Source: a virus
DNA: 54,884 bases
Reading direction: 5' to 3' (one strand)
Virus record (IMG/VR): IMGVR_UViG_3300020159_001695
Span: 1 to 54,884 of that record
Shown: one piece after another, positions 1 to 54,884 of the stretch
Layout of the letters: each line of letters begins with the position of its first letter
How positions within the stretch are numbered: the first letter of the stretch is position 1
Made by a program: the position numbers and the translations under genes
The notes under the pieces: generated by a model
What the model was told of the DNA's origin: nothing
Seen by the model: only the letters and a program-made list of their open reading frames with translations
Databases searched by the model: none

Positions 1-1125
1 GGAGAACAAATCACTTGTTCTGCTCGTCAATACCTTAGATTGATGGTAAAATTCTTTATGTCAAAAGATTTTCAACCTATCGTTATGGATACGGATGGTG
101 TGGATTTTGCTTTACCTGATAATGTAGATGACTTAGTTTATGTCGGAAAAGGTTTATCTGAGAAAACTAAAAAAGGTTTTGAGTATAAAGGTGTTGATGC
201 CGCTATTGCTGAGTTTAACGATAGATATATGAGAGGTGTAATGGGATTAAGTTTGGATGGTGAATACCAATCTTCAATCAACTTAGCAAGGAAGAACTAT
301 TGTGATTTAAAATGGACAGGTAAAATGAAATTGGTTGGTAATACAATTAAATCTAAAAAGATGCCTGGTTATATTGAAGAGTTTATCGATAAAGGTTTAA
401 TGATGTTATTAAAAGGTGAAGGTGGTGAGTTTGTTGAATATTACTACGAATACCTTTCTAAAATCTTTAATAATCAGATTCCGGCATTAAAGATTGCAGC
501 TAAGAATAAGGTTAAGATTAGTATGGAAGATTATATTTTGAGAGGTAGTAAATTTAATAAGAATGGTAAGGCTCTCCCAAAAATGGTTCATATGGAGTTA
601 GTTGTCGCTAATAATGTTAAAGTAAATCTTGGTGATGTAATCTATACAATCAATAATGGGGCGAAGAAATCACACGGAGATATAGGTAATTCAAGCTTAG
701 TGGATATATCCGCTTTACAGAATAATCAGGGGCATATTGAACCATACAATGTTGCAAGATACGTTAGCATTTTCAATAAAAGGATTGAGCCTTTAATGAT
801 TGTATTTCACCCTGATGTAAGGGATAGAATATTGAAAGACGATCCAACTAAAAGGGAATATTTCACAAATACCGAATTAGAATTAACCAATGGACATCCG
901 TTCGATCCAGAAGATCAAGATACCATTGAAGAATTATTCACGCCGGCGGAAGGTGAAGTTGAGTTTTGGAATAGAAGTTTTAATTATAACCCAAATATGT
1001 TTGGTTTTGATCAATCATATGGTAATGGTATTCCTAAATCGTGGGAGGATGAAACTGATAAAAATACATATGATGAAGATTTTGACGTATTAGAAAACTT
1101 TTGGATACCTGGATATGAGAATTAA
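1..1125 (+). CDS. 43: DNA polymerase, family B (gp43-like), C-terminal part; 5' end outside window
   Basis: Replicative DNA polymerase, template-directed DNA synthesis. The frame is open from base 1, so this is the last 374 residues of a longer protein; the ATG at 43 is internal. The first codons read GEQITCSARQYL, a typical family-B palm segment. Motif C follows as VMDTDGVDFALPD, with the two catalytic aspartates in DTDG, the form seen in archaeal PolB (YIDTDGLY) rather than DTDS. The KKxY-type thumb motif is present as ARKNYCDLKWTGKMKLVG. The last third (thumb and C-terminal tail) is acidic and ends GYEN. The stop overlaps the next start by 11 nt. The identification is firm; whether the upstream part is one piece cannot be seen. 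Confidence 0.93.
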   Translation, partial: GEQITCSARQYLRLMVKFFMSKDFQPIVMDTDGVDFALPDNVDDLVYVGKGLSEKTKKGFEYKGVDAAIAEFNDRYMRGVMGLSLDGEYQSSINLARKNYCDLKWTGKMKLVGNTIKSKKMPGYIEEFIDKGLMMLLKGEGGEFVEYYYEYLSKIFNNQIPALKIAAKNKVKISMEDYILRGSKFNKNGKALPKMVHMELVVANNVKVNLGDVIYTINNGAKKSHGDIGNSSLVDISALQNNQGHIEPYNVARYVSIFNKRIEPLMIVFHPDVRDRILKDDPTKREYFTNTELELTNGHPFDPEDQDTIEELFTPAEGEVEFWNRSFNYNPNMFGFDQSYGNGIPKSWEDETDKNTYDEDFDVLENFWIPGYEN

Positions 1126-1603
1126 AGATTATTTAGACATATTAGATAGATTACCACAAACACCACATCACCAAAATAAACTTGAATGTTCTTACTTAGA
1201 TGGTGGTAAATTAGTGAATAGTAATGCAACTACATATAATAAATTAGAATTCGTTCAAACATCGTATAAAGATCGTATGGGTAGGGTTAAATATCGATGG
1301 AAAGTGGGTGAGGAACCTAATATTGATTACAAAGTTGATGATATATATATTAAAACCACAAATGATTTAATATTTACAACTTTAATTGATTTAACCTATA
1401 AATATAACTTTAAAAATTGGACAACTATAACAAGTAATGTGAAATCTTGTTATATTGATTTTGGGTCCAAATCGTGGTCAATATTAGATTCCAAATGTGA
1501 TAAGTTTTATTATGTGGATGATGAAGAAATAATTGAAAAGATATTTATTACGAGTTTAAATGAATATCCGAATGGTATTCCGATTATTTGGGAAGATTTA
1601 TAA
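1115..1603 (+). CDS. Hypothetical protein downstream of DNA polymerase
   Basis: 162-residue protein of unknown function, starting inside the last codons of the polymerase gene (11-nt overlap), so it is probably translationally coupled to it. It is rich in Lys, Asp, Asn and Tyr and has no signal peptide or membrane segment. Its last residues, YPNGIPIIWEDL, resemble YGNGIPKSWEDE near the C-terminus of the polymerase, which may point to a short duplicated peptide or a shared partner. An intrinsic terminator follows immediately. I do not recognise a family. Confidence 0.75.
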   Translation: MRIKDYLDILDRLPQTPHHQNKLECSYLDGGKLVNSNATTYNKLEFVQTSYKDRMGRVKYRWKVGEEPNIDYKVDDIYIKTTNDLIFTTLIDLTYKYNFKNWTTITSNVKSCYIDFGSKSWSILDSKCDKFYYVDDEEIIEKIFITSLNEYPNGIPIIWEDL

Positions 1604-1608
1604 AATAA

Positions 1609-1630
1609 GGAAGATTTTCTTCCTTTTTTT
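1609..1630 (+). terminator. Intrinsic terminator after the polymerase operon
   Basis: Perfect 6-bp stem GGAAGA / TCTTCC with a 3-nt loop, followed by seven T. It lies 5 nt after the stop codon of the 162-aa gene. Confidence 0.85.
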
Positions 1631-1641
1631 GTGCTTCCATA

Positions 1642-1649
1642 TATTTATT
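1642..1649 (+). promoter_or_regulatory. Late-type octamer TATTTATT, 4 nt before start codon
   Basis: TATTTATT followed by taat and then ATG of the 269-aa gene. One of nine sites in the window with this octamer (TATTTATA or TATTTATT) ending 3-4 nt before a start codon. If it is a -10 element the transcript would begin at or near the AUG. Confidence 0.55.
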
Positions 1650-1653
1650 TAAT

Positions 1654-2463
1654 ATGAAAATGACTAAAAAACAATTAGAAGAGTTAGTAGATAAAGCCGG
1701 TGCTTTAATAGGTTCTAAATCTATGTCCCCTAAATATGGTGGTGGGCTTGTTGGTTCTTACGACACAACTGATGACCATGTTGAAAAAACGACTCAGGAT
1801 AGATCTTACGAAACACCATATAGAAGATATTTCGGTGAAGATGATTTAAGTAATCACCCATTATTTGAAATATCTAAAAAGGCTAAATCATATTCTCAAT
1901 TTATAGAAATGGCTAAAAAACATAAACCAAAAATGGATGAAAAAGAAGTTGAAGAGGCTGCTACATTATTTGGTTTTAGAAAAGACAAGAAAAGAATTGT
2001 TAAAGAAAAAGAAATGAATGAATCTATACTAAGATTTAGTGATGGTATAAGTGTAAATACGAGTGGTGAATTAAGACCTCTTGAATTACCTGATGGATGG
2101 TATGTTGTAGGTGAAGGGAAACTTATCCCTGTTAAAAATAAAGAAGAAGCGAAATCTTTAATTAAATCAATGACTGAAAAACCTATTAAAGAAAGTGCTA
2201 ATAGTTTATTAGAAAAGATTGTTAAAATTAAAACCAAAGATGATGTATTACCAAAAATGGTTAAAAGTAATAATCATATAGATAAAGCAATATCACATCT
2301 TAAAGGTTCAATGAGTGAAATTGAAAAGTATAAATCCAATCCAAAAGTATCTGGTATATACAATTCATTAGAAAAAACAATTAAATCATTGGAAAGTATT
2401 GTTGATAAGATTGAGGATAAAACTGATTTGATGGATTCAATAAACGAAACGTCTAAAAAATAA
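1654..2463 (+). CDS. Hypothetical protein, probable virion-associated, first gene of a coupled operon
   Basis: 269 residues, highly charged, Lys/Glu-rich. The N-terminus MKMTKKQLEELVDKAG is a short predicted helix resembling the starts of several other proteins in this window (for example MKIIITEEQLKKI). A glycine-rich stretch (KYGGGLVGSYDTTDDH) follows, then a small globular-looking section around residues 125-180 (LELPDGWYVVGEGKLIPVKN) and a helical C-terminal third likely to form coiled coil. It begins an operon in which each stop overlaps the next start as TAATG (2463, 3047, 3310). Function unknown; head or tail association is an inference from the N-terminal motif and the late-type promoter. 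Confidence 0.75.
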   Translation: MKMTKKQLEELVDKAGALIGSKSMSPKYGGGLVGSYDTTDDHVEKTTQDRSYETPYRRYFGEDDLSNHPLFEISKKAKSYSQFIEMAKKHKPKMDEKEVEEAATLFGFRKDKKRIVKEKEMNESILRFSDGISVNTSGELRPLELPDGWYVVGEGKLIPVKNKEEAKSLIKSMTEKPIKESANSLLEKIVKIKTKDDVLPKMVKSNNHIDKAISHLKGSMSEIEKYKSNPKVSGIYNSLEKTIKSLESIVDKIEDKTDLMDSINETSKK

Positions 2464-3047
2464 TGGCTAATAATAAATTAGAAGATAAAACATTTGTAAT
2501 ACCTGATCACGTTATTAAGACTGTGAAACCAGGAACTATGCGTTCTGATTTTGTTATTAGAAGAAAAGATGGTTTATCATACTACAATATAAAAAGACTT
2601 AAAAACTTTTATGATAATCATACTGAGAAAGATCCTGATACACATCAAGCGTTAGGTGAAGAACTAAAGAAGTGGGTTGATACCACATTAGGGACACACA
2701 GGGATTCAATGTATAAAGGTAAGAAAGTAAAATCAGATATTGGTATGTTAAACGTATTTAAATCGGCACATACAAAAGATAAGGGTAATGGTAGTAATAA
2801 AATTAGATTACCTAAACCACAAACAAACGCAAGACAAATATTTACAGGTAAGGGATTATATGAAAATGAAGAATATGATATTTTCAGAATGGGTGATGAC
2901 AAAATAGACTCGTTAAGGAATATGTTAGATGAAAGTTTAATTGAAAAGTATTCACTAATCATAGAATCACCTTTATATAATAATGTAGAAGATATTATAT
3001 CAGATATAATATATTACGAGAATAAATCAAAAAAATATAAAAAATAA
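2463..3047 (+). CDS. Hypothetical protein, coupled to upstream gene (TAATG)
   Basis: 194 residues, basic, with an ordered-looking N-terminal half (SDFVIRRKDGLSYYNIKRLKNFYDNH) and a C-terminal helical region ending in a lysine cluster (KSKKYKK). The start codon shares one base with the upstream stop, so expression is coupled to the 269-aa protein. No family recognised. Its place between two unknown late-type genes suggests a structural or assembly role, but nothing in the sequence proves it. Confidence 0.75.
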   Translation: MANNKLEDKTFVIPDHVIKTVKPGTMRSDFVIRRKDGLSYYNIKRLKNFYDNHTEKDPDTHQALGEELKKWVDTTLGTHRDSMYKGKKVKSDIGMLNVFKSAHTKDKGNGSNKIRLPKPQTNARQIFTGKGLYENEEYDIFRMGDDKIDSLRNMLDESLIEKYSLIIESPLYNNVEDIISDIIYYENKSKKYKK

Positions 3048-3310
3048 TGGAAAGAGCACAAGATCAATTGACAAAGATTGCGGAAGCACAAAGAAATGCT
3101 TTATTAGCTAAAAATGATTACAACACATCTAAAGAATATTCAGCGGTAAATAAAGATGCGTTATCTGATGGGGATGAAAAAGGTAAGGGTGAATTAAATG
3201 GAGCTATCGGTTCTGCAACTGATAGAGCTGAAAAAACTAAATTGGTTGTTAAAAACACATTTACACCAGATAGTCAATATCAAAAATTCGATGTTCCTGT
3301 AAGTTACTAA
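3047..3310 (+). CDS. Small hypothetical protein, coupled (TAATG)
   Basis: 87 residues. The N-terminal half is an Ala/Glu/Lys-rich helix (RAQDQLTKIAEAQRNALLAKND); the middle is Gly/Asp-rich and likely flexible; the C-terminus TPDSQYQKFDVPVSY looks like an extended arm. Both ends overlap neighbours by one base, so it is produced together with the 194-aa protein and the WYL protein. Unknown function; size and composition would fit a small virion or assembly protein. Confidence 0.65.
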   Translation: MERAQDQLTKIAEAQRNALLAKNDYNTSKEYSAVNKDALSDGDEKGKGELNGAIGSATDRAEKTKLVVKNTFTPDSQYQKFDVPVSY

Positions 3311-3678
3311 TGAAATTATTTGAAACATTTCAAGAAATACTATTAGAACGTGCTGATAGAAATAAACTAATGGCGGCTATTAGTAATAAAAACGTATGTA
3401 GAATCTACTATGAAGGGGATACTACTGTCGTTAAAGGATTAAGAGTCATTGAACCTGTATGTTTGGGGGAATCCAAAAGAAATAATTTGGTTGTTAGAGC
3501 TTGGCAAAGAGTGGGTGTATCCGATACACCTGATAATATACCAGGTTGGAGGATGTTTAGATTAGATAGGATTAAAACATTCGTTCCGTTAGAAGAAACA
3601 TTTAACGAACCAAAACCAAATTTCAACCCAAATGGAGACAAGGACATGATTAAAATCTACGAAATAGCTTCATTTTAA
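3310..3678 (+). CDS. WYL-domain protein
   Basis: 122 residues, nearly all one WYL-like domain (about 20-100): NVCRIYYEGDTTVVKGLRVIEPVCLG, then NNLVVRAWQRVG and GWRMFRLDRIKTF, matching the family pattern of an IxYxG strand, a xIEPxxLG strand, LxRAxQxxG and FRLDRI. WYL domains are Sm-like beta-barrels that sense ligands or nucleic acid, often inside transcription regulators. No DNA-binding domain is present, so this is a stand-alone WYL. The N-terminus MKLFETFQEILLERA resembles T4 capsid-targeting peptides (MKTYQEFIxE). It closes the TAATG-coupled operon. Family call good, role unknown. Confidence 0.75.
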   Translation: MKLFETFQEILLERADRNKLMAAISNKNVCRIYYEGDTTVVKGLRVIEPVCLGESKRNNLVVRAWQRVGVSDTPDNIPGWRMFRLDRIKTFVPLEETFNEPKPNFNPNGDKDMIKIYEIASF

Positions 3679-3703
3679 TAAAATATATAATATAATTAAA
3701 CAT

Positions 3704-4351
3704 ATGGGAATGTCACCGGAAGATTTGATGGAAAAACTTAAAGCATCAAAACAATTAATAAGAGAAACAGAGGGACTTAGATCTGTCAATGGGCAGTTAA
3801 TTAAAGAAAAACCTAAATCTAAGCCAAGAAAACAAGTGGTTGAAGAAGATTTCGATCCAACACCATTTAGAGTTGATAACGGTGGTGCTGATGATGAGTA
3901 TATGCCAGAAATACCTTATAAAACAGCAAATTATCAATCAAAACCGACATCTGCTGCAATAACATCAGGTAAATTAACCGAACAACAAAGATTAAAAAAT
4001 CTTGAGAAATTACCTGAATCAATTAGAAAGGCTATGGTTGAAACACCGATACCACAAGTTCAAGGGGTGTCGATATTTGACGATTCATTTATTAATGAAA
4101 TTGCGAATGATGGTGAAGATAATTTAATTGAAGAACAAGAAGTTATTACCACAAAAAATATTAAGCCAAAAACTCAAAAAATTGTTTCAGAGGGCTTTGA
4201 TTATTCAAAAATTATTTCTATAATTGAAGAAGTGGTGGATAGAAAAATTAAAGATTATTACGACACTAAGTTGGTTTCTGAAAATGTCCAAGTGAGGGTA
4301 GGTAATACAGTATTTAGTGGAAACTTAAAACCACTACCAAAGAAAAAATAA
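3704..4351 (+). CDS. Hypothetical protein with disordered middle and C-terminal helix
   Basis: 215 residues. An N-terminal helix (MSPEDLMEKLKASKQLIRETE) leads into a long low-complexity section rich in Lys, Pro and acidic residues, then a C-terminal helical segment (YSKIISIIEEVVDRKIKDYYDTKL) and a beta-like tail (VQVRVGNTVFSGNLKPLPKKK). Such an adaptor-like layout is common in phage assembly proteins, but I recognise no family. It sits 25 nt after the WYL gene on the same strand with no terminator between, so it may be co-transcribed. Confidence 0.7.
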   Translation: MGMSPEDLMEKLKASKQLIRETEGLRSVNGQLIKEKPKSKPRKQVVEEDFDPTPFRVDNGGADDEYMPEIPYKTANYQSKPTSAAITSGKLTEQQRLKNLEKLPESIRKAMVETPIPQVQGVSIFDDSFINEIANDGEDNLIEEQEVITTKNIKPKTQKIVSEGFDYSKIISIIEEVVDRKIKDYYDTKLVSENVQVRVGNTVFSGNLKPLPKKK

Positions 4352-4370
4352 TTTAAAAACAAAAAAACAT

Positions 4371-4571
4371 ATGAGAAAATTAGTATTAAGTGTAGCAGTA
4401 ATTTCGGCGATGGTATTCGCTTCATGCTCAAATCAATCAAACACGGCTGCAACAACAGCAGATTCAACAATTACAGAAGTTGTTGATTCATTTGAAATGT
4501 CTTTAGATTCTATGGAAATAGTTCCTATGGAAAATCCAAGTGATTCAATCACAACTGATTTAGTTCAATAA
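4371..4571 (+). CDS. Small secreted lipoprotein
   Basis: 66 residues. MRKL, a hydrophobic run of about 13 residues, then a lipobox-like FASC with Cys19 as the lipidation site: a clear type II signal peptide. The mature part (about 48 residues) is Ser/Thr/Asp/Glu-rich and probably extended. Phage lipoproteins of this size often act at the host envelope in superinfection exclusion or as outer-membrane spanin subunits. No partner spanin gene is seen next to it, and it lacks the proline richness of Rz1, so exclusion or immunity is slightly more likely. That is inference. Confidence 0.7.
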   Translation: MRKLVLSVAVISAMVFASCSNQSNTAATTADSTITEVVDSFEMSLDSMEIVPMENPSDSITTDLVQ

Positions 4572-4591
4572 AGTAAATTAAATATTATTTT

Positions 4592-4777
4592 ATGAAAATT
4601 GAATTTTGTAAAGAAAAATGCTGTCCCGTAATAGAATATTCAGAAACTTCTGATGTCATATTACTTGGTGACGCTAATGGACCTGAAGGTATAACAACTT
4701 GGTCTAAAGAACAATTTGCCGATTTTTTAAATGCGGCGAAAGAAGGTAAGTTTGATGAAATCATCAAGGTAAAATAA
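4592..4777 (+). CDS. Small DUF397-like protein
   Basis: 61 residues. The pattern IEFCKEKCCPVIEYS, then LLGDANGPEG, then WSKEQFADFLNAAKEGKFDE resembles the DUF397 layout known from actinomycete proteins (a VEVA strand, RDSKDPDGP, then FTxxEWxAFLxGxKxGEFD). Two to three cysteines near the N-terminus may bind metal or be incidental. It lies between the lipoprotein and the DUF5522-like gene with short gaps, so all three are likely co-transcribed. The family resemblance is by eye only; molecular role unknown. Confidence 0.6.
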   Translation: MKIEFCKEKCCPVIEYSETSDVILLGDANGPEGITTWSKEQFADFLNAAKEGKFDEIIKVK

Positions 4778-4792
4778 TTACCCTCTATCTAT

Positions 4793-4999
4793 ATGAAAAA
4801 AGATTTTATAGAAAAAATACATTACTATTTAGAAAATGGTAAAGTGGTTTTTACTGAACAATACCATATAGATAGGGGATTTTGCTGTTCTAATAGGTGC
4901 CGTCATTGCCCATATGAACCAAGACATATAAAAGAAAATAAAAAATTAAAAAATGCCACCAATAATACCAGCACCATTAACAGCACTATCAACACTTAG
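4793..4999 (+). CDS. DUF5522-like cysteine-rich small protein
   Basis: 68 residues. The core HYYLENGKVVFTEQYHIDRG followed by FCCSNRCRHCPYEP matches the DUF5522 pattern typical of small Bacteroidota proteins (VFTxxYHxxRGYCCxxxCRHCPY). Four cysteines in CCxxxCxxC probably coordinate a metal. This is one of the better host indicators in the window. The last 22 residues are low-complexity Asn/Thr and overlap the next gene by 47 nt. Function of the family is not known to me. Confidence 0.75.
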   Translation: MKKDFIEKIHYYLENGKVVFTEQYHIDRGFCCSNRCRHCPYEPRHIKENKKLKNATNNTSTINSTINT

Positions 5000-5288
5000 A
5001 CAAGGTATAAGTGAAACAAGATGTTTGCTAAGAGTATTAGAGGCTTACAATAAATTAGGTATCCCAACAGGTGATTTACCGAACGGTAATGTAAATCCGG
5101 TTCTTTTATTGGAGAAAGAAAGAATTAAAGCTGTTTTTGATGAATTGAGGGAAAATCTAAAAGTTGAAGTTACTAATGATTTACCTATAGCCATACCTGT
5201 AACAGTTGCAACACCAGCTGGTCCTGGTGCAGGTGTCGCCACTATTTTAGTGCCAGGTACTTTTAGTTTAACAGGGGTTATTTTATAA
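4953..5288 (+). CDS. Hypothetical protein, Pro/Ala-rich ends
   Basis: 111 residues beginning MPPIIPAPLTALSTLRQG, with a central helical stretch (TRCLLRVLEAYNKLGI and LLLEKERIKAVFDELRENLKV) and a glycine/alanine/valine-rich C-terminus (ATPAGPGAGVATILVPGTFSL). It overlaps the end of the DUF5522-like gene by 47 nt in another frame. It precedes a 47-aa coiled-coil peptide and the hub gene, so a minor tail or hub-associated role is plausible. No family recognised. Confidence 0.6.
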   Translation: MPPIIPAPLTALSTLRQGISETRCLLRVLEAYNKLGIPTGDLPNGNVNPVLLLEKERIKAVFDELRENLKVEVTNDLPIAIPVTVATPAGPGAGVATILVPGTFSLTGVIL

Positions 5289-5290
5289 TT

Positions 5291-5434
5291 ATGGAAAATA
5301 AATCAAATAAAGAATTATTGGTTAGATTACAATCAATAATAAATGACTTCAACATAGGTAAAGAAGTCCTATCACAACTACAAGAAGAATACGATCTAAT
5401 CATAGAAGAACTAAAAAAGAGGTTAGACAAATAA
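5291..5434 (+). CDS. 47-aa coiled-coil peptide
   Basis: ATG at 5291, TAA at 5432-5434. The product is almost entirely one amphipathic helix: LLVRLQSIINDF, then LSQLQEEYDLIIEELKKRL, with leucine/isoleucine spacing typical of a short coiled coil. It starts 2 nt after the stop of the 111-aa gene, consistent with coupling. It precedes the OB-fold hub gene. Function unknown. Confidence 0.5.
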   Translation: MENKSNKELLVRLQSIINDFNIGKEVLSQLQEEYDLIIEELKKRLDK

Positions 5435-5458
5435 TTTAGTTTAATTCTATTATACTTA

Positions 5459-5466
5459 TATTTATT
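5459..5466 (+). promoter_or_regulatory. Late-type octamer TATTTATT, 3 nt before start codon
   Basis: TATTTATT followed by ttt and ATG of the hub gene. Same geometry as the sites before 1654 and 6895. Confidence 0.55.
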
Positions 5467-5469
5467 TTT

Positions 5470-6873
5470 ATGAGTATAGAAAGTAGAAGTATAAGTACCG
5501 GTAAAAATAATCAAAACATAGTATTTGGTACTGTTATAGACAATAAAGACCCTGAAAATGCTGGTAGGATTAGGGTTCTTTTAGATAACAATAAATATAA
5601 GGTAGAAAATTTTGTAGCTTGGCAAAAAGGTAGTACAGTCAATAATACTGTAACTGATCCTTATATTTGTAATCCATTTCTACCTAAACTTATTAACGTA
5701 GTTCCAAAAGTAGGTGAATTAGTTAAAGTTATATTTTATAACCCAGATTATCCTGAATTGGATAAAGAATATGTTGGACCCGTTATTTCTCAGTTCAACA
5801 GCATTGAATATGAAAATGCGACACAAGGTAGAGTATTCACACAATCACAAAAAACAAATCTATTACCCAATTTAGGAAACTTTGAATATTCTAAAGGGTT
5901 ATTACCCGATATCAATAATATTACAATTTTAGGTAGAAAAAGTACTGATTTAACTGTTAAACCAAATGATGTTTTAATTCGTTCAGGTAAAGTTGATTTA
6001 AAGGATAATAAGAAATTTAATAAAAAGGGTTCGTTATTCCAAATATCATCTAACCCTGTTAAATTAGATAGAAAAACCACACCTGTCACAGTAAATAAAA
6101 GAATACCCGAACCAATCAATAATGTTGTTATATATAACTTAAATTCAGATAATTCAGGTTATGTAAATGTTTATAAACTAACAACCCCTAAAAATACGAG
6201 TAATATAAATATAAACACGAATTTAACTAATCTAATATCCACACCAGCAATTACCTATACGTTTTCAGCTAACACACAAACAATAGGTATTAGTTATATT
6301 AATCAATTCCTTAGTTTTTTAGATAACAATCAAATTAAAAACCAAGATACGGATAGTGGTATAATCACAATAAATCAACCGGTGGTTGGTGTTCCTTATT
6401 TATTAAAACCGGAAAGTTTATTACCTATATATAGCACAGTTAAAGTATTCAATGTAACCCAACAAGGATTTAGAACAATTAAACCGATTGAAAATCAATT
6501 AGTGGATACCTTACAAGAAAATATAAATACTTCAGTTGATTATCAAAATTATATGGTGGCTTTAAGTGATATGTTATATTTTTTATCAAATGAAACATCA
6601 ATACCTGAAAAAGGATTTATTAATTTTGATGGTATAAATAATGGTTTTACTGTTGATAAAGTAACCAGAGAAATAAATGATAAAACAGATCCAATGGTTA
6701 GGGGCGATCAATTAGTTAAGGCTTTAGTTATTATAATAAATGCCTTCTTAAATCACGTTCATAGTGGTTTTGGTTTTATGAGTGTAAATCAAACTGATGA
6801 AATACAAAAATTAACTAAGTTAAGATCCGAACTTAATGGTTTAATATTAAACCATAAAATAAGAATAAATTAA
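5470..6873 (+). CDS. Baseplate hub/spike protein with gp5-like OB-fold
   Basis: 467 residues. Residues about 17-110 form the OB domain typical of gp5/VgrG hub proteins: NIVFGTVIDNKDPENAGRIRV, then NPFLPKLINVVPKVGELVKV and YPELDKEYVGPVI. In T4 this domain sits at the central baseplate axis and trimerises above the membrane-piercing needle. No lysozyme domain and no glycine-rich beta-helix needle are seen. Residues 200-350 look like a beta-rich insertion, and the C-terminal 100 residues are helical and include an HVHSGFGFM segment. A late-type octamer lies 3 nt before the start. OB identification is good; exact subunit equivalence is inferred. Confidence 0.75.
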   Translation: MSIESRSISTGKNNQNIVFGTVIDNKDPENAGRIRVLLDNNKYKVENFVAWQKGSTVNNTVTDPYICNPFLPKLINVVPKVGELVKVIFYNPDYPELDKEYVGPVISQFNSIEYENATQGRVFTQSQKTNLLPNLGNFEYSKGLLPDINNITILGRKSTDLTVKPNDVLIRSGKVDLKDNKKFNKKGSLFQISSNPVKLDRKTTPVTVNKRIPEPINNVVIYNLNSDNSGYVNVYKLTTPKNTSNININTNLTNLISTPAITYTFSANTQTIGISYINQFLSFLDNNQIKNQDTDSGIITINQPVVGVPYLLKPESLLPIYSTVKVFNVTQQGFRTIKPIENQLVDTLQENINTSVDYQNYMVALSDMLYFLSNETSIPEKGFINFDGINNGFTVDKVTREINDKTDPMVRGDQLVKALVIIINAFLNHVHSGFGFMSVNQTDEIQKLTKLRSELNGLILNHKIRIN

Positions 6874-6881
6874 AAAAACAC

Positions 6882-6890
6882 CTATTTATA
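6882..6890 (+). promoter_or_regulatory. Late-type motif CTATTTATA, 4 nt before start codon
   Basis: CTATTTATA, then ttgt, then ATG of the ferritin-like gene. Exact consensus of the late-type element. Confidence 0.6.
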
Positions 6891-6894
6891 TTGT

Positions 6895-7263
6895 ATGGAA
6901 GATAAATTATTAAAAACTTTTATGACAATGAGTGAGCAATTTAGAGTTCTACATTGGCAAACTGAATCATACGCTCAACATAATGCTTACGGTAAAATAT
7001 ACGAATCAATATCTGATTTAGCTGATAAGTTTATGGAAGAATATATGGGTAAATATGGTAGATGTTATTTTGATGGTGGATATGGAACTATCAGAGTGTA
7101 TAATATTAATGATATGGACATTCAAAAGTTCGTTATGCATCATATAGATATATTCAATGAATTAGATGAAAAGTTAGATGATGACGATACTAATTTATTC
7201 AATATAAGAGATGAAATTGTTGGTGAGTTAAACCAATTAAAATATTTACTTACACTAAAATAA
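6895..7263 (+). CDS. Ferritin/Dps-like small protein (DUF5856-like)
   Basis: 122 residues, all helical. The N-terminal helix FRVLHWQTESYAQHNAYGKIYESISDLADKF has the HWxxxSxxxHxxxxxxYxxxxxxxDxxxE spacing seen in Dps-type and DUF5856 phage proteins, where His, Asp and Glu can form a ferroxidase-like site. A short beta-like loop (CYFDGGYGTIRVYN) interrupts before the last two helices (FVMHHIDIFNELDEKL and IRDEIVGELNQLKYLL). The likely role is a four-helix bundle with iron-binding potential; enzymatic activity is not proven. It follows the hub gene and has its own late-type promoter motif. Confidence 0.7.
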   Translation: MEDKLLKTFMTMSEQFRVLHWQTESYAQHNAYGKIYESISDLADKFMEEYMGKYGRCYFDGGYGTIRVYNINDMDIQKFVMHHIDIFNELDEKLDDDDTNLFNIRDEIVGELNQLKYLLTLK

Positions 7264-7381
7264 TACTATAATACGATTAAGATTTTTATTCTATTAGTCC
7301 GAGCTATTTTAGCTTTTGAGTGTTTAAGGACACAAATGGGTTGGTAGATGTAATATAAATTATAATTAAAAATTAAAAACA
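7264..7381 (+). other. Intergenic leader with possible hairpin
   Basis: The 118-nt gap contains a 5-bp stem AGCTA/TAGCT (7302-7314) and an outer pair GTCC (7297-7300) / GGAC (7328-7331). The last 40 bases before the ATG at 7382 are almost all A/T. It could be a structured 5' leader of the zinc-ribbon protein gene or a weak terminator. No tRNA fold could be built from it. Confidence 0.25.
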
Positions 7382-8179
7382 ATGTATCAAGCAATCAACA
7401 ATGCTGCGCCTGAAGCTTACGTCACAAGAAAAAAATCAAGGGCAAAAATCTATCACTACAATAATCTCTTCTTCAATGATGAAGAAACATTTGAGATTGA
7501 ATTATTTAATCCGAAAACAAATCGTGTATTAGCCAAAATATGGTTAAATGGACAAGAAATATCTGGTTCAGGTATTATCGTAAATCCAGGTCAAAGAATT
7601 TTCTTAGAAAGATTTATTGATTCCAATAATAAGTTTGTATATAAAACATACGATATTGAAAACAATACACAATCATTAGAAGCGATTAGGAGTAATGGTG
7701 ATATTGAAATTAAATTCTATAACGAATATTTTAACACTAACACTTTTAACGATTTCCCTATATTTAAACCTACTATATGGTATGGGACAACAACCCCATC
7801 CACTAATATAGGTAGTACCACTAATATAGGTAGTACCACCACTGGTGGCTATTATGGTGGTAATATTACATACACGTCAAATAACGTAGGGTTTACATCG
7901 AATTCAAATACATCATACACATCAAATGTGGCTGGATCATTATCTCAGGCTAAATCAATTGAAACAGGTAGGATTGAAAAAGGTGAATCAAGTAGTCAAT
8001 CATTTGAAACATCTTATGGTAGTTTTAACGCTTTTTCAGCAAAAGAAGTGAAATATAAAATACTTCCAATGTCATCTAAACCAATTGAGGGTAAAGATTT
8101 AAAAAAATATTGTACCGAATGTGGTAAGGGTTTGAAAGATACCTTTAAATTTTGTCCGAGTTGCGGAACTAAGGTGTAA
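7382..8179 (+). CDS. Protein with beta-rich N-domain and C-terminal zinc ribbon
   Basis: 265 residues. Residues 25-115 look like a beta-sandwich (NDEETFEIELFNPKTNRVLA, IWLNGQEISGSGIIVNPGQRIFLERF). Residues 130-200 are a Ser/Thr/Gly/Asn linker with repeated NIGSTT. The C-terminus YCTECGKGLKDTFKFCPSCG is a four-cysteine zinc ribbon (CxxC-x12-CxxC). Similar beta-domain/zinc-ribbon proteins occur in large phages and giant viruses; their function is unknown to me. A bidirectional terminator follows. Confidence 0.7.
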   Translation: MYQAINNAAPEAYVTRKKSRAKIYHYNNLFFNDEETFEIELFNPKTNRVLAKIWLNGQEISGSGIIVNPGQRIFLERFIDSNNKFVYKTYDIENNTQSLEAIRSNGDIEIKFYNEYFNTNTFNDFPIFKPTIWYGTTTPSTNIGSTTNIGSTTTGGYYGGNITYTSNNVGFTSNSNTSYTSNVAGSLSQAKSIETGRIEKGESSSQSFETSYGSFNAFSAKEVKYKILPMSSKPIEGKDLKKYCTECGKGLKDTFKFCPSCGTKV

Positions 8180-8213
8180 GTCAAAAAACTAATTTGGATT
8201 CGCCAGAACAAAG

Positions 8214-8239
8214 AAAAACCCCTATTAAGGGGTTTTTTT
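8214..8239. terminator. Bidirectional intrinsic terminator
   Basis: Stem AAAAACCCC / GGGGTTTTT (9 bp) with loop TATTAA, T-run on the + strand and A-run (T-run on -) on the other side. It separates the convergent zinc-ribbon and HAD genes. Confidence 0.9.
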
Positions 8240-8831
8240 ATTTAAAATACTTTAAGATTTTTTCCTTTATACCTGATTGTTTTATTCCTTCATTAGATTT
8301 TCGTGTATGAACAAAATTAGTTAAACCATTTTCGTTAAATATATTACCTGAAATAGGTTCATATATACCAAGATTTAAGTCATCAACAGCAACCCAATTA
8401 GATACTTCCGGATGTTGTTCTAACCAATACTTAATTTCAATAACCCTTTCTTGTTCTAACATAGCGTAGTTATTAAATGTTGCCCACCATTTAGGATCAA
8501 TATCTTTAGTGAATGGAGTGATACCAATAGGAGTTTTTATAATACCTTGTGATAAATAATACTCACCCAACTCTTCTAATGTAGCGTGATATCTCCAATC
8601 AGATGACACCACAATTTCAGCACCTGTCTCCACCAATATTTCATTTAATATTTTAACCGCCTTTTTATCAAAATCGTCAAATCTAACCCCAACCGGAGCA
8701 TCACTAAGAAATTTAGAAGATTCCGGATTACTTGAACGATATTTAGACCATTTCTTTTGCCTACCACCCCAATTACTGGATAGACATATTACACCATCAT
8801 TATCCAAAAATAAAATTGATTTTTTTTCCAT
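8238..8831 (-). CDS. HAD-superfamily protein (HAD_SAK_2-like)
   Basis: 197 residues. Motif I is ILFLDNDGVI with nucleophile Asp10 and acid/base Asp12; motif II is the IVVSSDWR strand (Ser in place of Thr is normal for this group); a late acidic motif WVAVDDLNLG supplies the Mg-binding Asp pair. The SSDWR form is typical of HAD domains linked to RNA repair ('Swiss army knife') and of phage HADs. It likely removes phosphate from a nucleotide or an RNA end; the substrate is not visible. Its start follows the stop of the upstream 104-aa gene with no gap, so both share the host-type promoter at 9150. Confidence 0.8.
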   Translation of the reverse strand: MEKKSILFLDNDGVICLSSNWGGRQKKWSKYRSSNPESSKFLSDAPVGVRFDDFDKKAVKILNEILVETGAEIVVSSDWRYHATLEELGEYYLSQGIIKTPIGITPFTKDIDPKWWATFNNYAMLEQERVIEIKYWLEQHPEVSNWVAVDDLNLGIYEPISGNIFNENGLTNFVHTRKSNEGIKQSGIKEKILKYFK

Positions 8832-9146
8832 TTACGTTGTTTTCTTTTTACGACCTCTCGTTGATTTTACTTTATTAGTTGTTGTTAAATCTCTACCATC
8901 ATATAATTTAACTTGATCCAAAAAATAACAATATTTAGATACCCCTGACATTCCGATAACACATTCCACACCACCTGTTTTAAACCCTGGAGTTCCTTCA
9001 GAATGAACTTTATATATTATAAATAATTCTTTTTTACCCGCCACCATAACGGTTTTACCAATATCAGATACTTTTATTTCATCAGGGTTTTCAAATGCTA
9101 AGTAAGATAAGCCACTTTTTGTTTGTTTTGTTATTGTTTTTTCCAT
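8832..9146 (-). CDS. Hypothetical protein under a host-type promoter
   Basis: 104 residues from ATG at 9146; a TTG two codons upstream would also be possible, but the -10 box ends at 9150, which excludes it. Composition is beta-rich with conserved-looking SDIGKTVMVAGKKELFIIYKV and GVECVIGMSGVSKYCYF sections, ending in a basic tail (RGRKKKTT). No family recognised. It forms a two-gene operon with the HAD protein. Confidence 0.65.
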   Translation of the reverse strand: MEKTITKQTKSGLSYLAFENPDEIKVSDIGKTVMVAGKKELFIIYKVHSEGTPGFKTGGVECVIGMSGVSKYCYFLDQVKLYDGRDLTTTNKVKSTRGRKKKTT

Positions 9147-9149
9147 ACA

Positions 9150-9180
9150 CAAATATAATACTTTTTCTTACAATTACAAA
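9150..9180 (-). promoter_or_regulatory. Bacteroidota-type promoter TTTG-N19-TATATTTG
   Basis: On the minus strand TTTG (9180-9177), 19 nt, TATATTTG (9157-9150), then tgt and ATG. This is the consensus -33/-7 pair of Bacteroidota housekeeping sigma factor (TTTG, TAnnTTTG). The box ends 3 nt before the start codon, implying a leaderless or nearly leaderless mRNA. The same spacing occurs at 35657-35687. Confidence 0.8.
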
Positions 9181-9203
9181 ACAAAAATAAAAAAAATTAA
9201 GGT

Positions 9204-9293
9204 ATGGTAGGTATATTATTTATTTTAACCATTATTTCGTTTATATTTCTACATATAAGATTTAAAAATAATGGAAAATATAGGAAATGGTAA
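9204..9293 (+). CDS. Possible 29-aa membrane peptide
   Basis: ATG at 9204, TAA at 9291. The peptide is MVG followed by a hydrophobic run ILFILTIISFIFL, then a basic tail HIRFKNNGKYRKW: one membrane helix with a positive inside end. It overlaps the start of the zinc-ribbon gene by 23 nt. Such tiny phage membrane peptides exist, but an A+T-rich spacer can produce this by chance. Confidence 0.35.
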   Translation: MVGILFILTIISFIFLHIRFKNNGKYRKW

Positions 9294-9486
9294 AATTGTC
9301 AGCGTTCCAAAGGCGGTATTGGAACAACCTGATTATCAATGTGAATGTGGGAGCACCACATTTAAAGAGCTTTTAAAGGTTAAAAAAATATCCGCATTGC
9401 TATCCCCTACTGGTAGGGAGGCTTTAATACCTTACGAGGTGTTAGTATGTAATAAATGTGAAAAAGAAATTGATTTAAAACTATGA
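9271..9486 (+). CDS. Small zinc-ribbon protein
   Basis: 71 residues with CECG near residue 24 and CNKC near residue 60, a typical two-knuckle zinc ribbon split by KVKKISALLSPTGREALIPYEVLV. The 'KKISALLSPTG' middle is shared, as I recall, with small proteins of T4-like marine phages. The stop overlaps the start of the first thioredoxin gene (ATGA), so all are translated together. It may bind nucleic acid or act as a redox-sensitive zinc switch, given the thioredoxins downstream; this is inference. Confidence 0.65.
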   Translation: MENIGNGKIVSVPKAVLEQPDYQCECGSTTFKELLKVKKISALLSPTGREALIPYEVLVCNKCEKEIDLKL

Positions 9487-9818
9487 TAATTAACTTAGAG
9501 GGTATAAATAAGTTTGATTTAAACCAAGAAAAACTTAGTATGATTTGTTTCACCGCTAAATGGTGTGGTCCTTGTAATCATATGAAACCAACAATTGAAG
9601 AAATATCGGAAGAATATAAAGATTCGGTTGATGTTTATAATGTTGATGTTGATGTTAATAAAGAATTTGTGGATTCAACATTCCGTATTCCTATTGTTCC
9701 AGCATTTTACTTTGTAAAGAATGAAATATTAATGATGAATAAGGAAGGTTCTTTAGTGAAAGAACAAATAATTGAAATTATAAAAGAAATTGAAAATAAT
9801 GAAAGTAATACAAAATAA
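9483..9818 (+). CDS. Thioredoxin 1
   Basis: 111 residues. The active site AKWCGPC lies at about residues 28-34 after the strand MICFTA; the cis-proline is in IPIVPAFYF. It is a complete thioredoxin fold, about the size of the E. coli protein. It would reduce disulfides in the cytoplasm or serve as a polymerase processivity partner (as in T7) or ribonucleotide reductase electron donor. It overlaps the next thioredoxin gene by 20 nt. The helix after the active site (MKPTIEEISEEYKD) is very acidic. Confidence 0.9.
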   Translation: MIINLEGINKFDLNQEKLSMICFTAKWCGPCNHMKPTIEEISEEYKDSVDVYNVDVDVNKEFVDSTFRIPIVPAFYFVKNEILMMNKEGSLVKEQIIEIIKEIENNESNTK

Positions 9819-10104
9819 CGAATTAAATTTAAACAATGAAAAGGTAAGTATATTATACTTCAGTGCATCTTGGTGTGGTCCTTGTAAAATATTAAAACCT
9901 GTAATGGAAGAAATTTCAAAAGAAATGTCTGATAATATTGATATTAATTATGTCGATATCAATGATAATATGGAATTGTCCGGTAAATATGAGATTATGT
10001 CAGTCCCAACACTTTTATTCGTTAAAGAAGGTGAGATTAAAAATAAAATTGTGGGATTGCAACCAAAAACAAATATTGTTCATGCAATCAATAACATCCA
10101 ATAA
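9799..10104 (+). CDS. Thioredoxin 2
   Basis: 101 residues from ATG at 9799, preferred over a TTG at 9790. The active site SASWCGPCK and cis-proline MSVPTLLF are intact. The sequence is clearly paralogous to thioredoxin 1 (shared YxSAxWCGPC, KPxxEEIS, VDxxVN-type strands) but has diverged strongly, so the duplication is not recent. Two thioredoxins side by side suggest different client proteins. The 39-aa ORF follows after 4 nt. Confidence 0.9.
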   Translation: MKVIQNNELNLNNEKVSILYFSASWCGPCKILKPVMEEISKEMSDNIDINYVDINDNMELSGKYEIMSVPTLLFVKEGEIKNKIVGLQPKTNIVHAINNIQ

Positions 10105-10108
10105 AAAA

Positions 10109-10228
10109 ATGACAGATAGTATTTTATTACAAGAAATCCTTGAAATGATAAAAACCACGCCGAATGACATGGTTTTAGGTGAAAAGGTTAGAAAATTATA
10201 TACTCAGAGTATTAATTCTGAAAAATAG
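10109..10228 (+). CDS. Small hypothetical protein (39 aa)
   Basis: ATG at 10109, 4 nt after the thioredoxin 2 stop. The product has a helical N-terminus (ILLQEILEMIKTTPNDMVLGEKVRKLY). It probably belongs to the thioredoxin operon. Its last 17 nt overlap tail-to-tail with the receiver-like gene on the other strand. Unknown function. Confidence 0.5.
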   Translation: MTDSILLQEILEMIKTTPNDMVLGEKVRKLYTQSINSEK

Positions 10229-10565
10229 CTTTTTCTATAATATGTGTATTTGATTTCAATATCGGGTTGCTGATATAACTATTAATAGCAGGATATTTAG
10301 CAAAGAATTCAGATTCAAACTTATCCGTTAGAACATAAATAGGGGTGTCTTTTTGACACCCTTTTATTTTATCAATATTTCCTTTAACTAAACCCTTTTC
10401 AATTACAATTAAATCTACTTGGTTTTTAGTTAAAAAATTCAATGCGAAATTAGCGTCTATAAAATCATATGTTATAACACCTTTAAGGTTGTTATTTATA
10501 ATTTTAGAATTAAGGATATTTGATAGTATATCCTCATCAATTATCGCCACTCTTTTATAACACAT
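10212..10565 (-). CDS. Degenerate response-regulator receiver (CheY-like) protein
   Basis: 117 residues with the alternating beta/alpha pattern of a receiver domain: RVAIIDEDILSNILNSKI (acidic pair Asp10-Asp12), DLIVIEKG, PIYVLTDK and a final helix. The phosphoacceptor aspartate is replaced by Glu56 (DLIVIE in place of DLIxxD), and the conserved lysine near the end is Asn (SNP). Thr80 is kept. This is a pseudo-receiver that could mimic the phosphorylated state and interfere with host two-component or other signalling. It is a stand-alone domain with no output module. Family call moderate. Confidence 0.65.
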   Translation of the reverse strand: MCYKRVAIIDEDILSNILNSKIINNNLKGVITYDFIDANFALNFLTKNQVDLIVIEKGLVKGNIDKIKGCQKDTPIYVLTDKFESEFFAKYPAINSYISNPILKSNTHIIEKAIFQN

Positions 10566-10583
10566 ATTATTAGTATAATATTT

Positions 10584-11072
10584 TTAATACACGAGTATGC
10601 AACGATCCGGGCGTAATGTTACTGCAATATCTGCAATATCATTAGAACTATAATCTAATGAACCAAAATTAGCTGACGTGATAAATGTTCCTTCTAATCT
10701 CCATTTTTGAACTACAGCTCCTGGTGGGTCTAATAATTCTAAATCAATATCTTTTTTATAACCCGCTGCGTAACCCATACGACCTGTTACTGATTCAGCG
10801 CATAAACGAACCCATTCCATAAGTGCTTGTGATGCTGAAGGTCCAATTGGATCTTTGAAATTAACGTCAATTGTTCCCCAAGTAAATCTACCTGCTACAT
10901 ATGTAGAAGTATTTAAGAATGGAACTTCTGTCCCCTCAATTGTTATTGTTGGTCTTGATGCTGATGTAACATACCATTCGTTAATACCTAAAGTTGATGG
11001 GAATCTTACGATAAACCTATTTTTTCTTAACGGTTCAAATGGTAATGGTATTTTGCTTAATAAATCTGCCAT
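10584..11072 (-). CDS. 19: Tail tube protein (gp19-like)
   Basis: 162 residues, essentially the length of T4 gp19 (163). It has the family N-terminus PLPFEPLRKNRFIVRFP, then GINEWYVTSASRPTITI, FLNTSTYVAGRFTWGTIDV and GPSASQALMEWVRL, and ends with the beta-strand IADIAVTLRPDRCILVY. It polymerises in hexameric rings as the inner tube of the contractile tail through which DNA passes. In T4, gene 19 follows the sheath gene 18; here it lies about 27 kb from the sheath and next to the capsid cluster. A late-type octamer lies 32 nt upstream. Confidence 0.92.
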   Translation of the reverse strand: MADLLSKIPLPFEPLRKNRFIVRFPSTLGINEWYVTSASRPTITIEGTEVPFLNTSTYVAGRFTWGTIDVNFKDPIGPSASQALMEWVRLCAESVTGRMGYAAGYKKDIDLELLDPPGAVVQKWRLEGTFITSANFGSLDYSSNDIADIAVTLRPDRCILVY

Positions 11073-11104
11073 ATTTTTTTAATTTAAATTTTTATCTTTA
11101 TACA

Positions 11105-11113
11105 TATAAATAG
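11105..11113 (-). promoter_or_regulatory. Late-type motif CTATTTATA upstream of tail tube gene
   Basis: Minus-strand CTATTTATA, 32 nt before the ATG at 11072, so this gene would have a short untranslated leader. Same spacing class as the sites before the scaffold and sheath genes. Confidence 0.5.
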
Positions 11114-11130
11114 TGTGTTTTCATAAATAT

Positions 11131-11355
11131 TCATTCACCACTATTTTTCTTATTTTTTTTAGACAAGTAGAAATATAAAGAGAATAAACACCCAGATATG
11201 AGGTAAAAAATTGAAACTGTAATCCAATATGAACCTGTCAGGTTGAGGATACTGAAAAAAATCATATCGTAACCAAACGGATTGAAGAACATTGCTGTCA
11301 TCAATATGGCGGTTAGATAATTTTCTTTTATCTTGTTTTGAATCTTTAAAATCAT
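11131..11355 (-). CDS. Two-helix membrane protein
   Basis: 74 residues. A short basic N-terminus (KIQNKIKENY), two membrane helices (LTAILMTAMFFNPFGYDMIFFSIL and ITVSIFYLISGCLFSLYFYL) and a basic tail (SKKNKKNSGE). The NPFGYD and LTGSYW elements look conserved and I recall similar proteins in T4-like marine phages. An overlapping 70-aa frame (11159-11371) lacks this pattern and was not chosen. It may insert in the host inner membrane; role unknown. Confidence 0.7.
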   Translation of the reverse strand: MILKIQNKIKENYLTAILMTAMFFNPFGYDMIFFSILNLTGSYWITVSIFYLISGCLFSLYFYLSKKNKKNSGE

Positions 11356-11480
11356 TACGTTTCGTGTCCATATCTTAAAAGGGTTTATTTACTTAAAACA
11401 ACTACTTATTCATTGCTAGTCAATAAATACACGATAAATAAAAAAATGAATATTTTTTTTTATATACGATTATTTTTACC

Positions 11481-11488
11481 TATATTTG
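11481..11488 (+). promoter_or_regulatory. Host-type -7 box TATATTTG
   Basis: TATATTTG, 22 nt before the ATG at 11511. No clear TTTG is found at the -33 position, where a T-run lies instead. It probably drives the 177-aa gene early. Confidence 0.55.
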
Positions 11489-11510
11489 CATATAATAATG
11501 ATATTGTATT

Positions 11511-12044
11511 ATGACATTTAAAAATAAAGACTTAAAAGTATTTGTAAGATTTGGCGGTGTTAATCTTAAAACCCAAAAAGGTTATGAGTTTAATCCTACT
11601 ACTTTCCATAAACCACCAACCAGACGTGGATTTTATGCCATGCCTAAAATCGCTCAAGAATATTTTCTTATAGGTTCAATAAATGAAACCCAACCGGGGA
11701 TTGTTGCAAAATTAAAAGATAATGAAGATTATTTTGATTGGGATAAAAAACGTAAAAAATCAATGTCTTTAAGAAGAAAAGAATTTAAGAAGGTTAAAGG
11801 TTTTATATGGCATCATCTTAGTGATTATTGTGATATGAATGAAATTGTTGCAATTCACGGTTCTTGGGTTAAAACAACCATACATCATTGGGAAATCGCC
11901 TTTAAAAGAATGTCAATTAAATATAGGTACGGTGAGGCTAAACAAGGTTTTGACTTCTCAGTTAATTCTATTAATAACGCTAAAGGTATTATAGGTTTTT
12001 ATTCTAAAGACCATTGTGAAGTTTTTTTTGATGAAAAAGTTTAA
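11511..12044 (+). CDS. Hypothetical protein under a host-type promoter
   Basis: 177 residues, basic. Distinct segments are LKVFVRFGGVNLKTQKGYEF, FHKPPTRRGFYAMPKIAQEYF and FIWHHLSDYCD...IVAIHGSWVKTTIHHWEIAF. Conserved-looking Arg, His and Trp residues suggest an enzyme or nucleic-acid binding protein, but I recognise no family. It stands alone on the + strand between minus-strand structural genes, with a TATATTTG box upstream and a strong bidirectional terminator downstream: a self-contained accessory gene. Confidence 0.7.
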   Translation: MTFKNKDLKVFVRFGGVNLKTQKGYEFNPTTFHKPPTRRGFYAMPKIAQEYFLIGSINETQPGIVAKLKDNEDYFDWDKKRKKSMSLRRKEFKKVKGFIWHHLSDYCDMNEIVAIHGSWVKTTIHHWEIAFKRMSIKYRYGEAKQGFDFSVNSINNAKGIIGFYSKDHCEVFFDEKV

Positions 12045-12062
12045 TTTAAAATAAAAAATAGC

Positions 12063-12097
12063 AAAAAAAAAGGTGGAATAATATCCACCTTTTTTTA
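12063..12097. terminator. Bidirectional intrinsic terminator
   Basis: Stem GGTGGA / TCCACC with loop ATAATA, flanked by nine A on the left and seven T on the right. It serves both the + strand 177-aa gene and the - strand major capsid gene. Confidence 0.9.
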
Positions 12098-12113
12098 TAG
12101 AGTTTAATTAAGA

Positions 12114-13955
12114 TTATCTTAATTCTGCAATGTTAAATGTTCTAACACCATCTACTGTGATAACACCATAGAACCTATTGTTCAACACCTTAGTTGCGTA
12201 TCTAGTCATGATACCTTTAATAGGTGCGAAAGTGAATGGATTATACATAGTTGGAGTTAATTGTAATGGAACGTATGGAGCATATACATAACCAGTATCT
12301 AACATAGATGAACCTTTGTGTCCGATTAACACTTTGTTAGCTGGGAAGTATGGATCTCTATACACTTTGTATCTTCCTTGAAGAGTTCCAATTTTTTCAA
12401 TACCCATATTGTATTGATCTTCTTCAGGGTTAGCGTTTGAAACGTGGAAGTATTGTAAATCATCAAAGATTGCTGAAACTTCAGCTGAACAAACGATCCA
12501 GTTAGCACCACCTCTTAAAGTTGATTTGAAGATTTGAGCTGAAATTTGATTGATTGCTGTAATCAATGTTTGGTTCCAGTCTTTTTGAGTATATGGAGCT
12601 TGACCTGCTGAGAATCTCTTCCAACCGTTCCAATCCCATCTTAATCTCCAAGCCGCTGCTTTTCTTAAATCTCTCAAGATTTCTCTATCAATTTCCGCTG
12701 CGATTTCTTCAGATAAAATAGCTGTTAATTCAGCTTCTGCGTCAATGTTATGGAATGCACTAACGTCTTGAGCCATTTCAGGAGACCATTGTGCTCTTAA
12801 TTTTCTTTCTGTTACAGAGATTGTTACTGAATCTAATTCGAAAGAAACTTCACCTAAAGCTGCTTCAAATTCTAATTCTCTATATTGTCTCCATTTAGCT
12901 GAGAAGTTTGAGAATGTTTCACCCGCACTACCTGGTAAGTATGTACCAACGTAACCATCTACTGAATCACAAGAAATACAAGCTGGACAACTTAAATCTA
13001 CCTCAACATACATTTTACCACTAGCATTACAAACATCTTGAGCTGATGAAAGTACTGATTGACCACCTAAATTACCTGTTACTTGAGCCCAATAATCAAC
13101 GATTTGTCTTGAATATTTTTGAGTTACAACTCTAAATTCTAAAGGTGAATTAGCTGCGTATGATATAGTTGAACCTTTACCTGAGCCAAGACCACCTGTT
13201 GAACCTGTACAACAGAATAAATTAGTGTCATTTAACATTTGGAATGACGCTAAGAATTCTTCAGTATCCATTTCATTACCATTAGGTCCAATGATTTTAC
13301 CAGCCCCACCTGAAGTGAAACCTGTTACTTCTAAAGTTGCATATCTTGTACAACCTGAAGCATTAACAGCTGTAACTGTATTAAACTGTGAAGTGCCTGC
13401 TGATAAAGTAACTAAACTAACGATTTTCAATGCACCTGTTGTGAATTCTTGGTAAGCACCTTTAGATCTGTCAAACAATTGGTTGTTATCTAAACCTGAA
13501 GTTGAATCATAGTAAGAATCATACAAGTTAGTTGATTGGAAAGGTGTGTTTGTAGTATCAGCATTTGGATAACCAAATGGATTTGAATGTTGCCATACAC
13601 CACCAACATTTGTTCTCTGAGAAATTTTAGGAACGAAGAAGAAAATTCTACCAATCGGCATGTTCAAAGCTTGAACTGAAACGATTTCGTTAGCTAATAA
13701 TTTTGAGAATACCCTTCTAATGATAGGGAATACTACTGTTTCGAAAGAACCTGCTGAATCTGTTGCAGTTGCTTCGTTAATTAAAAACGATGCTTGATTT
13801 TCGAATAATTGAGCCACATTGTCTTTAGTGTGACCATCTAAACCTTCAAGAAAGCCCATTCTATCCCATTTTTGGATAGTTTGCTCTCTTACAAGTTTCA
13901 TTTGTTTTAATCCGATGTTTCCTACTTCACCAGATTTTAATAAAAAACTACTCAT
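12114..13955 (-). CDS. 23: Major capsid protein (gp23-like) precursor
   Basis: 613 residues, longer than T4 gp23 (521). Family hallmarks: MGFLEGLDGHTKDNVAQLFENQ at the N-terminus, GSFETVVFPIIRRVF, IVSVQALNMPIGRIFFF, and the P-domain core SVTERKLRAQWSPEMAQDVSAFHNIDAEAELTAILS. A prohead-protease site of the T4 type (hydrophobic-x-Glu) lies at INE61-A62, which would remove a 61-residue propeptide as gp21 does in T4. Residues about 180-345 hold an insertion with a CPACISC cluster (Cys323, 326, 329) and further cysteines at 202, 248, 249 and 309, possibly metal-binding or disulfide-forming. There is no own late-type motif; it is probably read from the scaffold promoter. Confidence 0.96.
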   Translation of the reverse strand: MSSFLLKSGEVGNIGLKQMKLVREQTIQKWDRMGFLEGLDGHTKDNVAQLFENQASFLINEATATDSAGSFETVVFPIIRRVFSKLLANEIVSVQALNMPIGRIFFFVPKISQRTNVGGVWQHSNPFGYPNADTTNTPFQSTNLYDSYYDSTSGLDNNQLFDRSKGAYQEFTTGALKIVSLVTLSAGTSQFNTVTAVNASGCTRYATLEVTGFTSGGAGKIIGPNGNEMDTEEFLASFQMLNDTNLFCCTGSTGGLGSGKGSTISYAANSPLEFRVVTQKYSRQIVDYWAQVTGNLGGQSVLSSAQDVCNASGKMYVEVDLSCPACISCDSVDGYVGTYLPGSAGETFSNFSAKWRQYRELEFEAALGEVSFELDSVTISVTERKLRAQWSPEMAQDVSAFHNIDAEAELTAILSEEIAAEIDREILRDLRKAAAWRLRWDWNGWKRFSAGQAPYTQKDWNQTLITAINQISAQIFKSTLRGGANWIVCSAEVSAIFDDLQYFHVSNANPEEDQYNMGIEKIGTLQGRYKVYRDPYFPANKVLIGHKGSSMLDTGYVYAPYVPLQLTPTMYNPFTFAPIKGIMTRYATKVLNNRFYGVITVDGVRTFNIAELR

Positions 13956-13989
13956 AGTTGTTATTTGTTTATTTGTTTTATTTTATTTA

Positions 13990-15279
13990 TTATTTTCTTG
14001 ATGGACTTAATTTAGCCATCAATTCTTTTATTTGTTTTATTTTTGGGTCTTCATAAACTACCGATTCAGTTAATTTAGATGAACTAGGATTTAAACTTCT
14101 ATCTACACTTTCTGATAAATCGCTTAAGTTAGAAATAGATTTCTTACTTGATAACTCATCTGTGATGATTCCGAATAAACTCTTAGATTCATTGATATTT
14201 TTCACGTTATCAAATCTTTTAAGAATATCAAATTTTTCTTTTTTGGTTGTTGTGTGTTCTGTGAACAATTTGTTAGTGTATGAAAGATTGGTGTAATAAA
14301 CAGCCATTTCATTCATCTTTTCTTTTAATGTAGATAAAGCTTTTTTGTATTCCTCATTTTTAGTTTTATAACCTTTTAATTCAGATTCAACTAATGAAAG
14401 TTTTCTAGCTAAAGATTCAACCTTAAATCCATTCTTATAAGAATAGTTTCTGTTAGGTGTGATTGCTTTTCTTAAACCTCTAGAGCCGTCTTTTGAACCA
14501 AAACCGTATGTTCTAGCAGCTTCTTCTAAGTCCTCATCATCTTCATCTTCGTCCTCATCTTCATCAATAACTTCTTCTTCTTCAGAAAGTTCAATTTCAT
14601 ACATAACTTCTTCTTTTTCTAACGCATCTTTTGTTGACATAGGGTGTTCGTCACCATACTCATCAAGTTCTTCATTATCTTCGTCCATCATTTCTCTCAT
14701 CCAACCTTCGAATTCCTCATCTTCATCCATCATTCCATCGGTTACAGGATAAACATCGTCATCGTCATCGTCATCCAATTCGATTTCTAAATCATCGAAA
14801 TCTTCAAATGAAGCTTCATCCAAATACTCATCAAGTTCTTCGTCAGTCATTTCTTCAACGCCTTCCATTTGTAGGATATATTCTTTATCCCCATCTTTAA
14901 AGCGAACTCCGCCGTCTGTTTTAGTAACTTCAATAGAATCTTCTGGACCCATAGCTTTAAATACTTTGATTACATCGGTATCTGATGCGTTTGTCATATC
15001 CATAACTTCTTCTTCCCCTTCTTCTTCCCCTTCTTCATCATCCATTTCTGGCATTTCTGGCATTTCAGGTGCTTCCGGCATTTCAGGTGTTTCCATACCC
15101 ATAGAATCCATTTCAGGTGATTCAACCTCTTCTTCTTCAGTTAAAGAACTTTTAATGAGATCTTCGATCTCTTGCTTCATAGCTGACGCTAGAACTTCCT
15201 TTCCTACTTCTTTCACTGCTTCCTCTAATTGACTTGCTTCTATTAGAGCTTCTTCAATAATTGAATTTGTTTTTTTCAT
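13990..15279 (-). CDS. 22: Prohead core scaffold protein candidate (gp22 position)
   Basis: 429 residues, extremely acidic. An N-terminal helix (MKKTNSIIEEALIEASQLEEAVKEV) is followed by a Glu/Met/Pro-rich repeat region (PEMPEAPEMPEMPEMDDEEGEEE), a small ordered patch (KDGDKEYILQMEGVEE), a long Asp/Glu-rich section, and a C-terminal coiled coil (about 275-345). T4 gp22 is likewise acidic and helical and is degraded by gp21 to make room for DNA; many Glu residues here would suit that. Position between protease and capsid genes matches T4 order 21-22-23. The assignment is by position and composition, not clear homology. A late-type motif lies 30 nt upstream. Confidence 0.75.
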   Translation of the reverse strand: MKKTNSIIEEALIEASQLEEAVKEVGKEVLASAMKQEIEDLIKSSLTEEEEVESPEMDSMGMETPEMPEAPEMPEMPEMDDEEGEEEGEEEVMDMTNASDTDVIKVFKAMGPEDSIEVTKTDGGVRFKDGDKEYILQMEGVEEMTDEELDEYLDEASFEDFDDLEIELDDDDDDDVYPVTDGMMDEDEEFEGWMREMMDEDNEELDEYGDEHPMSTKDALEKEEVMYEIELSEEEEVIDEDEDEDEDDEDLEEAARTYGFGSKDGSRGLRKAITPNRNYSYKNGFKVESLARKLSLVESELKGYKTKNEEYKKALSTLKEKMNEMAVYYTNLSYTNKLFTEHTTTKKEKFDILKRFDNVKNINESKSLFGIITDELSSKKSISNLSDLSESVDRSLNPSSSKLTESVVYEDPKIKQIKELMAKLSPSRK

Positions 15280-15309
15280 GTTTTTATAAAATGATTTTAT
15301 TCGTTACAT

Positions 15310-15318
15310 TATAAATAG
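15310..15318 (-). promoter_or_regulatory. Late-type motif CTATTTATA upstream of scaffold-capsid unit
   Basis: Minus-strand CTATTTATA, 30 nt before the ATG at 15279 and just downstream of a tandem terminator. It probably drives scaffold and major capsid together. Confidence 0.6.
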
Positions 15319-15363
15319 TAGGTTTTACGATAAATCATCATTTTAACTTAAATATTTTTTATA

Positions 15364-15395
15364 GGGCATAAAAAAACCCTTGATTAACAAGGGTT
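15364..15395 (-). terminator. Second of two tandem terminators
   Basis: Stem AACCCTTG / CAAGGGTT with a 5-nt loop, followed on the minus strand by TTTTTTTATGCCC. It repeats the layout of the terminator at 15411-15441. Confidence 0.8.
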
Positions 15396-15410
15396 GTTAT
15401 AGAAATAAAA

Positions 15411-15441
15411 GGGCATAAAAAAACCCTGATTTACAGGGTTT
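15411..15441 (-). terminator. First of two tandem terminators
   Basis: Stem AAACCCTG / CAGGGTTT with a 5-nt loop, followed on the minus strand by TTTTTTTATGCCC. The same 17-base flank (gggcataaaaaaaccct) occurs at 15364-15380 and 15411-15427, so the terminator was duplicated locally. Confidence 0.8.
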
Positions 15442-15448
15442 TTAGTTT

Positions 15449-15694
15449 TTAGATTGCTTTTCCATCTTGTATGATGGATTCAACCTTAGTTTTAGTTACA
15501 CTTTGAATACTCCAATCATAAACTGTTCCATCCATAAATTGAACCATTTGGGCTTCCACATCAGTTGGACTTACCGCTTTTACGATAAATTCTTCATTTT
15601 TTTTCTTAACCTTACCTGAGTTTTCGTCAGGTATTAACATTGTTGTAACGCACTTAAAGTAATAAAAATCTTTTTCTTCCATAATATTTAACAT
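15449..15694 (-). CDS. Small DUF4494-like protein
   Basis: 81 residues (77 if the second ATG at 15682 is used). The pattern FYYFKCVTTMLIPDENSGKVKKKNEEFIVKAVSPTDVEAQM, then a strand-rich end (YDWSIQSVTKTKVESII), matches the layout of Bacteroidota DUF4494 proteins (xVxYEKTDENGxxKKVxExYLVDAxSFTEAEARI, followed by VxSIKKTxxxE). Function unknown. It lies inside the head operon between the 114-aa gene and the scaffold gene, with tandem terminators after it. Confidence 0.65.
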   Translation of the reverse strand: MLNIMEEKDFYYFKCVTTMLIPDENSGKVKKKNEEFIVKAVSPTDVEAQMVQFMDGTVYDWSIQSVTKTKVESIIQDGKAI

Positions 15695-15706
15695 TTGTAG
15701 TTTAAC

Positions 15707-15714
15707 TATAAATA
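15707..15714 (-). promoter_or_regulatory. Late-type octamer TATTTATA
   Basis: Minus-strand TATTTATAG, 12 nt before the ATG at 15694 (24 nt before the alternative ATG at 15682). Confidence 0.45.
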
Positions 15715-15741
15715 AAAAAACCCAGATTGGAAATATCTGGG
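15714..15741 (-). terminator. Intrinsic terminator after 114-aa gene
   Basis: Stem CCCAGAT / ATCTGGG with a 7-nt loop, followed on the minus strand by TTTTTTT. It sits 7 nt after the stop of the gene ending at 15748 and overlaps the promoter motif of the next gene. Confidence 0.85.
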
Positions 15742-15747
15742 ATTCAA

Positions 15748-16092
15748 TTATTTTTTATGTTTAATGATTAATTCACCTAACACTTCTATTAAACCAACTA
15801 ATTTTTGAAATTCTACTTGTCCGATATTTACATCCTCACTTAAACCACATAATTTATCTAAACGTTCCTTTAACTCACTTTTAGATTTTTCCAAATCAAA
15901 TTTACCTTCCGATGCTTTTTTATAGTATGGTAATTTAACAATAAAATGGTGATATGTCAGCATAGAAAAACCACCTTTTTCTTTTGCGTTATTGGCTATC
16001 TTTTCAGCCCCACCAAACCTTTTAGATGCGAATTCTTCGAAATCGCTAGTCTTAATTTTTTTAAGTTGTTCTTCTGTAATAATAATTTTCAT
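15748..16092 (-). CDS. Hypothetical head-operon protein
   Basis: 114 residues, mostly helical and Lys/Glu-rich. The N-terminus MKIIITEEQLKKI belongs to the recurrent (K)xIxTExxLxxI start motif seen in several proteins of this window. Middle: FEEFASKRFGGAEKIANNAKEKGG; C-terminus: two helices likely to pair. It lies between the small Asp/Glu-rich protein and the DUF4494-like gene in the prohead cluster. Possible inner-head or core protein, by position and N-terminal motif only. Confidence 0.65.
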   Translation of the reverse strand: MKIIITEEQLKKIKTSDFEEFASKRFGGAEKIANNAKEKGGFSMLTYHHFIVKLPYYKKASEGKFDLEKSKSELKERLDKLCGLSEDVNIGQVEFQKLVGLIEVLGELIIKHKK

Positions 16093-16119
16093 AATACTTT
16101 ATTTTTTAATACGTAATTA

Positions 16120-16464
16120 TTAACACATATCATCATCTTCATCTAATGATTCATCGTTTGGTGTTCTCATTATCCATTCATCCATTTCCATTGAACCTTC
16201 ATCTGATTTACCCATAAAGAAATCAAATACTTGATCCATATTGTTTTTAGCCTCTGATATATGATCATCAGCCCAATCGTGTCCGTTTTGGATAATACTA
16301 TCAATCATATTTTTATCCATTGATAATAGTTTCTCACATTGACGTTTTATTTGTTCTAAGTTAGAAAAAAACATATAATTTGTATATGATTCGGAATTAT
16401 CTTCTCTAATAACTCTTCTAACAATCCGTGTTAAATCCGATTCTGTTAATTTAATTTTTTTCAT
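16120..16464 (-). CDS. Hypothetical acidic head-operon protein
   Basis: 114 residues, acidic, beginning MKKIKLTESDLTRIVRRVIRED, an amphipathic helix. This start motif recurs in other proteins here and in my recollection of related marine phages. The rest is helical with clusters of Asp/Glu and ends LDEDDDMC. It follows the 52-aa basic protein by 5 nt. In T4 the small core proteins gp67 and gp68 lie beside gp21; this gene and its basic neighbour are candidates for equivalents, without sequence proof. Confidence 0.65.
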   Translation of the reverse strand: MKKIKLTESDLTRIVRRVIREDNSESYTNYMFFSNLEQIKRQCEKLLSMDKNMIDSIIQNGHDWADDHISEAKNNMDQVFDFFMGKSDEGSMEMDEWIMRTPNDESLDEDDDMC

Positions 16465-16469
16465 ATTAT

Positions 16470-16628
16470 TTATCTTCCTTGTGATTTGTAAGGCTTTTTA
16501 TAATTTTTTGATGATTTACTAGTTGAAGTTTTTGATTTTGCGTGGATTCCATTACCACTTTTTTTAGTGTTTAAGTTAATTTTTGTACCTGACGAAGATT
16601 TAGAACCCCCTTTACCTTTTACTGCCAT
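16470..16628 (-). CDS. 52-aa strongly basic protein in the head operon
   Basis: ATG at 16628 overlaps the stop of the protease gene (TAATG), stop at 16472-16470. The product is MAVKGKGGSKSSSG at the start, about one third Lys plus Ser, ending KNYKKPYKSQGR, with almost no acidic residues. Such a peptide would bind nucleic acid or the acidic scaffold. Translational coupling to the prohead protease and position before the acidic scaffold suggest a small internal head protein. No family recognised. It is shorter than usual ORF cut-offs and easily missed. Confidence 0.7.
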   Translation of the reverse strand: MAVKGKGGSKSSSGTKINLNTKKSGNGIHAKSKTSTSKSSKNYKKPYKSQGR

Positions 16629-17329
16629 TATATTAAAAAATTATCAATTGATTTTATTACATCTTCAGAAATAATTGTATTATTATTAATACTTTCTGTA
16701 TAAATTTTACTTAATGATTGATCGGTAAATAAATAAGCTCCAGGTGTTGATGGTTGTGAAACCAAGTCAAAACAAATTAACTCAAAATCCGATTGAACTA
16801 TATTTTTATTACCTTCTTTTTTTAGCGAACCAATACCTCTTGATGAAATACCAATTGTAATTCCGTGTAATAAAAGATTTGCTGCGATATCAGGTGCGTA
16901 ATTACCTACATAACCATATTTCTTAAATCCTGGTGAAGTTAAAATTTTAAGCTTACCCCATAATTCTTTTCCTTCCCACCAAGTTTCTACTATCTCGTGT
17001 GAAACTCTTTCTAAGTCAATAATTGATGTTTCAGGGTGATTTAATTCCGATATGGCTCTATGTTGATCAATAACCTTTTGATACTTTTCTACGTTAGCCT
17101 TTAATACCTTCTCAGGGTATATCCTACCATTTTTATTTTCTGTATCATATTTTTGAAGAATTGCGTATAATATAATATCTTTATCTTGTTCAATTGAGTA
17201 TGATTCTACCAGCCTAGAGTTACGTTCAATTTTGGGATCAATATATCCTGTATTGTCTATAATGATACCAAAACCTTCTTCATTCTCTTTTAAGACCCTC
17301 AATTTAGAATAATCAATGTATTTTGTCAT
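16628..17329 (-). CDS. 21: Prohead protease (gp21-like, peptidase S80)
   Basis: 233 residues, about T4 gp21 size (212). Family pattern: NKNGRIYPEKVLKANVEKY, then AISELNHPE (candidate catalytic His98), VSHEIVETWWEGKELWGKLKIL, GITIGISSRGIGSL (candidate nucleophile Ser162 or Ser163), and DFELICFDLVSQPSTPGAYL. It cleaves scaffold and capsid precursors after hydrophobic-x-Glu sites and finally itself. It begins the head operon, followed by the 52-aa basic protein. A late-type octamer lies 3 nt before the ATG. Confidence 0.93.
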   Translation of the reverse strand: MTKYIDYSKLRVLKENEEGFGIIIDNTGYIDPKIERNSRLVESYSIEQDKDIILYAILQKYDTENKNGRIYPEKVLKANVEKYQKVIDQHRAISELNHPETSIIDLERVSHEIVETWWEGKELWGKLKILTSPGFKKYGYVGNYAPDIAANLLLHGITIGISSRGIGSLKKEGNKNIVQSDFELICFDLVSQPSTPGAYLFTDQSLSKIYTESINNNTIISEDVIKSIDNFLI

Positions 17330-17332
17330 ACC

Positions 17333-17340
17333 TATAAATA
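17333..17340 (-). promoter_or_regulatory. Late-type octamer TATTTATA, 3 nt before start codon
   Basis: Minus-strand TATTTATA, then ggt and ATG of the prohead protease gene. Confidence 0.6.
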
Positions 17341-17425
17341 TAAGGGAAAATAAAATTTGTTATTTTAATGAAAAATACTTATTCTTTTATCACTTAATAA
17401 AATAAATGAATTATAAAAATAAAAT

Positions 17426-17854
17426 ATGATTAAAACCGGAAAAAAATTAAATCTAACATTAGATGAAAGATTTAAAGTGAGTTATGGGACTGTTAATATT
17501 AAAAATCCGATATCAATCTACTTACAAATGTCAACTTGGATTAAACCCCTTGAAACTTATGAGAATTACGAAAATCTTATAAAAAAACTAACAAAAGATT
17601 ATAAACAATCATTAAATTACACACTCAAAAACTCTTTCTTTGATGAAAGAAAATGGATAGTCGATTTAGATTTAAGAAGCTCCGGTATGGAAAAAGATAA
17701 GAAATCTTTTATGTCGGTAGATACCGTTCTATTTTACCACGAACCACAAGATCCATTTAGAAATGATATCCAAGCATTCGTTAAACATAAATGTTGTGAC
17801 TTACTTAAAGTATTTACCGAAAACGATGAAATTGAATGTTATCCTAAAAAATAA
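17426..17854 (+). CDS. Hypothetical protein on opposite strand within head region
   Basis: 142 residues, basic N-terminus, no signal peptide. Recognisable segments: MIKTGKKLNLTLDERFKVSYGTVNI, IYLQMSTWIKPLETYENYE, and KWIVDLDLRSSGMEKDKKSFMSVDTVLF, suggesting an alpha/beta fold. No family recognised. It is flanked by its own + strand terminator and is isolated between two minus-strand operons, so it is an independent transcription unit. No clear promoter box was found in the A/T-rich upstream stretch. Confidence 0.65.
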   Translation: MIKTGKKLNLTLDERFKVSYGTVNIKNPISIYLQMSTWIKPLETYENYENLIKKLTKDYKQSLNYTLKNSFFDERKWIVDLDLRSSGMEKDKKSFMSVDTVLFYHEPQDPFRNDIQAFVKHKCCDLLKVFTENDEIECYPKK

Positions 17855-17870
17855 TTACCACCACCATATA

Positions 17871-17905
17871 AACCTGAAGTTCTAATTGGAATTTCAGGTT
17901 TTTTA
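17871..17905 (+). terminator. Intrinsic terminator
   Basis: Stem AACCTGAA / TTCAGGTT with a 14-nt loop and a T-run, 17 nt after the stop of the 142-aa gene. Confidence 0.8.
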
Positions 17906-17936
17906 TTGCGGTAAAAATAAACCCCCTATAAAATAA

Positions 17937-17960
17937 AAAAACCCCATTAAGGGGTTTTTA
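17937..17960 (-). terminator. Intrinsic terminator of the 431-aa gene
   Basis: Stem AAAAACCCC / GGGGTTTTT with a 5-nt loop (ATTAA), immediately after the stop at 17962. Nearly the same hairpin as at 8214-8239. Confidence 0.85.
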
Positions 17961-17961
17961 A

Positions 17962-19257
17962 TTATTTAAATAAATCCGATATATCAATATCATCAATGTC
18001 TATATCTTCTTCAGGTTCTTCATATGAACCCATCGCTGTTTCGTAATCTTCTTTGGTTATAGCATCTTTAATATCGTTAGCTAAATCAACCATCATTTGC
18101 TTACCCCTGTCGGATTTCTTTAATATCTCTTTCATAAAGATATTAAAATCTCTTGGTGGCATTTGAGCGATTTTTATGTATAATTTAGATTTAATATCCA
18201 ATTCGTTTTCATCAATCGCCTCTAAAAATCTACTCCAAAAATTAGGTCCTAACATTAAGTCCCAATTTTCAGCTTCCAAGAAGTCAGCCTTACTTAAAAT
18301 ATATTTAGATTTAGCTTCAGCACCTTCTTCATCTGATTGAGGTAATCCCCAAGCTGACATATATTCCATATATGATTTAACAATTTCGTGACAAAGAATT
18401 GGGAATGATCTCGCTCTACAAATTAATGTAGGTGGATCAGTTGTAAAATCAACTCTTTCAGAACCACCAGCTCGTTCGCCTGATGACGCAGCCGCTGCGG
18501 CTTCAGGTGGTATCATAAAATACGCCCATTCTGTAATTGCCATCAATAACCCATATTCGTCAATTAAATCCTCATCAATTGCATTGATTTCATCTTCAGC
18601 CATATGGAACATATATTGTCCCTTAAATGCCGCACCTGCCATCATTGCATTTAAAAATCTTCTTTTAGCTACTTCTAAATCCAATTCTTCAATGTTTTCA
18701 ATAACCTCTTCGGGTTCTTGCTCCATTTCCATTTCAGCTTCTTTTTGAACATCACTCAAATCAACAGGAAGGGTTAAAGACACATCGTATTGTAATGTCC
18801 CATCATAATAGATAGTTTTACCATCCTCAACCTTAGTTTGTAATTCACCAGGAATATTGAAATCTTGCTTTAATAATTTAATTGCTAATTTTTCCAATTG
18901 TGGTTTATGATTTCTTTCTCTAGAAATCATATCATTAACCAAAGCCATTTGTAATCTAACTAAACCCATCATATCTATAACACCTCTTCTATCAACTACA
19001 TTGATGTTTTCAAATCTACTTGCGTATGATTTAATCTTTTCAATAGAGCTCTTAAATTGTTCAGACGCCATTATCTCCTCAAAATTACTTTGAGGCGTTC
19101 CTTCAGGGTATGCTGGGTTAGCACCTAATGGGTTTTGTCTGTTAGTTAATCTTCTCTCAATAGAGGGGTTTATTCTGTTTGGATTTTCTCCGTATGGAAT
19201 CATATCTTCTTTTATTAATTTTAAAACTTCTTTTTTCTTAAATATTTTGTTACTCAT
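17962..19257 (-). CDS. Hypothetical structural-type protein, mostly helical
   Basis: 431 residues, acidic. It starts with a basic amphipathic helix (MSNKIFKKKEVLKLIKED) similar in style to other N-terminal motifs here. A Pro/Asn-rich section (NPLGANPAYPEGTPQ) follows, then a long helical body with an Ala/Gly-rich loop (EAAAAASSGERAGG) near residue 265, and an acidic end (EEDIDIDDIDISDLFK). I recognise no family. Size, late position and neighbours suggest a virion or head-assembly protein. Confidence 0.7.
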   Translation of the reverse strand: MSNKIFKKKEVLKLIKEDMIPYGENPNRINPSIERRLTNRQNPLGANPAYPEGTPQSNFEEIMASEQFKSSIEKIKSYASRFENINVVDRRGVIDMMGLVRLQMALVNDMISRERNHKPQLEKLAIKLLKQDFNIPGELQTKVEDGKTIYYDGTLQYDVSLTLPVDLSDVQKEAEMEMEQEPEEVIENIEELDLEVAKRRFLNAMMAGAAFKGQYMFHMAEDEINAIDEDLIDEYGLLMAITEWAYFMIPPEAAAAASSGERAGGSERVDFTTDPPTLICRARSFPILCHEIVKSYMEYMSAWGLPQSDEEGAEAKSKYILSKADFLEAENWDLMLGPNFWSRFLEAIDENELDIKSKLYIKIAQMPPRDFNIFMKEILKKSDRGKQMMVDLANDIKDAITKEDYETAMGSYEEPEEDIDIDDIDISDLFK

Positions 19258-19275
19258 TTGACATAATAAATGAAC

Positions 19276-19797
19276 TTAGTTTATTACATTACCCTCTTTA
19301 AGGTTTTTTATACATTTAACTAATTCTGTTTTATTACCCACTAATTGTAATTCTACTGAGTAATCTTCGTTAATTGTTTCATTCATAATATCTACACGAA
19401 AATACGAATTAATATGCTCTTTAACAAATTTTTTTGGATATTTTTTGTTAATTTTCACTTTTTTAGACATTTTTTCTTCACCAGGTTTAGACTCATACAT
19501 CGCTTTTGTTCCTGGATTTACCGCAGGTTTTGGATGTTTAGGTGTTGATGGTGTTGTCTTAGGTTTTGTTTTCGGTGGAGCAACTGCCGGTTCAGCCATA
19601 GCTTTTGGTTTTGGAGTTACCGCAGGTTTTGGATGTTTAGGTGTTGATGGATTTGGTCTTGTTCCAGGTTTAGTACCGGGTTTTGTTTTTGGTGGAGCCA
19701 CAGCTGGTTCAGCCGCAGATTCCATTTTCTTACTTAACAACATTTGTTTCTTATTTGAAACAAATTCCATCAAATCCGATTTTTTAATAATATTCAT
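19276..19797 (-). CDS. Proline-rich repeat protein
   Basis: 173 residues. Helical start (MNIIKKSDLMEFVSNKKQMLL), then two copies of a 33-residue unit beginning AEPAVAPPKTKP and containing PSTPKHPKPAV, then a C-terminal domain (SKKVKINKKYPKKFVKEHINSYF, VELQLVGNKTELVKCIKNL). The repeats form an extended Pro/Lys/Thr-rich linker, likely a flexible tether between an N-terminal anchor and the folded end. Unusually for a gene in this region it has a TATATTTG box 4 nt before the ATG. Confidence 0.7.
   Translation of the reverse strand: MNIIKKSDLMEFVSNKKQMLLSKKMESAAEPAVAPPKTKPGTKPGTRPNPSTPKHPKPAVTPKPKAMAEPAVAPPKTKPKTTPSTPKHPKPAVNPGTKAMYESKPGEEKMSKKVKINKKYPKKFVKEHINSYFRVDIMNETINEDYSVELQLVGNKTELVKCIKNLKEGNVIN
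19520..19650 (-). repeat. Tandem 99-bp coding repeat
   Basis: A 32-bp segment is identical at 19520-19551 and 19619-19650, 99 bp (33 codons) apart, as part of two larger, slightly diverged units encoding the Pro-rich linker. Confidence 0.85.
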
Positions 19798-19801
19798 ACT
19801 A

Positions 19802-19832
19802 CAAATATATTTTTTTTATTTTATTTAATCAA
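19802..19832 (-). promoter_or_regulatory. Host-type promoter TTG-N20-TATATTTG
   Basis: Minus-strand TTG (19832-19830), 20 nt, TATATTTG (19809-19802), then tagt and ATG at 19797. The -33 part is weaker than at 9150 and 35657. Confidence 0.6.
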
Positions 19833-20200
19833 TTTATTTTTTCTAAATAGTAATCTTTACTATATAATTTATCTTTAACCCCCTCTAAATCATCACCAAA
19901 CTTAAATATCATTCTGTCCGTAACGTATGATTCTTCCCAACCCATAGCTATTATACCATCTTTACAATCATTATATGTGAAAAAATCATTATTTTTAGCT
20001 AATTCTAAATCTAAATTATTGGTTTTCAATAACATTACATCTGACATAAAATCAGAATGGGGAAGATCCGGATAACCACTTGCTGGTAATCTATCCCAAT
20101 CATCCCCATTTACGTTATCTATATCATTCGTAAAAATGAACTCATATATTAATTCACCCCTAAAATTAGGTCCTAACTTATTAATATAGCAAAGATACAT
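19829..20200 (-). CDS. Hypothetical protein
   Basis: 123 residues, acidic, no membrane segment. It starts MYLCYINKLGPNFRGELIYEF and contains WDRLPASGYPDLPHSDFM, DCKDGIIAMGWEE and MIFKFGDDLEGVKDKLYSKDYY. The pattern looks like a compact alpha/beta protein and is probably conserved among related phages, but I cannot name it. It follows the 351-aa gene by 8 nt on the same strand. Confidence 0.65.
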   Translation of the reverse strand: MYLCYINKLGPNFRGELIYEFIFTNDIDNVNGDDWDRLPASGYPDLPHSDFMSDVMLLKTNNLDLELAKNNDFFTYNDCKDGIIAMGWEESYVTDRMIFKFGDDLEGVKDKLYSKDYYLEKIN

Positions 20201-20208
20201 TTTTTATT

Positions 20209-21264
20209 TTAGATTAACAATTTTTTGTATTCTTTATTTTCAGTCATCAATAATGAAATACCATTAGGTTTTACAATAAATCTTTTACCTTTTACTGATT
20301 CAAAAATAATGTTATCATTTTCAATTTTATATTTCTTTAATTTAATATTTTTGTTTTCACAAAGAGATAATAAATTATTGATTGCTAATTCTTGTTCATA
20401 CGTAACAGCCAAATCAACTAAACCTTCTGTTTGAGTTCCTGCTTGTGCCGCTGCTTGATCTAAACCTGCGAATGGATCTTCACTACCTGTTGCCGGAGCT
20501 GCTGGTGCGCCTTCAGGTGCTGGAGTTTCAGTTGGAGCACCTTCAGGTGTTGCAGGTTGTTCTTCGTTACCTAATATTTTATTATTTAAAGCTTCTTTAT
20601 CTTCAGGGGTTAATTTATTTAAATCAACTGCTGATATAACTGAATTCAATACATATTTAATCATTTCGTTATTAACAACCTCTTCGTTTTGCATATTATC
20701 TCTAAGAGATTGACCTAATTTACCTGTTAAACTTTGAATTAATTTAACCGGATCGTTTTCATCAACTTCACCGTCTATTGGTGGTGGTGTTGCTGAAGCA
20801 TCTGGTGATGGTGCAGGAACTCCAACATCTGTTGTTGGTGCTGATGAAGGTGCTTCAGAAGTTGGTGCTTCAGGTTGTAACATATATTGTTTGTCAGCTT
20901 CAAATAATGATTTAGCGTTTTTAACCCCATATTTCTGATTAATATCACTAATCATTACATTTAATCTCTTAAATGCTTCTGAATAAGATTCGTGTAATTC
21001 TTTAGTTTTTCTAACTAACCCACCGATGTATTCAAATTCATTAACATCTTCAGTATGTTTATTAGAATATTTTACAAAGAAATTTTTGTTTTCTCTGAAA
21101 ATACCATACGATTTACCATCTGCTGCGTGAATAATATAATCTTCATTATTCACCGATTTTTTAGATTCATTAACGGTTTTTTTAATACCCATCAATTCAA
21201 TTAATCTATTGTGTTTTTCTTGTCCTTGTAGTAATTCACTACCTACTGCTCTGATTGAGTCCAT
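20209..21264 (-). CDS. Hypothetical structural-type protein with Pro/Ala-rich linkers
   Basis: 351 residues in modules: helical start (MDSIRAVGSELLQGQEKHNRLIELMGI), a small beta domain (DYIIHAADGKSYGIFRENKNFFVKYSN), a helical stretch, a Pro/Ala/Ser linker (about 130-165), a helical section (NDPVKLIQSLTGKLGQSLRDNM), a second Pro/Ala/Glu linker (about 235-265) and a C-terminal beta domain (IIFESVKGKRFIVKPNGISLLM). The two beta domains resemble each other in style (KSYGIF/KRFIVK). Likely a virion or assembly protein; no family recognised. Confidence 0.7.
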   Translation of the reverse strand: MDSIRAVGSELLQGQEKHNRLIELMGIKKTVNESKKSVNNEDYIIHAADGKSYGIFRENKNFFVKYSNKHTEDVNEFEYIGGLVRKTKELHESYSEAFKRLNVMISDINQKYGVKNAKSLFEADKQYMLQPEAPTSEAPSSAPTTDVGVPAPSPDASATPPPIDGEVDENDPVKLIQSLTGKLGQSLRDNMQNEEVVNNEMIKYVLNSVISAVDLNKLTPEDKEALNNKILGNEEQPATPEGAPTETPAPEGAPAAPATGSEDPFAGLDQAAAQAGTQTEGLVDLAVTYEQELAINNLLSLCENKNIKLKKYKIENDNIIFESVKGKRFIVKPNGISLLMTENKEYKKLLI

Positions 21265-21283
21265 ATATTGTTTATTTTAATTT

Positions 21284-21640
21284 TTATTTATAGTATGCGT
21301 ATTGCGTATTTCCACTTTGAGCAAATACCCCACCTGCGTTTGATTGTATTATAGGCCTACCCTGATAATCGGTTGACCAACTATTTCCCAAATAAACAGG
21401 GAAATCAAATGTTATTAAATATCCTGCTAAAAATACGTTTGGATTACCAACTTCAACAGATTTAACATCCATATCGAAGTTCATTCCACTAGATAATAGC
21501 ATTGGTATGCCATTAAATGTAACAGTATAACCAGTGCTAATTCCACCTGCACCATATCCACCTACAATTATCTGTTCGTATATATAGTTGTTAAAATCGG
21601 CACTTGTCGATGGTACAACTACTCTTTGTCCTACACCCAT
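21284..21640 (-). CDS. Small beta-rich structural-type protein
   Basis: 118 residues, Gly/Ser/Tyr/Asn-rich with alternating hydrophobic strands (YTVTFNGIPMLLSSGMNF, VFLAGYLITFDFPVYLG). The composition matches phage virion proteins. No signal peptide or cysteine. It may be a head decoration or neck component, by position downstream of the glyco-modification genes. A late-type-like CTATTTATT lies further upstream on the same strand (21686-21694). Confidence 0.55.
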   Translation of the reverse strand: MGVGQRVVVPSTSADFNNYIYEQIIVGGYGAGGISTGYTVTFNGIPMLLSSGMNFDMDVKSVEVGNPNVFLAGYLITFDFPVYLGNSWSTDYQGRPIIQSNAGGVFAQSGNTQYAYYK

Positions 21641-21703
21641 ATGAATAAATATATAGTTTTTATTAAAAAGTTATTTTATTTACACAATAAATAGTTACAT
21701 AAT

Positions 21704-21730
21704 AAAAAAACCCACTTTTTATTGTGGGTT
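21704..21730 (-). terminator. Intrinsic terminator after sulfotransferase
   Basis: Stem AACCCAC / GTGGGTT with an 8-nt loop, followed on the minus strand by TTTTTTTAT. Located 5 nt after the stop at 21736. Confidence 0.85.
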
Positions 21731-21735
21731 ATTTC

Positions 21736-22554
21736 TTAAATATATTTAAACTCATCGTAAAACCAAGAAAAGTTTTGTCTTATCCAATTGGAAGCATTTA
21801 CACCTAAAACTTCTTTATAATCATTCTTTAATGGCTCTAATTTAGGTTTTATTACATGATCTCCATATATACCATAAACAGCATCATCTTCTTGCGTTAT
21901 TTGTTGAATATTATTAAAATCGTGTTGATAATATGGAACTTCCAAATAATTATATATTCGTTTCATTTCAGCATCAGGTTGTCTGCATAAATCCTCAAAC
22001 TTAACAAACAACATTTTTTTATTTATACCTTCTTTTACAATCTGATATAATCTTTCTACTGCCAAACCTACTGGTTGTCCTTGTGTCCAAATATCAATTC
22101 TTTTTTCAGTTGTTGTTCCTTGCATTTGTGCGTGATCTACAATACCTGAATCTAAATGTTGATTTTTTCTAAAGTTTTTTTCCATTGAAGCATAAATCGA
22201 TCTTAAATCTCTTACCATACAAATAACTTTTGGTTCAGGATAAAATGAGTTTAAGAATCCATAATGAATACCCCAACCTCTAGATTTATCCATTACATAT
22301 TTTTTATCTGTAATTGCATTGAAATAACCCTCAACACCACCCTTACAAAAGGCTGTAAAACCTTCCTTCATTAAATCTGAATCTTGTGCTTTAAACTCAG
22401 GCGATGTACTAAAATTTGCTCTTGAAGCATAAACTAATTCTAATACACCTGATGTTGGTGTAACATAAAAATCGGGATTTTGTCCCATTATATTTTGTAA
22501 TAAAGTTGATCCGCTTCTGGGTAAAGAACTCTGAAAGAATATTTTTTCTACCAT
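21736..22554 (-). CDS. Sulfotransferase (PAPS-dependent)
   Basis: 272 residues. The PAPS 5'-phosphosulfate loop is LPRSGSTLLQ (residues 11-20) after the first strand KIFFQSS; the 3'-phosphate-binding motif is VRDLRSIYAS with Arg115 and Ser123 at the expected spacing of eight. Later family features include LFVKFEDLCRQPDAEMKRIYNYLEVP, matching the conserved YEDLxxxPxxxxxxIxxFLGL helix. It transfers sulfonate from PAPS to a hydroxyl or amine, typically on a sugar. It is coupled (one-base overlap) to a GT9-like glycosyltransferase and lies beside the fibre genes, so a virion or cell-surface glycan is a plausible acceptor. PAPS could come from the APS kinase at 47 kb. Confidence 0.88.
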   Translation of the reverse strand: MVEKIFFQSSLPRSGSTLLQNIMGQNPDFYVTPTSGVLELVYASRANFSTSPEFKAQDSDLMKEGFTAFCKGGVEGYFNAITDKKYVMDKSRGWGIHYGFLNSFYPEPKVICMVRDLRSIYASMEKNFRKNQHLDSGIVDHAQMQGTTTEKRIDIWTQGQPVGLAVERLYQIVKEGINKKMLFVKFEDLCRQPDAEMKRIYNYLEVPYYQHDFNNIQQITQEDDAVYGIYGDHVIKPKLEPLKNDYKEVLGVNASNWIRQNFSWFYDEFKYI

Positions 22555-23438
22555 TATTGTTGATTATTTACTGAATAAATTATTGAGTCCATATCAAAGA
22601 TATTAAAATCCATTAAAGGACATTCGTGGAATAAACCATTAAAACTAAAATCAAATAAATAACTATCAGGTAATTTAATACTTTCATCAATAGTTGCTGT
22701 GAAGTTATCGTGAGCATCATGTCCAAATAATTTTGGTGATGTTCCAATCCATAGAACGGTTGATTTTTTATTTAATGCTGCGGCTGCGTGTTGTAAGCAA
22801 CTATCAATTAAAATTCTTTTTTGGCTTACCAATAACAATGAAAATAATTCCATATTTGACATTGGTTCTGTCACGTGCTCACATCCTGGTATTTTATTAT
22901 CTTCATGCCTACATACTTGAATGATGTGATAATCTTTAGCGTAAAAATTAACCAAAGATTCTGCAACAGGATAAGGAATATCTCTTGTCCAAGAATAAGG
23001 GAAATCTTGCTGTAATGGACCTCCGTTTGTTTGTATAACCATAATAGGTCTAGGTCTTTGCCATTTTTTAAATCCGTGTTGTAATTGTCTTACATTGAAA
23101 ACTAATTCAGGTTGTTCCCCTAAATAATCTAAATTATACAACTTACACCAATTTTCAATAAGAGGTAATTTCTTACCGATATGATCTGTTGTAAAATAAG
23201 GTTCGTGTTTAAATATTAAAGTATCTTGATCTTTAATATAATCTTGATAAAAGTAAGGTGTGTTACCTAATCTAAAAACTTTACTAATAAAGTTTAGATT
23301 TAAGAATACTTCAGGGTATGCACATACAACAAGAAGTTCCCTATCGGGATGATTATTTTTTATACATTTAGCAACTGCGGTGGCGGCAACGTGCTTACCT
23401 AAACCACCTTCTATGTGAAATAAAGCGTATTTTTTCAT
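22554..23438 (-). CDS. Glycosyltransferase, GT9 (heptosyltransferase)-like
   Basis: 294 residues with GT-B features: N-terminal glycine loop FHIEGGLGKHVAATAVAKCI, RELLVVCAYPEVF, and a C-terminal nucleotide-sugar binding part QKRILIDSCLQHAAAALNKKSTVLWIGTSPKLFGH, the position where GT9 enzymes have DSGxxHLAAALGxPxVxLFG. It likely transfers a sugar from an activated donor to a glycan or protein. Gene context (directly after a giant fibre, one-base overlap with the sulfotransferase) suggests the two act on the same product. Donor and acceptor cannot be read from sequence. Confidence 0.8.
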   Translation of the reverse strand: MKKYALFHIEGGLGKHVAATAVAKCIKNNHPDRELLVVCAYPEVFLNLNFISKVFRLGNTPYFYQDYIKDQDTLIFKHEPYFTTDHIGKKLPLIENWCKLYNLDYLGEQPELVFNVRQLQHGFKKWQRPRPIMVIQTNGGPLQQDFPYSWTRDIPYPVAESLVNFYAKDYHIIQVCRHEDNKIPGCEHVTEPMSNMELFSLLLVSQKRILIDSCLQHAAAALNKKSTVLWIGTSPKLFGHDAHDNFTATIDESIKLPDSYLFDFSFNGLFHECPLMDFNIFDMDSIIYSVNNQQ

Positions 23439-23474
23439 ACGAGAAATGTATTAAAAATACGCTTTAAGTAAATA

Positions 23475-26400
23475 TTAGAATGACATCTCAATACCTGATA
23501 TATGGGCCGTCCATTTGGTATTTATACCGAAAGATGGTTGATATGCCGTTAAATATAATTCATTAGATATAGCCGTAAATGTGAATTGTAATCCATGACC
23601 ACTATTAAAATCTTGCCAGTTAGATCCGGTAACAGAACCACCATCCATTATATAACTATTAAATATTAAAGTCCCTCCATTATTAATAATTGTAAATCTA
23701 CGTAATCCAATTTGGTATTTAGTCGATGTACTATCAATACCAATAAAATTAATCACACCTGACACCACTCTATTATTACCGGGTAGTATTGTTTTAGTCA
23801 CGTTAATAGTGTTAGTAGGGTAATCTAAATAAAAATTAGTTGTTTCATTACCTGTATTATATGATCTAGCAATCAAATCAAAATGTTTGGAATCACCAAC
23901 CGTTGAAAAAACACCTGAAGAGTGTGATCTTTCACCGTATCTACTAGCACAAGAACCATAACCTGAAGATATTGAGTAATTGCCTGACGATATATTACAT
24001 CTACCACCACCGATCATTGAATAATAACCTGATGCTGTATTACATCTACCACCACCAATAAATGAACAACCACCCGAAGTTGTATTACTTAAACCACCAC
24101 CAACAAATGAATAAACCGCCACTTCAGTTACGGTATTACAAAAACCACCACCTATAAATCCTCGATCTCCGGTTACGGTATTACAAAAACCACCACCTAT
24201 TGATGAACTATAAGCTGAAGCATTATTATTTCTACCACCACTAACCGTTGAATAATTACATAAAGCAGTATTACCATAACCCCCACTAACCGTTGAATTA
24301 GAACCACAAGCAGTGTTATTAGAACCACCTAATACAGATGAATAACAGCCATCAATTACGTTAGATGAAAATAATCTTACGGTTCCACAAGATGTTGTTC
24401 CACTATATATCGGATCATTCCAATATACCCCATCGCCATTACTTGTTAATAATTGACCACTAACACCAATAGAATTATTATTATCATATACACCACATTT
24501 TATATTTAACCTTTCAACGAATGTAGTATTTGACGTAGTTGCTGTTATATTAGAACCAATAATAAATGTATTACTGATATTTGTATAATTATTTTGTCCC
24601 CCTAAAATACCTGAACAACAACCTGATGCTGTATTACAATCACCACCACCTATAAATGAATTAGTGCCTGTGTTAGTATTATTTAAACCAGCACCCACAA
24701 AAGAATAACAACCACACGATGTATTACAATAACCAGCACCTACAAAAGAACCGGCATTACAAGATACGTTCTTAAATCCACCACCCACAAATGTTTGACC
24801 ACCTGACGCAAAATTACAACATCCACCAACTACAACCGAGTTAGATGATGATGTTGAATTACAATTACCACCACCAATAAATTGATTACATCCAGCACCG
24901 CATAACCTATTATTTTCACCACCTACAATTGATGATAGGGGTACCACAATATTATTATTACAACCACCACCTATAAATGAATTAGTACATGTGATAGTAT
25001 TATTACAACCACCTAAAATCGATGAGCAATCATTTACTACCGAATTTAATACCCCACCACCGATAACTGAACAATGTCCGCATATTAAACCACTAGCACC
25101 ACCAGCAATAACTGAACGTCTAGAGTCTCTTATTGTATTTAATATACCTCCACCAATTACGTTATATGAACAACCTGATGACATTATTGTATTACAACCC
25201 CCACCACCTATTACAGAATGAGTTGTACCTGTTATTCTATTTCTTAATCCACCGGCAATCACAGAATGTGTTGATTTAATAATATCACAACTACCCATTG
25301 TATTATTTTCACCACCACCAATTACCGCACAATCCGCACCAAATATAGTGTTTCTAAGACCACCACCAATAGTTGAAAAATATGATGTTGTTCCACTAAA
25401 TCTATATGGATTATTCCAATCTATACACTCAGACAATAATTTATTTTCACTACCACCATTAATAATAGAACCTACACCACATATTGTATTATTACAACCA
25501 CCATTAATAATATTTACACAACCATAAGTAGTATTAAAATTACCGCCAGCAATATTAGAAAAACAACCATTTAATGTATTCCCACTACCCGCAGCAATTA
25601 CACTAAACCTACCATCAATATTAGGGTTATTACCCATATTATTATTTAATCCGCCAAGGATTGATGAAAAATTACTCGACACTATATTATTACCATTAAC
25701 TCTAACCGATGAATTCACACCCAACCCACAGGTAAATATAGGTGAGGTTGATGATGTATATGTATTAAAATCAGTTATGTTTAATTTAGCGCCGATTAAA
25801 TTATTTGTATTTGACGTGTATGTATAAAAATTAGTTAAACTTAATTTACTTGTTACTGATGTGCTACCTGAAATTAAATTATCTACTGAACTCCATCTAA
25901 CACCTATCCCTGTTGATGATAAAATATTACCTGAATCACCTAACGATGAATTACTATCATATATACCATTTTTTATGTTTAAGTTTTCAACGTAAGTTGT
26001 GTCAGATGTTGATGTTGCTATGTTAGAACCTAAAATAAATGTATTACTAGCTTCTGCATTATTATTTTGACCACCTAAAATACCTGAATAATTACCTGAT
26101 GCTGTATTACGAAATCCACCACCTATAAATGAAAATCTTTCACTATTTGTATTTAAGCATCCACCACCAATAGTTGAACAATTCGCGTTAGTATCATTTG
26201 TATTACTATAACCGCCAGATATTGTTGAATAAGAACCTAAAGATGTGTTAGAACAACCACCTAATACAGATGAACCGGCATTTTGAACTTGATTACTATT
26301 ATTTATCCTTATGGTTGAACCACTACCGCCATCCTCAATAACCTTAGTTGCTAAACCAGACGTTAAAGTACCTAAACAACTATTTGTATTTGATGAGTAA

Positions 26401-27086
26401 CTACTAAAATTTGTTATATTCAGTTTAGTTCCAATTAAAGTGTTAGTATTAGAACTATATGAATTAAAATCAGTTATATTTAATTTATTATTAATAGATG
26501 GTAAATCATATGCCGATAATTTATTACCAATATATTTAGCCGCTTTAATTACAAAATTACTACTACCATCCCAATCAGAAGGGATATTTGCCGTATAAAA
26601 CTTCAATATACCTGATTCGGGATCGAATACTGAATCACCTGAACCGAATGATAAAACAGATCCACTATTATAAGTTATATAATATGAATATGGATTTCCG
26701 TATGTAAATGGGATAATATCCGTGGCACTTGGATTAACAAATGCGAATCCTTGAGAATCTGGTGTGGTTGCGTTTGAACCATTATCTTTAGTTAATGTAT
26801 ATGTTTTAACTTGAACAACCGCATTACTTTGGGTTAAACCTGTTGTTCCATCAGGATAAACATAAGAATCATTTATCAAATTTTGAACTGTTGAACCTGA
26901 TAACGTTCTAAATGTCGGTAAAAATACTGTCGGTATTTTAGACGTATCGGTCCAAATATTATTAGAAAATACTTGAAGTGGTCCGTTATACGCCTCTTCA
27001 TAGAATGCTCTATTAGTAGATGTGTCACCTTTACCTAATAGTTTCTTAAATAATCTTTGTGCTATTTCGTTTGTGCTTATTGCCAT
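23475..27086 (-). CDS. Giant fibre with beta-roll (YadA-like) repeats, fibre A
   Basis: 1203 residues. N-terminal attachment domain (about 1-195), two to three copies of a 20-residue repeat (LNITDFNSYSSNTNTLIGTK type), then long arrays of 13-16-residue units of the form SxIGGGxxNTASG, typical of left-handed beta-rolls in trimeric YadA-like adhesins and phage fibres. Two capping modules (SNTFIIGSNITATTSNTTFVE) close arrays. Near the end ASRYGERSHSSGVFSTVGDS resembles the last roll turn before C-terminal domains of phage fibres; about 130 residues of a beta tip follow. The rolls are rich in Cys (GGGCCN, GGCNN), unusual for fibres. It shares long near-identical DNA with fibre B. Confidence 0.85.
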   Translation of the reverse strand: MAISTNEIAQRLFKKLLGKGDTSTNRAFYEEAYNGPLQVFSNNIWTDTSKIPTVFLPTFRTLSGSTVQNLINDSYVYPDGTTGLTQSNAVVQVKTYTLTKDNGSNATTPDSQGFAFVNPSATDIIPFTYGNPYSYYITYNSGSVLSFGSGDSVFDPESGILKFYTANIPSDWDGSSNFVIKAAKYIGNKLSAYDLPSINNKLNITDFNSYSSNTNTLIGTKLNITNFSSYSSNTNSCLGTLTSGLATKVIEDGGSGSTIRINNSNQVQNAGSSVLGGCSNTSLGSYSTISGGYSNTNDTNANCSTIGGGCLNTNSERFSFIGGGFRNTASGNYSGILGGQNNNAEASNTFILGSNIATSTSDTTYVENLNIKNGIYDSNSSLGDSGNILSSTGIGVRWSSVDNLISGSTSVTSKLSLTNFYTYTSNTNNLIGAKLNITDFNTYTSSTSPIFTCGLGVNSSVRVNGNNIVSSNFSSILGGLNNNMGNNPNIDGRFSVIAAGSGNTLNGCFSNIAGGNFNTTYGCVNIINGGCNNTICGVGSIINGGSENKLLSECIDWNNPYRFSGTTSYFSTIGGGLRNTIFGADCAVIGGGENNTMGSCDIIKSTHSVIAGGLRNRITGTTHSVIGGGGCNTIMSSGCSYNVIGGGILNTIRDSRRSVIAGGASGLICGHCSVIGGGVLNSVVNDCSSILGGCNNTITCTNSFIGGGCNNNIVVPLSSIVGGENNRLCGAGCNQFIGGGNCNSTSSSNSVVVGGCCNFASGGQTFVGGGFKNVSCNAGSFVGAGYCNTSCGCYSFVGAGLNNTNTGTNSFIGGGDCNTASGCCSGILGGQNNYTNISNTFIIGSNITATTSNTTFVERLNIKCGVYDNNNSIGVSGQLLTSNGDGVYWNDPIYSGTTSCGTVRLFSSNVIDGCYSSVLGGSNNTACGSNSTVSGGYGNTALCNYSTVSGGRNNNASAYSSSIGGGFCNTVTGDRGFIGGGFCNTVTEVAVYSFVGGGLSNTTSGGCSFIGGGRCNTASGYYSMIGGGRCNISSGNYSISSGYGSCASRYGERSHSSGVFSTVGDSKHFDLIARSYNTGNETTNFYLDYPTNTINVTKTILPGNNRVVSGVINFIGIDSTSTKYQIGLRRFTIINNGGTLIFNSYIMDGGSVTGSNWQDFNSGHGLQFTFTAISNELYLTAYQPSFGINTKWTAHISGIEMSF
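26181..26384 (-). repeat. 204-bp direct repeat, copy 1 (fibre A)
   Basis: Collinear without gaps with 30259-30462 (offset 4078) and differing at few positions. Encodes the transition from the 20-residue repeats into the beta-roll (STIRINNSNQVQ, VLGGCSNTSLGSYS). Confidence 0.85.
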
Positions 27087-27099
27087 TTTTTATGCTTTT

Positions 27100-30000
27100 T
27101 TATGATATTGTTATTCCTGTAAATTTTTTATCGCTTCCTGTTGGTAATCCTATTCTTACATAAATAGTTCCACTTCTTGCAGTTGAACCGAATGTTATTT
27201 GTTTTGATGTTGCTGTTGATGCAGGTGCCGCCACCATTGCCGGATCACCATTACCTGATGGACTTCCACTACCAGGGTATGCTGCATTACCATCAATCCA
27301 ACCTGTCCCACTAACTCTTACATTTAAAGTTAAACCTGAAGTTACACCGTTAGCCGCCGCACCCCAAGTCGGACTAGTTCCGTTAAATGCTATTGTTACA
27401 CTATTTACTGAACTTATTGGACTTCCTGTTAGTAAGACAAATCTTGTATCAGAACCAGGTGATGAATAATCGTAACCACCATAAGATGTGTAATTTCCCG
27501 ATGGTACTTGATAACTACCATTTAATAATTGTAATTCATAATTATAAGATGTATTACCTACATTACCTACAATTCTTTCTGATGACGTATATGGTGATGT
27601 GTAAGTAACAGGGAAAAGTGTTGGATTTTCACCATCCGCAGCATTTCTTAACCTATTTTCATTTGATACTGTATCAATTCTATAATTACTCAATGTTAAT
27701 GCACTTGACGTACCTGATGCTCCGTTCGCATTATATCCTGTGGCTGTTGTTGTTAGAGTTTCACCATACCTATTATTAGATGTGGTTATTGTTTCGTTAG
27801 TTAAACTAATTGACGCACCCGATAAAGGTGGTATTGAAAAAGTAGAACTAAGATATGGGGATACAGTACCCCAAGTACCATTTGTAACTGTGTTAGGTGT
27901 TAAAGTTGCAAATGTTCCGTTGGTGTAAAACTTACTTATTGCGTTATTAACTGTATAATTTATATTTATAACATTATTTGTTGCTAATGATGGAACTCCG
28001 GATACATATCTTGTCATTGTAAATGAACCACTTTGAACTGGTGTAGTTACAGAAGGTGTTCCTGGGTTATCAATATAGAATGATGTTGGTAAAGTTCCTG
28101 TCTCACTATGAGTAAAACTATATGTATGTGATGTAAATACATTATATGGTAATGAAGTACTTGTTCTACCTGTTGCATTTATTGCTGCCCAGAATCCAGC
28201 CTTACCTGTTTGATTTAAATAGTAATCATTATCTGTTATAGTTAATCCACCATCTGTTCCATTATTAATTGATGCTGTCGATACTGTCCCACCCAATGTT
28301 TTACTACCATCAGCCGTTCCATTTACAGAAAAACTAAGTGTTCCTGATACACCATTCCAAAAACCGGTATTAGTTCCACTTGTTGCACCTGTAACTCTAA
28401 ATAAAGGTCTAGCATTGTTAAATATAACATTACTAATTGTTTGACCTGATATACCTGTCGGCCAATCACGAGACCCTCTTACTAATGAATAACCAGGACT
28501 AATCCAAGAAGATGCATCTAATCTTGGTGGTTTAGCTGGAGCTAATAAAGCCAATATTTCATCAATCTGATCAACAGCATTATTTATTGTTGTTGCTGAA
28601 GTTAATCCCAATAAACCATCACTATAACTATTATCTGATGGCGTACCTAATATTGTATTACCACCAATACCATAAAATGTATTACCTGAAATATTACCAA
28701 CTACATTTACACTACCTGTTATTGTCCCACCTGATTTATCGAATTTGGTATTTATTAAGTCATTTGTGTTTGCTGAATACGAATAAAAATTATTAGTAAA
28801 TGTGTTAAATGTAGAGGTATCTAATTTAGTTCCAATTAAAGTATTTGTATTTGATGTATAACTATATAGATTAGTTAAGAATGAGTTAAAATCACTTACA
28901 TTTAATTTATAGTTTAAATTACCCCACTCAACACCATTAGATTTTGAAAATAATACGTCATCTACCAAACCACTACTATTAGTATAATCATATATGTTAG
29001 TAGTGTATAACTCACCTAAACGTAATTTACCATAATCTTTAAAGTTTATAACACTTGTTATAGTTAAAGCTGTTGTGGTTCCTAATTGAAACTCACCCAC
29101 ATCTTCTTTATATATAAATGCGGTACTACCTGTTGTTGCTCTGTTTATCAATAAACCAGCATTTAATGTTGGTAAAGTACTTCCTGACGCTAAAACTATT
29201 ATTGGGCTTGATACAGTAATACTTTGTTGATTTACGGTGTTAGCTGTTCCTGTAATAAATAAATCACCTTGAATAAAAACACTACCACTAATAATACCAC
29301 CAGCTTTATCATACTTAGTTCCGATTAAAGTATTTGTTGTTGAACTATATATATTAAAATCAGTTGTGTTTAGTTTAGTTCCAATTAAAGTATTTGTATT
29401 TGAACTATAAACACTAAAATCACTTATATTTAATTTAGTTCCAATTAAAGTATTAGTTCCTGATGTATATGTATAAAAATTAGTTAAACTTAATTTACTC
29501 GTTACTGATGTACTACCTGAAATTAAATTATCAGCTGAACGCCATCTAGTACCTGTCCCTGTTGATGATAAAATATTACCAGCACTACCTGAAGATGAGC
29601 CATTATCGTATAATGCCGAATTAATGTTTAAGCTTTCAACGTAAGTTGTGTCAGGTGTTGATGTTGCTATGTTAGAACCTAAAATAAATGTATTACTAGC
29701 ATCCGCTACGTTTCCACTACCACCTAATATATTTGAGTAATTACAATTGGCTTTATTATTACAACCACCAACAATTGTTGAGTATTCACCTGACGCTGTG
29801 TTATTACAACCACCACCAATTACAGTACAATTACCAAGTAAAGTATTATAAGTACCACCACCTATAAAACCTCCTTGACAAGATGCTGTATTTTGAAAAC
29901 CACCACTAACGATAGAAAAATTACCACAAACTTTATTGTATGCTCCACCACCTATTGATGTTAAACATACACCACTACCACCATCTAATATTGTATTACA

Positions 30001-31485
30001 AAAACCACCACCAATTACACTACAATCAGCGTTTGTTCCAACGCAGTTAGAATTACCAGCACCAATAAATGAATAACAACCATTTACTGTATTTAATTCA
30101 CCACCTACAATCGTTGATCTCCCAACATTACCAATCGTATTTTCCCTACCACCAACAATAGTTGAATAACGACCTGATGCTGTATTACATCTACCACCAC
30201 CAATAAAAGAGAATTCTTCATTATTTGTATTCAAAGTTCCGCCAACGATAATTGAACAATTCGCGTTAGTATCATTTGTATTACTATAACCTCCAGATAT
30301 TGTTGAATAAGAACCTAAAGATGCGTTGATACAACCACCTAATACAGAAGAACCGGTATTTTGAACTTGATTATTATTATTTATCCTTATTGTTGAACCA
30401 TTACCGCCATCCTCAATAACCTTAGTTGCTAAACCGGACGTTAAAGTACCTAAACAACTATTAGTATTACTTACAAATGTATTATATGCGGATGTTTCTA
30501 CTTTATTATTTATCCTTGTATTTGTTGTTGCCGTATATGCGGTAAATGTTAAGTAATCTACCTTAGAGTCAATTTGTGTTTTAGTTGTCGCTGTGTATGC
30601 GTAAAAACTTTGGGTAAATGCTGTCCCTAAATTACCTGAACTATTTACTGTTGCTGCGGTATAAGCCCAAAATGTAGTTTTATCTAATTTTTTATTATCT
30701 GTCGCTGCGGTATAACTAAAGAAATTAGTGTTATCAACCTTAGTTCCGATTAAAGTATTTGTATTTGAACTATATGAATTAAAATCACTTGTATTTAATT
30801 TAGTTCCGATTAAAGTATTTGTATTTGATGTATAAACTACAAATGTTTCTACACTTACATTATTACCTGTTATTATTGTATTGATATTTGTCCATTCTAA
30901 ACCATCACTACCTTTAGCTAAAACTTGCCCTGTGGTTCCGCTATTGCTAGTAAAATCTAATATATCGCCTTTAATTGATATATTTTCCACATATAAAGTA
31001 TTTTCAGTTGTTGCGGTTATATTTGAACCAATAATAAATGTATTATCTGCATTTGTATAGTTATTTTGTCCTCCTAAAATAGCTGAATAAGCCCCTTCAG
31101 TTGTGTTATTACAACCACCACCGATTATCGAATAAGCCTCATTTGCTATATTACAAGAACCACCTAAAATACCTGAATACTCCCTTAATGTTGTATTATT
31201 ATCACCACCACCGATTATTGAACAGCTACTTGATGTTTGATTATTCGTACCACCTAAAATACCTGAATTTGATCCGGATGAAATATTGTCTGTTCCACCA
31301 ACAATAGTATCAGCACATACTGTCCCTGTAAATTCACTAGTATTTGGACTAAATGATACTGGCAATGTATTCCCTAAACCATCACTTATTGTATGTGTGG
31401 TTGTTCCGGTGAATGATTCATTATTAAATAATTTTAATAATGAATTAAAGGTTTTATTTATAAAATTGTTATTTAAACTTGACAT
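27100..31485 (-). CDS. Giant fibre with beta-roll (YadA-like) repeats, fibre B
   Basis: 1461 residues, the longest gene here. Short N-terminal part, a first beta-roll array and capping module (NTFIIGSNITATTENTLYVE), six or more 20-residue repeats (LNTSDFNSYSSNTNTLIGTK type), a second, long roll array with its cap (NTFILGSNIATSTPDTTYVE), further 20-residue repeats, a pectin-like beta section (IQGDLFITGTANTVNQQSITVSSPI), and a C-terminal region of about 500 residues beginning NAVDQIDEILALLAPAKPPRL, rich in Ser/Thr/Gly and probably made of beta domains for receptor contact. Gene start is 21 nt after the stop of the structural protein upstream. Fibres A and B share DNA-level repeats. Confidence 0.85.
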   Translation of the reverse strand: MSSLNNNFINKTFNSLLKLFNNESFTGTTTHTISDGLGNTLPVSFSPNTSEFTGTVCADTIVGGTDNISSGSNSGILGGTNNQTSSSCSIIGGGDNNTTLREYSGILGGSCNIANEAYSIIGGGCNNTTEGAYSAILGGQNNYTNADNTFIIGSNITATTENTLYVENISIKGDILDFTSNSGTTGQVLAKGSDGLEWTNINTIITGNNVSVETFVVYTSNTNTLIGTKLNTSDFNSYSSNTNTLIGTKVDNTNFFSYTAATDNKKLDKTTFWAYTAATVNSSGNLGTAFTQSFYAYTATTKTQIDSKVDYLTFTAYTATTNTRINNKVETSAYNTFVSNTNSCLGTLTSGLATKVIEDGGNGSTIRINNNNQVQNTGSSVLGGCINASLGSYSTISGGYSNTNDTNANCSIIVGGTLNTNNEEFSFIGGGRCNTASGRYSTIVGGRENTIGNVGRSTIVGGELNTVNGCYSFIGAGNSNCVGTNADCSVIGGGFCNTILDGGSGVCLTSIGGGAYNKVCGNFSIVSGGFQNTASCQGGFIGGGTYNTLLGNCTVIGGGCNNTASGEYSTIVGGCNNKANCNYSNILGGSGNVADASNTFILGSNIATSTPDTTYVESLNINSALYDNGSSSGSAGNILSSTGTGTRWRSADNLISGSTSVTSKLSLTNFYTYTSGTNTLIGTKLNISDFSVYSSNTNTLIGTKLNTTDFNIYSSTTNTLIGTKYDKAGGIISGSVFIQGDLFITGTANTVNQQSITVSSPIIVLASGSTLPTLNAGLLINRATTGSTAFIYKEDVGEFQLGTTTALTITSVINFKDYGKLRLGELYTTNIYDYTNSSGLVDDVLFSKSNGVEWGNLNYKLNVSDFNSFLTNLYSYTSNTNTLIGTKLDTSTFNTFTNNFYSYSANTNDLINTKFDKSGGTITGSVNVVGNISGNTFYGIGGNTILGTPSDNSYSDGLLGLTSATTINNAVDQIDEILALLAPAKPPRLDASSWISPGYSLVRGSRDWPTGISGQTISNVIFNNARPLFRVTGATSGTNTGFWNGVSGTLSFSVNGTADGSKTLGGTVSTASINNGTDGGLTITDNDYYLNQTGKAGFWAAINATGRTSTSLPYNVFTSHTYSFTHSETGTLPTSFYIDNPGTPSVTTPVQSGSFTMTRYVSGVPSLATNNVININYTVNNAISKFYTNGTFATLTPNTVTNGTWGTVSPYLSSTFSIPPLSGASISLTNETITTSNNRYGETLTTTATGYNANGASGTSSALTLSNYRIDTVSNENRLRNAADGENPTLFPVTYTSPYTSSERIVGNVGNTSYNYELQLLNGSYQVPSGNYTSYGGYDYSSPGSDTRFVLLTGSPISSVNSVTIAFNGTSPTWGAAANGVTSGLTLNVRVSGTGWIDGNAAYPGSGSPSGNGDPAMVAAPASTATSKQITFGSTARSGTIYVRIGLPTGSDKKFTGITIS
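30259..30462 (-). repeat. 204-bp direct repeat, copy 2 (fibre B)
   Basis: Partner of 26181-26384. A further homologous block links about 29480-29706 with about 25830-26060 (cap module and following LSLTNFYTYTS repeat). Confidence 0.85.
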
Positions 31486-31505
31486 TTTCTTTGATTTTTA
31501 TTTAT

Positions 31506-32912
31506 TTATAATTCTTGCCTTACAAAAAACTGAGTTATTTCTTTATATTCCCTTATTTCTTGATTTGAACTTACCCTTATATCTAAATAGTACTTATTCG
31601 GTAATAACCAACTACTATCTAAAACAAAATAATTCATATTTGCGCTTCTATTAACGTCAGTCCAATCTTGAACAAGTATTTCATTTAACGGACCTTCTTT
31701 AACATATATTTTATATTGAACAAATTCAGTTAAAACAGGTACTTCATATACATAAGGCTCTCTTACACTTATTACCACTTTTCTTCTTTCACCTTTTCTT
31801 ACAACCTCATCCCTTTTCAAGCCATTAAAAGATAAACCATATTCTTTTGGTAAATACTCCGCAGTTCCTATTGAATAGTATTCATCACATTTAACCTCAA
31901 ACTCTAAACTGGCATCTGGTTTTCTTATACCATTTATTGATAAATTAGTCCATACGTCATTGAATAATACCGAATCATACGGATAAGTTTCAGGTATATA
32001 TAAACTCACATAATAAGCCCCAATAGTTTTTTGGGTTGCTGTAATTGCTGAAAATATATTACCACTTTCATTATATACCCTACAAAGAGGTAAAGTATCT
32101 AAGTTTTTAGGTGTTCCATTCTGATTAACATAAAGGAATAAATTATTCATCTTACCTTTATAAAAGAAGTTTCTATCATCTTGAATTAAATCATCGTAAT
32201 TTGTTTCTAAGAATGGTTGATAGAATGTTTGTGTATATTTAGAAAAGAAACCCACATATTGTAATGAAGCGTCAAATGTAGTTGCTGAATAAGGTATATT
32301 TTCCAATGATGTTGTAAATGCTAAACCATAACTCACACCACTAAATATTCTATTCTGTAATCTGTTATTTATTTCACTTGAAATGTCTAACTTCAAATCC
32401 TCATTACCCAAATCAAAATGTTGTGTCGCAACAATATTAGGTGTGCTATAAACACCAGGTGAATTCCAACTTGAATTAGTTTTATTATAATACCAATTTG
32501 AAGGTGTTTCCGTATAGGTAAAAGGTTCTCTAATTAAAGTTTCTGTCTTATAATCAGCATAATCATAACCAATACCTTGATCCCAAGTTTCACCACTTAT
32601 TTTAAATAAAATAAGGTCGAATGAATTACCTCTTGTTTTAGCACCAACAGCCTCACCGAATAATTCATCAAAAGACGAACAATTCTTTAAGTTTAATGTG
32701 TGCGTTGTTCCGTTTAATGTAGAAATTGTTTTACCTGTGTATAAGTTATATATATTTGTTAAATCAATATCAAAAATATACCTTGAAAAAGTCCTTGATT
32801 GATTTTGATCGAAACCATAATATAACTCAGCAATTGGATTTCTTGCCGTATTAACATAAGAATTTCTAACTAATGTATTGTTTTTACTAAAATATGTTCT
32901 ATATTTTCCCAT
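31506..32912 (-). CDS. Large structural protein upstream of fibres
   Basis: 468 residues, beta-rich, Tyr/Asn/Ser-rich, no repeats. It starts MGKYRTYFSKNNTLVRNSYVNTARNPIAELYYG, and the C-terminal third (KGERRKVVISVREPYVYEVPVLTEFVQYKIYVKEGP) looks like an Ig-like or fibronectin-like strand set. It is first in the fibre operon and may connect fibres to the baseplate. I do not recognise a named family. A late-type CTATTTATA lies 10 nt before the start. Confidence 0.7.
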   Translation of the reverse strand: MGKYRTYFSKNNTLVRNSYVNTARNPIAELYYGFDQNQSRTFSRYIFDIDLTNIYNLYTGKTISTLNGTTHTLNLKNCSSFDELFGEAVGAKTRGNSFDLILFKISGETWDQGIGYDYADYKTETLIREPFTYTETPSNWYYNKTNSSWNSPGVYSTPNIVATQHFDLGNEDLKLDISSEINNRLQNRIFSGVSYGLAFTTSLENIPYSATTFDASLQYVGFFSKYTQTFYQPFLETNYDDLIQDDRNFFYKGKMNNLFLYVNQNGTPKNLDTLPLCRVYNESGNIFSAITATQKTIGAYYVSLYIPETYPYDSVLFNDVWTNLSINGIRKPDASLEFEVKCDEYYSIGTAEYLPKEYGLSFNGLKRDEVVRKGERRKVVISVREPYVYEVPVLTEFVQYKIYVKEGPLNEILVQDWTDVNRSANMNYFVLDSSWLLPNKYYLDIRVSSNQEIREYKEITQFFVRQEL

Positions 32913-32922
32913 TTTTTTTATA

Positions 32923-32931
32923 TATAAATAG
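32923..32931 (-). promoter_or_regulatory. Late-type motif CTATTTATA upstream of fibre operon
   Basis: Minus-strand CTATTTATA, 10 nt before the ATG at 32912. It lies in the divergent spacer with the + strand site at 32951. Confidence 0.55.
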
Positions 32932-32950
32932 TTTCCTTTTCAATTATATA

Positions 32951-32958
32951 TATTTATA
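32951..32958 (+). promoter_or_regulatory. Octamer TATTTATA upstream of GAF-like gene
   Basis: TATTTATA, 20 nt before the ATG at 32979. The spacing differs from the tight class, so it is less certain. Confidence 0.35.
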
Positions 32959-32978
32959 AGATATAGAAAATTAAAGAA

Positions 32979-33593
32979 ATGATAATATTTGGATTTTACA
33001 TACCGACACCAGTTATAGTATCGCTTTTAGGGATTATTAGCGGAGCTATTGGATACATAGTTAAAGTTTATATGGATAAACATAAAAACAACACTAAAAT
33101 TGAAAAAATAAAACGTAATATCACCAAATCTAAACAGATTGTTGGTAAGCTACAACAAATATTAGAAATCACAAATGCTGATAGAGTATCCATCACAGTT
33201 CTTCATAATGGAGGTGTTTTTTATAATAAGAAAGGACAAAAAGTTGAATTTACTAAAGGTAGTATGATTTATGAAGTTGTATCTTCAGGAATATCTATTG
33301 AAAATATGGATTTTAAGGATGTATTACTAACGCCATTCTCAGATCACTTTATGCCGTTCTTTGATGATAAAAGATATTCATTAGATACCAATGAAACAGA
33401 ACACCCTTCTACGTGGAAAAACTATCTTTTTAATAAAGGAATTAAACACGATTATGGTTTTGTTATTGAAAATATTGAAGGCTCAATATTTGGATTTGTT
33501 AGGGTTTCATTCATTAAAACAAGAAAGAAATTGAATGAAGAACAAATAGATGAAATTGAAAAATTATCTTATTTGGTTTCAGGGTATCTATAA
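32979..33593 (+). CDS. Membrane-anchored GAF-like protein
   Basis: 204 residues. One membrane helix near the N-terminus (TPVIVSLLGIISGAIGYIV), a basic/helical neck (about 30-60), and a C-terminal domain starting LQQILEITNADRVSITVLHNGG, the typical opening of a GAF-like sensor (helix, then ADRxSIxxxHNG), and ending with strands YGFVIENIEGSIFGFVRVSF. GAF domains bind small ligands or mediate dimerisation. Phage proteins of this layout are known to me from large phages without assigned role. It is a single gene on the + strand, divergent from the fibre operon. Confidence 0.65.
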   Translation: MIIFGFYIPTPVIVSLLGIISGAIGYIVKVYMDKHKNNTKIEKIKRNITKSKQIVGKLQQILEITNADRVSITVLHNGGVFYNKKGQKVEFTKGSMIYEVVSSGISIENMDFKDVLLTPFSDHFMPFFDDKRYSLDTNETEHPSTWKNYLFNKGIKHDYGFVIENIEGSIFGFVRVSFIKTRKKLNEEQIDEIEKLSYLVSGYL

Positions 33594-33620
33594 AAAAAAC
33601 CCAACATCTCTGTCGGGTTT
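33592..33620 (-). terminator. Intrinsic terminator downstream of tmRNA
   Basis: Minus-strand stem AACCCGAC / GTTGGGTT (8 bp with one G-U), loop AGAGAT, then eight T. It ends transcription from the Hsp20-tmRNA side and also lies at the end of the convergent GAF-like gene. Confidence 0.8.
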
Positions 33621-33777
33621 CTGAGGCGATCGAATCTTATCGCTCCACCAATCCATTTTCTAACATTTAAAGTTTGATAAAAAGGATAAAACCTCAACCT
33701 TTATTAACATCTTAGCCAAATAATTAATTATTTGTTTCTACCAATTACCTCGTAGCGGTGTGTTAAAATCAATCGGC
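33621..33777 (-). other. Non-coding stretch between tmRNA and terminator, with hairpins
   Basis: This 157-nt piece holds no ORF. It contains a perfect 16-base palindrome (33718-33733) and a hairpin GAGCGAT / ATCGCCTC with one bulge (about 33622-33645). It would form the 3' trailer of the tmRNA precursor or a separate small RNA. A tRNA cloverleaf could not be built from it. Confidence 0.35.
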
Positions 33778-34147
33778 TGGACTTTGGGGGATTCGAACCC
33801 CCGTTCCCGTAATTTGTAATCAATTAAATTATTTACAAGCTTAGGTTATTTTCTTACAACCAAATATCCCTCTTATTTTAACACCAATCAGGAAAATGTG
33901 TGATAGTTATTAACTACTCTACCAAAAGGGTTTGCTGTGTTTGGCTTAAAGCCAAATTCACTTAAGCTAACTCAAGTTCAGCTTCTTGAGTTTTGAAGCT
34001 CTTCATAAGTGAAGTTGGGAGGCTCATCATGTCCTCTGAATTGTAACCGTTGCCAGTTGATTTTTTTGCTTCAGTTTTTAAAGACTTAGTGCAGGTCTTG
34101 CTTGTTTAAAAGGCTCAAACATTACAGGTCAAAACCAGTAAAAGCCC
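33778..34147 (-). ncRNA. ssrA: tmRNA (one-piece), phage-encoded
   Basis: About 370 nt. The 5' end GGGCTTTTACTGGTTTTGACC matches the tmRNA consensus start. Acceptor stem GGGCTTT pairs with AAAGTCC with a G3-U70 wobble, the alanine identity element, and discriminator A; CCA is not encoded. Helix 2 forms between CCTGTAA..TTTG and CAAATTACGGG. The T arm is GGGGG-TTCGAAT-CCCCC. A first hairpin AAGAC/GTCTT precedes the messenger part; a perfect 8-bp helix AACTCAAG/CTTGAGTT and a hairpin TTGGCTT/AAGCCAA follow. It rescues stalled ribosomes by trans-translation. The tag frame is described separately. It lies 27 nt downstream of hsp20 and may be processed from that transcript. Confidence 0.93.
33962..34054 (-). 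other. Proposed tmRNA tag reading frame (30 codons)
   Basis: By alignment to the E. coli segment GCAAAAAATAGTC-GCA, the resume site falls near GGC at 34054-34052. This frame runs 30 codons to TAA at 33964-33962, starting GNGYNSEDMM and ending EAELELA. The stop lies just after the 8-bp helix, as in other tmRNAs. Bacteroidota tags usually start with G but are 8-10 residues ending ALAA. The other two frames stop earlier without an Ala-rich end. Frame choice is inference. Confidence 0.55.
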
Positions 34148-34174
34148 ATATGTTATACAAAGATAAATATTATT

Positions 34175-34534
34175 TTATTTAATATCAACAACAATTTTAT
34201 CTTTTTTTGTTTTTTCTTTTGGAACTGAAACAGTTAAAATACCATTCTCCAATTTAGCTGTAATGGATTTTACACCATTAGGGAAATAAATTGTTCTATT
34301 AGATTTGATTTCCTGACCATTTCTTTTACCTTCAACTATCAATTGTTTCCCTTCAATAGTTACCGATAATTCTTCTTTCTTAAATCCAGGTAAGATATAT
34401 TCAATACCATAAGATTCTTCATCCTCAACCATATTTGTTTCAATAAAGTTTTTAGTTAAAACCTCAAAAGGTGTTCTAAAAAATAAACTGTTAAAAGTTT
34501 TTTCAATCCTTTCCAAATTTTTTAATGAATACAT
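34175..34534 (-). CDS. Small heat-shock protein Hsp20 (alpha-crystallin domain)
   Basis: 119 residues. Alpha-crystallin domain from about 35: YGIEYILPGFKKEELSVTIEGKQLIVEGKR, NRTIYFPNG and the signature LENGILTVSVPK; the short tail is basic and ends VVDIK, with a C-terminal IVV-type patch. It binds unfolding proteins as an ATP-independent chaperone. Hsp20 genes are known in T4-like marine phages. Here the gene directly precedes the tmRNA gene on the same strand, linking two protein-quality functions. Family call is certain; the target (phage structural proteins or polymerase) is unknown. Confidence 0.92.
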   Translation of the reverse strand: MYSLKNLERIEKTFNSLFFRTPFEVLTKNFIETNMVEDEESYGIEYILPGFKKEELSVTIEGKQLIVEGKRNGQEIKSNRTIYFPNGVKSITAKLENGILTVSVPKEKTKKDKIVVDIK

Positions 34535-34603
34535 TTCTTTATTTTGTTTAAGTTTAATTTATTATTAGTGTATATATAATAAATTAAACCCCATAAGTCA
34601 AAT

Positions 34604-34912
34604 ATGCTTTTAGAAACAACCAAAGAAAAAGATAAAATTACAAGTATCTATGAATCATCTAATATCTATAAATCAGTATATAAATTTTTAGATAATGATT
34701 TATTCATCACCTTCAATAATGGTAATATCTACAAATATTTAAATGTTGATATGCCCACATTCTTGAAATTACAAGAATCTGAAAGTATTGGTAAGTTTTT
34801 CTCTGCTAATATAAGAACAAAATTTGATTTTGAAAAAGTAGGGTCCGAAGACCCTAAAATTATTGTTGAAGATGTTAAAAGGTTAAAATCTAAATTAGGT
34901 TTTAGTTCCTAA
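34604..34912 (+). CDS. KTSC-domain protein
   Basis: 102 residues. Residues 16-76 fit the KTSC domain: SSNIYKSVYKF, LFITFNNGNIYKYLNV, PTFLKLQESESIGKFFSANIR, the usual SSxIxxxxYD...FxxGxxYxYxxV...F..L..A.S.GxYFN..I pattern. KTSC domains are small and often fused to RNA/lysyl-tRNA synthetase-like or ubiquitin-like proteins; function unknown. The stop overlaps the convergent DUF2786 gene by 4 nt. Confidence 0.75.
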   Translation: MLLETTKEKDKITSIYESSNIYKSVYKFLDNDLFITFNNGNIYKYLNVDMPTFLKLQESESIGKFFSANIRTKFDFEKVGSEDPKIIVEDVKRLKSKLGFSS

Positions 34913-35634
34913 GCCGTTAATCTCATAGATTCTGACGCTTTTTTACCACTCAACCCTGATGTGATATTCACACGATTTGCTGCTTCTTTACCTGAATTAA
35001 ATGCCGATCTATCCGATATTGTCATTCTTGAAGTCGATGTTTTTAACTTTAAAGAAGGATTGTTTTCTTTAAACATTTGTTCGGTAATTCCCATTTTGTT
35101 ATACAACACTAACCCAGATTCTTGTGCTTCGTTAGTGAGGTTATTTTTCATTTCACGGAGTCTTTGACTTAATCTGATAATCATACCTTTGTAAAAAGAA
35201 CCTCGAGCCACCTTACCGCCAATCATATCATACTCAGATGTTTTTTGGTATTTAGCGTATTCGTTATCCATTGCGTGTGATAGTAAATCAAATAAGTAAC
35301 CAGCGAACTCAATATCCTTTTTAGCTCCAAAGAAGTTATACACATATTTACCAATACGTTTGGTAAAATAAACTTTAGTGTCTGTAAAATAAGCGATTGA
35401 ACTAACTACATCGTGAATAGGTTTTTTAACCTTACCACTAATGTCAATTTGTTCGGTAATAAACTCTTGAGATTTAACCTCAACTTCTGTCATAGACAAA
35501 TCGTATTCTTGAAGAAGCCTTGAAATCATTTCAGCCGCTGTCATAGCCTCCGCTTCTGAACAACCATTAGCTGTGGTTTTTTCTTTTAAAAGATTGATTT
35601 TTTTGATGATTGATTCACGTTTTGTGTTAGTCAT
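34909..35634 (-). CDS. DUF2786-like protein
   Basis: 241 residues. N-terminal domain KKINLLKEKTTANGCSEAEAMTAAEMISRLLQEYDLS is the DUF2786 signature (KIxxLLxKTxxNGATxAEAxxAxxxAxxLLxxYxL). A second domain (VVSSIAYFTDTKVYF, GKYVYNFFGAKKDIEFAGYLFDLLSHAM) corresponds to the region that usually follows it. The C-terminus is Ser/Lys/Arg-rich. DUF2786 proteins are common in phages and may bind nucleic acid; no activity is established. It is driven by a good host-type promoter with TTTG-N19-TATATTTG, so it is likely an early or constitutive gene. Confidence 0.8.
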   Translation of the reverse strand: MTNTKRESIIKKINLLKEKTTANGCSEAEAMTAAEMISRLLQEYDLSMTEVEVKSQEFITEQIDISGKVKKPIHDVVSSIAYFTDTKVYFTKRIGKYVYNFFGAKKDIEFAGYLFDLLSHAMDNEYAKYQKTSEYDMIGGKVARGSFYKGMIIRLSQRLREMKNNLTNEAQESGLVLYNKMGITEQMFKENNPSLKLKTSTSRMTISDRSAFNSGKEAANRVNITSGLSGKKASESMRLTA

Positions 35635-35656
35635 ATATGTTTTGTTTATTGTGGAA

Positions 35657-35687
35657 CAAATATAATACTTTAAATCAAACCACCAAA
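35657..35687 (-). promoter_or_regulatory. Bacteroidota-type promoter TTTG-N19-TATATTTG
   Basis: Minus-strand TTTG (35687-35684), 19 nt, TATATTTG (35664-35657), 22 nt upstream of the ATG at 35634. Same boxes and spacer as at 9150-9180. Confidence 0.8.
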
Positions 35688-35693
35688 CTTTTT

Positions 35694-36758
35694 TTAAAAT
35701 AATTTTAAAAAACTATATAATCTCTTGTAATACTGCTCTTTTTTGTAGTCAGGTTTAGTCATTAAAGCACATAGATGACAGAAGTAAAATAACTTATCAA
35801 TTAAAACTTCCCTATTTATAGGACCTCCAGGATACCTAAATTCTATATAGTTATATTTCTTTAATCTTGTTATATTAAATCCGTATAACTTAAAATAAGT
35901 GGGACTTTCATACCCCTCACTATCCAATAAATTTAATAGATATTCATTAAAATATTTTTCAACATCTTTTAAGTTTTGTTTATTAACAGTAAAAGTATCT
36001 TTTTCCTCACTAACCTTACCAAATACCAATCGTTTAAATGAGCCGGCGTATTTAGATTTAACCCTTTCTTCAATACCCTTAAAAACATAAGGAACTTTAT
36101 TTTTCGATGTTGAAGGGTCATCACTTAAAAATAACACCCCTTTAAGAACATTCCAATCCATTTTTTCTTTAAATCCAATATTGATGTGTAATCCTGTTTT
36201 TTCCGTGAATTTCCAATATGATTGATTATCAAAGTCATTGTAGAAATCATTTACCATATCTATTGATTCAGATACGGAATTCAAATAGGTTAGAGGTGAA
36301 AACTCAATACCCCTATCTAATGAAGAATCAACTTCAAATTTCATCTTATCCGACCATTTATCATAGAAATTAGGTAAATATTCTTTCACTTTCATTGATA
36401 AATAAGTTAAATTATCATTGGTATGTTCCATTGAAATTGCTCTTATTACGTCAATAATACGTTTTTCATTTCTATTACTATAATAAGATGGATTTAACAA
36501 CTCATCATATGTAAAATCTTCGTCATCCAATTCTATTTGATCGACTATATTATCAATAAAAGCGGGATTTGCTCTTTTATCATCCCTTAATTGATTATGA
36601 ACAGACGTTCTTATTTGTTCAATAGTTAATTCATCATCACTATCTTCAGGTTTATAAGAGTCATCAGTTTCCAATTCAAACTCAAAGGCGATTGTAAATT
36701 GATTATCTAATTCTTTTAAGACATCAATATCTTTTTTATTATATTCAGTTAAAATCAT
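35694..36758 (-). CDS. Amidoligase-like protein (glutamine-synthetase fold)
   Basis: 354 residues. Motifs in family order: AFEFELE (Glu26, Glu28), VDSSLDRGIEFSPL (Asp144, Glu152), TGLHINIG (His191, Asn193) and YIEFRYPGG (about 305-313). These match putative amidoligases (FEFE; DGSL..GVEIVSP; GLHVHV; EFR), related to gamma-glutamylcysteine and glutamine synthetases. It would join a carboxylate and an amine using ATP, for example adding an amino acid to a peptide or to cell wall. Residues 30-110 form a long acidic helical insertion. It is adjacent (3 nt) to an HAD-like gene upstream. The substrate is unknown. Confidence 0.72.
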   Translation of the reverse strand: MILTEYNKKDIDVLKELDNQFTIAFEFELETDDSYKPEDSDDELTIEQIRTSVHNQLRDDKRANPAFIDNIVDQIELDDEDFTYDELLNPSYYSNRNEKRIIDVIRAISMEHTNDNLTYLSMKVKEYLPNFYDKWSDKMKFEVDSSLDRGIEFSPLTYLNSVSESIDMVNDFYNDFDNQSYWKFTEKTGLHINIGFKEKMDWNVLKGVLFLSDDPSTSKNKVPYVFKGIEERVKSKYAGSFKRLVFGKVSEEKDTFTVNKQNLKDVEKYFNEYLLNLLDSEGYESPTYFKLYGFNITRLKKYNYIEFRYPGGPINREVLIDKLFYFCHLCALMTKPDYKKEQYYKRLYSFLKLF

Positions 36759-36761
36759 ATA

Positions 36762-37922
36762 TTATATAAACATATCAGGATATTCATCAATCATAGAGAT
36801 TGTTATTCTTCTTTTGTTTGTGTCGGCATCTACATAATCAACACCAACCAATCTTTTAAGTTTTTCTTCTACTCTTAAATATTGTTCAGGTGTAATATCA
36901 CCAGCATATCTTGGACTATCTAACGATATTTTTATTTCGTAATACCCTTCATAGTCATCTTCATTGTGTTCGGCATATTTTACAAAGGATTCTTCATAAT
37001 CATCATAAACTAAACCAGCTTCCTCAATTATCTTTTTAATTTCTCTATGAATATCAGGAATTACTTTATATTCACTCACATCCTTAGATTCTTTCATTAA
37101 ACGTTCAATAACTATCTTTTTAACGTCTTTTGGGTTTGAAGTATCATAGATAACAAATGTCATATCAGGCTTTTCTTTCTTTAACGATTTCATAAACTCT
37201 TCCATTGCTTCCACATTTTTCTTATCGTCATCTGAAAAACCCACACTAATCTCTAACTTACCTTTAGATTTAGGATTCTTAATCCTTATATCTTTAGCAT
37301 CTAAAGATTTGGCAACACCCTCAATATAGTCAATAAAATCCCTTGATGCGATTTGTTTAGCCAATTCAGGTTCTTCAGCGCCAGCCATTGAACCGAATTG
37401 TTTTTGGAATTCAGGTGATGAAACAGGGTAATACCTTTGCTCACTCAAATATTTTTCAATTAAGTCATTAAATGGTAAATCACCATATAACTTTTTTAAA
37501 TTTCTTTTAAATACTATCTTCTCATCAGGGTTTAAAGCCGTATCGATAAAAGTCCTTACACCCCTTTTTAATGTCGCTGGTGCGTGTCCTCTTGCTGTGA
37601 TGATAGCAAAGTAGTTTGCATACTTTAAAGCCTCTTTAAACTTCTTAAAAGAAGGTGCTTGTTTATTATTCTCAATAGCTTTTTTAGTGTCTTGAATAAA
37701 CGCATCTTCACCTCTTTTACCATAATCCCTAAATTCTTCAAAGGCATCATTTCTTACTTCATATTTGGAATTATTTCTCAACTCAGCAAATTCACTGGTT
37801 GAAACATAAACCGGCTTATTACTCTTATACATTTTAATCTTTGTTGGTAGATTTAATATATTATCATCCCAATCAAATTTATATACTCTAAGTTTTCTAC
37901 CTTTTAATACCAATTTTTTCAT
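36762..37922 (-). CDS. HAD-like phosphatase with extra C-terminal domain
   Basis: 386 residues. HAD motif I is YKFDWDDNIL (Asp17, Asp19), motif II is FAIITARGH (Thr109), and an acidic VGFSDDDKKNVEAM near residue 230 fits motif IV. The C-terminal 100 residues form another alpha/beta section (VIPDIHREIKKIIEEAGLVYDDYEESFVKY, SMIDEYPDMFI). FDWDDN-type HADs are frequent in T4-like marine and Bacteroidota phages. Pairing with the amidoligase suggests a shared pathway, for example phosphate removal from the ligation substrate; that is speculative. A late-type octamer lies 4 nt before the start. Confidence 0.75.
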   Translation of the reverse strand: MKKLVLKGRKLRVYKFDWDDNILNLPTKIKMYKSNKPVYVSTSEFAELRNNSKYEVRNDAFEEFRDYGKRGEDAFIQDTKKAIENNKQAPSFKKFKEALKYANYFAIITARGHAPATLKRGVRTFIDTALNPDEKIVFKRNLKKLYGDLPFNDLIEKYLSEQRYYPVSSPEFQKQFGSMAGAEEPELAKQIASRDFIDYIEGVAKSLDAKDIRIKNPKSKGKLEISVGFSDDDKKNVEAMEEFMKSLKKEKPDMTFVIYDTSNPKDVKKIVIERLMKESKDVSEYKVIPDIHREIKKIIEEAGLVYDDYEESFVKYAEHNEDDYEGYYEIKISLDSPRYAGDITPEQYLRVEEKLKRLVGVDYVDADTNKRRITISMIDEYPDMFI

Positions 37923-37926
37923 ATTA

Positions 37927-37934
37927 TATAAATA
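37927..37934 (-). promoter_or_regulatory. Late-type octamer TATTTATA, 4 nt before start codon
   Basis: Minus-strand TATTTATA, then taat and ATG at 37922. Confidence 0.55.
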
Positions 37935-38028
37935 TTACAATTTGTTAATTTTCTTCAAATATGGGGATTATTGATCGTATTAACAAATTTTATTTTTAAT
38001 AGTTTGATTTCTAATTAGTTAATAAAAC

Positions 38029-38062
38029 AAAAAAAGGTGAATAAACAAATATTCACCTTTTT
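38029..38062. terminator. Bidirectional intrinsic terminator after tail sheath
   Basis: Stem GGTGAATA / TATTCACC with a 6-nt loop, A-run on the left and T-run on the right; on the minus strand it closes the sheath gene. Confidence 0.9.
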
Positions 38063-38085
38063 CTTACATTATTTTAGTTTAATTA

Positions 38086-41019
38086 TTATACATTCTCAAA
38101 TGAAGCCCCTTGAGGTGTGATAACAAACTGAATGTTAATATACTCCAAAGCCGATGTTGGTTTTAGAAAAATTGTTCCATTCAATTCATTATTATCAATA
38201 TCTTCAGGTGCGTTACTCAATTTAACTCTGAAATCTGTTAAACCTCTTTCTCTTCTGATACCATCTAAGATTGGATTTACCAAATTCAAGAAGTCGTTTC
38301 TTACTTGTTGATCGTTTGGTTGGAATAATAATCTTAAACCAACTGCTGCGATAAGCTTTCTTGTTTGTAGTAATAATCTTCTGATATTTAATCTATCAAG
38401 AACAGAATCTCTGATTTGTAAGTTTCTATTACCCCAAATAACCGGACCAACACCTCTAAATGTAGCGATTGGATTGATTCTACCTGGATATAATGTATCT
38501 CTATCTGTTTGAGATAATTTTCTTCTTGGTTTTGATATAACTAAACCTCTTTCAGTTCCTGCAATTGCATACCATTCGTAAGAGATGTTATCAGTTAAAG
38601 CTAAGTTTCTTACAACTTCAGCTGTTGGTGGCATCCATACCTTAGAATTATTTTCTGTGTCATTATAAAGAACGAATGGATAATAAGTTGCTGTATAGTT
38701 AGAATCGATACCTACTTCATCTAATATTGAAACAACCGTATTTGAATCATACCAATTGTTAGTATCTGAAGAATCAGGGGCAAACATATTAATATCAGGT
38801 AAAGTTGGAATATAGATACTATCAGCTCTGTCATTTTCAACCATATCAATTGTATATTCAACCAATGATGAGTTGTTTTCAATATCAATACCTGGAGTTA
38901 CCAATACATTGATATCCGCATCTTCAGGATTTGAATACTTTTCAATAGCCGTTCTATAAGCGTAGTAGTCAGAATTACCAAGAGCACTAAATCCTTCGTT
39001 AGTATAAGTGGTTTGTCCAATTCTATAACTATCACCGTTAGTTCTATAAGCTCTATAAATATCCCATCCATCATAACCACCATAAGGCGCTACCGTGAAT
39101 TTTCTACTTAATAAACTTGAATAAGGTGTTCCTGTTGTTCCCGCTTCTGTTTGGAATGGAGCTACACCAACATCAAATGTTGCCGCTACGCCATTTACAC
39201 TTACACTTGTTGCTCCCGAATCCATATGGAAACCATTAGTTGTTGTAGTTGAAGCCACATTACCTTTATATTGGAAGAAATCACTATCATAACTCCAGAA
39301 ATTACTATCAGAAATACCTAAGAAAGATTTTCTAATGTTATCTCCACTTGAAATTACTGGTGAAATACCTGCTGGTGGATTTGTAATTGTTTCACCCGCT
39401 GTAAAGTATTTAGTTTTATATTGAATTTTAGGGTTAGCTGTTCCTGAACCATAAGTTCTAATAGTATAACCCATAAAACCTGCTGGAACCGCTGTAGATG
39501 GAGCATCGGTAGCGATTTCAATCATAATGTATTTAGATTTTAAATCATATTTACCATCAATAGTTCCAACTTTTTTACCGATATAAGTCAATTGACTTTC
39601 ATCCATTGAACATCTAACGTATTTTTCTAAAATAACAGGATTGGCATCCGTATCGTTAAAATCTCTTACGATTAAATCAAATTCTCTTCTCTCTAAATTG
39701 ATATTTTGAATTGATATTTTAACTAAAGTATTTGCCGCTTCACCATCAGAAATTGTTATAACCCTAAATAATTTGAATACGTCAGTTCCTCTTAATTCTG
39801 ATACGAAATAAGGTGTTGCTGGTGTAGCCCATTGTTCTTTATAGTCAGTCATATTTACACCTGATGAAGATGAGTTAGTAGTTAAAGTACTTTTTAAACC
39901 TCTAATATAACCTTTTAAATAACCATAGTTTAATAACTCAGTATATATCTCTTCAACAAATAAAGCACTTTGCTTTTCTTTTGGTTGCTTACCTAATACA
40001 AGTGGTATATATTCTTTCTTAGTGTTATCCATACTAACAGAGTAATTGAATGATGCTCCAGCCGTAGTTGTTCCGCTTAATTTGAAACCACCTTTAGAAT
40101 TTAATGTGATATCATCTATCGGTATTAAAATAGGATTTCCACTAACAACCGGTGTTAATGTATTGTTAGACCAATTAGCATCACTTCTTAATGTTGCCAC
40201 TACTAAATTATCCCAACCACTATAACCTGCAACTGATGCGTCATAAGTAATGAAATTAGTTGTACCCGTGTAAGTACCACCCGGATTTAAAGTTAAACCT
40301 GTAACATAAACACCATAGGTAATACCTGAAAATGTATTTACTCCTGTTGATACGAATAAATTATTAAGCCAAGTACTATCACTTGTATTACTATTTAAAA
40401 CATCTGTCATTGATGACGTTGTAATACCTGTAATTGTTGAAATTGTTGTAGCACTTAAATCACCATATCTATATGATATAGTTGATGCCGATAACGCCCC
40501 AATTCTTGAACCGTATGAACTAACAACTGAACTAAAGAATTGATTAGTTGTTGCTGACACCACCCTTTGATAAGGTGATAAGAATGATGGGTATGTAAAT
40601 GTTAATGTTCCACCAGTTGTTAATTGGAATGGTGTATAAACATTTGTTGGACCCGCTAATGATATTGTTGAAATATCAGGTTGTGCAATTGTGCTGATTG
40701 ACCAAGCCGAACCCGCATCATAACCACTTAAACCTAATATTCTTGTCATATACATTTGACTTGCTTGAGATAAGTATTCTCTCGCTATGTAATTACCTTC
40801 ATATTTTAAAATTTGTGTCCCTGAAAATTTTTCAGGATTTGCACCACCGAAATAAGTAGTGAATTCATCGTAGTTTTTTACTAAAATCGGTTCAAACGCT
40901 GGTCCTCTTTGAGCCTCACCTACTATACCTAATGAACTAACACCTAAGCTTTGTGCCGCAAAGGTTAAGTCAACTTCACTCGTATATACACCAGGTGATA
41001 CGTTTATTTGTTCTGCCAT
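38086..41019 (-). CDS. 18: Tail sheath protein (gp18-like)
   Basis: 977 residues, much larger than T4 gp18 (659). The N-terminus INVSPGVYTSEVDLTFAAQSLGVSSLGIVGEAQRGPAF is the sheath signature. The C-terminal contraction domain is also clear: LYPGRINPIATFRGVGPVIWGNRNLQ, LNIRRLLLQTRKLIAAVGLRLLFQPND and LVNPILDGIRRERGLTDF. The extra length lies between about residues 110 and 640, where several beta-rich insertions (Ser/Thr/Gly-rich) would form outer-surface domains on the contracted tail. It closes the tail operon and is followed by a strong terminator. A late-type octamer lies 36 nt upstream. Confidence 0.95.
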   Translation of the reverse strand: MAEQINVSPGVYTSEVDLTFAAQSLGVSSLGIVGEAQRGPAFEPILVKNYDEFTTYFGGANPEKFSGTQILKYEGNYIAREYLSQASQMYMTRILGLSGYDAGSAWSISTIAQPDISTISLAGPTNVYTPFQLTTGGTLTFTYPSFLSPYQRVVSATTNQFFSSVVSSYGSRIGALSASTISYRYGDLSATTISTITGITTSSMTDVLNSNTSDSTWLNNLFVSTGVNTFSGITYGVYVTGLTLNPGGTYTGTTNFITYDASVAGYSGWDNLVVATLRSDANWSNNTLTPVVSGNPILIPIDDITLNSKGGFKLSGTTTAGASFNYSVSMDNTKKEYIPLVLGKQPKEKQSALFVEEIYTELLNYGYLKGYIRGLKSTLTTNSSSSGVNMTDYKEQWATPATPYFVSELRGTDVFKLFRVITISDGEAANTLVKISIQNINLERREFDLIVRDFNDTDANPVILEKYVRCSMDESQLTYIGKKVGTIDGKYDLKSKYIMIEIATDAPSTAVPAGFMGYTIRTYGSGTANPKIQYKTKYFTAGETITNPPAGISPVISSGDNIRKSFLGISDSNFWSYDSDFFQYKGNVASTTTTNGFHMDSGATSVSVNGVAATFDVGVAPFQTEAGTTGTPYSSLLSRKFTVAPYGGYDGWDIYRAYRTNGDSYRIGQTTYTNEGFSALGNSDYYAYRTAIEKYSNPEDADINVLVTPGIDIENNSSLVEYTIDMVENDRADSIYIPTLPDINMFAPDSSDTNNWYDSNTVVSILDEVGIDSNYTATYYPFVLYNDTENNSKVWMPPTAEVVRNLALTDNISYEWYAIAGTERGLVISKPRRKLSQTDRDTLYPGRINPIATFRGVGPVIWGNRNLQIRDSVLDRLNIRRLLLQTRKLIAAVGLRLLFQPNDQQVRNDFLNLVNPILDGIRRERGLTDFRVKLSNAPEDIDNNELNGTIFLKPTSALEYINIQFVITPQGASFENV

Positions 41020-41055
41020 AATTTATTTTTTTATCTTTTTATAATTTATTTACTC

Positions 41056-41064
41056 TATAAATAG
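41056..41064 (-). promoter_or_regulatory. Late-type motif CTATTTATA upstream of sheath gene
   Basis: Minus-strand CTATTTATA, 36 nt before the ATG at 41019. Confidence 0.55.
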
Positions 41065-41086
41065 TTGTTATTTTTACAAATAACAA

Positions 41087-41407
41087 TTATACTACTATAA
41101 TTCTTCCAGAAAATCTTCCATCCGGTGAATCTATTACCGATATGATAATATCACCACTAGCATTTGTGATTATACTATCCGGCATAACAACATTATAAGA
41201 AGTAGAAACTAACTCTTCAATTAAAAAGAAAGGGGTTAATCCTTTATTATGTTCAGATACTAAATAAGTTATTGAGTAATACCCACCAACAGGAACACCC
41301 CAATCAGTAGTAGAATTAAACATCTTAACAGATTTTGTTGATGAATCACCACTAATTTGAAGTATCTTTGTCGATAATACACTTATATTTTGTCTAAATG
41401 AATTCAT
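41087..41407 (-). CDS. Small tail-region structural protein
   Basis: 106 residues, beta-rich, no cysteine. Segments: MNSFRQNISVLSTKILQISG, WGVPVGGYYSITYLVSEHNK, DIIISVIDSPDGRFSGRIIVV. The start overlaps the stop of the gp15-like gene by one base (TAATG), so it is made with it. It lies between tail-completion and sheath genes and may be a small neck, tail-tip or decoration protein. No family recognised. Confidence 0.6.
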   Translation of the reverse strand: MNSFRQNISVLSTKILQISGDSSTKSVKMFNSTTDWGVPVGGYYSITYLVSEHNKGLTPFFLIEELVSTSYNVVMPDSIITNASGDIIISVIDSPDGRFSGRIIVV

Positions 41408-42768
41408 TATCCGTTTATTGTTATTGCACTATTATTAAATATTTGAATAATACTCAAATAACTAGATTGTGTTACATCAGTTCTAACGATTGATACTTTT
41501 ATTTGATCGTTTGCAACTACTGAAACAGGTAATGTTACTAAATTATTATTTTTATAAATACTATATGATGTTATATCTGATTTTACATTAGTCACTTCTT
41601 TTAACATTCCAGGGTATAAATTATTAAATGTTAATTCCGTTGTATTTGAATCATACATTAAATTATATATTGTTTTCTTTTCGAAGTAATATCCCGCTAA
41701 AGATGTATCCACATCAGTTATGAAATTTTCAGCACCTAAATTAGCGTTATATGTTCCTAATAATGTCACACTACTATTAACACTTGAATTAGTTTGTGAT
41801 ACCGTTATCTCAACAATATCTCCTTGAACTAAGTTAAAAGTTGGCGTTACTGACACCCCATTCTTTTTTATTTCATAAAAACTTGTATTATCTGCCACAA
41901 CACCATTTATTGTATATTCTCCATCCACAACAAATGATACGTTTAATGGTGAATCAACAAAAAACTCAATGAATATTTCTAAGTGTCCATCGTTAAACCT
42001 ATTTACACTTACATTTTGTGTTTTTTTAGTCCTTTTTTGACCTAAAAACTTATAATTTGTTAATATTCTACTAACCGCTGGTTTTATAGTAAATTCTTCT
42101 TCATCTAATAAAAATCCGTGTAAATTAAAATTATACTTTTGAACGTAAAATCTTTTTTTATTTATATCACTTATTTCGTGTTCATCGTCTATACCATCCA
42201 ATGTTATTGGAACATAATGTCCATTTACATCAGTATATGCTTGATTAGATGAAAACTCAGTCAATACAATTTTATTAAACTCATTTAACTCCCTTAATCT
42301 TGACGAAAATAATCTTACTTCATATTGAACATCAATGTGTATTGGTTGTGGTATTTCATAAATATCATAACCATTTCTATTTCCATTCCATACAGGAACT
42401 TTCAATATAGGTTTTTTATGTAAGTAAGGAATATTGTATTTCATATTGTCCGATAATACAACATCTGTATTTCTTACAATAGTTATGAATGGCATCTGAA
42501 CATTCTTATATTTATCCGAAAACTGCCAAGTTTTAGTAAATTCATTCCAATTCTGTATTGATAAAAATAATACTGGAACTACATTACCGTCTATATTTAA
42601 CAACAAAGTTTTATTTGCGAATTCAACAAAACCCCTATCCAAATCTTCATGCAATACCCCTTTCGGTAAGAAACTTTCGTTTTGTCTTATCCTTTCAACC
42701 AAAGAAACCCTTTCGGCGTTTAATTCCTTTTGTAATTTAATTTGTATATTTTTTTTAGGTAATCCCAT
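41407..42768 (-). CDS. 15: gp15-like tail completion protein with C-terminal extension (copy B)
   Basis: 453 residues. The N-terminal 255 residues align along their length with the 267-aa copy at 43832-44635 (for example LPKGVLHEDLDRGF, FTKTWQFSDKYKNVQMPF). Features in common with T4 gp15 are PQPIHIDVQYEVRLFSSRLRE (T4 PSPIKMIYELSIFTRYED) and the later YNFNLHGFLLDEEEF strand (T4 EVNGWMYPP). gp15 caps the tail and stabilises the sheath. The extra 190 residues (about 262-453) are beta-rich (VSFVVDGEYTINGVVADNTSF) and look like one or two Ig-like domains. A late-type octamer lies 4 nt before the start. Confidence 0.65.
   Translation of the reverse strand: MGLPKKNIQIKLQKELNAERVSLVERIRQNESFLPKGVLHEDLDRGFVEFANKTLLLNIDGNVVPVLFLSIQNWNEFTKTWQFSDKYKNVQMPFITIVRNTDVVLSDNMKYNIPYLHKKPILKVPVWNGNRNGYDIYEIPQPIHIDVQYEVRLFSSRLRELNEFNKIVLTEFSSNQAYTDVNGHYVPITLDGIDDEHEISDINKKRFYVQKYNFNLHGFLLDEEEFTIKPAVSRILTNYKFLGQKRTKKTQNVSVNRFNDGHLEIFIEFFVDSPLNVSFVVDGEYTINGVVADNTSFYEIKKNGVSVTPTFNLVQGDIVEITVSQTNSSVNSSVTLLGTYNANLGAENFITDVDTSLAGYYFEKKTIYNLMYDSNTTELTFNNLYPGMLKEVTNVKSDITSYSIYKNNNLVTLPVSVVANDQIKVSIVRTDVTQSSYLSIIQIFNNSAITING
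42470..42591 (-). repeat. 122-bp near-identical segment shared by the gp15-like copies
   Basis: Collinear without gaps with 44337-44458 (offset 1867) with only a few mismatches. Encodes NWNEFTKTWQFSDKYKNVQM and neighbours. High DNA identity implies a recent duplication or gene conversion. Confidence 0.85.
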
Positions 42769-42772
42769 TATA

Positions 42773-42781
42773 TATAAATAG
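42773..42781 (-). promoter_or_regulatory. Late-type motif CTATTTATA, 4 nt before start codon
   Basis: Minus-strand CTATTTATA, then tata-type spacer of 4 nt and ATG at 42768. It overlaps the end of the upstream fibre gene. Confidence 0.55.
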
Positions 42782-42782
42782 T

Positions 42783-43826
42783 TTAATTTAATTTAACCCA
42801 AGTAGAACCATCGTAACCCCACCAACCTTTACTTGTTATTGTGGTACCTGATATTGTGGCATAAACCAATAAACCTTCAGCTGGTGACGATATAGCTTCA
42901 GCTTGAGCACCTGTCATTCTTGGAGGTAAAAATCCTTTATTTGTACTATCAATCTGAACCTGAGCTGATTGTGTTATTGTTGATGTATTAAAACCTGATT
43001 GTCCGCTTGATGTTGTTAAAAATATGGTGTTACCTGAAATATCTTGAACCGTTAATAAGTTACCCACATTTGAGTCATTTACCGTGAATAAATTACCAAC
43101 ACCACCACCAACATTAAATACTGTCCCACCTGATTGATATAACTCTAACCTACTAATACTAGGTGTTGTATTTATCGCAATATTACCACCACTAGCTATC
43201 GTCATTCTAGTTAATCCACTAGTTCTAATATTAAAGTTTTGTGAATCATTTGTCCCTAATGTAGCAACACCTCCAAACGAATTACCATTTTGTCTGAAGT
43301 AATTATTTGGTAACGTATTCCCTGTAAATATATTAAAATCTGAGATTAATAATCTGTTTCCGATTGAAGTATTAGTTACACCTGTAAAAGTTGCGTATAA
43401 TACAGTATCTAACTTATTATTTATTCTTGTATTTGTTGCCGCTGTATAGGCAAAGAATTCGGCATATGTTACACCTGAAAAACTTGACGTTGTACTTGCA
43501 GTATATGCTGCAAATATTGACGTATTTAACTTATTATTTATAATATTATTCGTTGTTGAACTATATGAATTAAAATCAGTTATATTTAATTTACCATTAA
43601 TTGATGTATTAGTGGTTGAACTATATATATTAAAATCAGAACTATTAAGTTTAGTTCCGATTAAAGTATTTGTATTACTACTATACGAATTAAAATCACT
43701 TAGATTTAATTTCGCATTAATATTTTGTGTATTTGCGGTAATACCACCATCCAAATACGTCAAATTACCATCCATTTCTTGAATGGTTAATTTACTACCT
43801 TTTACTTCTCTTAAAACTAATCCCAT
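42783..43826 (-). CDS. Short tail-fibre protein with 20-residue repeats
   Basis: 347 residues. N-terminus MGLVLREVKGSKLTIQEMDGNLTYLD is a typical phage fibre start. Residues 30-170 carry seven or so 20-residue repeats (LNLSDFNSYSSNTNTLIGTK type), also used in fibres A and B and likely a trimeric coiled coil. A beta section follows (IRTSGLTRMTIASGGNIAIN), and the C-terminus NKGFLPPRMTGAQAEAISSPAEGLLVY...WWGYDGSTWVKL matches a fibre-end module common in Bacteroidota phages. It lies between the two gp15-like genes, so it may be a neck or collar fibre. Confidence 0.78.
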   Translation of the reverse strand: MGLVLREVKGSKLTIQEMDGNLTYLDGGITANTQNINAKLNLSDFNSYSSNTNTLIGTKLNSSDFNIYSSTTNTSINGKLNITDFNSYSSTTNNIINNKLNTSIFAAYTASTTSSFSGVTYAEFFAYTAATNTRINNKLDTVLYATFTGVTNTSIGNRLLISDFNIFTGNTLPNNYFRQNGNSFGGVATLGTNDSQNFNIRTSGLTRMTIASGGNIAINTTPSISRLELYQSGGTVFNVGGGVGNLFTVNDSNVGNLLTVQDISGNTIFLTTSSGQSGFNTSTITQSAQVQIDSTNKGFLPPRMTGAQAEAISSPAEGLLVYATISGTTITSKGWWGYDGSTWVKLN

Positions 43827-43831
43827 ATTCT

Positions 43832-44635
43832 TTATTCAAAATAATCGTCTATATAACCATTCACTACAAATTGATTTTCACTTGGATCAACAGCGGTTTT
43901 CATTTTAGTCGTACCTGGACTATAATTTATTATTGTTCTATCAATTGCTGGTTTTATTATGAAGTTATTTTCATCTAATAATAACCCCTCTTCAATTAAC
44001 TTATAAGTTTGTTTATAAAACCTCTTACTCATTATATCTACTTGGTTATCACTTGACACCCCATCTAATTTTATTGGAATATAATGTCCGTTTATTGATG
44101 TATATGCTTGATTAGATGAAAACTTAGTTAATACGATTTTATTAAACCTATTCAATTCTTTTATTCTAGTTGAAAATATTGTCACATCGTAAGATACATC
44201 AACTCTTATTGGTTGCGGTATCTCATATATGTCATAACCATTTCTAACTCCATTCCATACAGGAACTCTTAATAAATCTTTTTTAAATAAATAAGGTATA
44301 TTATATTTCATTTGTTCATTTAAATTTACTTTAGTGTTTCTTACAATAGTTATGAATGGCATCTGAACATTCTTATATTTATCAGAAAATTGCCAAGTTT
44401 TAGTAAATTCATTCCAATTTTGTAGTGAAATAAATAATACTGGAACTACATTACCGTCAATAGTAAGTTTCAAATCGTCATTTACAAAACTAACAAAACC
44501 TCTATCCAAATCTTCATGCAATACCCCTTTCGGTAAGAAACTTTCGTTCTCCCTAATACGCTCAACCAAATGAATTCTTTCACTATTTAGTTGTTTTTGA
44601 GCAACAATACTTACATTCTTTTTAGGTATTGCCAT
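43832..44635 (-). CDS. 15: gp15-like tail completion protein (copy A)
   Basis: 267 residues, close to T4 gp15 (272). Same architecture as copy B without the C-terminal extension: MAIPKKNVSIVAQKQLNSERIHLVERIRENESFLP, LHEDLDRGFVSF, PFITIVRNTKVNL, PQPIRVDVSYDVTIFSTRIKEL, and YKLIEEGLLLDENNFIIKPA. As the standard-length copy it is the better candidate for the genuine tail-completion/sheath-stabiliser protein. It overlaps the upstream 227-aa gene by 14 nt. Confidence 0.68.
   Translation of the reverse strand: MAIPKKNVSIVAQKQLNSERIHLVERIRENESFLPKGVLHEDLDRGFVSFVNDDLKLTIDGNVVPVLFISLQNWNEFTKTWQFSDKYKNVQMPFITIVRNTKVNLNEQMKYNIPYLFKKDLLRVPVWNGVRNGYDIYEIPQPIRVDVSYDVTIFSTRIKELNRFNKIVLTKFSSNQAYTSINGHYIPIKLDGVSSDNQVDIMSKRFYKQTYKLIEEGLLLDENNFIIKPAIDRTIINYSPGTTKMKTAVDPSENQFVVNGYIDDYFE
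44337..44458 (-). repeat. 122-bp segment, partner copy in gp15-like A
   Basis: Partner of 42470-42591; see there. Confidence 0.85.
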
Positions 44636-45305
44636 ATTCTTCTAATTCTTGAACTAATTCATCGTCAATATCAAATTCACTTTCATCCTCAAATAACCAA
44701 TCATATTGTTTCATATATGACATTACTATACCCATTTTTTGATTTATTGGTAAATCACGTTTTATTATGAATACGAAGTTTTTATGTAAAATGTAGTTGA
44801 AATCCGGATCTTGTATTAAATGATACCACACCGATTGAGCGGCAAATGATGCTGTATTATCTGAAGATAAATACCCTAATTTTAACGCTAAAGATTTATA
44901 TATTTTATATCCTAAACCAACACCTCTTAATATTTTAGGTAATGATTTATGGAAATGAACCCTATTGAAATCCGTATCATTTACACTAACATTAATATCA
45001 AACTTATTTGGGATTACTTTTTCACCTGCAATTTTATTTTGTTTAGCATAATTTTTAGCGTAAGTTAATAATATATTTATTTTCTTATTATCTATTTCTA
45101 CGTTATAAAATTGTTCGTTTTGATATAATTCACCTTCTTGAAAATAAATATCAGTATAATTTATACCTTTAACGGCACTCCTAAGATCAACCAATTTCTC
45201 ACCCCTAAGTATTGGTTCGGTTTTTTCTTTTTTACCTTTTTTAATAAATCTATTTAAGTATAAATTTTTGGAAGATAACCTCTCTTTTGATATTGCCTCA
45301 TTCAT
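44622..45305 (-). CDS. Tail/neck-region protein with possible GNAT-like fold
   Basis: 227 residues. The N-terminal 60 residues are basic; the middle is helical (INILLTYAKNYAKQNKI). Residues about 115-175 read FHKSLPKILRGVGLGYKIYKSLALKLGYLSSDNTASFAAQSVW, resembling the acetyl-CoA loop RGxGLGxxIYxxL and following helix of GNAT acetyltransferases, as seen in some phage proteins. The acidic tail ends LVQELEEYGN. In T4 the genes before 15 are neck genes 13 and 14, so a neck role is an alternative. A late-type octamer lies 4 nt before the start. Confidence 0.55.
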   Translation of the reverse strand: MNEAISKERLSSKNLYLNRFIKKGKKEKTEPILRGEKLVDLRSAVKGINYTDIYFQEGELYQNEQFYNVEIDNKKINILLTYAKNYAKQNKIAGEKVIPNKFDINVSVNDTDFNRVHFHKSLPKILRGVGLGYKIYKSLALKLGYLSSDNTASFAAQSVWYHLIQDPDFNYILHKNFVFIIKRDLPINQKMGIVMSYMKQYDWLFEDESEFDIDDELVQELEEYGNT

Positions 45306-45309
45306 CCTA

Positions 45310-45317
45310 TATAAATA
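45310..45317 (-). promoter_or_regulatory. Late-type octamer TATTTATA, 4 nt before start codon
   Basis: Minus-strand GTATTTATA, then 4 nt and ATG at 45305. Confidence 0.5.
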
Positions 45318-45344
45318 CTTTACTTTATAAATAAAAGCAAAATA

Positions 45345-46211
45345 TTAAAAATTAACGGCTTCTTTTACCTTTAATACGAAGTTTTGAATCACTGTTTGAC
45401 ATTCAGCCGATGTAACCAATACAGCACTTGCTTTACTCAATAAGGTTTGTATTGCCAATATATTATTTACTGAAGAACCTGTCATCGCTAAAAAACAACC
45501 TTGACCACCACCCGATACAGGATCAGCAAATGTCCTCAATCCACCATAACCTGAACGCCAATTAGGGTGCCCCATTAAAATAAATAAATTACAATGTGAA
45601 GGGTCATCTGCCCCATATGTTTCTCTAAAAAACGCATATACTGTAAATCCACTTATATTTGTTCCATTATATATTAAACCTGAGGCCAATGTCCCAAGAC
45701 CATCCGCACCTGAATTACCTCCTATTTGCCAACCAACAGGTCTTCCTTGATTATACCTTGTACCAATTGAAGTTAAAGGATGATATAAATCATTTTGAGT
45801 TCCACCTGAATACCTTATATAACCTAAACTCATATAATAAAAATCACTATCAGTATTTGTAATTGTTGTGTTGTTGTAATTGATAGCGAATGGGTATGCA
45901 GCTAATGACCAACTAGCAGTTGTAACGTATGTTGCATTATTTCTAAGCCATGGTGTAGTTATATTACCACCATCAAACATATCACTACCACCATCATTTA
46001 TTTGCACACCATCAGGAATACCCGGTGTTGAGTATGATGGAGCGTTACCATTATCTAACCAATAAGTATAAAAACTTGGATTTCTAAAGGCTGTCATATT
46101 ATCCCTTAAATAATTCGCAATCGTATTTAATGAATTGTAAGGTGATGGTTGTAATTGATTGACAATTACATTACCTCTTACTATTGATTGATTTTGTATA
46201 ACTACACCCAT
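45345..46211 (-). CDS. Beta-rich virion protein, possible fibre tip
   Basis: 288 residues, rich in Gly, Asn, Ser, Tyr. N-terminal segment MGVVIQNQSIVRGNVIVNQLQPSPYNSLNTIANYL, then a long beta-rich body with aromatic clusters (SFYTYWLDNG, FRETYGADDPSHCNLFILMGHPNWRSGYGG), and a helical C-terminus (VIQNFVLKVKEAVNF). Composition and late promoter point to a surface virion protein, for example a receptor-contact or collar protein. No family recognised. Confidence 0.6.
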   Translation of the reverse strand: MGVVIQNQSIVRGNVIVNQLQPSPYNSLNTIANYLRDNMTAFRNPSFYTYWLDNGNAPSYSTPGIPDGVQINDGGSDMFDGGNITTPWLRNNATYVTTASWSLAAYPFAINYNNTTITNTDSDFYYMSLGYIRYSGGTQNDLYHPLTSIGTRYNQGRPVGWQIGGNSGADGLGTLASGLIYNGTNISGFTVYAFFRETYGADDPSHCNLFILMGHPNWRSGYGGLRTFADPVSGGGQGCFLAMTGSSVNNILAIQTLLSKASAVLVTSAECQTVIQNFVLKVKEAVNF

Positions 46212-46215
46212 TACT

Positions 46216-46223
46216 TATAAATA
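46216..46223 (-). promoter_or_regulatory. Late-type octamer TATTTATA, 4 nt before start codon
   Basis: Minus-strand GTATTTATA, then agta and ATG at 46211. Confidence 0.5.
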
Positions 46224-46224
46224 C

Positions 46225-46650
46225 TTACTTTATTTTTATGTACTTATACCAAACTCTTTCGTGTAGGAAATAAATAACGGGCTTTAATACTAATTCACCC
46301 ACACCTAACATTGAAGCCAATGCTATTGGAGCTCCTAAACAATACGCAGTTATTACAGTTGTTAAAGTCCCCAAAAACCTGTATGATATTGTTTTTAATA
46401 AATGTCTTTTAAATGCCGAATCTTTTGGTGGTGTTGTAATGTAAGCAATATTATCTTTAATAACACAATTACCTTTACAAGTAATATGCCACTTATAACC
46501 TAAACCATCCATATGATCTTTTGTTGTGAATACCTCACCATCAACAAAAATATCTGAAACCAATATTTCTTCACCATCATCAGGTATTAATCGCCATCTT
46601 ACCTCTTCTGTTGTTGAATTTGTATTAAATCTAATTTTATAAGTTTTCAT
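46225..46650 (-). CDS. DUF2061 membrane protein with N-terminal soluble domain
   Basis: 141 residues. The N-terminal 75 residues are a small beta domain with CKGNC. Residues 78-141 match DUF2061: FKRHLLKTISYRFLGTLTTVITAYCLGAPIALASMLGVGELVLKPVIYFLHERVWYK, with two membrane segments and the conserved HERVW end. DUF2061 is often found next to or fused with sulfate-activation genes (cysC, cysN), which agrees with this operon: its start overlaps the stop of the nucleotidyltransferase (TAATG). Possible role in sulfate or sulfonate handling at the membrane; not established. Confidence 0.82.
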   Translation of the reverse strand: MKTYKIRFNTNSTTEEVRWRLIPDDGEEILVSDIFVDGEVFTTKDHMDGLGYKWHITCKGNCVIKDNIAYITTPPKDSAFKRHLLKTISYRFLGTLTTVITAYCLGAPIALASMLGVGELVLKPVIYFLHERVWYKYIKIK

Positions 46651-47054
46651 TATAATTTACCTTCTGTTCTTAATTGCTCTCTTATTTTTGTTGCCGAAAT
46701 ATTGGCGATATCTAATGGTGGTAAATGTTCAATAATATCATATCCAACACCTCTACCAAACTCTACTGAACAAATATCAGGAATTACCATAATTTTAACT
46801 TTACCCTCAACACATTCCGTATAATAATGTTCCATAATCATAGCTTCCACTTGTTTAGCTGTAAATGGATTTTTTTCATCTGGTTGAATATCTCTAATAC
46901 AAATTAAGATATTTTTACCTTCATTCATTGCTTGTTGAAACATCTCTTGATGTCCTTTATGTAATGGTTGCCATCTACCAATAAACATTGCGTATTGTCC
47001 TTCTTTACGTTCTAATGATGACTGAACGTGTAATTTTTTATACCAATCCGACAT
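46650..47054 (-). CDS. HxGH nucleotidyltransferase (NMNAT/adenylyltransferase-like)
   Basis: 134 residues. MFIGRWQPLHKGHQEMFQQA carries the HxGH ATP-binding motif, and ISATKIREQL near the C-terminus is the ISxTxxR motif of this superfamily. NPFTAKQVEAMI is typical of NadM-like enzymes. It transfers a nucleotide from NTP to a phosphorylated (or sulfate) substrate. Overlap of 17 nt with APS kinase suggests one pathway; an unusual ATP-sulfurylase role (sulfate + ATP to APS) would complete PAPS synthesis but the sequence is closer to NMN or sugar-phosphate nucleotidyltransferases. Exact substrate uncertain. Confidence 0.78.
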   Translation of the reverse strand: MSDWYKKLHVQSSLERKEGQYAMFIGRWQPLHKGHQEMFQQAMNEGKNILICIRDIQPDEKNPFTAKQVEAMIMEHYYTECVEGKVKIMVIPDICSVEFGRGVGYDIIEHLPPLDIANISATKIREQLRTEGKL

Positions 47055-47493
47055 ATTCTATAATCTCCTTTATACATTCTTCTGGTGTTATATTTGTTGT
47101 ATTCATATCCAAATAATTTGATACAGGTTTTTGAAAATCCTCAACGTGGAATTGTTCCCTACCCCTTATTTCTGTTGTATGAACATAAACCTCAAAAACA
47201 TCTTTTGTGTTATTTTTAAATTCTTCTCTTATATCTAAATAAGGTGTCATAAGCGACACTACAACGTGAAATCCTTTATTTTGTAGATATTTAGCAATTA
47301 CTTGAGCATTACGAATATTTTGTTCTCTACCTGTTCTTGAATAATCTTTATTTATTGTAAGATTTCTTAAATCATCGCCATCAATGTGAAATACATCATT
47401 ATGGGCTGTTTGATCGATATGCTGTTCTAATAATTTAGCGAGAACTGTTTTACCATGACCCGCTTGTCCGATTAACCATATAATTTTAGTCAT
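47038..47493 (-). CDS. cysC: Adenylylsulfate (APS) kinase
   Basis: 151 residues. P-loop GQAGHGKTVLAKLL, then HIDGDDLRNLTINKDYSRTGREQNIRNAQVIAKYLQNKGFHVVVSLMTPY (family: LDGDNxR...GFSxxDRxENIRRxxEVAxLxxxAGxxVxxSxISP), FEVYVHTTEIRGREQFHVEDFQKP, and DMNTTNITPEECIKEII. It phosphorylates adenylylsulfate to PAPS, the sulfonate donor for sulfotransferases. It is slightly shorter than bacterial CysC (about 200) but has all main motifs. The lid sequence differs (FHVEDFQ in place of RDPKGLY), so a nucleotide-related kinase is the alternative. First gene of a three-gene overlapping operon. Confidence 0.85.
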   Translation of the reverse strand: MTKIIWLIGQAGHGKTVLAKLLEQHIDQTAHNDVFHIDGDDLRNLTINKDYSRTGREQNIRNAQVIAKYLQNKGFHVVVSLMTPYLDIREEFKNNTKDVFEVYVHTTEIRGREQFHVEDFQKPVSNYLDMNTTNITPEECIKEIIEYVGLV

Positions 47494-47535
47494 ATGATAA
47501 TAATAAGTATTCTTACTTATTTAATAAAGACATTA

Positions 47536-47865
47536 TTATACAATTTCAACAAAAGAATTATTTGTATCACCTGTTGTTGGAACATAATTATATGTCCTTG
47601 TAAGTGTTAAGTTAGGTGATGATAACTTATTAATGACATACACTTCTAATGCATCTAATAATTTATCGTGTGGATCAATTATTAAGTCATTATATACCAA
47701 ATCTTGTCTTATATTTTGATATGGTATTGTTCCTTTATTCCCATCAATATTAACGTCCATACTTATTACACCCGCATATTCTAAATGCGGAACCAATGAT
47801 AATGTTGGTGAATCGTATATATACCCAGAAGCTGGGTTTTGAAAAAATCCTGTTACTTTAATCAT
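47536..47865 (-). CDS. Small tail-region structural protein
   Basis: 109 residues. MIKVTGFFQNPASGYIYDSPTLSLVPHLEYAGVISMDV, a middle section rich in Asp/Asn, and DALEVYVINKLSSPN near the end. It appears to be a small beta protein of the virion. No family recognised. It lies between the LamG proteins and the APS-kinase operon; a late-type octamer lies 3 nt before its start. Confidence 0.55.
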   Translation of the reverse strand: MIKVTGFFQNPASGYIYDSPTLSLVPHLEYAGVISMDVNIDGNKGTIPYQNIRQDLVYNDLIIDPHDKLLDALEVYVINKLSSPNLTLTRTYNYVPTTGDTNNSFVEIV

Positions 47866-47868
47866 ACT

Positions 47869-47877
47869 TATAAATAG
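47869..47877 (-). promoter_or_regulatory. Late-type motif CTATTTATA, 3 nt before start codon
   Basis: Minus-strand CTATTTATA, then agt and ATG at 47865. Confidence 0.6.
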
Positions 47878-50307
47878 TTATAAATTATATCTTGTTCTTA
47901 AAGCGTTATAATTTTGTATTACTTCCGCTTGATTTAAATCCCTATTATATAGTGAAAAATTACTTAGATTGGCGGTGCATGCACCAGGAATGTTCGCGCC
48001 CGTATTCATTGAGTTGAATAATAAATTAAAATTTGTTGCGGCTGATTGATCGGATGTTAGTGTTAATATTCCATCGGTATAAAATCTTAAAACTCTCGAT
48101 GAATTAACTGTCATACATATGTTATGCCATTTAGAATGAAAACTATTTTGAGATTCAAATGATATCCTTTGACCTACATCAACACCACCTTGAGTACCAA
48201 AAGGGTTAAAAATAACAACCCCATTACTTGATGATGTCGATATATACATATCACTTCTATAAATAGCTAAATTAGCACCCGCACCGGATGTAAATGTATT
48301 ATCAATCGATCCGTCAGTATTTAACCTTATTAAATTATTATACGTCACTCCACTATATGTTGTAGGAACATTTGTACTGGTTGTATTGAAATTGGCATCT
48401 GTTAATACTATTATTTTACCATCTGATTGTAAATCTATTGAGTTAATATACGTATTAAACCCACTACCTGTTACAAATGTATTATCTATTGTCCCACCAC
48501 TATTTAACCTGATTATCCTATTTGCAGTTACACCACTATATGATGTAAAAAAGCCACCTAATAATATTTTATTATCGGGTTGAATTCTTACACAATTTAC
48601 GTGATTATCAAAACCCGCTCCTGTGGTGAAAGTATTATCAATTGTCCCATTTGTATTTAATTTAACTATTCTATTCGCAGTAATACCACTATACGTTATA
48701 AACCTACCTGCCACCAATATCTTACCATCGGCAGTTACCTTAATACCATTACCGCATGGGTATTGATTTGACGTACTACCCGCATTTGCAAAACCAGCCC
48801 CCACAACAAATGATGTGTCAGCCAAACCTGTTGTACCATTTATTTTTACTATTCTTGGATATGACGCATTATTAAATGTTGTAAAATTACCGCCGACATA
48901 ATAATCGTTATTACTATCTGCAACAATACTACTAACAGATGTTGAATTAAAACCGGTTAAAGTGTTAAATGACGTATCAGGTGTTAAATTAGATAAGTTT
49001 ATTTTCGCTATTTTATTTACCGTTACTCCACTATATACCGTCGCCCAACCACCAACAACAACCATTTTTTGATTGACTAAATCCAATACTAATGTTCCTT
49101 CGTCATTAATTTGCGGTCCTCCACCACCTGAAGTTGCTGGAAATGTTGATACGGTATTACCACTTAAATCTATTTTCTTTAAACCATAATTACCAATATT
49201 TGTTCCAACAATATATGCGTTATTTTGATTGTCAAATATAATTTCACGTATATTTGTAACACCACCTAACGCATAATTGGCATTAAATGTCGTATCAATT
49301 GTTCCACCTGATAAAATTTTAGTTATAAAAGCTCTTTCTAAACCTTGATAACCTCTATATTCACCCATAATATAAATATTATTGGAGTTATCTACTTTAA
49401 CCCTCGATATGGTGTAATATAAAGATAAATCAATGCGATTAGCATAGGCTGTTGTATTACCTCTTGTTAAATTAAGAGTTTGTGAAGTTATTGCGCTCGT
49501 TATATTCCATTTATACCAATAATTTGCCGTCCAAGTTGATGCACTTATTTGTGTTGCCGATATTGTATCATCTAAACCATCAAATGATAGAGATCCGTAA
49601 TTTCCCCTACTATACCCAATACCATTATTTAATGATACGGTTGAGTTATTACCGCTTAAATCATTCATTGTAGTATTAATAGTAGTACTAAAAGGTATAT
49701 ATCCCGGATCGGTTGTTAATACCGCCAAATCATTATTTACAGTTCCACCTGATGTTGGAATTGATCTTGCAATTACCAATCCTGATATGTAATAAGTATC
49801 TCCAGTGTTATTAGCGGAAACACCTGACCCATATGAAAAACTAAAGTCAAACCAATTACTCGCATTATAATTACCGCCAGTATCCCAAGTTAATAATTGA
49901 GTCCAAGTCGTTGCTGTCCCTATTATTGCGGTAGCAAAACCCGGACCACCATTATCTGAAATATCAATTTGAATATTCGCTGTTGGATTATTTGTTGTTT
50001 CACCTCTAACATACATTGAATACCTATAAAATCCATTACCTAATGTTCCTATCGCTTCAGATGATGTTAATCTATGTAAAGAATTTACGAAACCTGTTCC
50101 ACATACCAACCTATAAACAGGAGCACCTGCAATTGGGGGTGTGATTGTCCCACCTGTCACTAATGTCATTGTTGATCTAATTACATTCCAACTTGTTAAA
50201 ACTGGTGATATATTTCTTATTGGAATACTAAACGATTTTGGATTAAAAGTGTCTATATTTAACAATAATCCATCAGTTACAACCCTATTTCTATTAATTA
50301 CTGCCAT
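47878..50307 (-). CDS. LamG-fold virion protein with inserted seven-repeat delta-60 propeller
   Basis: 809 residues. Residues 1-200 include a carbohydrate-binding-like beta domain (VIRSTMTLVTGG...TWTQLLTWDTGG). LamG begins near 205 (LSGNNSTVSLNNGIGYSRGNYGSLSFDGLDDTI) and resumes near 705 (GQRISFESQNSFHSKWHNICMTV...LRFYTDGILTL), ending NRDLNQAEVIQNYNALRTRYNL like its paralogs. Between them (about 300-700) lie seven delta-60-like repeats (GTIDNTFVTGSGFN..I..QSDGKIIV, VGGNFTTFNN, VAGRFITYSG), forming a probable seven-bladed beta-propeller inserted into the LamG jelly roll. Likely a receptor or glycan-binding virion protein. Confidence 0.8.
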   Translation of the reverse strand: MAVINRNRVVTDGLLLNIDTFNPKSFSIPIRNISPVLTSWNVIRSTMTLVTGGTITPPIAGAPVYRLVCGTGFVNSLHRLTSSEAIGTLGNGFYRYSMYVRGETTNNPTANIQIDISDNGGPGFATAIIGTATTWTQLLTWDTGGNYNASNWFDFSFSYGSGVSANNTGDTYYISGLVIARSIPTSGGTVNNDLAVLTTDPGYIPFSTTINTTMNDLSGNNSTVSLNNGIGYSRGNYGSLSFDGLDDTISATQISASTWTANYWYKWNITSAITSQTLNLTRGNTTAYANRIDLSLYYTISRVKVDNSNNIYIMGEYRGYQGLERAFITKILSGGTIDTTFNANYALGGVTNIREIIFDNQNNAYIVGTNIGNYGLKKIDLSGNTVSTFPATSGGGGPQINDEGTLVLDLVNQKMVVVGGWATVYSGVTVNKIAKINLSNLTPDTSFNTLTGFNSTSVSSIVADSNNDYYVGGNFTTFNNASYPRIVKINGTTGLADTSFVVGAGFANAGSTSNQYPCGNGIKVTADGKILVAGRFITYSGITANRIVKLNTNGTIDNTFTTGAGFDNHVNCVRIQPDNKILLGGFFTSYSGVTANRIIRLNSGGTIDNTFVTGSGFNTYINSIDLQSDGKIIVLTDANFNTTSTNVPTTYSGVTYNNLIRLNTDGSIDNTFTSGAGANLAIYRSDMYISTSSSNGVVIFNPFGTQGGVDVGQRISFESQNSFHSKWHNICMTVNSSRVLRFYTDGILTLTSDQSAATNFNLLFNSMNTGANIPGACTANLSNFSLYNRDLNQAEVIQNYNALRTRYNL

Positions 50308-50308
50308 A

Positions 50309-50974
50309 TTATATATTATATCTTGCTCTTATTGCGTTAAAATTTTGATTTATTTCTATTTGACTTAAAGCCCTTGAATATGTCTTAAACATATATATTG
50401 TACCTGTAGCATATGTTCCATTGGCAACACCTATTGACTTAATTGAAAAACTTCCACTTGCAGCTCCTGTTGATAATAATACGCCATTATTATATATTGA
50501 AAAAACACCTCCTTGACTTACTAATGTCATATGATTTGGTGCTTGCGTTAATGAAAAACCTGAAGCCCAACCAGAGGCGAAATAATATGTTGTGTCCAAT
50601 GTATTTCTTGAATTAACCCTATTATTCCATTCTAAAAAAAACCAACCGGTTGATGATGAGCTACCTTGAAAAACATATAAATATGGTGAAGTTGTTGCTG
50701 CTGTTTGTGGCGATTTAAAAACTAAATCAATTGTAAAATCACCTGAATACGTTAATAGGTTTGTAATATCAATACGTTGCGAACTTGCGGCCACTAAAGA
50801 TACTCCACCACCAAATTCACTAACAAATGTTGGTGAGTTAATTAAAGTTCCGTTATTTTGATTACCTGACATATCCGTTATAACTGTTCCACTTCTAGGG
50901 TATGATTTAGTATTTGTAAAATCCAAATAAATATCTAAACCATTAGTAACCATTGTTCGTGTTCCGTATATCAT
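50309..50974 (-). CDS. LamG/concanavalin-like virion protein
   Basis: 221 residues, a single LamG-type jelly roll: VTNGLDIYLDFTNTKSYPRSGTVITDMSGNQNNGTL, SGDFTIDLVFKSP, HMTLVSQGGVFSIYNNGVLL and YMFKTYSRALSQIEINQNFNAIRARYNI. LamG domains bind sugars; phage versions sit on tails or heads. The start overlaps the stop of the next LamG gene (ATGA), so the paralogs are co-translated. Closely related to the 251-aa neighbour. Confidence 0.82.
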   Translation of the reverse strand: MIYGTRTMVTNGLDIYLDFTNTKSYPRSGTVITDMSGNQNNGTLINSPTFVSEFGGGVSLVAASSQRIDITNLLTYSGDFTIDLVFKSPQTAATTSPYLYVFQGSSSSTGWFFLEWNNRVNSRNTLDTTYYFASGWASGFSLTQAPNHMTLVSQGGVFSIYNNGVLLSTGAASGSFSIKSIGVANGTYATGTIYMFKTYSRALSQIEINQNFNAIRARYNI

Positions 50975-51726
50975 ATATTAAACCTCCCCCTTATTGCGTT
51001 AAAATTTTGTCTAACTTCCAATGGTGTTAAAACCCTATTATATGCTTTAAATATATAGTAATCACCATCAATAGCATTTGCTCCATATGTAGCATTCCTA
51101 CCCATAATTAAATTAAGTGAGTTAGAATAACTGGTGCTTCCTGTCATAACGGAAGTATTTGTTATATTATTATTCACACCATTTGTATATAACGCCAATG
51201 CTTTTGATGTTGTATCAAATGTTAATGTATAATTGGCTAATCTATTATAAATTGGACTTAATGTTCCTGTACCTTGAGCGTATGTGGTATCAGCCAATCC
51301 ATTACCATTATCAACCGATATGATTGAGGCTGCCGTTGTTGCGTCACTCGCTAATAATCTCCATTGATAACCTTTAGCTCCGCCTAAACCACCTATTGAT
51401 GATCTTTTCATAAAAAAACAACTTGATGTTCCCACTATGGCCGATGTTAATGTCACAACAAAATCAAACGTAAAACTACCAGTTCCTGAATTAAAATTAA
51501 CGCTATCACTATTTGTTATTATACAACCTGAATTATTAGCCGTACTAAATGATAAACATAATTTACTGGTGTTGTATGTTGTTCCGGATAACGCACCATT
51601 ATTATTAAACCCACTTAAATCAAACCAAGAATTACCTGAACCCGGGTATGATTTTGGATTTGTTGCGTCTAAATGAACAACTAAACCATTAGTAACCATT
51701 GGTTGTGAAACTTTATATATTCCCAT
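50971..51726 (-). CDS. LamG/concanavalin-like virion protein
   Basis: 251 residues from ATG at 51726, chosen because it follows the fibre stop by 2 nt; an upstream in-frame ATG at 51762 would lie inside the fibre gene. MGIYKVSQPMVTNGLVVHLDATNPKSYPGSGNSWFDLSGFNNNG, TGSFTFDFVVTL, LANYTLTFDTTSKALALYTNGV and YYIFKAYNRVLTPLEVRQNFNAIRGRFNI define the LamG fold. One of three tandem paralogs; likely carbohydrate-binding. Confidence 0.82.
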   Translation of the reverse strand: MGIYKVSQPMVTNGLVVHLDATNPKSYPGSGNSWFDLSGFNNNGALSGTTYNTSKLCLSFSTANNSGCIITNSDSVNFNSGTGSFTFDFVVTLTSAIVGTSSCFFMKRSSIGGLGGAKGYQWRLLASDATTAASIISVDNGNGLADTTYAQGTGTLSPIYNRLANYTLTFDTTSKALALYTNGVNNNITNTSVMTGSTSYSNSLNLIMGRNATYGANAIDGDYYIFKAYNRVLTPLEVRQNFNAIRGRFNI

Positions 51727-51728
51727 TA

Positions 51729-54700
51729 TTAATATGTTTGTGCTATTATAGTTGATGCCCAAAGGTAAGTATCTGTATTACCTGTTACTACCAATCTAAT
51801 GTTGTTGCTTGAAATGTCAATACCTACATTCGTATTATTGTTATCTCGATTTACAAAACCTTGATCTACCCCTACCTGAGTTAAACTACCTGTTAAACTT
51901 CTCTTAGCGGTATATTTGTATTCACTTATTGTTGAATCCATATTGGCGTTATTAGCCCTACCTAAAGTATTTGCCGTTAAGAATACTGTTTGTCCTGTCG
52001 GTATTGCTAATTGATATAATACCGAAACTGATGAACCAGTTGTTAATCCACTTACTTGAGACATTCTATAACCTAATCCAATACCTTCATTAAATATTAA
52101 ATCAGATTGAACTGTTACGGTTGAAGCACTATTTCTAATAACACCAAATGTTAGAGTTTTACCTGTCTTACTTAAAACTGTATTAGGGAAATCATATATA
52201 TTAACATCCCAATTTGAGGTTGCGTCAATTATTGGTAATCCTGATACGTCATTAACCCCATAAATTGTTCCTGATATTACATCACTTACAGTTAATTGTG
52301 TTCCGATATTTGTTGCTCCGAAATCCGCAATTATATTTGTGGCCCCTGTCCAAGTTAAAGTTGTTCCTGTGAAAAGGGTTTGGACTGATAACGCTTTATT
52401 TGTTTGGTTATGTTGAGCGTATATTATTGTTGGATTAATATATGTAGCATATAATGTATCACAAGCAGTCCCTCTTTGAGTTAATGTCTGATTTAAATTC
52501 CAACCACAAGTGTTATTAGCTGTTGCTGTAAATGTTCCATTAAATAAGTGTTGTCCTGTATTTAAAGCCGTATATAATGATAAAGGTGTTGAGTTTCTAA
52601 CAAGTAATGCACATCCTGAAGATGCTGATGTTCCTTGTAATAATGTTTGTCCGCAAGCATTTATACATTGAGTGAATGTTGTGTTAATAGCATTTGCCGT
52701 AATATTTGAACCTAAAATAAATGAGTTATTACAAGTTGTTGTATTATTTCTACCGCCTAATATATATCCAAATGCTCCTGTTACGGTATTACCTGAACCA
52801 CCTAAAATACCTGAATATGTTCCTGATGCCGTATTTCTACTACCACCAACAACTGCCGAGTATGCTCCTGTAAATCCTGATAAACCAGCAACTATACCAC
52901 TATTAATACCTTGAGCTGAGTTATAACAACCACCACCTATAAAAGAACAGGCTCCGACACCACAATTCTCCCTACCACCAATAACCGCAGAAAACTGACC
53001 TGATGTTCTATTTAAACAACCACCACCTATAATTGAACCATAACCTGATGCGGTATTACTCTTACCACCAATAACGGCTGCGTATGAAGAAGAACTTGTA
53101 TTATTATTACCTAATGCGATTGATACTGTTTGAGAAGCAACTGCTAATCTACCACCAGCAATACTACAAATTCCGGATGCTGTATTTGATAAACCACCAA
53201 TTACGGTTGAGAAGTTACCTGAAGCCGTATTAAGACAACCACCACCTATTGTTGAGTTAATACCTGATATTGTATTATTACTACCACCACCAATTACAGA
53301 TGAACCACTAAATGTGACATTCCTAAATCCACCACCAATAGATGAATAATTACCTGAATTTGTTGTATTACAAGATCCACCACCAATGAAACCAAAACAA
53401 TTTGAGTTTGTATTACAAAATCCACCACCAATAGAACCATATGAACCAAGAGCCGCAACTACCGTGTTTGATACACCGCCACCAACAAATGACGCATATG
53501 CGGAAGCGGAATTTAAACATCCACCTGCCACGGCAGAGAAACAAGACAACGTTCTATTTCTTGTTCCACCACCAATAAACCCTAAAGCACCATTTATTGT
53601 ATTAAATGTTCCACCACCAATATTACTACAAGTTGCGGTTACAAGTGTAACATTCCCACATCCACCACCAATAAAAGTATATACTCCGGTTGTTGTATTA
53701 CCTGAACCACTAAATATACCTGAGTATGTTGTGGCGGGAGTAATATTATTAAATGACCCTCCCCCAATAACAGAATAGTCCCCTGATGACGTATTTTTAA
53801 ATCCACCACCAAGAAATGAAGTTGAACCTGTGACAATATTTAACCTACCACCAGCAATAACTGAATATGTCCCTGAAGCGGTATTTCCTGTTCCACTTAA
53901 TACACCTGAATAGTTTCCTGATGTTATATTATTAGCATTTATCCTTACTGTTGATAATATACCTGAACCAAGTTCAATTACTTTATTATTAGTTAATCCT
54001 GTTACAATGCCATCTATATTATTCCATCTTACACCTGATGGTGATGTAAATAATACTTGATTTGTTGTTCCTGATGTGTTTGTACTATCATAGATGTAAG
54101 TTTTTACATTGAATGAATTACCACTTACATCACCTAAACCTGTCACTGCAAATGTATTAGTGCCAGCATTATTCTGAACCTCAATTACTCTATCAGTTTC
54201 AGCCGCACTACCCCTCCTAAATGTCACGGCACCTAATGTTGAATCTGTTAAAATCTCAGGTTGAGATGAGTTATCGTATGCTTGTTGTAATGTAGTTGTT
54301 GATAAACCACCTGTTCCACCTAATAATTCACCAAACTTTGATACTAAAGTAAATCTAGCATAATTAGTATTAGTCAATGGCTCACCATCCGCAACAATGT
54401 CATTCCTTACCGAAATAATACCAATTAAAATACCGGTGGTTTCAGCATTAGGGTATATGACAAAAGATTCTGTTTGTATTCCAGCAACCGCAGCTGTTAA
54501 ATTAGGGTAGTTTGTTTGTCCGTATAGAATATTTATAACACCAGTTGGATATAAATAAACCCTTTGGTTACTAGCATTATCACTACCCGCACCACCCATA
54601 CTGGTTATTACACCACCGACATCATATTTTGTAGGGTCAATCACGCTTACACTTGAAGAAGTTCCACCTGTTTGTGTTCTATAAAAAAAAGACGCTGGTG

Positions 54701-54875
54701 AATTAGCCGCTATTGATACTGAATTTGGATTTAATTGATTTGTTGTCCAACCAATACCATTACCCCATAACACCCCTGCTGATGTGTTAATTTCTAAAGT
54801 TGTTGAGTGTGGTGATACAATAATACCTTGATTTACCAATTTAATTGGTGTCCATAAATCACGCAATGCTGACAT
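51729..54875 (-). CDS. Giant fibre with beta-roll (YadA-like) repeats, fibre C
   Basis: 1048 residues. N-terminal domain (about 1-265) begins MSALRDLWTPIKLVNQGIIVSPHSTT and includes GGTGGLSTTTLQQAYDNSSQPEI, a segment frequent at fibre N-termini. About residues 300-760 are beta-roll units (SxIGGGxxNTASG) like fibres A and B, also Cys-rich (GGGCGNVT, GGGCYNS), closed by a degenerate cap (NNSFILGSNITANAINTTFTQ). The C-terminal 280 residues form beta domains (NTSGQHLFNG..., TGLTTGSSVSVLYQLAIP). It is complete in the window, ending two bases before the LamG gene. Fibre A and B 20-residue repeats are absent. Confidence 0.85.
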   Translation of the reverse strand: MSALRDLWTPIKLVNQGIIVSPHSTTLEINTSAGVLWGNGIGWTTNQLNPNSVSIAANSPASFFYRTQTGGTSSSVSVIDPTKYDVGGVITSMGGAGSDNASNQRVYLYPTGVINILYGQTNYPNLTAAVAGIQTESFVIYPNAETTGILIGIISVRNDIVADGEPLTNTNYARFTLVSKFGELLGGTGGLSTTTLQQAYDNSSQPEILTDSTLGAVTFRRGSAAETDRVIEVQNNAGTNTFAVTGLGDVSGNSFNVKTYIYDSTNTSGTTNQVLFTSPSGVRWNNIDGIVTGLTNNKVIELGSGILSTVRINANNITSGNYSGVLSGTGNTASGTYSVIAGGRLNIVTGSTSFLGGGFKNTSSGDYSVIGGGSFNNITPATTYSGIFSGSGNTTTGVYTFIGGGCGNVTLVTATCSNIGGGTFNTINGALGFIGGGTRNRTLSCFSAVAGGCLNSASAYASFVGGGVSNTVVAALGSYGSIGGGFCNTNSNCFGFIGGGSCNTTNSGNYSSIGGGFRNVTFSGSSVIGGGSNNTISGINSTIGGGCLNTASGNFSTVIGGLSNTASGICSIAGGRLAVASQTVSIALGNNNTSSSSYAAVIGGKSNTASGYGSIIGGGCLNRTSGQFSAVIGGRENCGVGACSFIGGGCYNSAQGINSGIVAGLSGFTGAYSAVVGGSRNTASGTYSGILGGSGNTVTGAFGYILGGRNNTTTCNNSFILGSNITANAINTTFTQCINACGQTLLQGTSASSGCALLVRNSTPLSLYTALNTGQHLFNGTFTATANNTCGWNLNQTLTQRGTACDTLYATYINPTIIYAQHNQTNKALSVQTLFTGTTLTWTGATNIIADFGATNIGTQLTVSDVISGTIYGVNDVSGLPIIDATSNWDVNIYDFPNTVLSKTGKTLTFGVIRNSASTVTVQSDLIFNEGIGLGYRMSQVSGLTTGSSVSVLYQLAIPTGQTVFLTANTLGRANNANMDSTISEYKYTAKRSLTGSLTQVGVDQGFVNRDNNNTNVGIDISSNNIRLVVTGNTDTYLWASTIIAQTY

Positions 54876-54884
54876 TGGTGATAC

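Follow-up and report, generated by a model that had tools for sequence, protein, structure and literature searches.

A T4-like phage represented by a 54,884-base IMG/VR virus record, the whole of which is the window analyzed here, likely carries a sulfonation cassette fed by a third kind of ATP sulfurylase. Sequence, structure prediction, and genome context are the basis on which the functional steps of this cassette are inferred. The candidate enzyme, a nucleotidyltransferase (NTASE) of 115–150 aa, is found in phages, Flavobacteriales, Marinimicrobia, Marine Group III archaea, and others. Textbook sulfate activation uses two ATP sulfurylases, Sat and CysDN. The broader proposal, that NTASE is a third, independently evolved class and that phages sulfonate their own virions with PAPS derived from it, has about an even chance of being correct. 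The features of the window are as follows.

12114–13955: gp23-type capsid protein, which marks the phage as T4-like
21736–22554, minus strand: PAPS-type sulfotransferase (SULFOT), 272 aa, PF13469
22554–23438, minus strand: GT9-fold glycosyltransferase, translationally coupled to the sulfotransferase
23475–27086, minus strand: giant fibre-type protein, 1203 aa, 36 nt upstream of the GT9 gene; putative acceptor
27100–31485, minus strand: another giant fibre-type protein with the same class of repeat, 1461 aa; putative acceptor
38086–41019: tail sheath, which marks the phage as T4-like
46225–46650, minus strand: DUF2061 membrane protein whose N-terminal soluble domain is conserved, 141 aa, PF09834
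46650–47054, minus strand: HxGH nucleotidyltransferase NTASE, proposed compact ATP sulfurylase, 134 aa, PF01467
47038–47493, minus strand: APS-kinase-like enzyme KIN with a shortened lid, 151 aa, PF01583
51729–54884, minus strand: fibre-type beta-roll protein, located upstream of the cassette on its kinase side; putative acceptor

The sulfation gene set reported in the initial annotation was confirmed. The three overlapping minus-strand genes at 46225–47493 are present as described, with kinase, NTASE, and DUF2061 ORFs overlapping by 17 and 1 nt. The sulfotransferase and GT9-like pair placed elsewhere in the window was located at 21736–23438 beside the fibre genes, and the 36-nt gap from the giant fibre gene (27086..23475) to the GT9 gene is correct. 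A DUF5122 beta-propeller protein (window 47878–50307, 166 bits) also adjoins the cassette.

In the proposed mechanism, NTASE would convert sulfate and ATP to APS and pyrophosphate, the ATP-sulfurylase step, and KIN would phosphorylate APS to PAPS. The DUF2061 protein would probably tie the NTASE-KIN pair to the membrane or aid sulfate supply. The sulfotransferase would then move sulfuryl from PAPS, the universal sulfate donor, onto an acceptor. Together with other glycosyltransferases of the phage, the GT9-fold enzyme would have built this acceptor, which is most likely a sugar carried by the Ser/Thr-rich fibres of the phage itself.

KIN matches APS_kinase PF01583 at 63.8 bits (cut-off 21.1) and falls well short of the TIGR00455 APS-kinase equivalog cut-off (66.7 vs 138.7 bits). 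A single-sequence scan gave only three close relatives, and alignment queries were needed to collect the family. Its 168 relatives keep the P-loop, DGDDLR, and NIR motifs, with G14, K15, D40, R43, R56, and R89 conserved at 0.99–1.00 and N59 at 0.93. The CysC lid KGLYKKAR..FTGIDSPYE is absent from phage KIN, which has a shorter RGREQFHVEDFQKP segment instead. All top PDB matches are APS kinases or PAPS synthetases, and these agree with the Pfam match and conserved motifs in supporting the kinase type first assigned. The phage kinase is divergent and its lid short, so its substrate nucleotide could differ, and the pair could make a PAPS-like donor of another group, as for the Campylobacter jejuni APS-kinase relative of capsular phosphoramidate synthesis. 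The known phosphoramidate pathway requires a glutamine kinase and an amidase and has a different nucleotidyltransferase family. Neither a glutamine kinase nor an amidase was seen in the cassette, and in cells the relatives are partnered by canonical CysC, CysQ, and APS reductase; a donor of this kind is most improbable.

Four separate searches of IMG/VR, with NTASE, kinase, DUF2061, and sulfotransferase, supplied the relatives, and profiles built from the matches were run over all open frames. NTASE-anchored counts were restricted to distinct loci with room on both sides, and partners were accepted within four genes on the same strand. KIN was present in 49/49 of these viral loci, DUF2061 in 46/49, SULFOT in 36/49, and all five genes in 32/49, so the co-occurrence in relatives on which the initial annotation had made its proposal depend was found. 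Around the kinase (50 loci), NTASE was found in 44, DUF2061 in 39, and a sulfotransferase in 24. The grouping is not attributable to chance, because scores of distinct viral contigs contain these same families together; compact sets of this kind occur in many aquatic phages. Cassette neighbours are nearly always within 20 nt of each other and frequently overlap. All adjacent KIN-NTASE pairs are within 20 nt, and median gaps are −1 nt for SULFOT-KIN and −0.5 nt for GT9-SULFOT pairs. Two near relatives (L002 and L003) share one gene order: a sulfotransferase, a gene of 86 aa, then kinase, NTASE, and DUF2061. In L003 this block is preceded by a giant fibre gene. Sulfotransfer_3 was above cut-off in 32/43 long cassette records and in 3/28 control records from T4-like phages, retrieved with the capsid protein (Fisher p ~1e-7), a contrast inflated somewhat because the controls are shorter on average; the three positive controls are all close kin of the window phage. 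Some phages encode kinase and NTASE with no sulfotransferase detected. The correlation of kinase and NTASE distances is weak (0.30), and no claim of co-evolution is therefore made.

Among named phages, similarity searches gave distant matches only, including fused kinase-NTASE proteins in Casjensviridae and phage DLP6. The Casjensviridae fusions (L005, L007, and L008) are from Xanthomonas and Stenotrophomonas phages. In a Stenotrophomonas phage, the gene preceding the fusion carries a NADAR annotation, and close to the CysC of a jumbo phage is a protein resembling NADAR by eye.

A canonical Sat elsewhere in the cassette phages was considered and rejected; PF01747 was above cut-off in 0/47 viral records. 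PAPS reductase was likewise found in 0/47, while the same search was positive in 14/14 reference genomes. This absence favours sulfonation over a role of kinase and NTASE as auxiliary genes for host sulfur assimilation. Phage cysC has commonly been given such an assimilatory annotation, and a review places viral cysC under assimilatory sulfate reduction as an untested gene whose role is not validated (PMC12713726). In the cassette phages, however, the kinase is coupled to a sulfotransferase instead. Assimilation was rejected for these 47 records and is a highly improbable explanation of the pair.

NTASE matches CTP_transf_like PF01467 at 29.6 bits (cut-off 21). It falls below cut-off for Sat PF01747 (21.9 vs 24.3 bits) and for the TIGR01527 NMN adenylyltransferase equivalog (34.4 vs 181.2 bits). 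A profile search of the PDB matched NMN adenylyltransferases and did not match ATP sulfurylases. The AlphaFold (AF2) model has a pLDDT of 91, and its closest solved fold is MTH NMNAT. The NMNAT catalytic residues R11, H16, H19, and R136 align to NTASE R27, H32, H35, and R125, and NTASE has in common with the archaeal enzyme (NadM, MTH NMNAT) the fold core and the GRxQPxHxGH and SxTxxR motifs. Unlike that enzyme, NTASE lacks about 24 residues of the acceptor region, with 24 profile positions from the third strand to SxTxxR compared to 48 residues in NMNAT. It has two extra near-invariant arginines, R54 and R101, and a GRxVGY motif that, like R54, is near-invariant across 176 phage, 42 non-SAR11 cellular, and 30 SAR11 sequences. 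NTASE is thus NMNAT-like by sequence and fold and is neither Sat nor CysD. The initial annotation had proposed Sat and NadM as comparisons, and structure and sequence place the protein in neither; it forms a separate family that sits in the ATP-sulfurylase position in cells.

NMNATs being the closest solved structures, NTASE could be an adenylyltransferase for NMN or another cofactor and the kinase could act on a nucleoside, in an NAD-type rebuilding pathway to which the sulfotransferase link is incidental. The NADAR-annotated gene adjoining the Casjensviridae fusion and the NADAR-like protein, by eye, near the jumbo phage kinase would fit such a pathway. Against it, the NMNAT equivalog cut-off is missed widely and the acceptor region is reduced, and NAD rebuilding cannot explain the replacement of CysD beside bona fide CysC or the operons with CysQ or APS reductase described below. 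NAD salvage is disfavoured by equivalog scores and genome context and is improbable.

NTASE relatives in cells are found in sulfate-activation contexts. Flavobacteriales have the operon order CysC, NTASE, a DeoC-family gene, and CysQ. Nitrospiraceae have a sulfite/nitrite reductase-family protein, a thioredoxin-dependent APS reductase (TIGR02055, 271.9 bits, cut-off 235.3), and NTASE. Fusions of NTASE with APS kinase occur in both domain orders in phages and cells. Kinase-first fusions are found in phages, Acidobacteria, a Nomurabacterium, and others, and NTASE-first fusions in Omnitrophota, a planctomycete, and Scalindua. Marinimicrobia encode NTASE near a Sulfotransfer_5 protein, and in a Crocinitomicaceae MAG it has two sulfotransferases for neighbours. 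The two-step arrangement of PAPS synthetase (PAPSS) and Sat/CysC, ATP sulfurylase followed by APS kinase, is matched here, also in fused form; the difference is that NTASE is an NMNAT-like domain of 115–150 aa that is not PF01747 and lacks the large Sat domain.

The strongest single test of the NTASE role is CysD replacement. An even draw of 298 genomes covered a single order, the one to which a Flavobacteriales genome belongs. NTASE is encoded in nine, each with APS kinase and without CysD. A further 60 genomes of the draw, all NTASE-negative, include 26 with APS kinase, and 26/26 of these have CysD. The split (0/9 vs 26/26) has a chance probability of 1.4e-8 assuming independent genomes, a value that overstates the case for replacement because the genomes are not independent; several of those compared are also incomplete. 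With 11 NTASE-selected Bacteroidota added, CysD was found in 1/20 genomes positive for NTASE and CysC (Fisher 4.8e-12). The lone CysD-bearing genome, a flavobacterial one, has a second CysC directly before CysD. In the flavobacterial genome G112, that of locus L419, CysC occurs at two loci: the first lies on the NTASE contig and the second adjoins CysD. No Sat was found in 14/14 NTASE-positive Bacteroidota tested from the set of 20. The flavobacterial NTASE operon has the same CysC and CysQ neighbours as the CysDN, CysC, and CysQ system of Bacteroidota, but CysD is missing where NTASE occurs and the NTASE fold differs from that of CysD. Since CysD is absent from all but one of these genomes with both CysC and NTASE, NTASE appears to fill the ATP-sulfurylase place that CysC needs. 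Sat and NTASE co-exist in three Nitrospiraceae genomes, which counts against this assignment, as does the single flavobacterial genome with CysD. Pelagibacteraceae (SAR11) encode NTASE mostly with a divergent, low-scoring kinase (L443, L446–L484, and L486–L488), and genes for a Rieske oxygenase, a methyltransferase, and an enoyl-CoA hydratase are its neighbours; in SAR11 the pair may have another function, or a further one. Taken with the sequence and the model, these contexts suggest that NTASE quite likely catalyzes the ATP-sulfurylase reaction.

The initial annotation held that the phage boosts PAPS. The APS-kinase type on which this rested stands, but the phage probably does not stop at raising PAPS from host APS: it carries candidates for both steps from sulfate to PAPS.

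The DUF2061 protein matches PF09834 at 51.8 bits (cut-off 23.1), and its gene follows NTASE in most relatives at a median gap of −4 nt. DUF2061 was said to occur near sulfate-activation genes, and this holds in cells, where two Chitinophagaceae encode DUF2061-CysC fusions that adjoin NTASE.

SULFOT matches Sulfotransfer_3 PF13469 at 72.5 bits (cut-off 27). Its PRxGST motif (residues 12–17), R115, and S123 are invariant, and these kept PAPS-binding motifs bear out the original call of a PAPS-type enzyme, which very likely uses PAPS. The GT9-like protein is below the PF01075 cut-off (12.2 vs 22 bits), and 10/34 relatives match PF01075 at E<=0.1. A PDB sequence search with the GT9-like profile gave no match, and structure prediction was therefore used. 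The AlphaFold (AF2) model has a pLDDT of 92, and its Foldseek PDB matches include Escherichia coli heptosyltransferase II, among the best (E 2.7e-9), WaaC, and TibC. The glycosyltransferase first named from weak sequence similarity thus has a clear GT9 fold by prediction. TibC, an adhesin heptosyltransferase, has the same fold as the phage enzyme at about 14% sequence identity. TibC glycosylates a repeat-rich adhesin.

Fibre-type repeat proteins flank both gene sets in the window. The protein at 23475–27086 has 16 [IV]GGG repeat motifs, is 36% S/T/N, and matches the fibre cluster found beside the cassettes of relatives. That at 27100–31485 is 39% S/T/N and matches the same cluster, as does the protein at 51729–54884 (53% identity), whose LbR_Ice_bind match is below cut-off (E 0.00099). 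Fibre-type genes adjoin the module in 31/67 loci by homology clusters, which were used instead of a stricter regular-expression count of fibre neighbours (19/115). Given the fibre genes beside the module and the presence of TibC in the GT9 fold group, the favoured product is a sulfated fibre glycan, and a glycan on the phage fibres is the acceptor with a probability just short of even. The closest solved chains to SULFOT are protein-tyrosine sulfotransferases (TPSTs), and the product may alternatively be tyrosine sulfate.

Sulfonation could instead be directed at a host surface polysaccharide, blocking competing phages or keeping progeny from adsorbing to the spent cell. GT9 is the fold of LPS heptosyltransferases, and in a Crocinitomicaceae MAG a KIN-NTASE-DUF2061 set has as neighbours two sulfotransferases and the ATPase of an ABC transporter, an arrangement that resembles export and modification of a surface polysaccharide. 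The phage cassette, however, lies among tail-sheath and fibre genes, where late expression and virion modification fit better, and a host-surface target is rather unlikely.

Searches of openly licensed papers, which are no proof of absence, found none on this or another third ATP sulfurylase or on sulfated virions; none found among them joined phage cysC to phage sulfotransferases. Phage sulfotransferases of the Sulfotransfer_3 family, such as those of OM43 phages, were described in 2023 as unclear in function (PMC10580990). The window enzyme belongs to the same Pfam family as these marine phage proteins and differs in being tied to its own PAPS-making genes. If the sulfonation proposal is true, phage sulfotransferases would have a pathway that supplies their donor, and their part in sulfating virions or host surfaces would become testable. 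A third, very small ATP sulfurylase in abundant marine lineages would likewise change how sulfate users are recognized from genomes; lineages bearing NTASE are currently scored as lacking the ATP-sulfurylase step.

At 33703–34147 on the minus strand, the window also encodes a phage tmRNA (Rfam 67.3 bits) and an HDV-like ribozyme (48.7 bits) that starts at the base directly after the tmRNA discriminator A. Self-cleavage by the ribozyme would yield a tmRNA to which CCA can be added directly. Theta ribozymes, which are HDV-like, have been described next to phage tRNAs in a report whose main text does not mention tmRNA (PMC10879173).

Follow-up and report, generated by a model that had tools for sequence, protein, structure and literature searches.

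The locus analyzed here raises the question of whether a phage protein can carry a whole beta-propeller inside a small lectin domain, as the initial annotation had proposed for a protein of 809 amino acids (P0001), and what such a protein would do. The window, i.e., the whole stretch of 54,884 bases that was analyzed, is a metagenomic virus record from IMG/VR in which no ends were found. PHROGs matches in the window include a major head protein and a contractile-tail sheath; the source is an uncultured contractile-tailed phage, and the P0001 gene lies within its tail-gene region. The right end, on the minus strand, holds a beta-roll fibre-like gene, two LamG genes, P0001, and a small gene (Table 1). 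The contig end has probably truncated the fibre-like protein P0004 at its N terminus, since 9 bases separate its first Met from that end and its homologue in L101 (from position 5742) has about 360 residues ahead of the corresponding Met. The small protein P0005 had no family match in Pfam or PHROGs, and its look-alikes have 117 aa in L160 and 98 aa in L181. The description of the two neighbours P0002 and P0003 as uninterrupted LamG proteins sharing the C-terminal motif of P0001 was upheld by alignment (the motif, YNRxLxxxEVxQNxNA, is common to all three), and a Pfam Laminin_G_3 match was obtained for P0002 and none for P0003.

Table 1. Features of the window. Domain boundaries within P0001 are accurate to about 10 residues.
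Feature	Coordinates	Strand	Evidence or remark
P0001, 809 aa	47878-50307	-	
P0001, LamG piece 1 (first jelly-roll strand, residues 1-27)	50227-50307	-	Profile match to model 1-27
P0001, first insert (CBM-like beta-sandwich, modelled with low confidence, residues ~28-206)	49690-50226	-	Clean gap in L002/L003
P0001, LamG piece 2 (residues ~207-298)	49414-49689	-	Profile match from residue 212 at model 31
P0001, second insert (seven delta-60 [DUF5122] repeats, residues ~299-690)	48238-49413	-	
P0001, LamG piece 3 (residues ~700-809)	47881-48210	-	Profile match and C-terminal motif
P0002, uninterrupted LamG protein, 221 aa	50309-50974	-	Pfam Laminin_G_3, 2.6e-8
P0003, uninterrupted LamG protein, 251 aa	50971-51726	-	Alignment with P0001 and P0002
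P0004, beta-roll fibre-like protein adjoining the LamG array	51729-54875	-	
P0005, 109-aa gene after P0001	47536-47865	-	Look-alikes follow both full-length homologues
Major head protein	12114-13955		PHROGs match
Contractile-tail sheath protein	38086-41019	-	PHROGs match
Three adjoining small genes	46225-47493	-	

The two halves of the LamG domain had been placed at about residues 205 to 298 and 705 to 809, on either side of the propeller. The split around the propeller stood, but the LamG starts at residue 1, as indicated by both the alignment (residues 7 to 27 fall on the first strand of P0002 and P0003) and a profile that we built from 16 uninterrupted LamG proteins, with P0001 left out. 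Against uncut P0001 this profile scored 45.9 bits, with matches at residues 1 to 27, from residue 212 and at the C terminus, the order of the model being kept. The score was 55.7 bits when the first insert alone was cut in silico and 87.7 bits when the propeller alone was cut; with both inserts cut, a single match of 119.4 bits covered the model (1 to 228) from end to end. Shuffled versions of the joined core reached at most 8.1 bits, while cores in which other pieces of P0001 stood in for the N-terminal or the middle piece reached at most 91.6 and 85.8 bits, respectively. Chance can be excluded as an explanation of the split LamG. At the level of sequence, P0001 is a LamG domain split twice, by two inserts, in the order LamG (1 to 27), CBM-like insert (~28 to 206), LamG (207 to ~295), propeller (~299 to 690), and LamG (~700 to 809). 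The insertion of a propeller into LamG is thus borne out by the joined-core score, by a 602-aa relative and by the models, but it is one of two insertions. The split protein is real and more intricate than the initial annotation described.

It is very unlikely that a degenerate sandwich, a propeller and a separate lectin piece simply follow each other in tandem and that the split is an effect of the alignment. A Pfam search of uncut P0001 reported no LamG, and two bacterial proteins do have LamG and delta-60 repeats in tandem, both of which would fit such an arrangement; however, the three pieces give a full-length match when placed in model order, swapping pieces costs score, and no piece alone amounts to a whole LamG. 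Besides, the 602-aa relative, with the same split but without the first insert, rises from 51 bits uncut to 108 bits against the LamG profile once its propeller is removed. 

Two AlphaFold models of P0001 were obtained from different alignments. The first had poor confidence over the LamG, and therefore a second alignment was used for folding; mixed-fragment alignments misplaced the LamG pieces and were left out. In the second model (pTM 0.61), the ten-residue means of pLDDT are 89 at residues 11 to 20, 71 to 79 at 211 to 270, 72 to 89 at 721 to 750, and 83 to 96 at 781 to 809, with low values at 676 to 722. The LamG pieces are predicted to fold locally with fair to good confidence, and residues 1 to 27, 207 to 298, and 700 to 809 would pack as one jelly-roll domain. 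Certain LamG-type viral models align along most of the P0001 chain.

The seven delta-60-type repeats that had been recognized from the letters alone were confirmed by a match of P0001 to Pfam DUF5122 (E = 1.6e-49, 166 bits against a cut-off of 27) in six significant stretches, by a repeat profile, built from P0001's own repeats, that places seven units (residues 300 to 349, 353 to 401, 406 to 455, 458 to 508, 519 to 569, 570 to 619, and 621 to 680), and by a simple motif with exactly seven repeat cores (residues 330, 378, 435, 488, 549, 600, and 661). The number of repeats per ORF peaks at 7 and 13 to 14 in bacterial delta-60 loci and at 6 to 7 and 14 in viral ones, with a small viral group at 20 to 21, and these peaks are consistent with a seven-bladed unit. 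The blade number, for which an AlphaFold model and a Foldseek search had been advised, is also seven in structural comparison: in both AlphaFold models the propeller (~295 to 674) superposes on seven-bladed proteins with Z values of 25 to 27 in VIA-align, whose rows span the propeller only. The propeller is accordingly predicted to be a closed ring of seven blades. The top superposition of the second model is on CylK (7roo, 7fh6; Z 27, 3.4 A over 325 residues, 20% identity). A search of solved structures by sequence found mainly designed proteins and no natural delta-60 relative.

Alternatively, P0001 might be an enzyme such as a hydrolase of surface polysaccharides, in which the propeller would be catalytic and the lectin parts would bind the substrate, as in sialidases; sialidases and trans-sialidases, like P0001, combine a propeller with a LamG-like lectin in a single chain. 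Trans-sialidases, GH43 and GH74 proteins do appear among the whole-model Foldseek matches, weak Pfam matches to sialidase lectin domains occur in some LamG relatives, and CylK, the closest propeller structure, is a Friedel-Crafts alkylating enzyme with a seven-bladed propeller (PMC8916777). However, the whole-model superpositions are poor (TM 0.1 to 0.3, rmsd 14 to 32 A), P0001 matches no enzyme family in Pfam or PHROGs, and in P0001 it is the lectin that hosts the propeller. CylK itself differs from P0001 in having an N-terminal calcium-binding beta-roll domain and no LamG split, and its active site lies at the interface with this N-terminal domain of another fold (PMC8916777). No Asp box (SxDxGxTW-type motif) is present in P0001, and the sialidase reading of the propeller was set aside on this ground. 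Considering the missing Asp boxes and the poor whole-model superposition on sialidases, an enzymatic role seems improbable.

The first insert is less well defined. It is probably a CBM-like beta-sandwich, modelled with low confidence (pLDDT 31 to 79). Pfam CBM_4_9 had no match in P0001 at E values up to 1 and matched 1 of 45 aligned relatives (6e-4). The insert is conserved in the homologue P0007 (E about 1e-49) and weakly similar to inserts at the same site of other LamG proteins.

Two full-length homologues carry both inserts. P0007 (contig 3300042565_002416) is 41 to 42% identical to P0001, with a beta-roll gene ahead of it and a LamG gene, a 117-aa gene and an amidase-like gene (by eye) after it. 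The second, in L181 (3300017917_000407), is a protein of 804 aa with the same plan; it adjoins a plain LamG and another LamG whose insert lies at a different point, and a tail sheath gene is close by. In the latter LamG (positions 750 to 2096 of L181), the insert is a CBM-like domain. The 602-aa form, in which the propeller is present and the first insert absent, was found in six contigs (five whole, one end-cut), and the alignment of its L002 and L003 members to P0001 shows residues ~25 to 205 cleanly missing.

LamG relatives without a propeller, which the initial annotation had suggested looking for, are abundant: 110 of the ORFs classified are uninterrupted, and about 20 others are interrupted, after an intact first strand, by an insert of ~150 to 350 aa located at the first site or close to it. 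These first-site inserts are CBM-like in several cases, glycine-rich in L134 and LamG-like in L155. The former is the LamG relative at positions 3587 to 5107 of L134, and in the latter (positions 6710 to 8239 of L155) a LamG-like domain is nested inside LamG. The parallel suggestion, a different insert at the propeller site, was not borne out; among the LamG relatives surveyed, no large second-site insert other than a propeller was found, and the other very large gaps in the LamG alignments correspond to tandem LamG proteins. Two loci 41% identical to the LamG start of L003 were discarded as another LamG array, L323 being without a propeller; L323 (330 to 5877) codes for six consecutive LamG proteins, and two or more of these have an insert after the first strand.

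A viral scan with P0001 alone as the query gave no match, although closer sequence pairs did match, and a scan with the N terminus plus the insert had the P0007 contig as its sole match. In the collection of isolate phages, only the repeats were found, in Stenotrophomonas phages CM1 and RAS14. The exact rarity of the architecture is not countable from these scans, since they were limited by the short peptide patterns on which they rested.

Regarding the origin of the split protein, we placed 105 LamG cores in a quick tree. Those that bear a propeller fall on one side of a branch (one change, support 58), with P0001, P0007 and the L181 protein grouping together (support 87), and when the labels were shuffled, 0 of 500 labellings were as low as the one observed. 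A single origin of the propeller-bearing cores is a fair but not a firm reading of this tree, because its branches are long and many of its forks weak. The initial annotation had assumed that the insertion came after a local duplication. However, the tree separates the propeller-bearing cores from P0002 and P0003, which appear among small LamG proteins of other phages (with weak support), so the tree does not support a recent origin of P0001 by copying of the genes now next to it. LamG gene arrays are common in phages of this group, and therefore an old LamG duplication is likely.

Most of the closest cellular propellers belong to Bacteroidota and some to Verrucomicrobia and others, and it is plausible that the propeller was captured from hosts such as Bacteroidota. 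A propeller within a split LamG never appeared among the bacterial delta-60 proteins examined. Third-position GC is even over all P0001 segments (0.18 to 0.20), so nothing points to a recent acquisition. This evenness also speaks against an assembly or fusion artefact of the contig; the virus record is metagenomic and without ends, as mentioned above, but the architecture of P0001 recurs in other divergent lineages, on independent contigs, and we give such an artefact almost no weight.

As for the function, sugars or proteins are common ligands of both LamG and propeller folds. The genes beside the relatives of P0001 code for beta-roll proteins, a Peptidase_S74 fibre and sheath proteins. Propellers have been described in phage host-recognition or baseplate proteins, namely phi11 Gp45 (five blades), PRD1 P2, and phiKZ gp131C, the latter with seven blades like P0001 (PMC4901313). 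Considering these fibre and sheath neighbours, the binding habits of the folds and the known phage propellers, it seems likely that the twice-inserted LamG acts as a composite tail adhesin of the virion, a receptor-binding head. The tail location, receptor binding and mode of attachment are those that we infer from this context.

In such an adhesin, one LamG (concanavalin A-like) jelly roll would be the chassis for two inserted domains, with the CBM-like sandwich placed after the first strand and the complete seven-bladed propeller in a later loop. The entry and exit points of each insert are probably close together, which would let the jelly roll fold even though its chain comes in three pieces. 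The LamG base, common to the small neighbouring lectins, would probably attach as they do, and the sandwich and propeller may present extra surfaces for host surface glycans or proteins.

The PHROG matched by the C terminus of P0001 (phrog_8510) is annotated as a head and packaging virion structural protein and not as a tail protein. Because of this annotation, it is possible, if unlikely, that P0001 decorates the capsid or tail tube and lets the virion adhere, weakly and in a general manner, to surfaces or to polymers resembling mucus, in place of binding to a specific receptor. Several LamG genes in a row would also suggest many copies or variants per particle, but the fibre-like and sheath genes that neighbour the relatives argue against decoration, and the diversity of the inserts suggests a changing specificity. 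The composite tail adhesin described above remains our preferred reading.

Lectin and propeller domains are each already known in phage adhesins. The phage Laminin_G_3/ConA-like lectins (PF13385) share with P0001 the base fold (by profile), the N- and C-terminal motifs and the location in arrays beside fibre genes; they are mostly uninterrupted or have a first-site insert only, the propeller group alone having an insert at the second site. Delta-60/DUF5122 propellers (PF17164), known mostly from Bacteroidota proteins, also have seven repeats, but in the bacterial proteins the LamG, where present, is in tandem and not split around the propeller. Among the phage propellers, phi11 Gp45 differs in its triple-helical stem, platform and tower, and no lectin domain hosting a propeller is described for phi11, PRD1 or phiKZ (PMC4901313). 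We found nothing direct in the literature on delta-60 propellers in phages or on a LamG split by a propeller, and among the papers searched we saw no account of a lectin fold with two interruptions, one of them a whole propeller.

P0001 suggests that phages use the small LamG fold as a base for plugging in host-recognition parts. More tentatively, LamG might be a general chassis on which sandwiches, glycine-rich domains, a second LamG, and propellers are swapped in fixed loops, and such swapping on a constant base could perhaps be a modular way of changing host recognition, unlike changes at the fibre tip. Natural relatives represent each form (LamG uninterrupted, with just the first insert, with just the propeller, and with the two together), so that one can ask how new binding proteins arise through domain insertion and whether the variable head is held on the virion by an unchanging base.

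Two other features of the window are worth recording. The tail sheath protein has 977 aa and is matched by the sheath profiles at residues 656 to 975 only, leaving an N terminus of about 650 residues outside the match. Beyond P0005, the three adjoining small genes code for an APS-kinase-like P-loop protein (2.4e-17), a cytidylyltransferase/ATP-sulfurylase-like protein and a DUF2061 membrane protein, possibly a sulfate-activation set in a phage.
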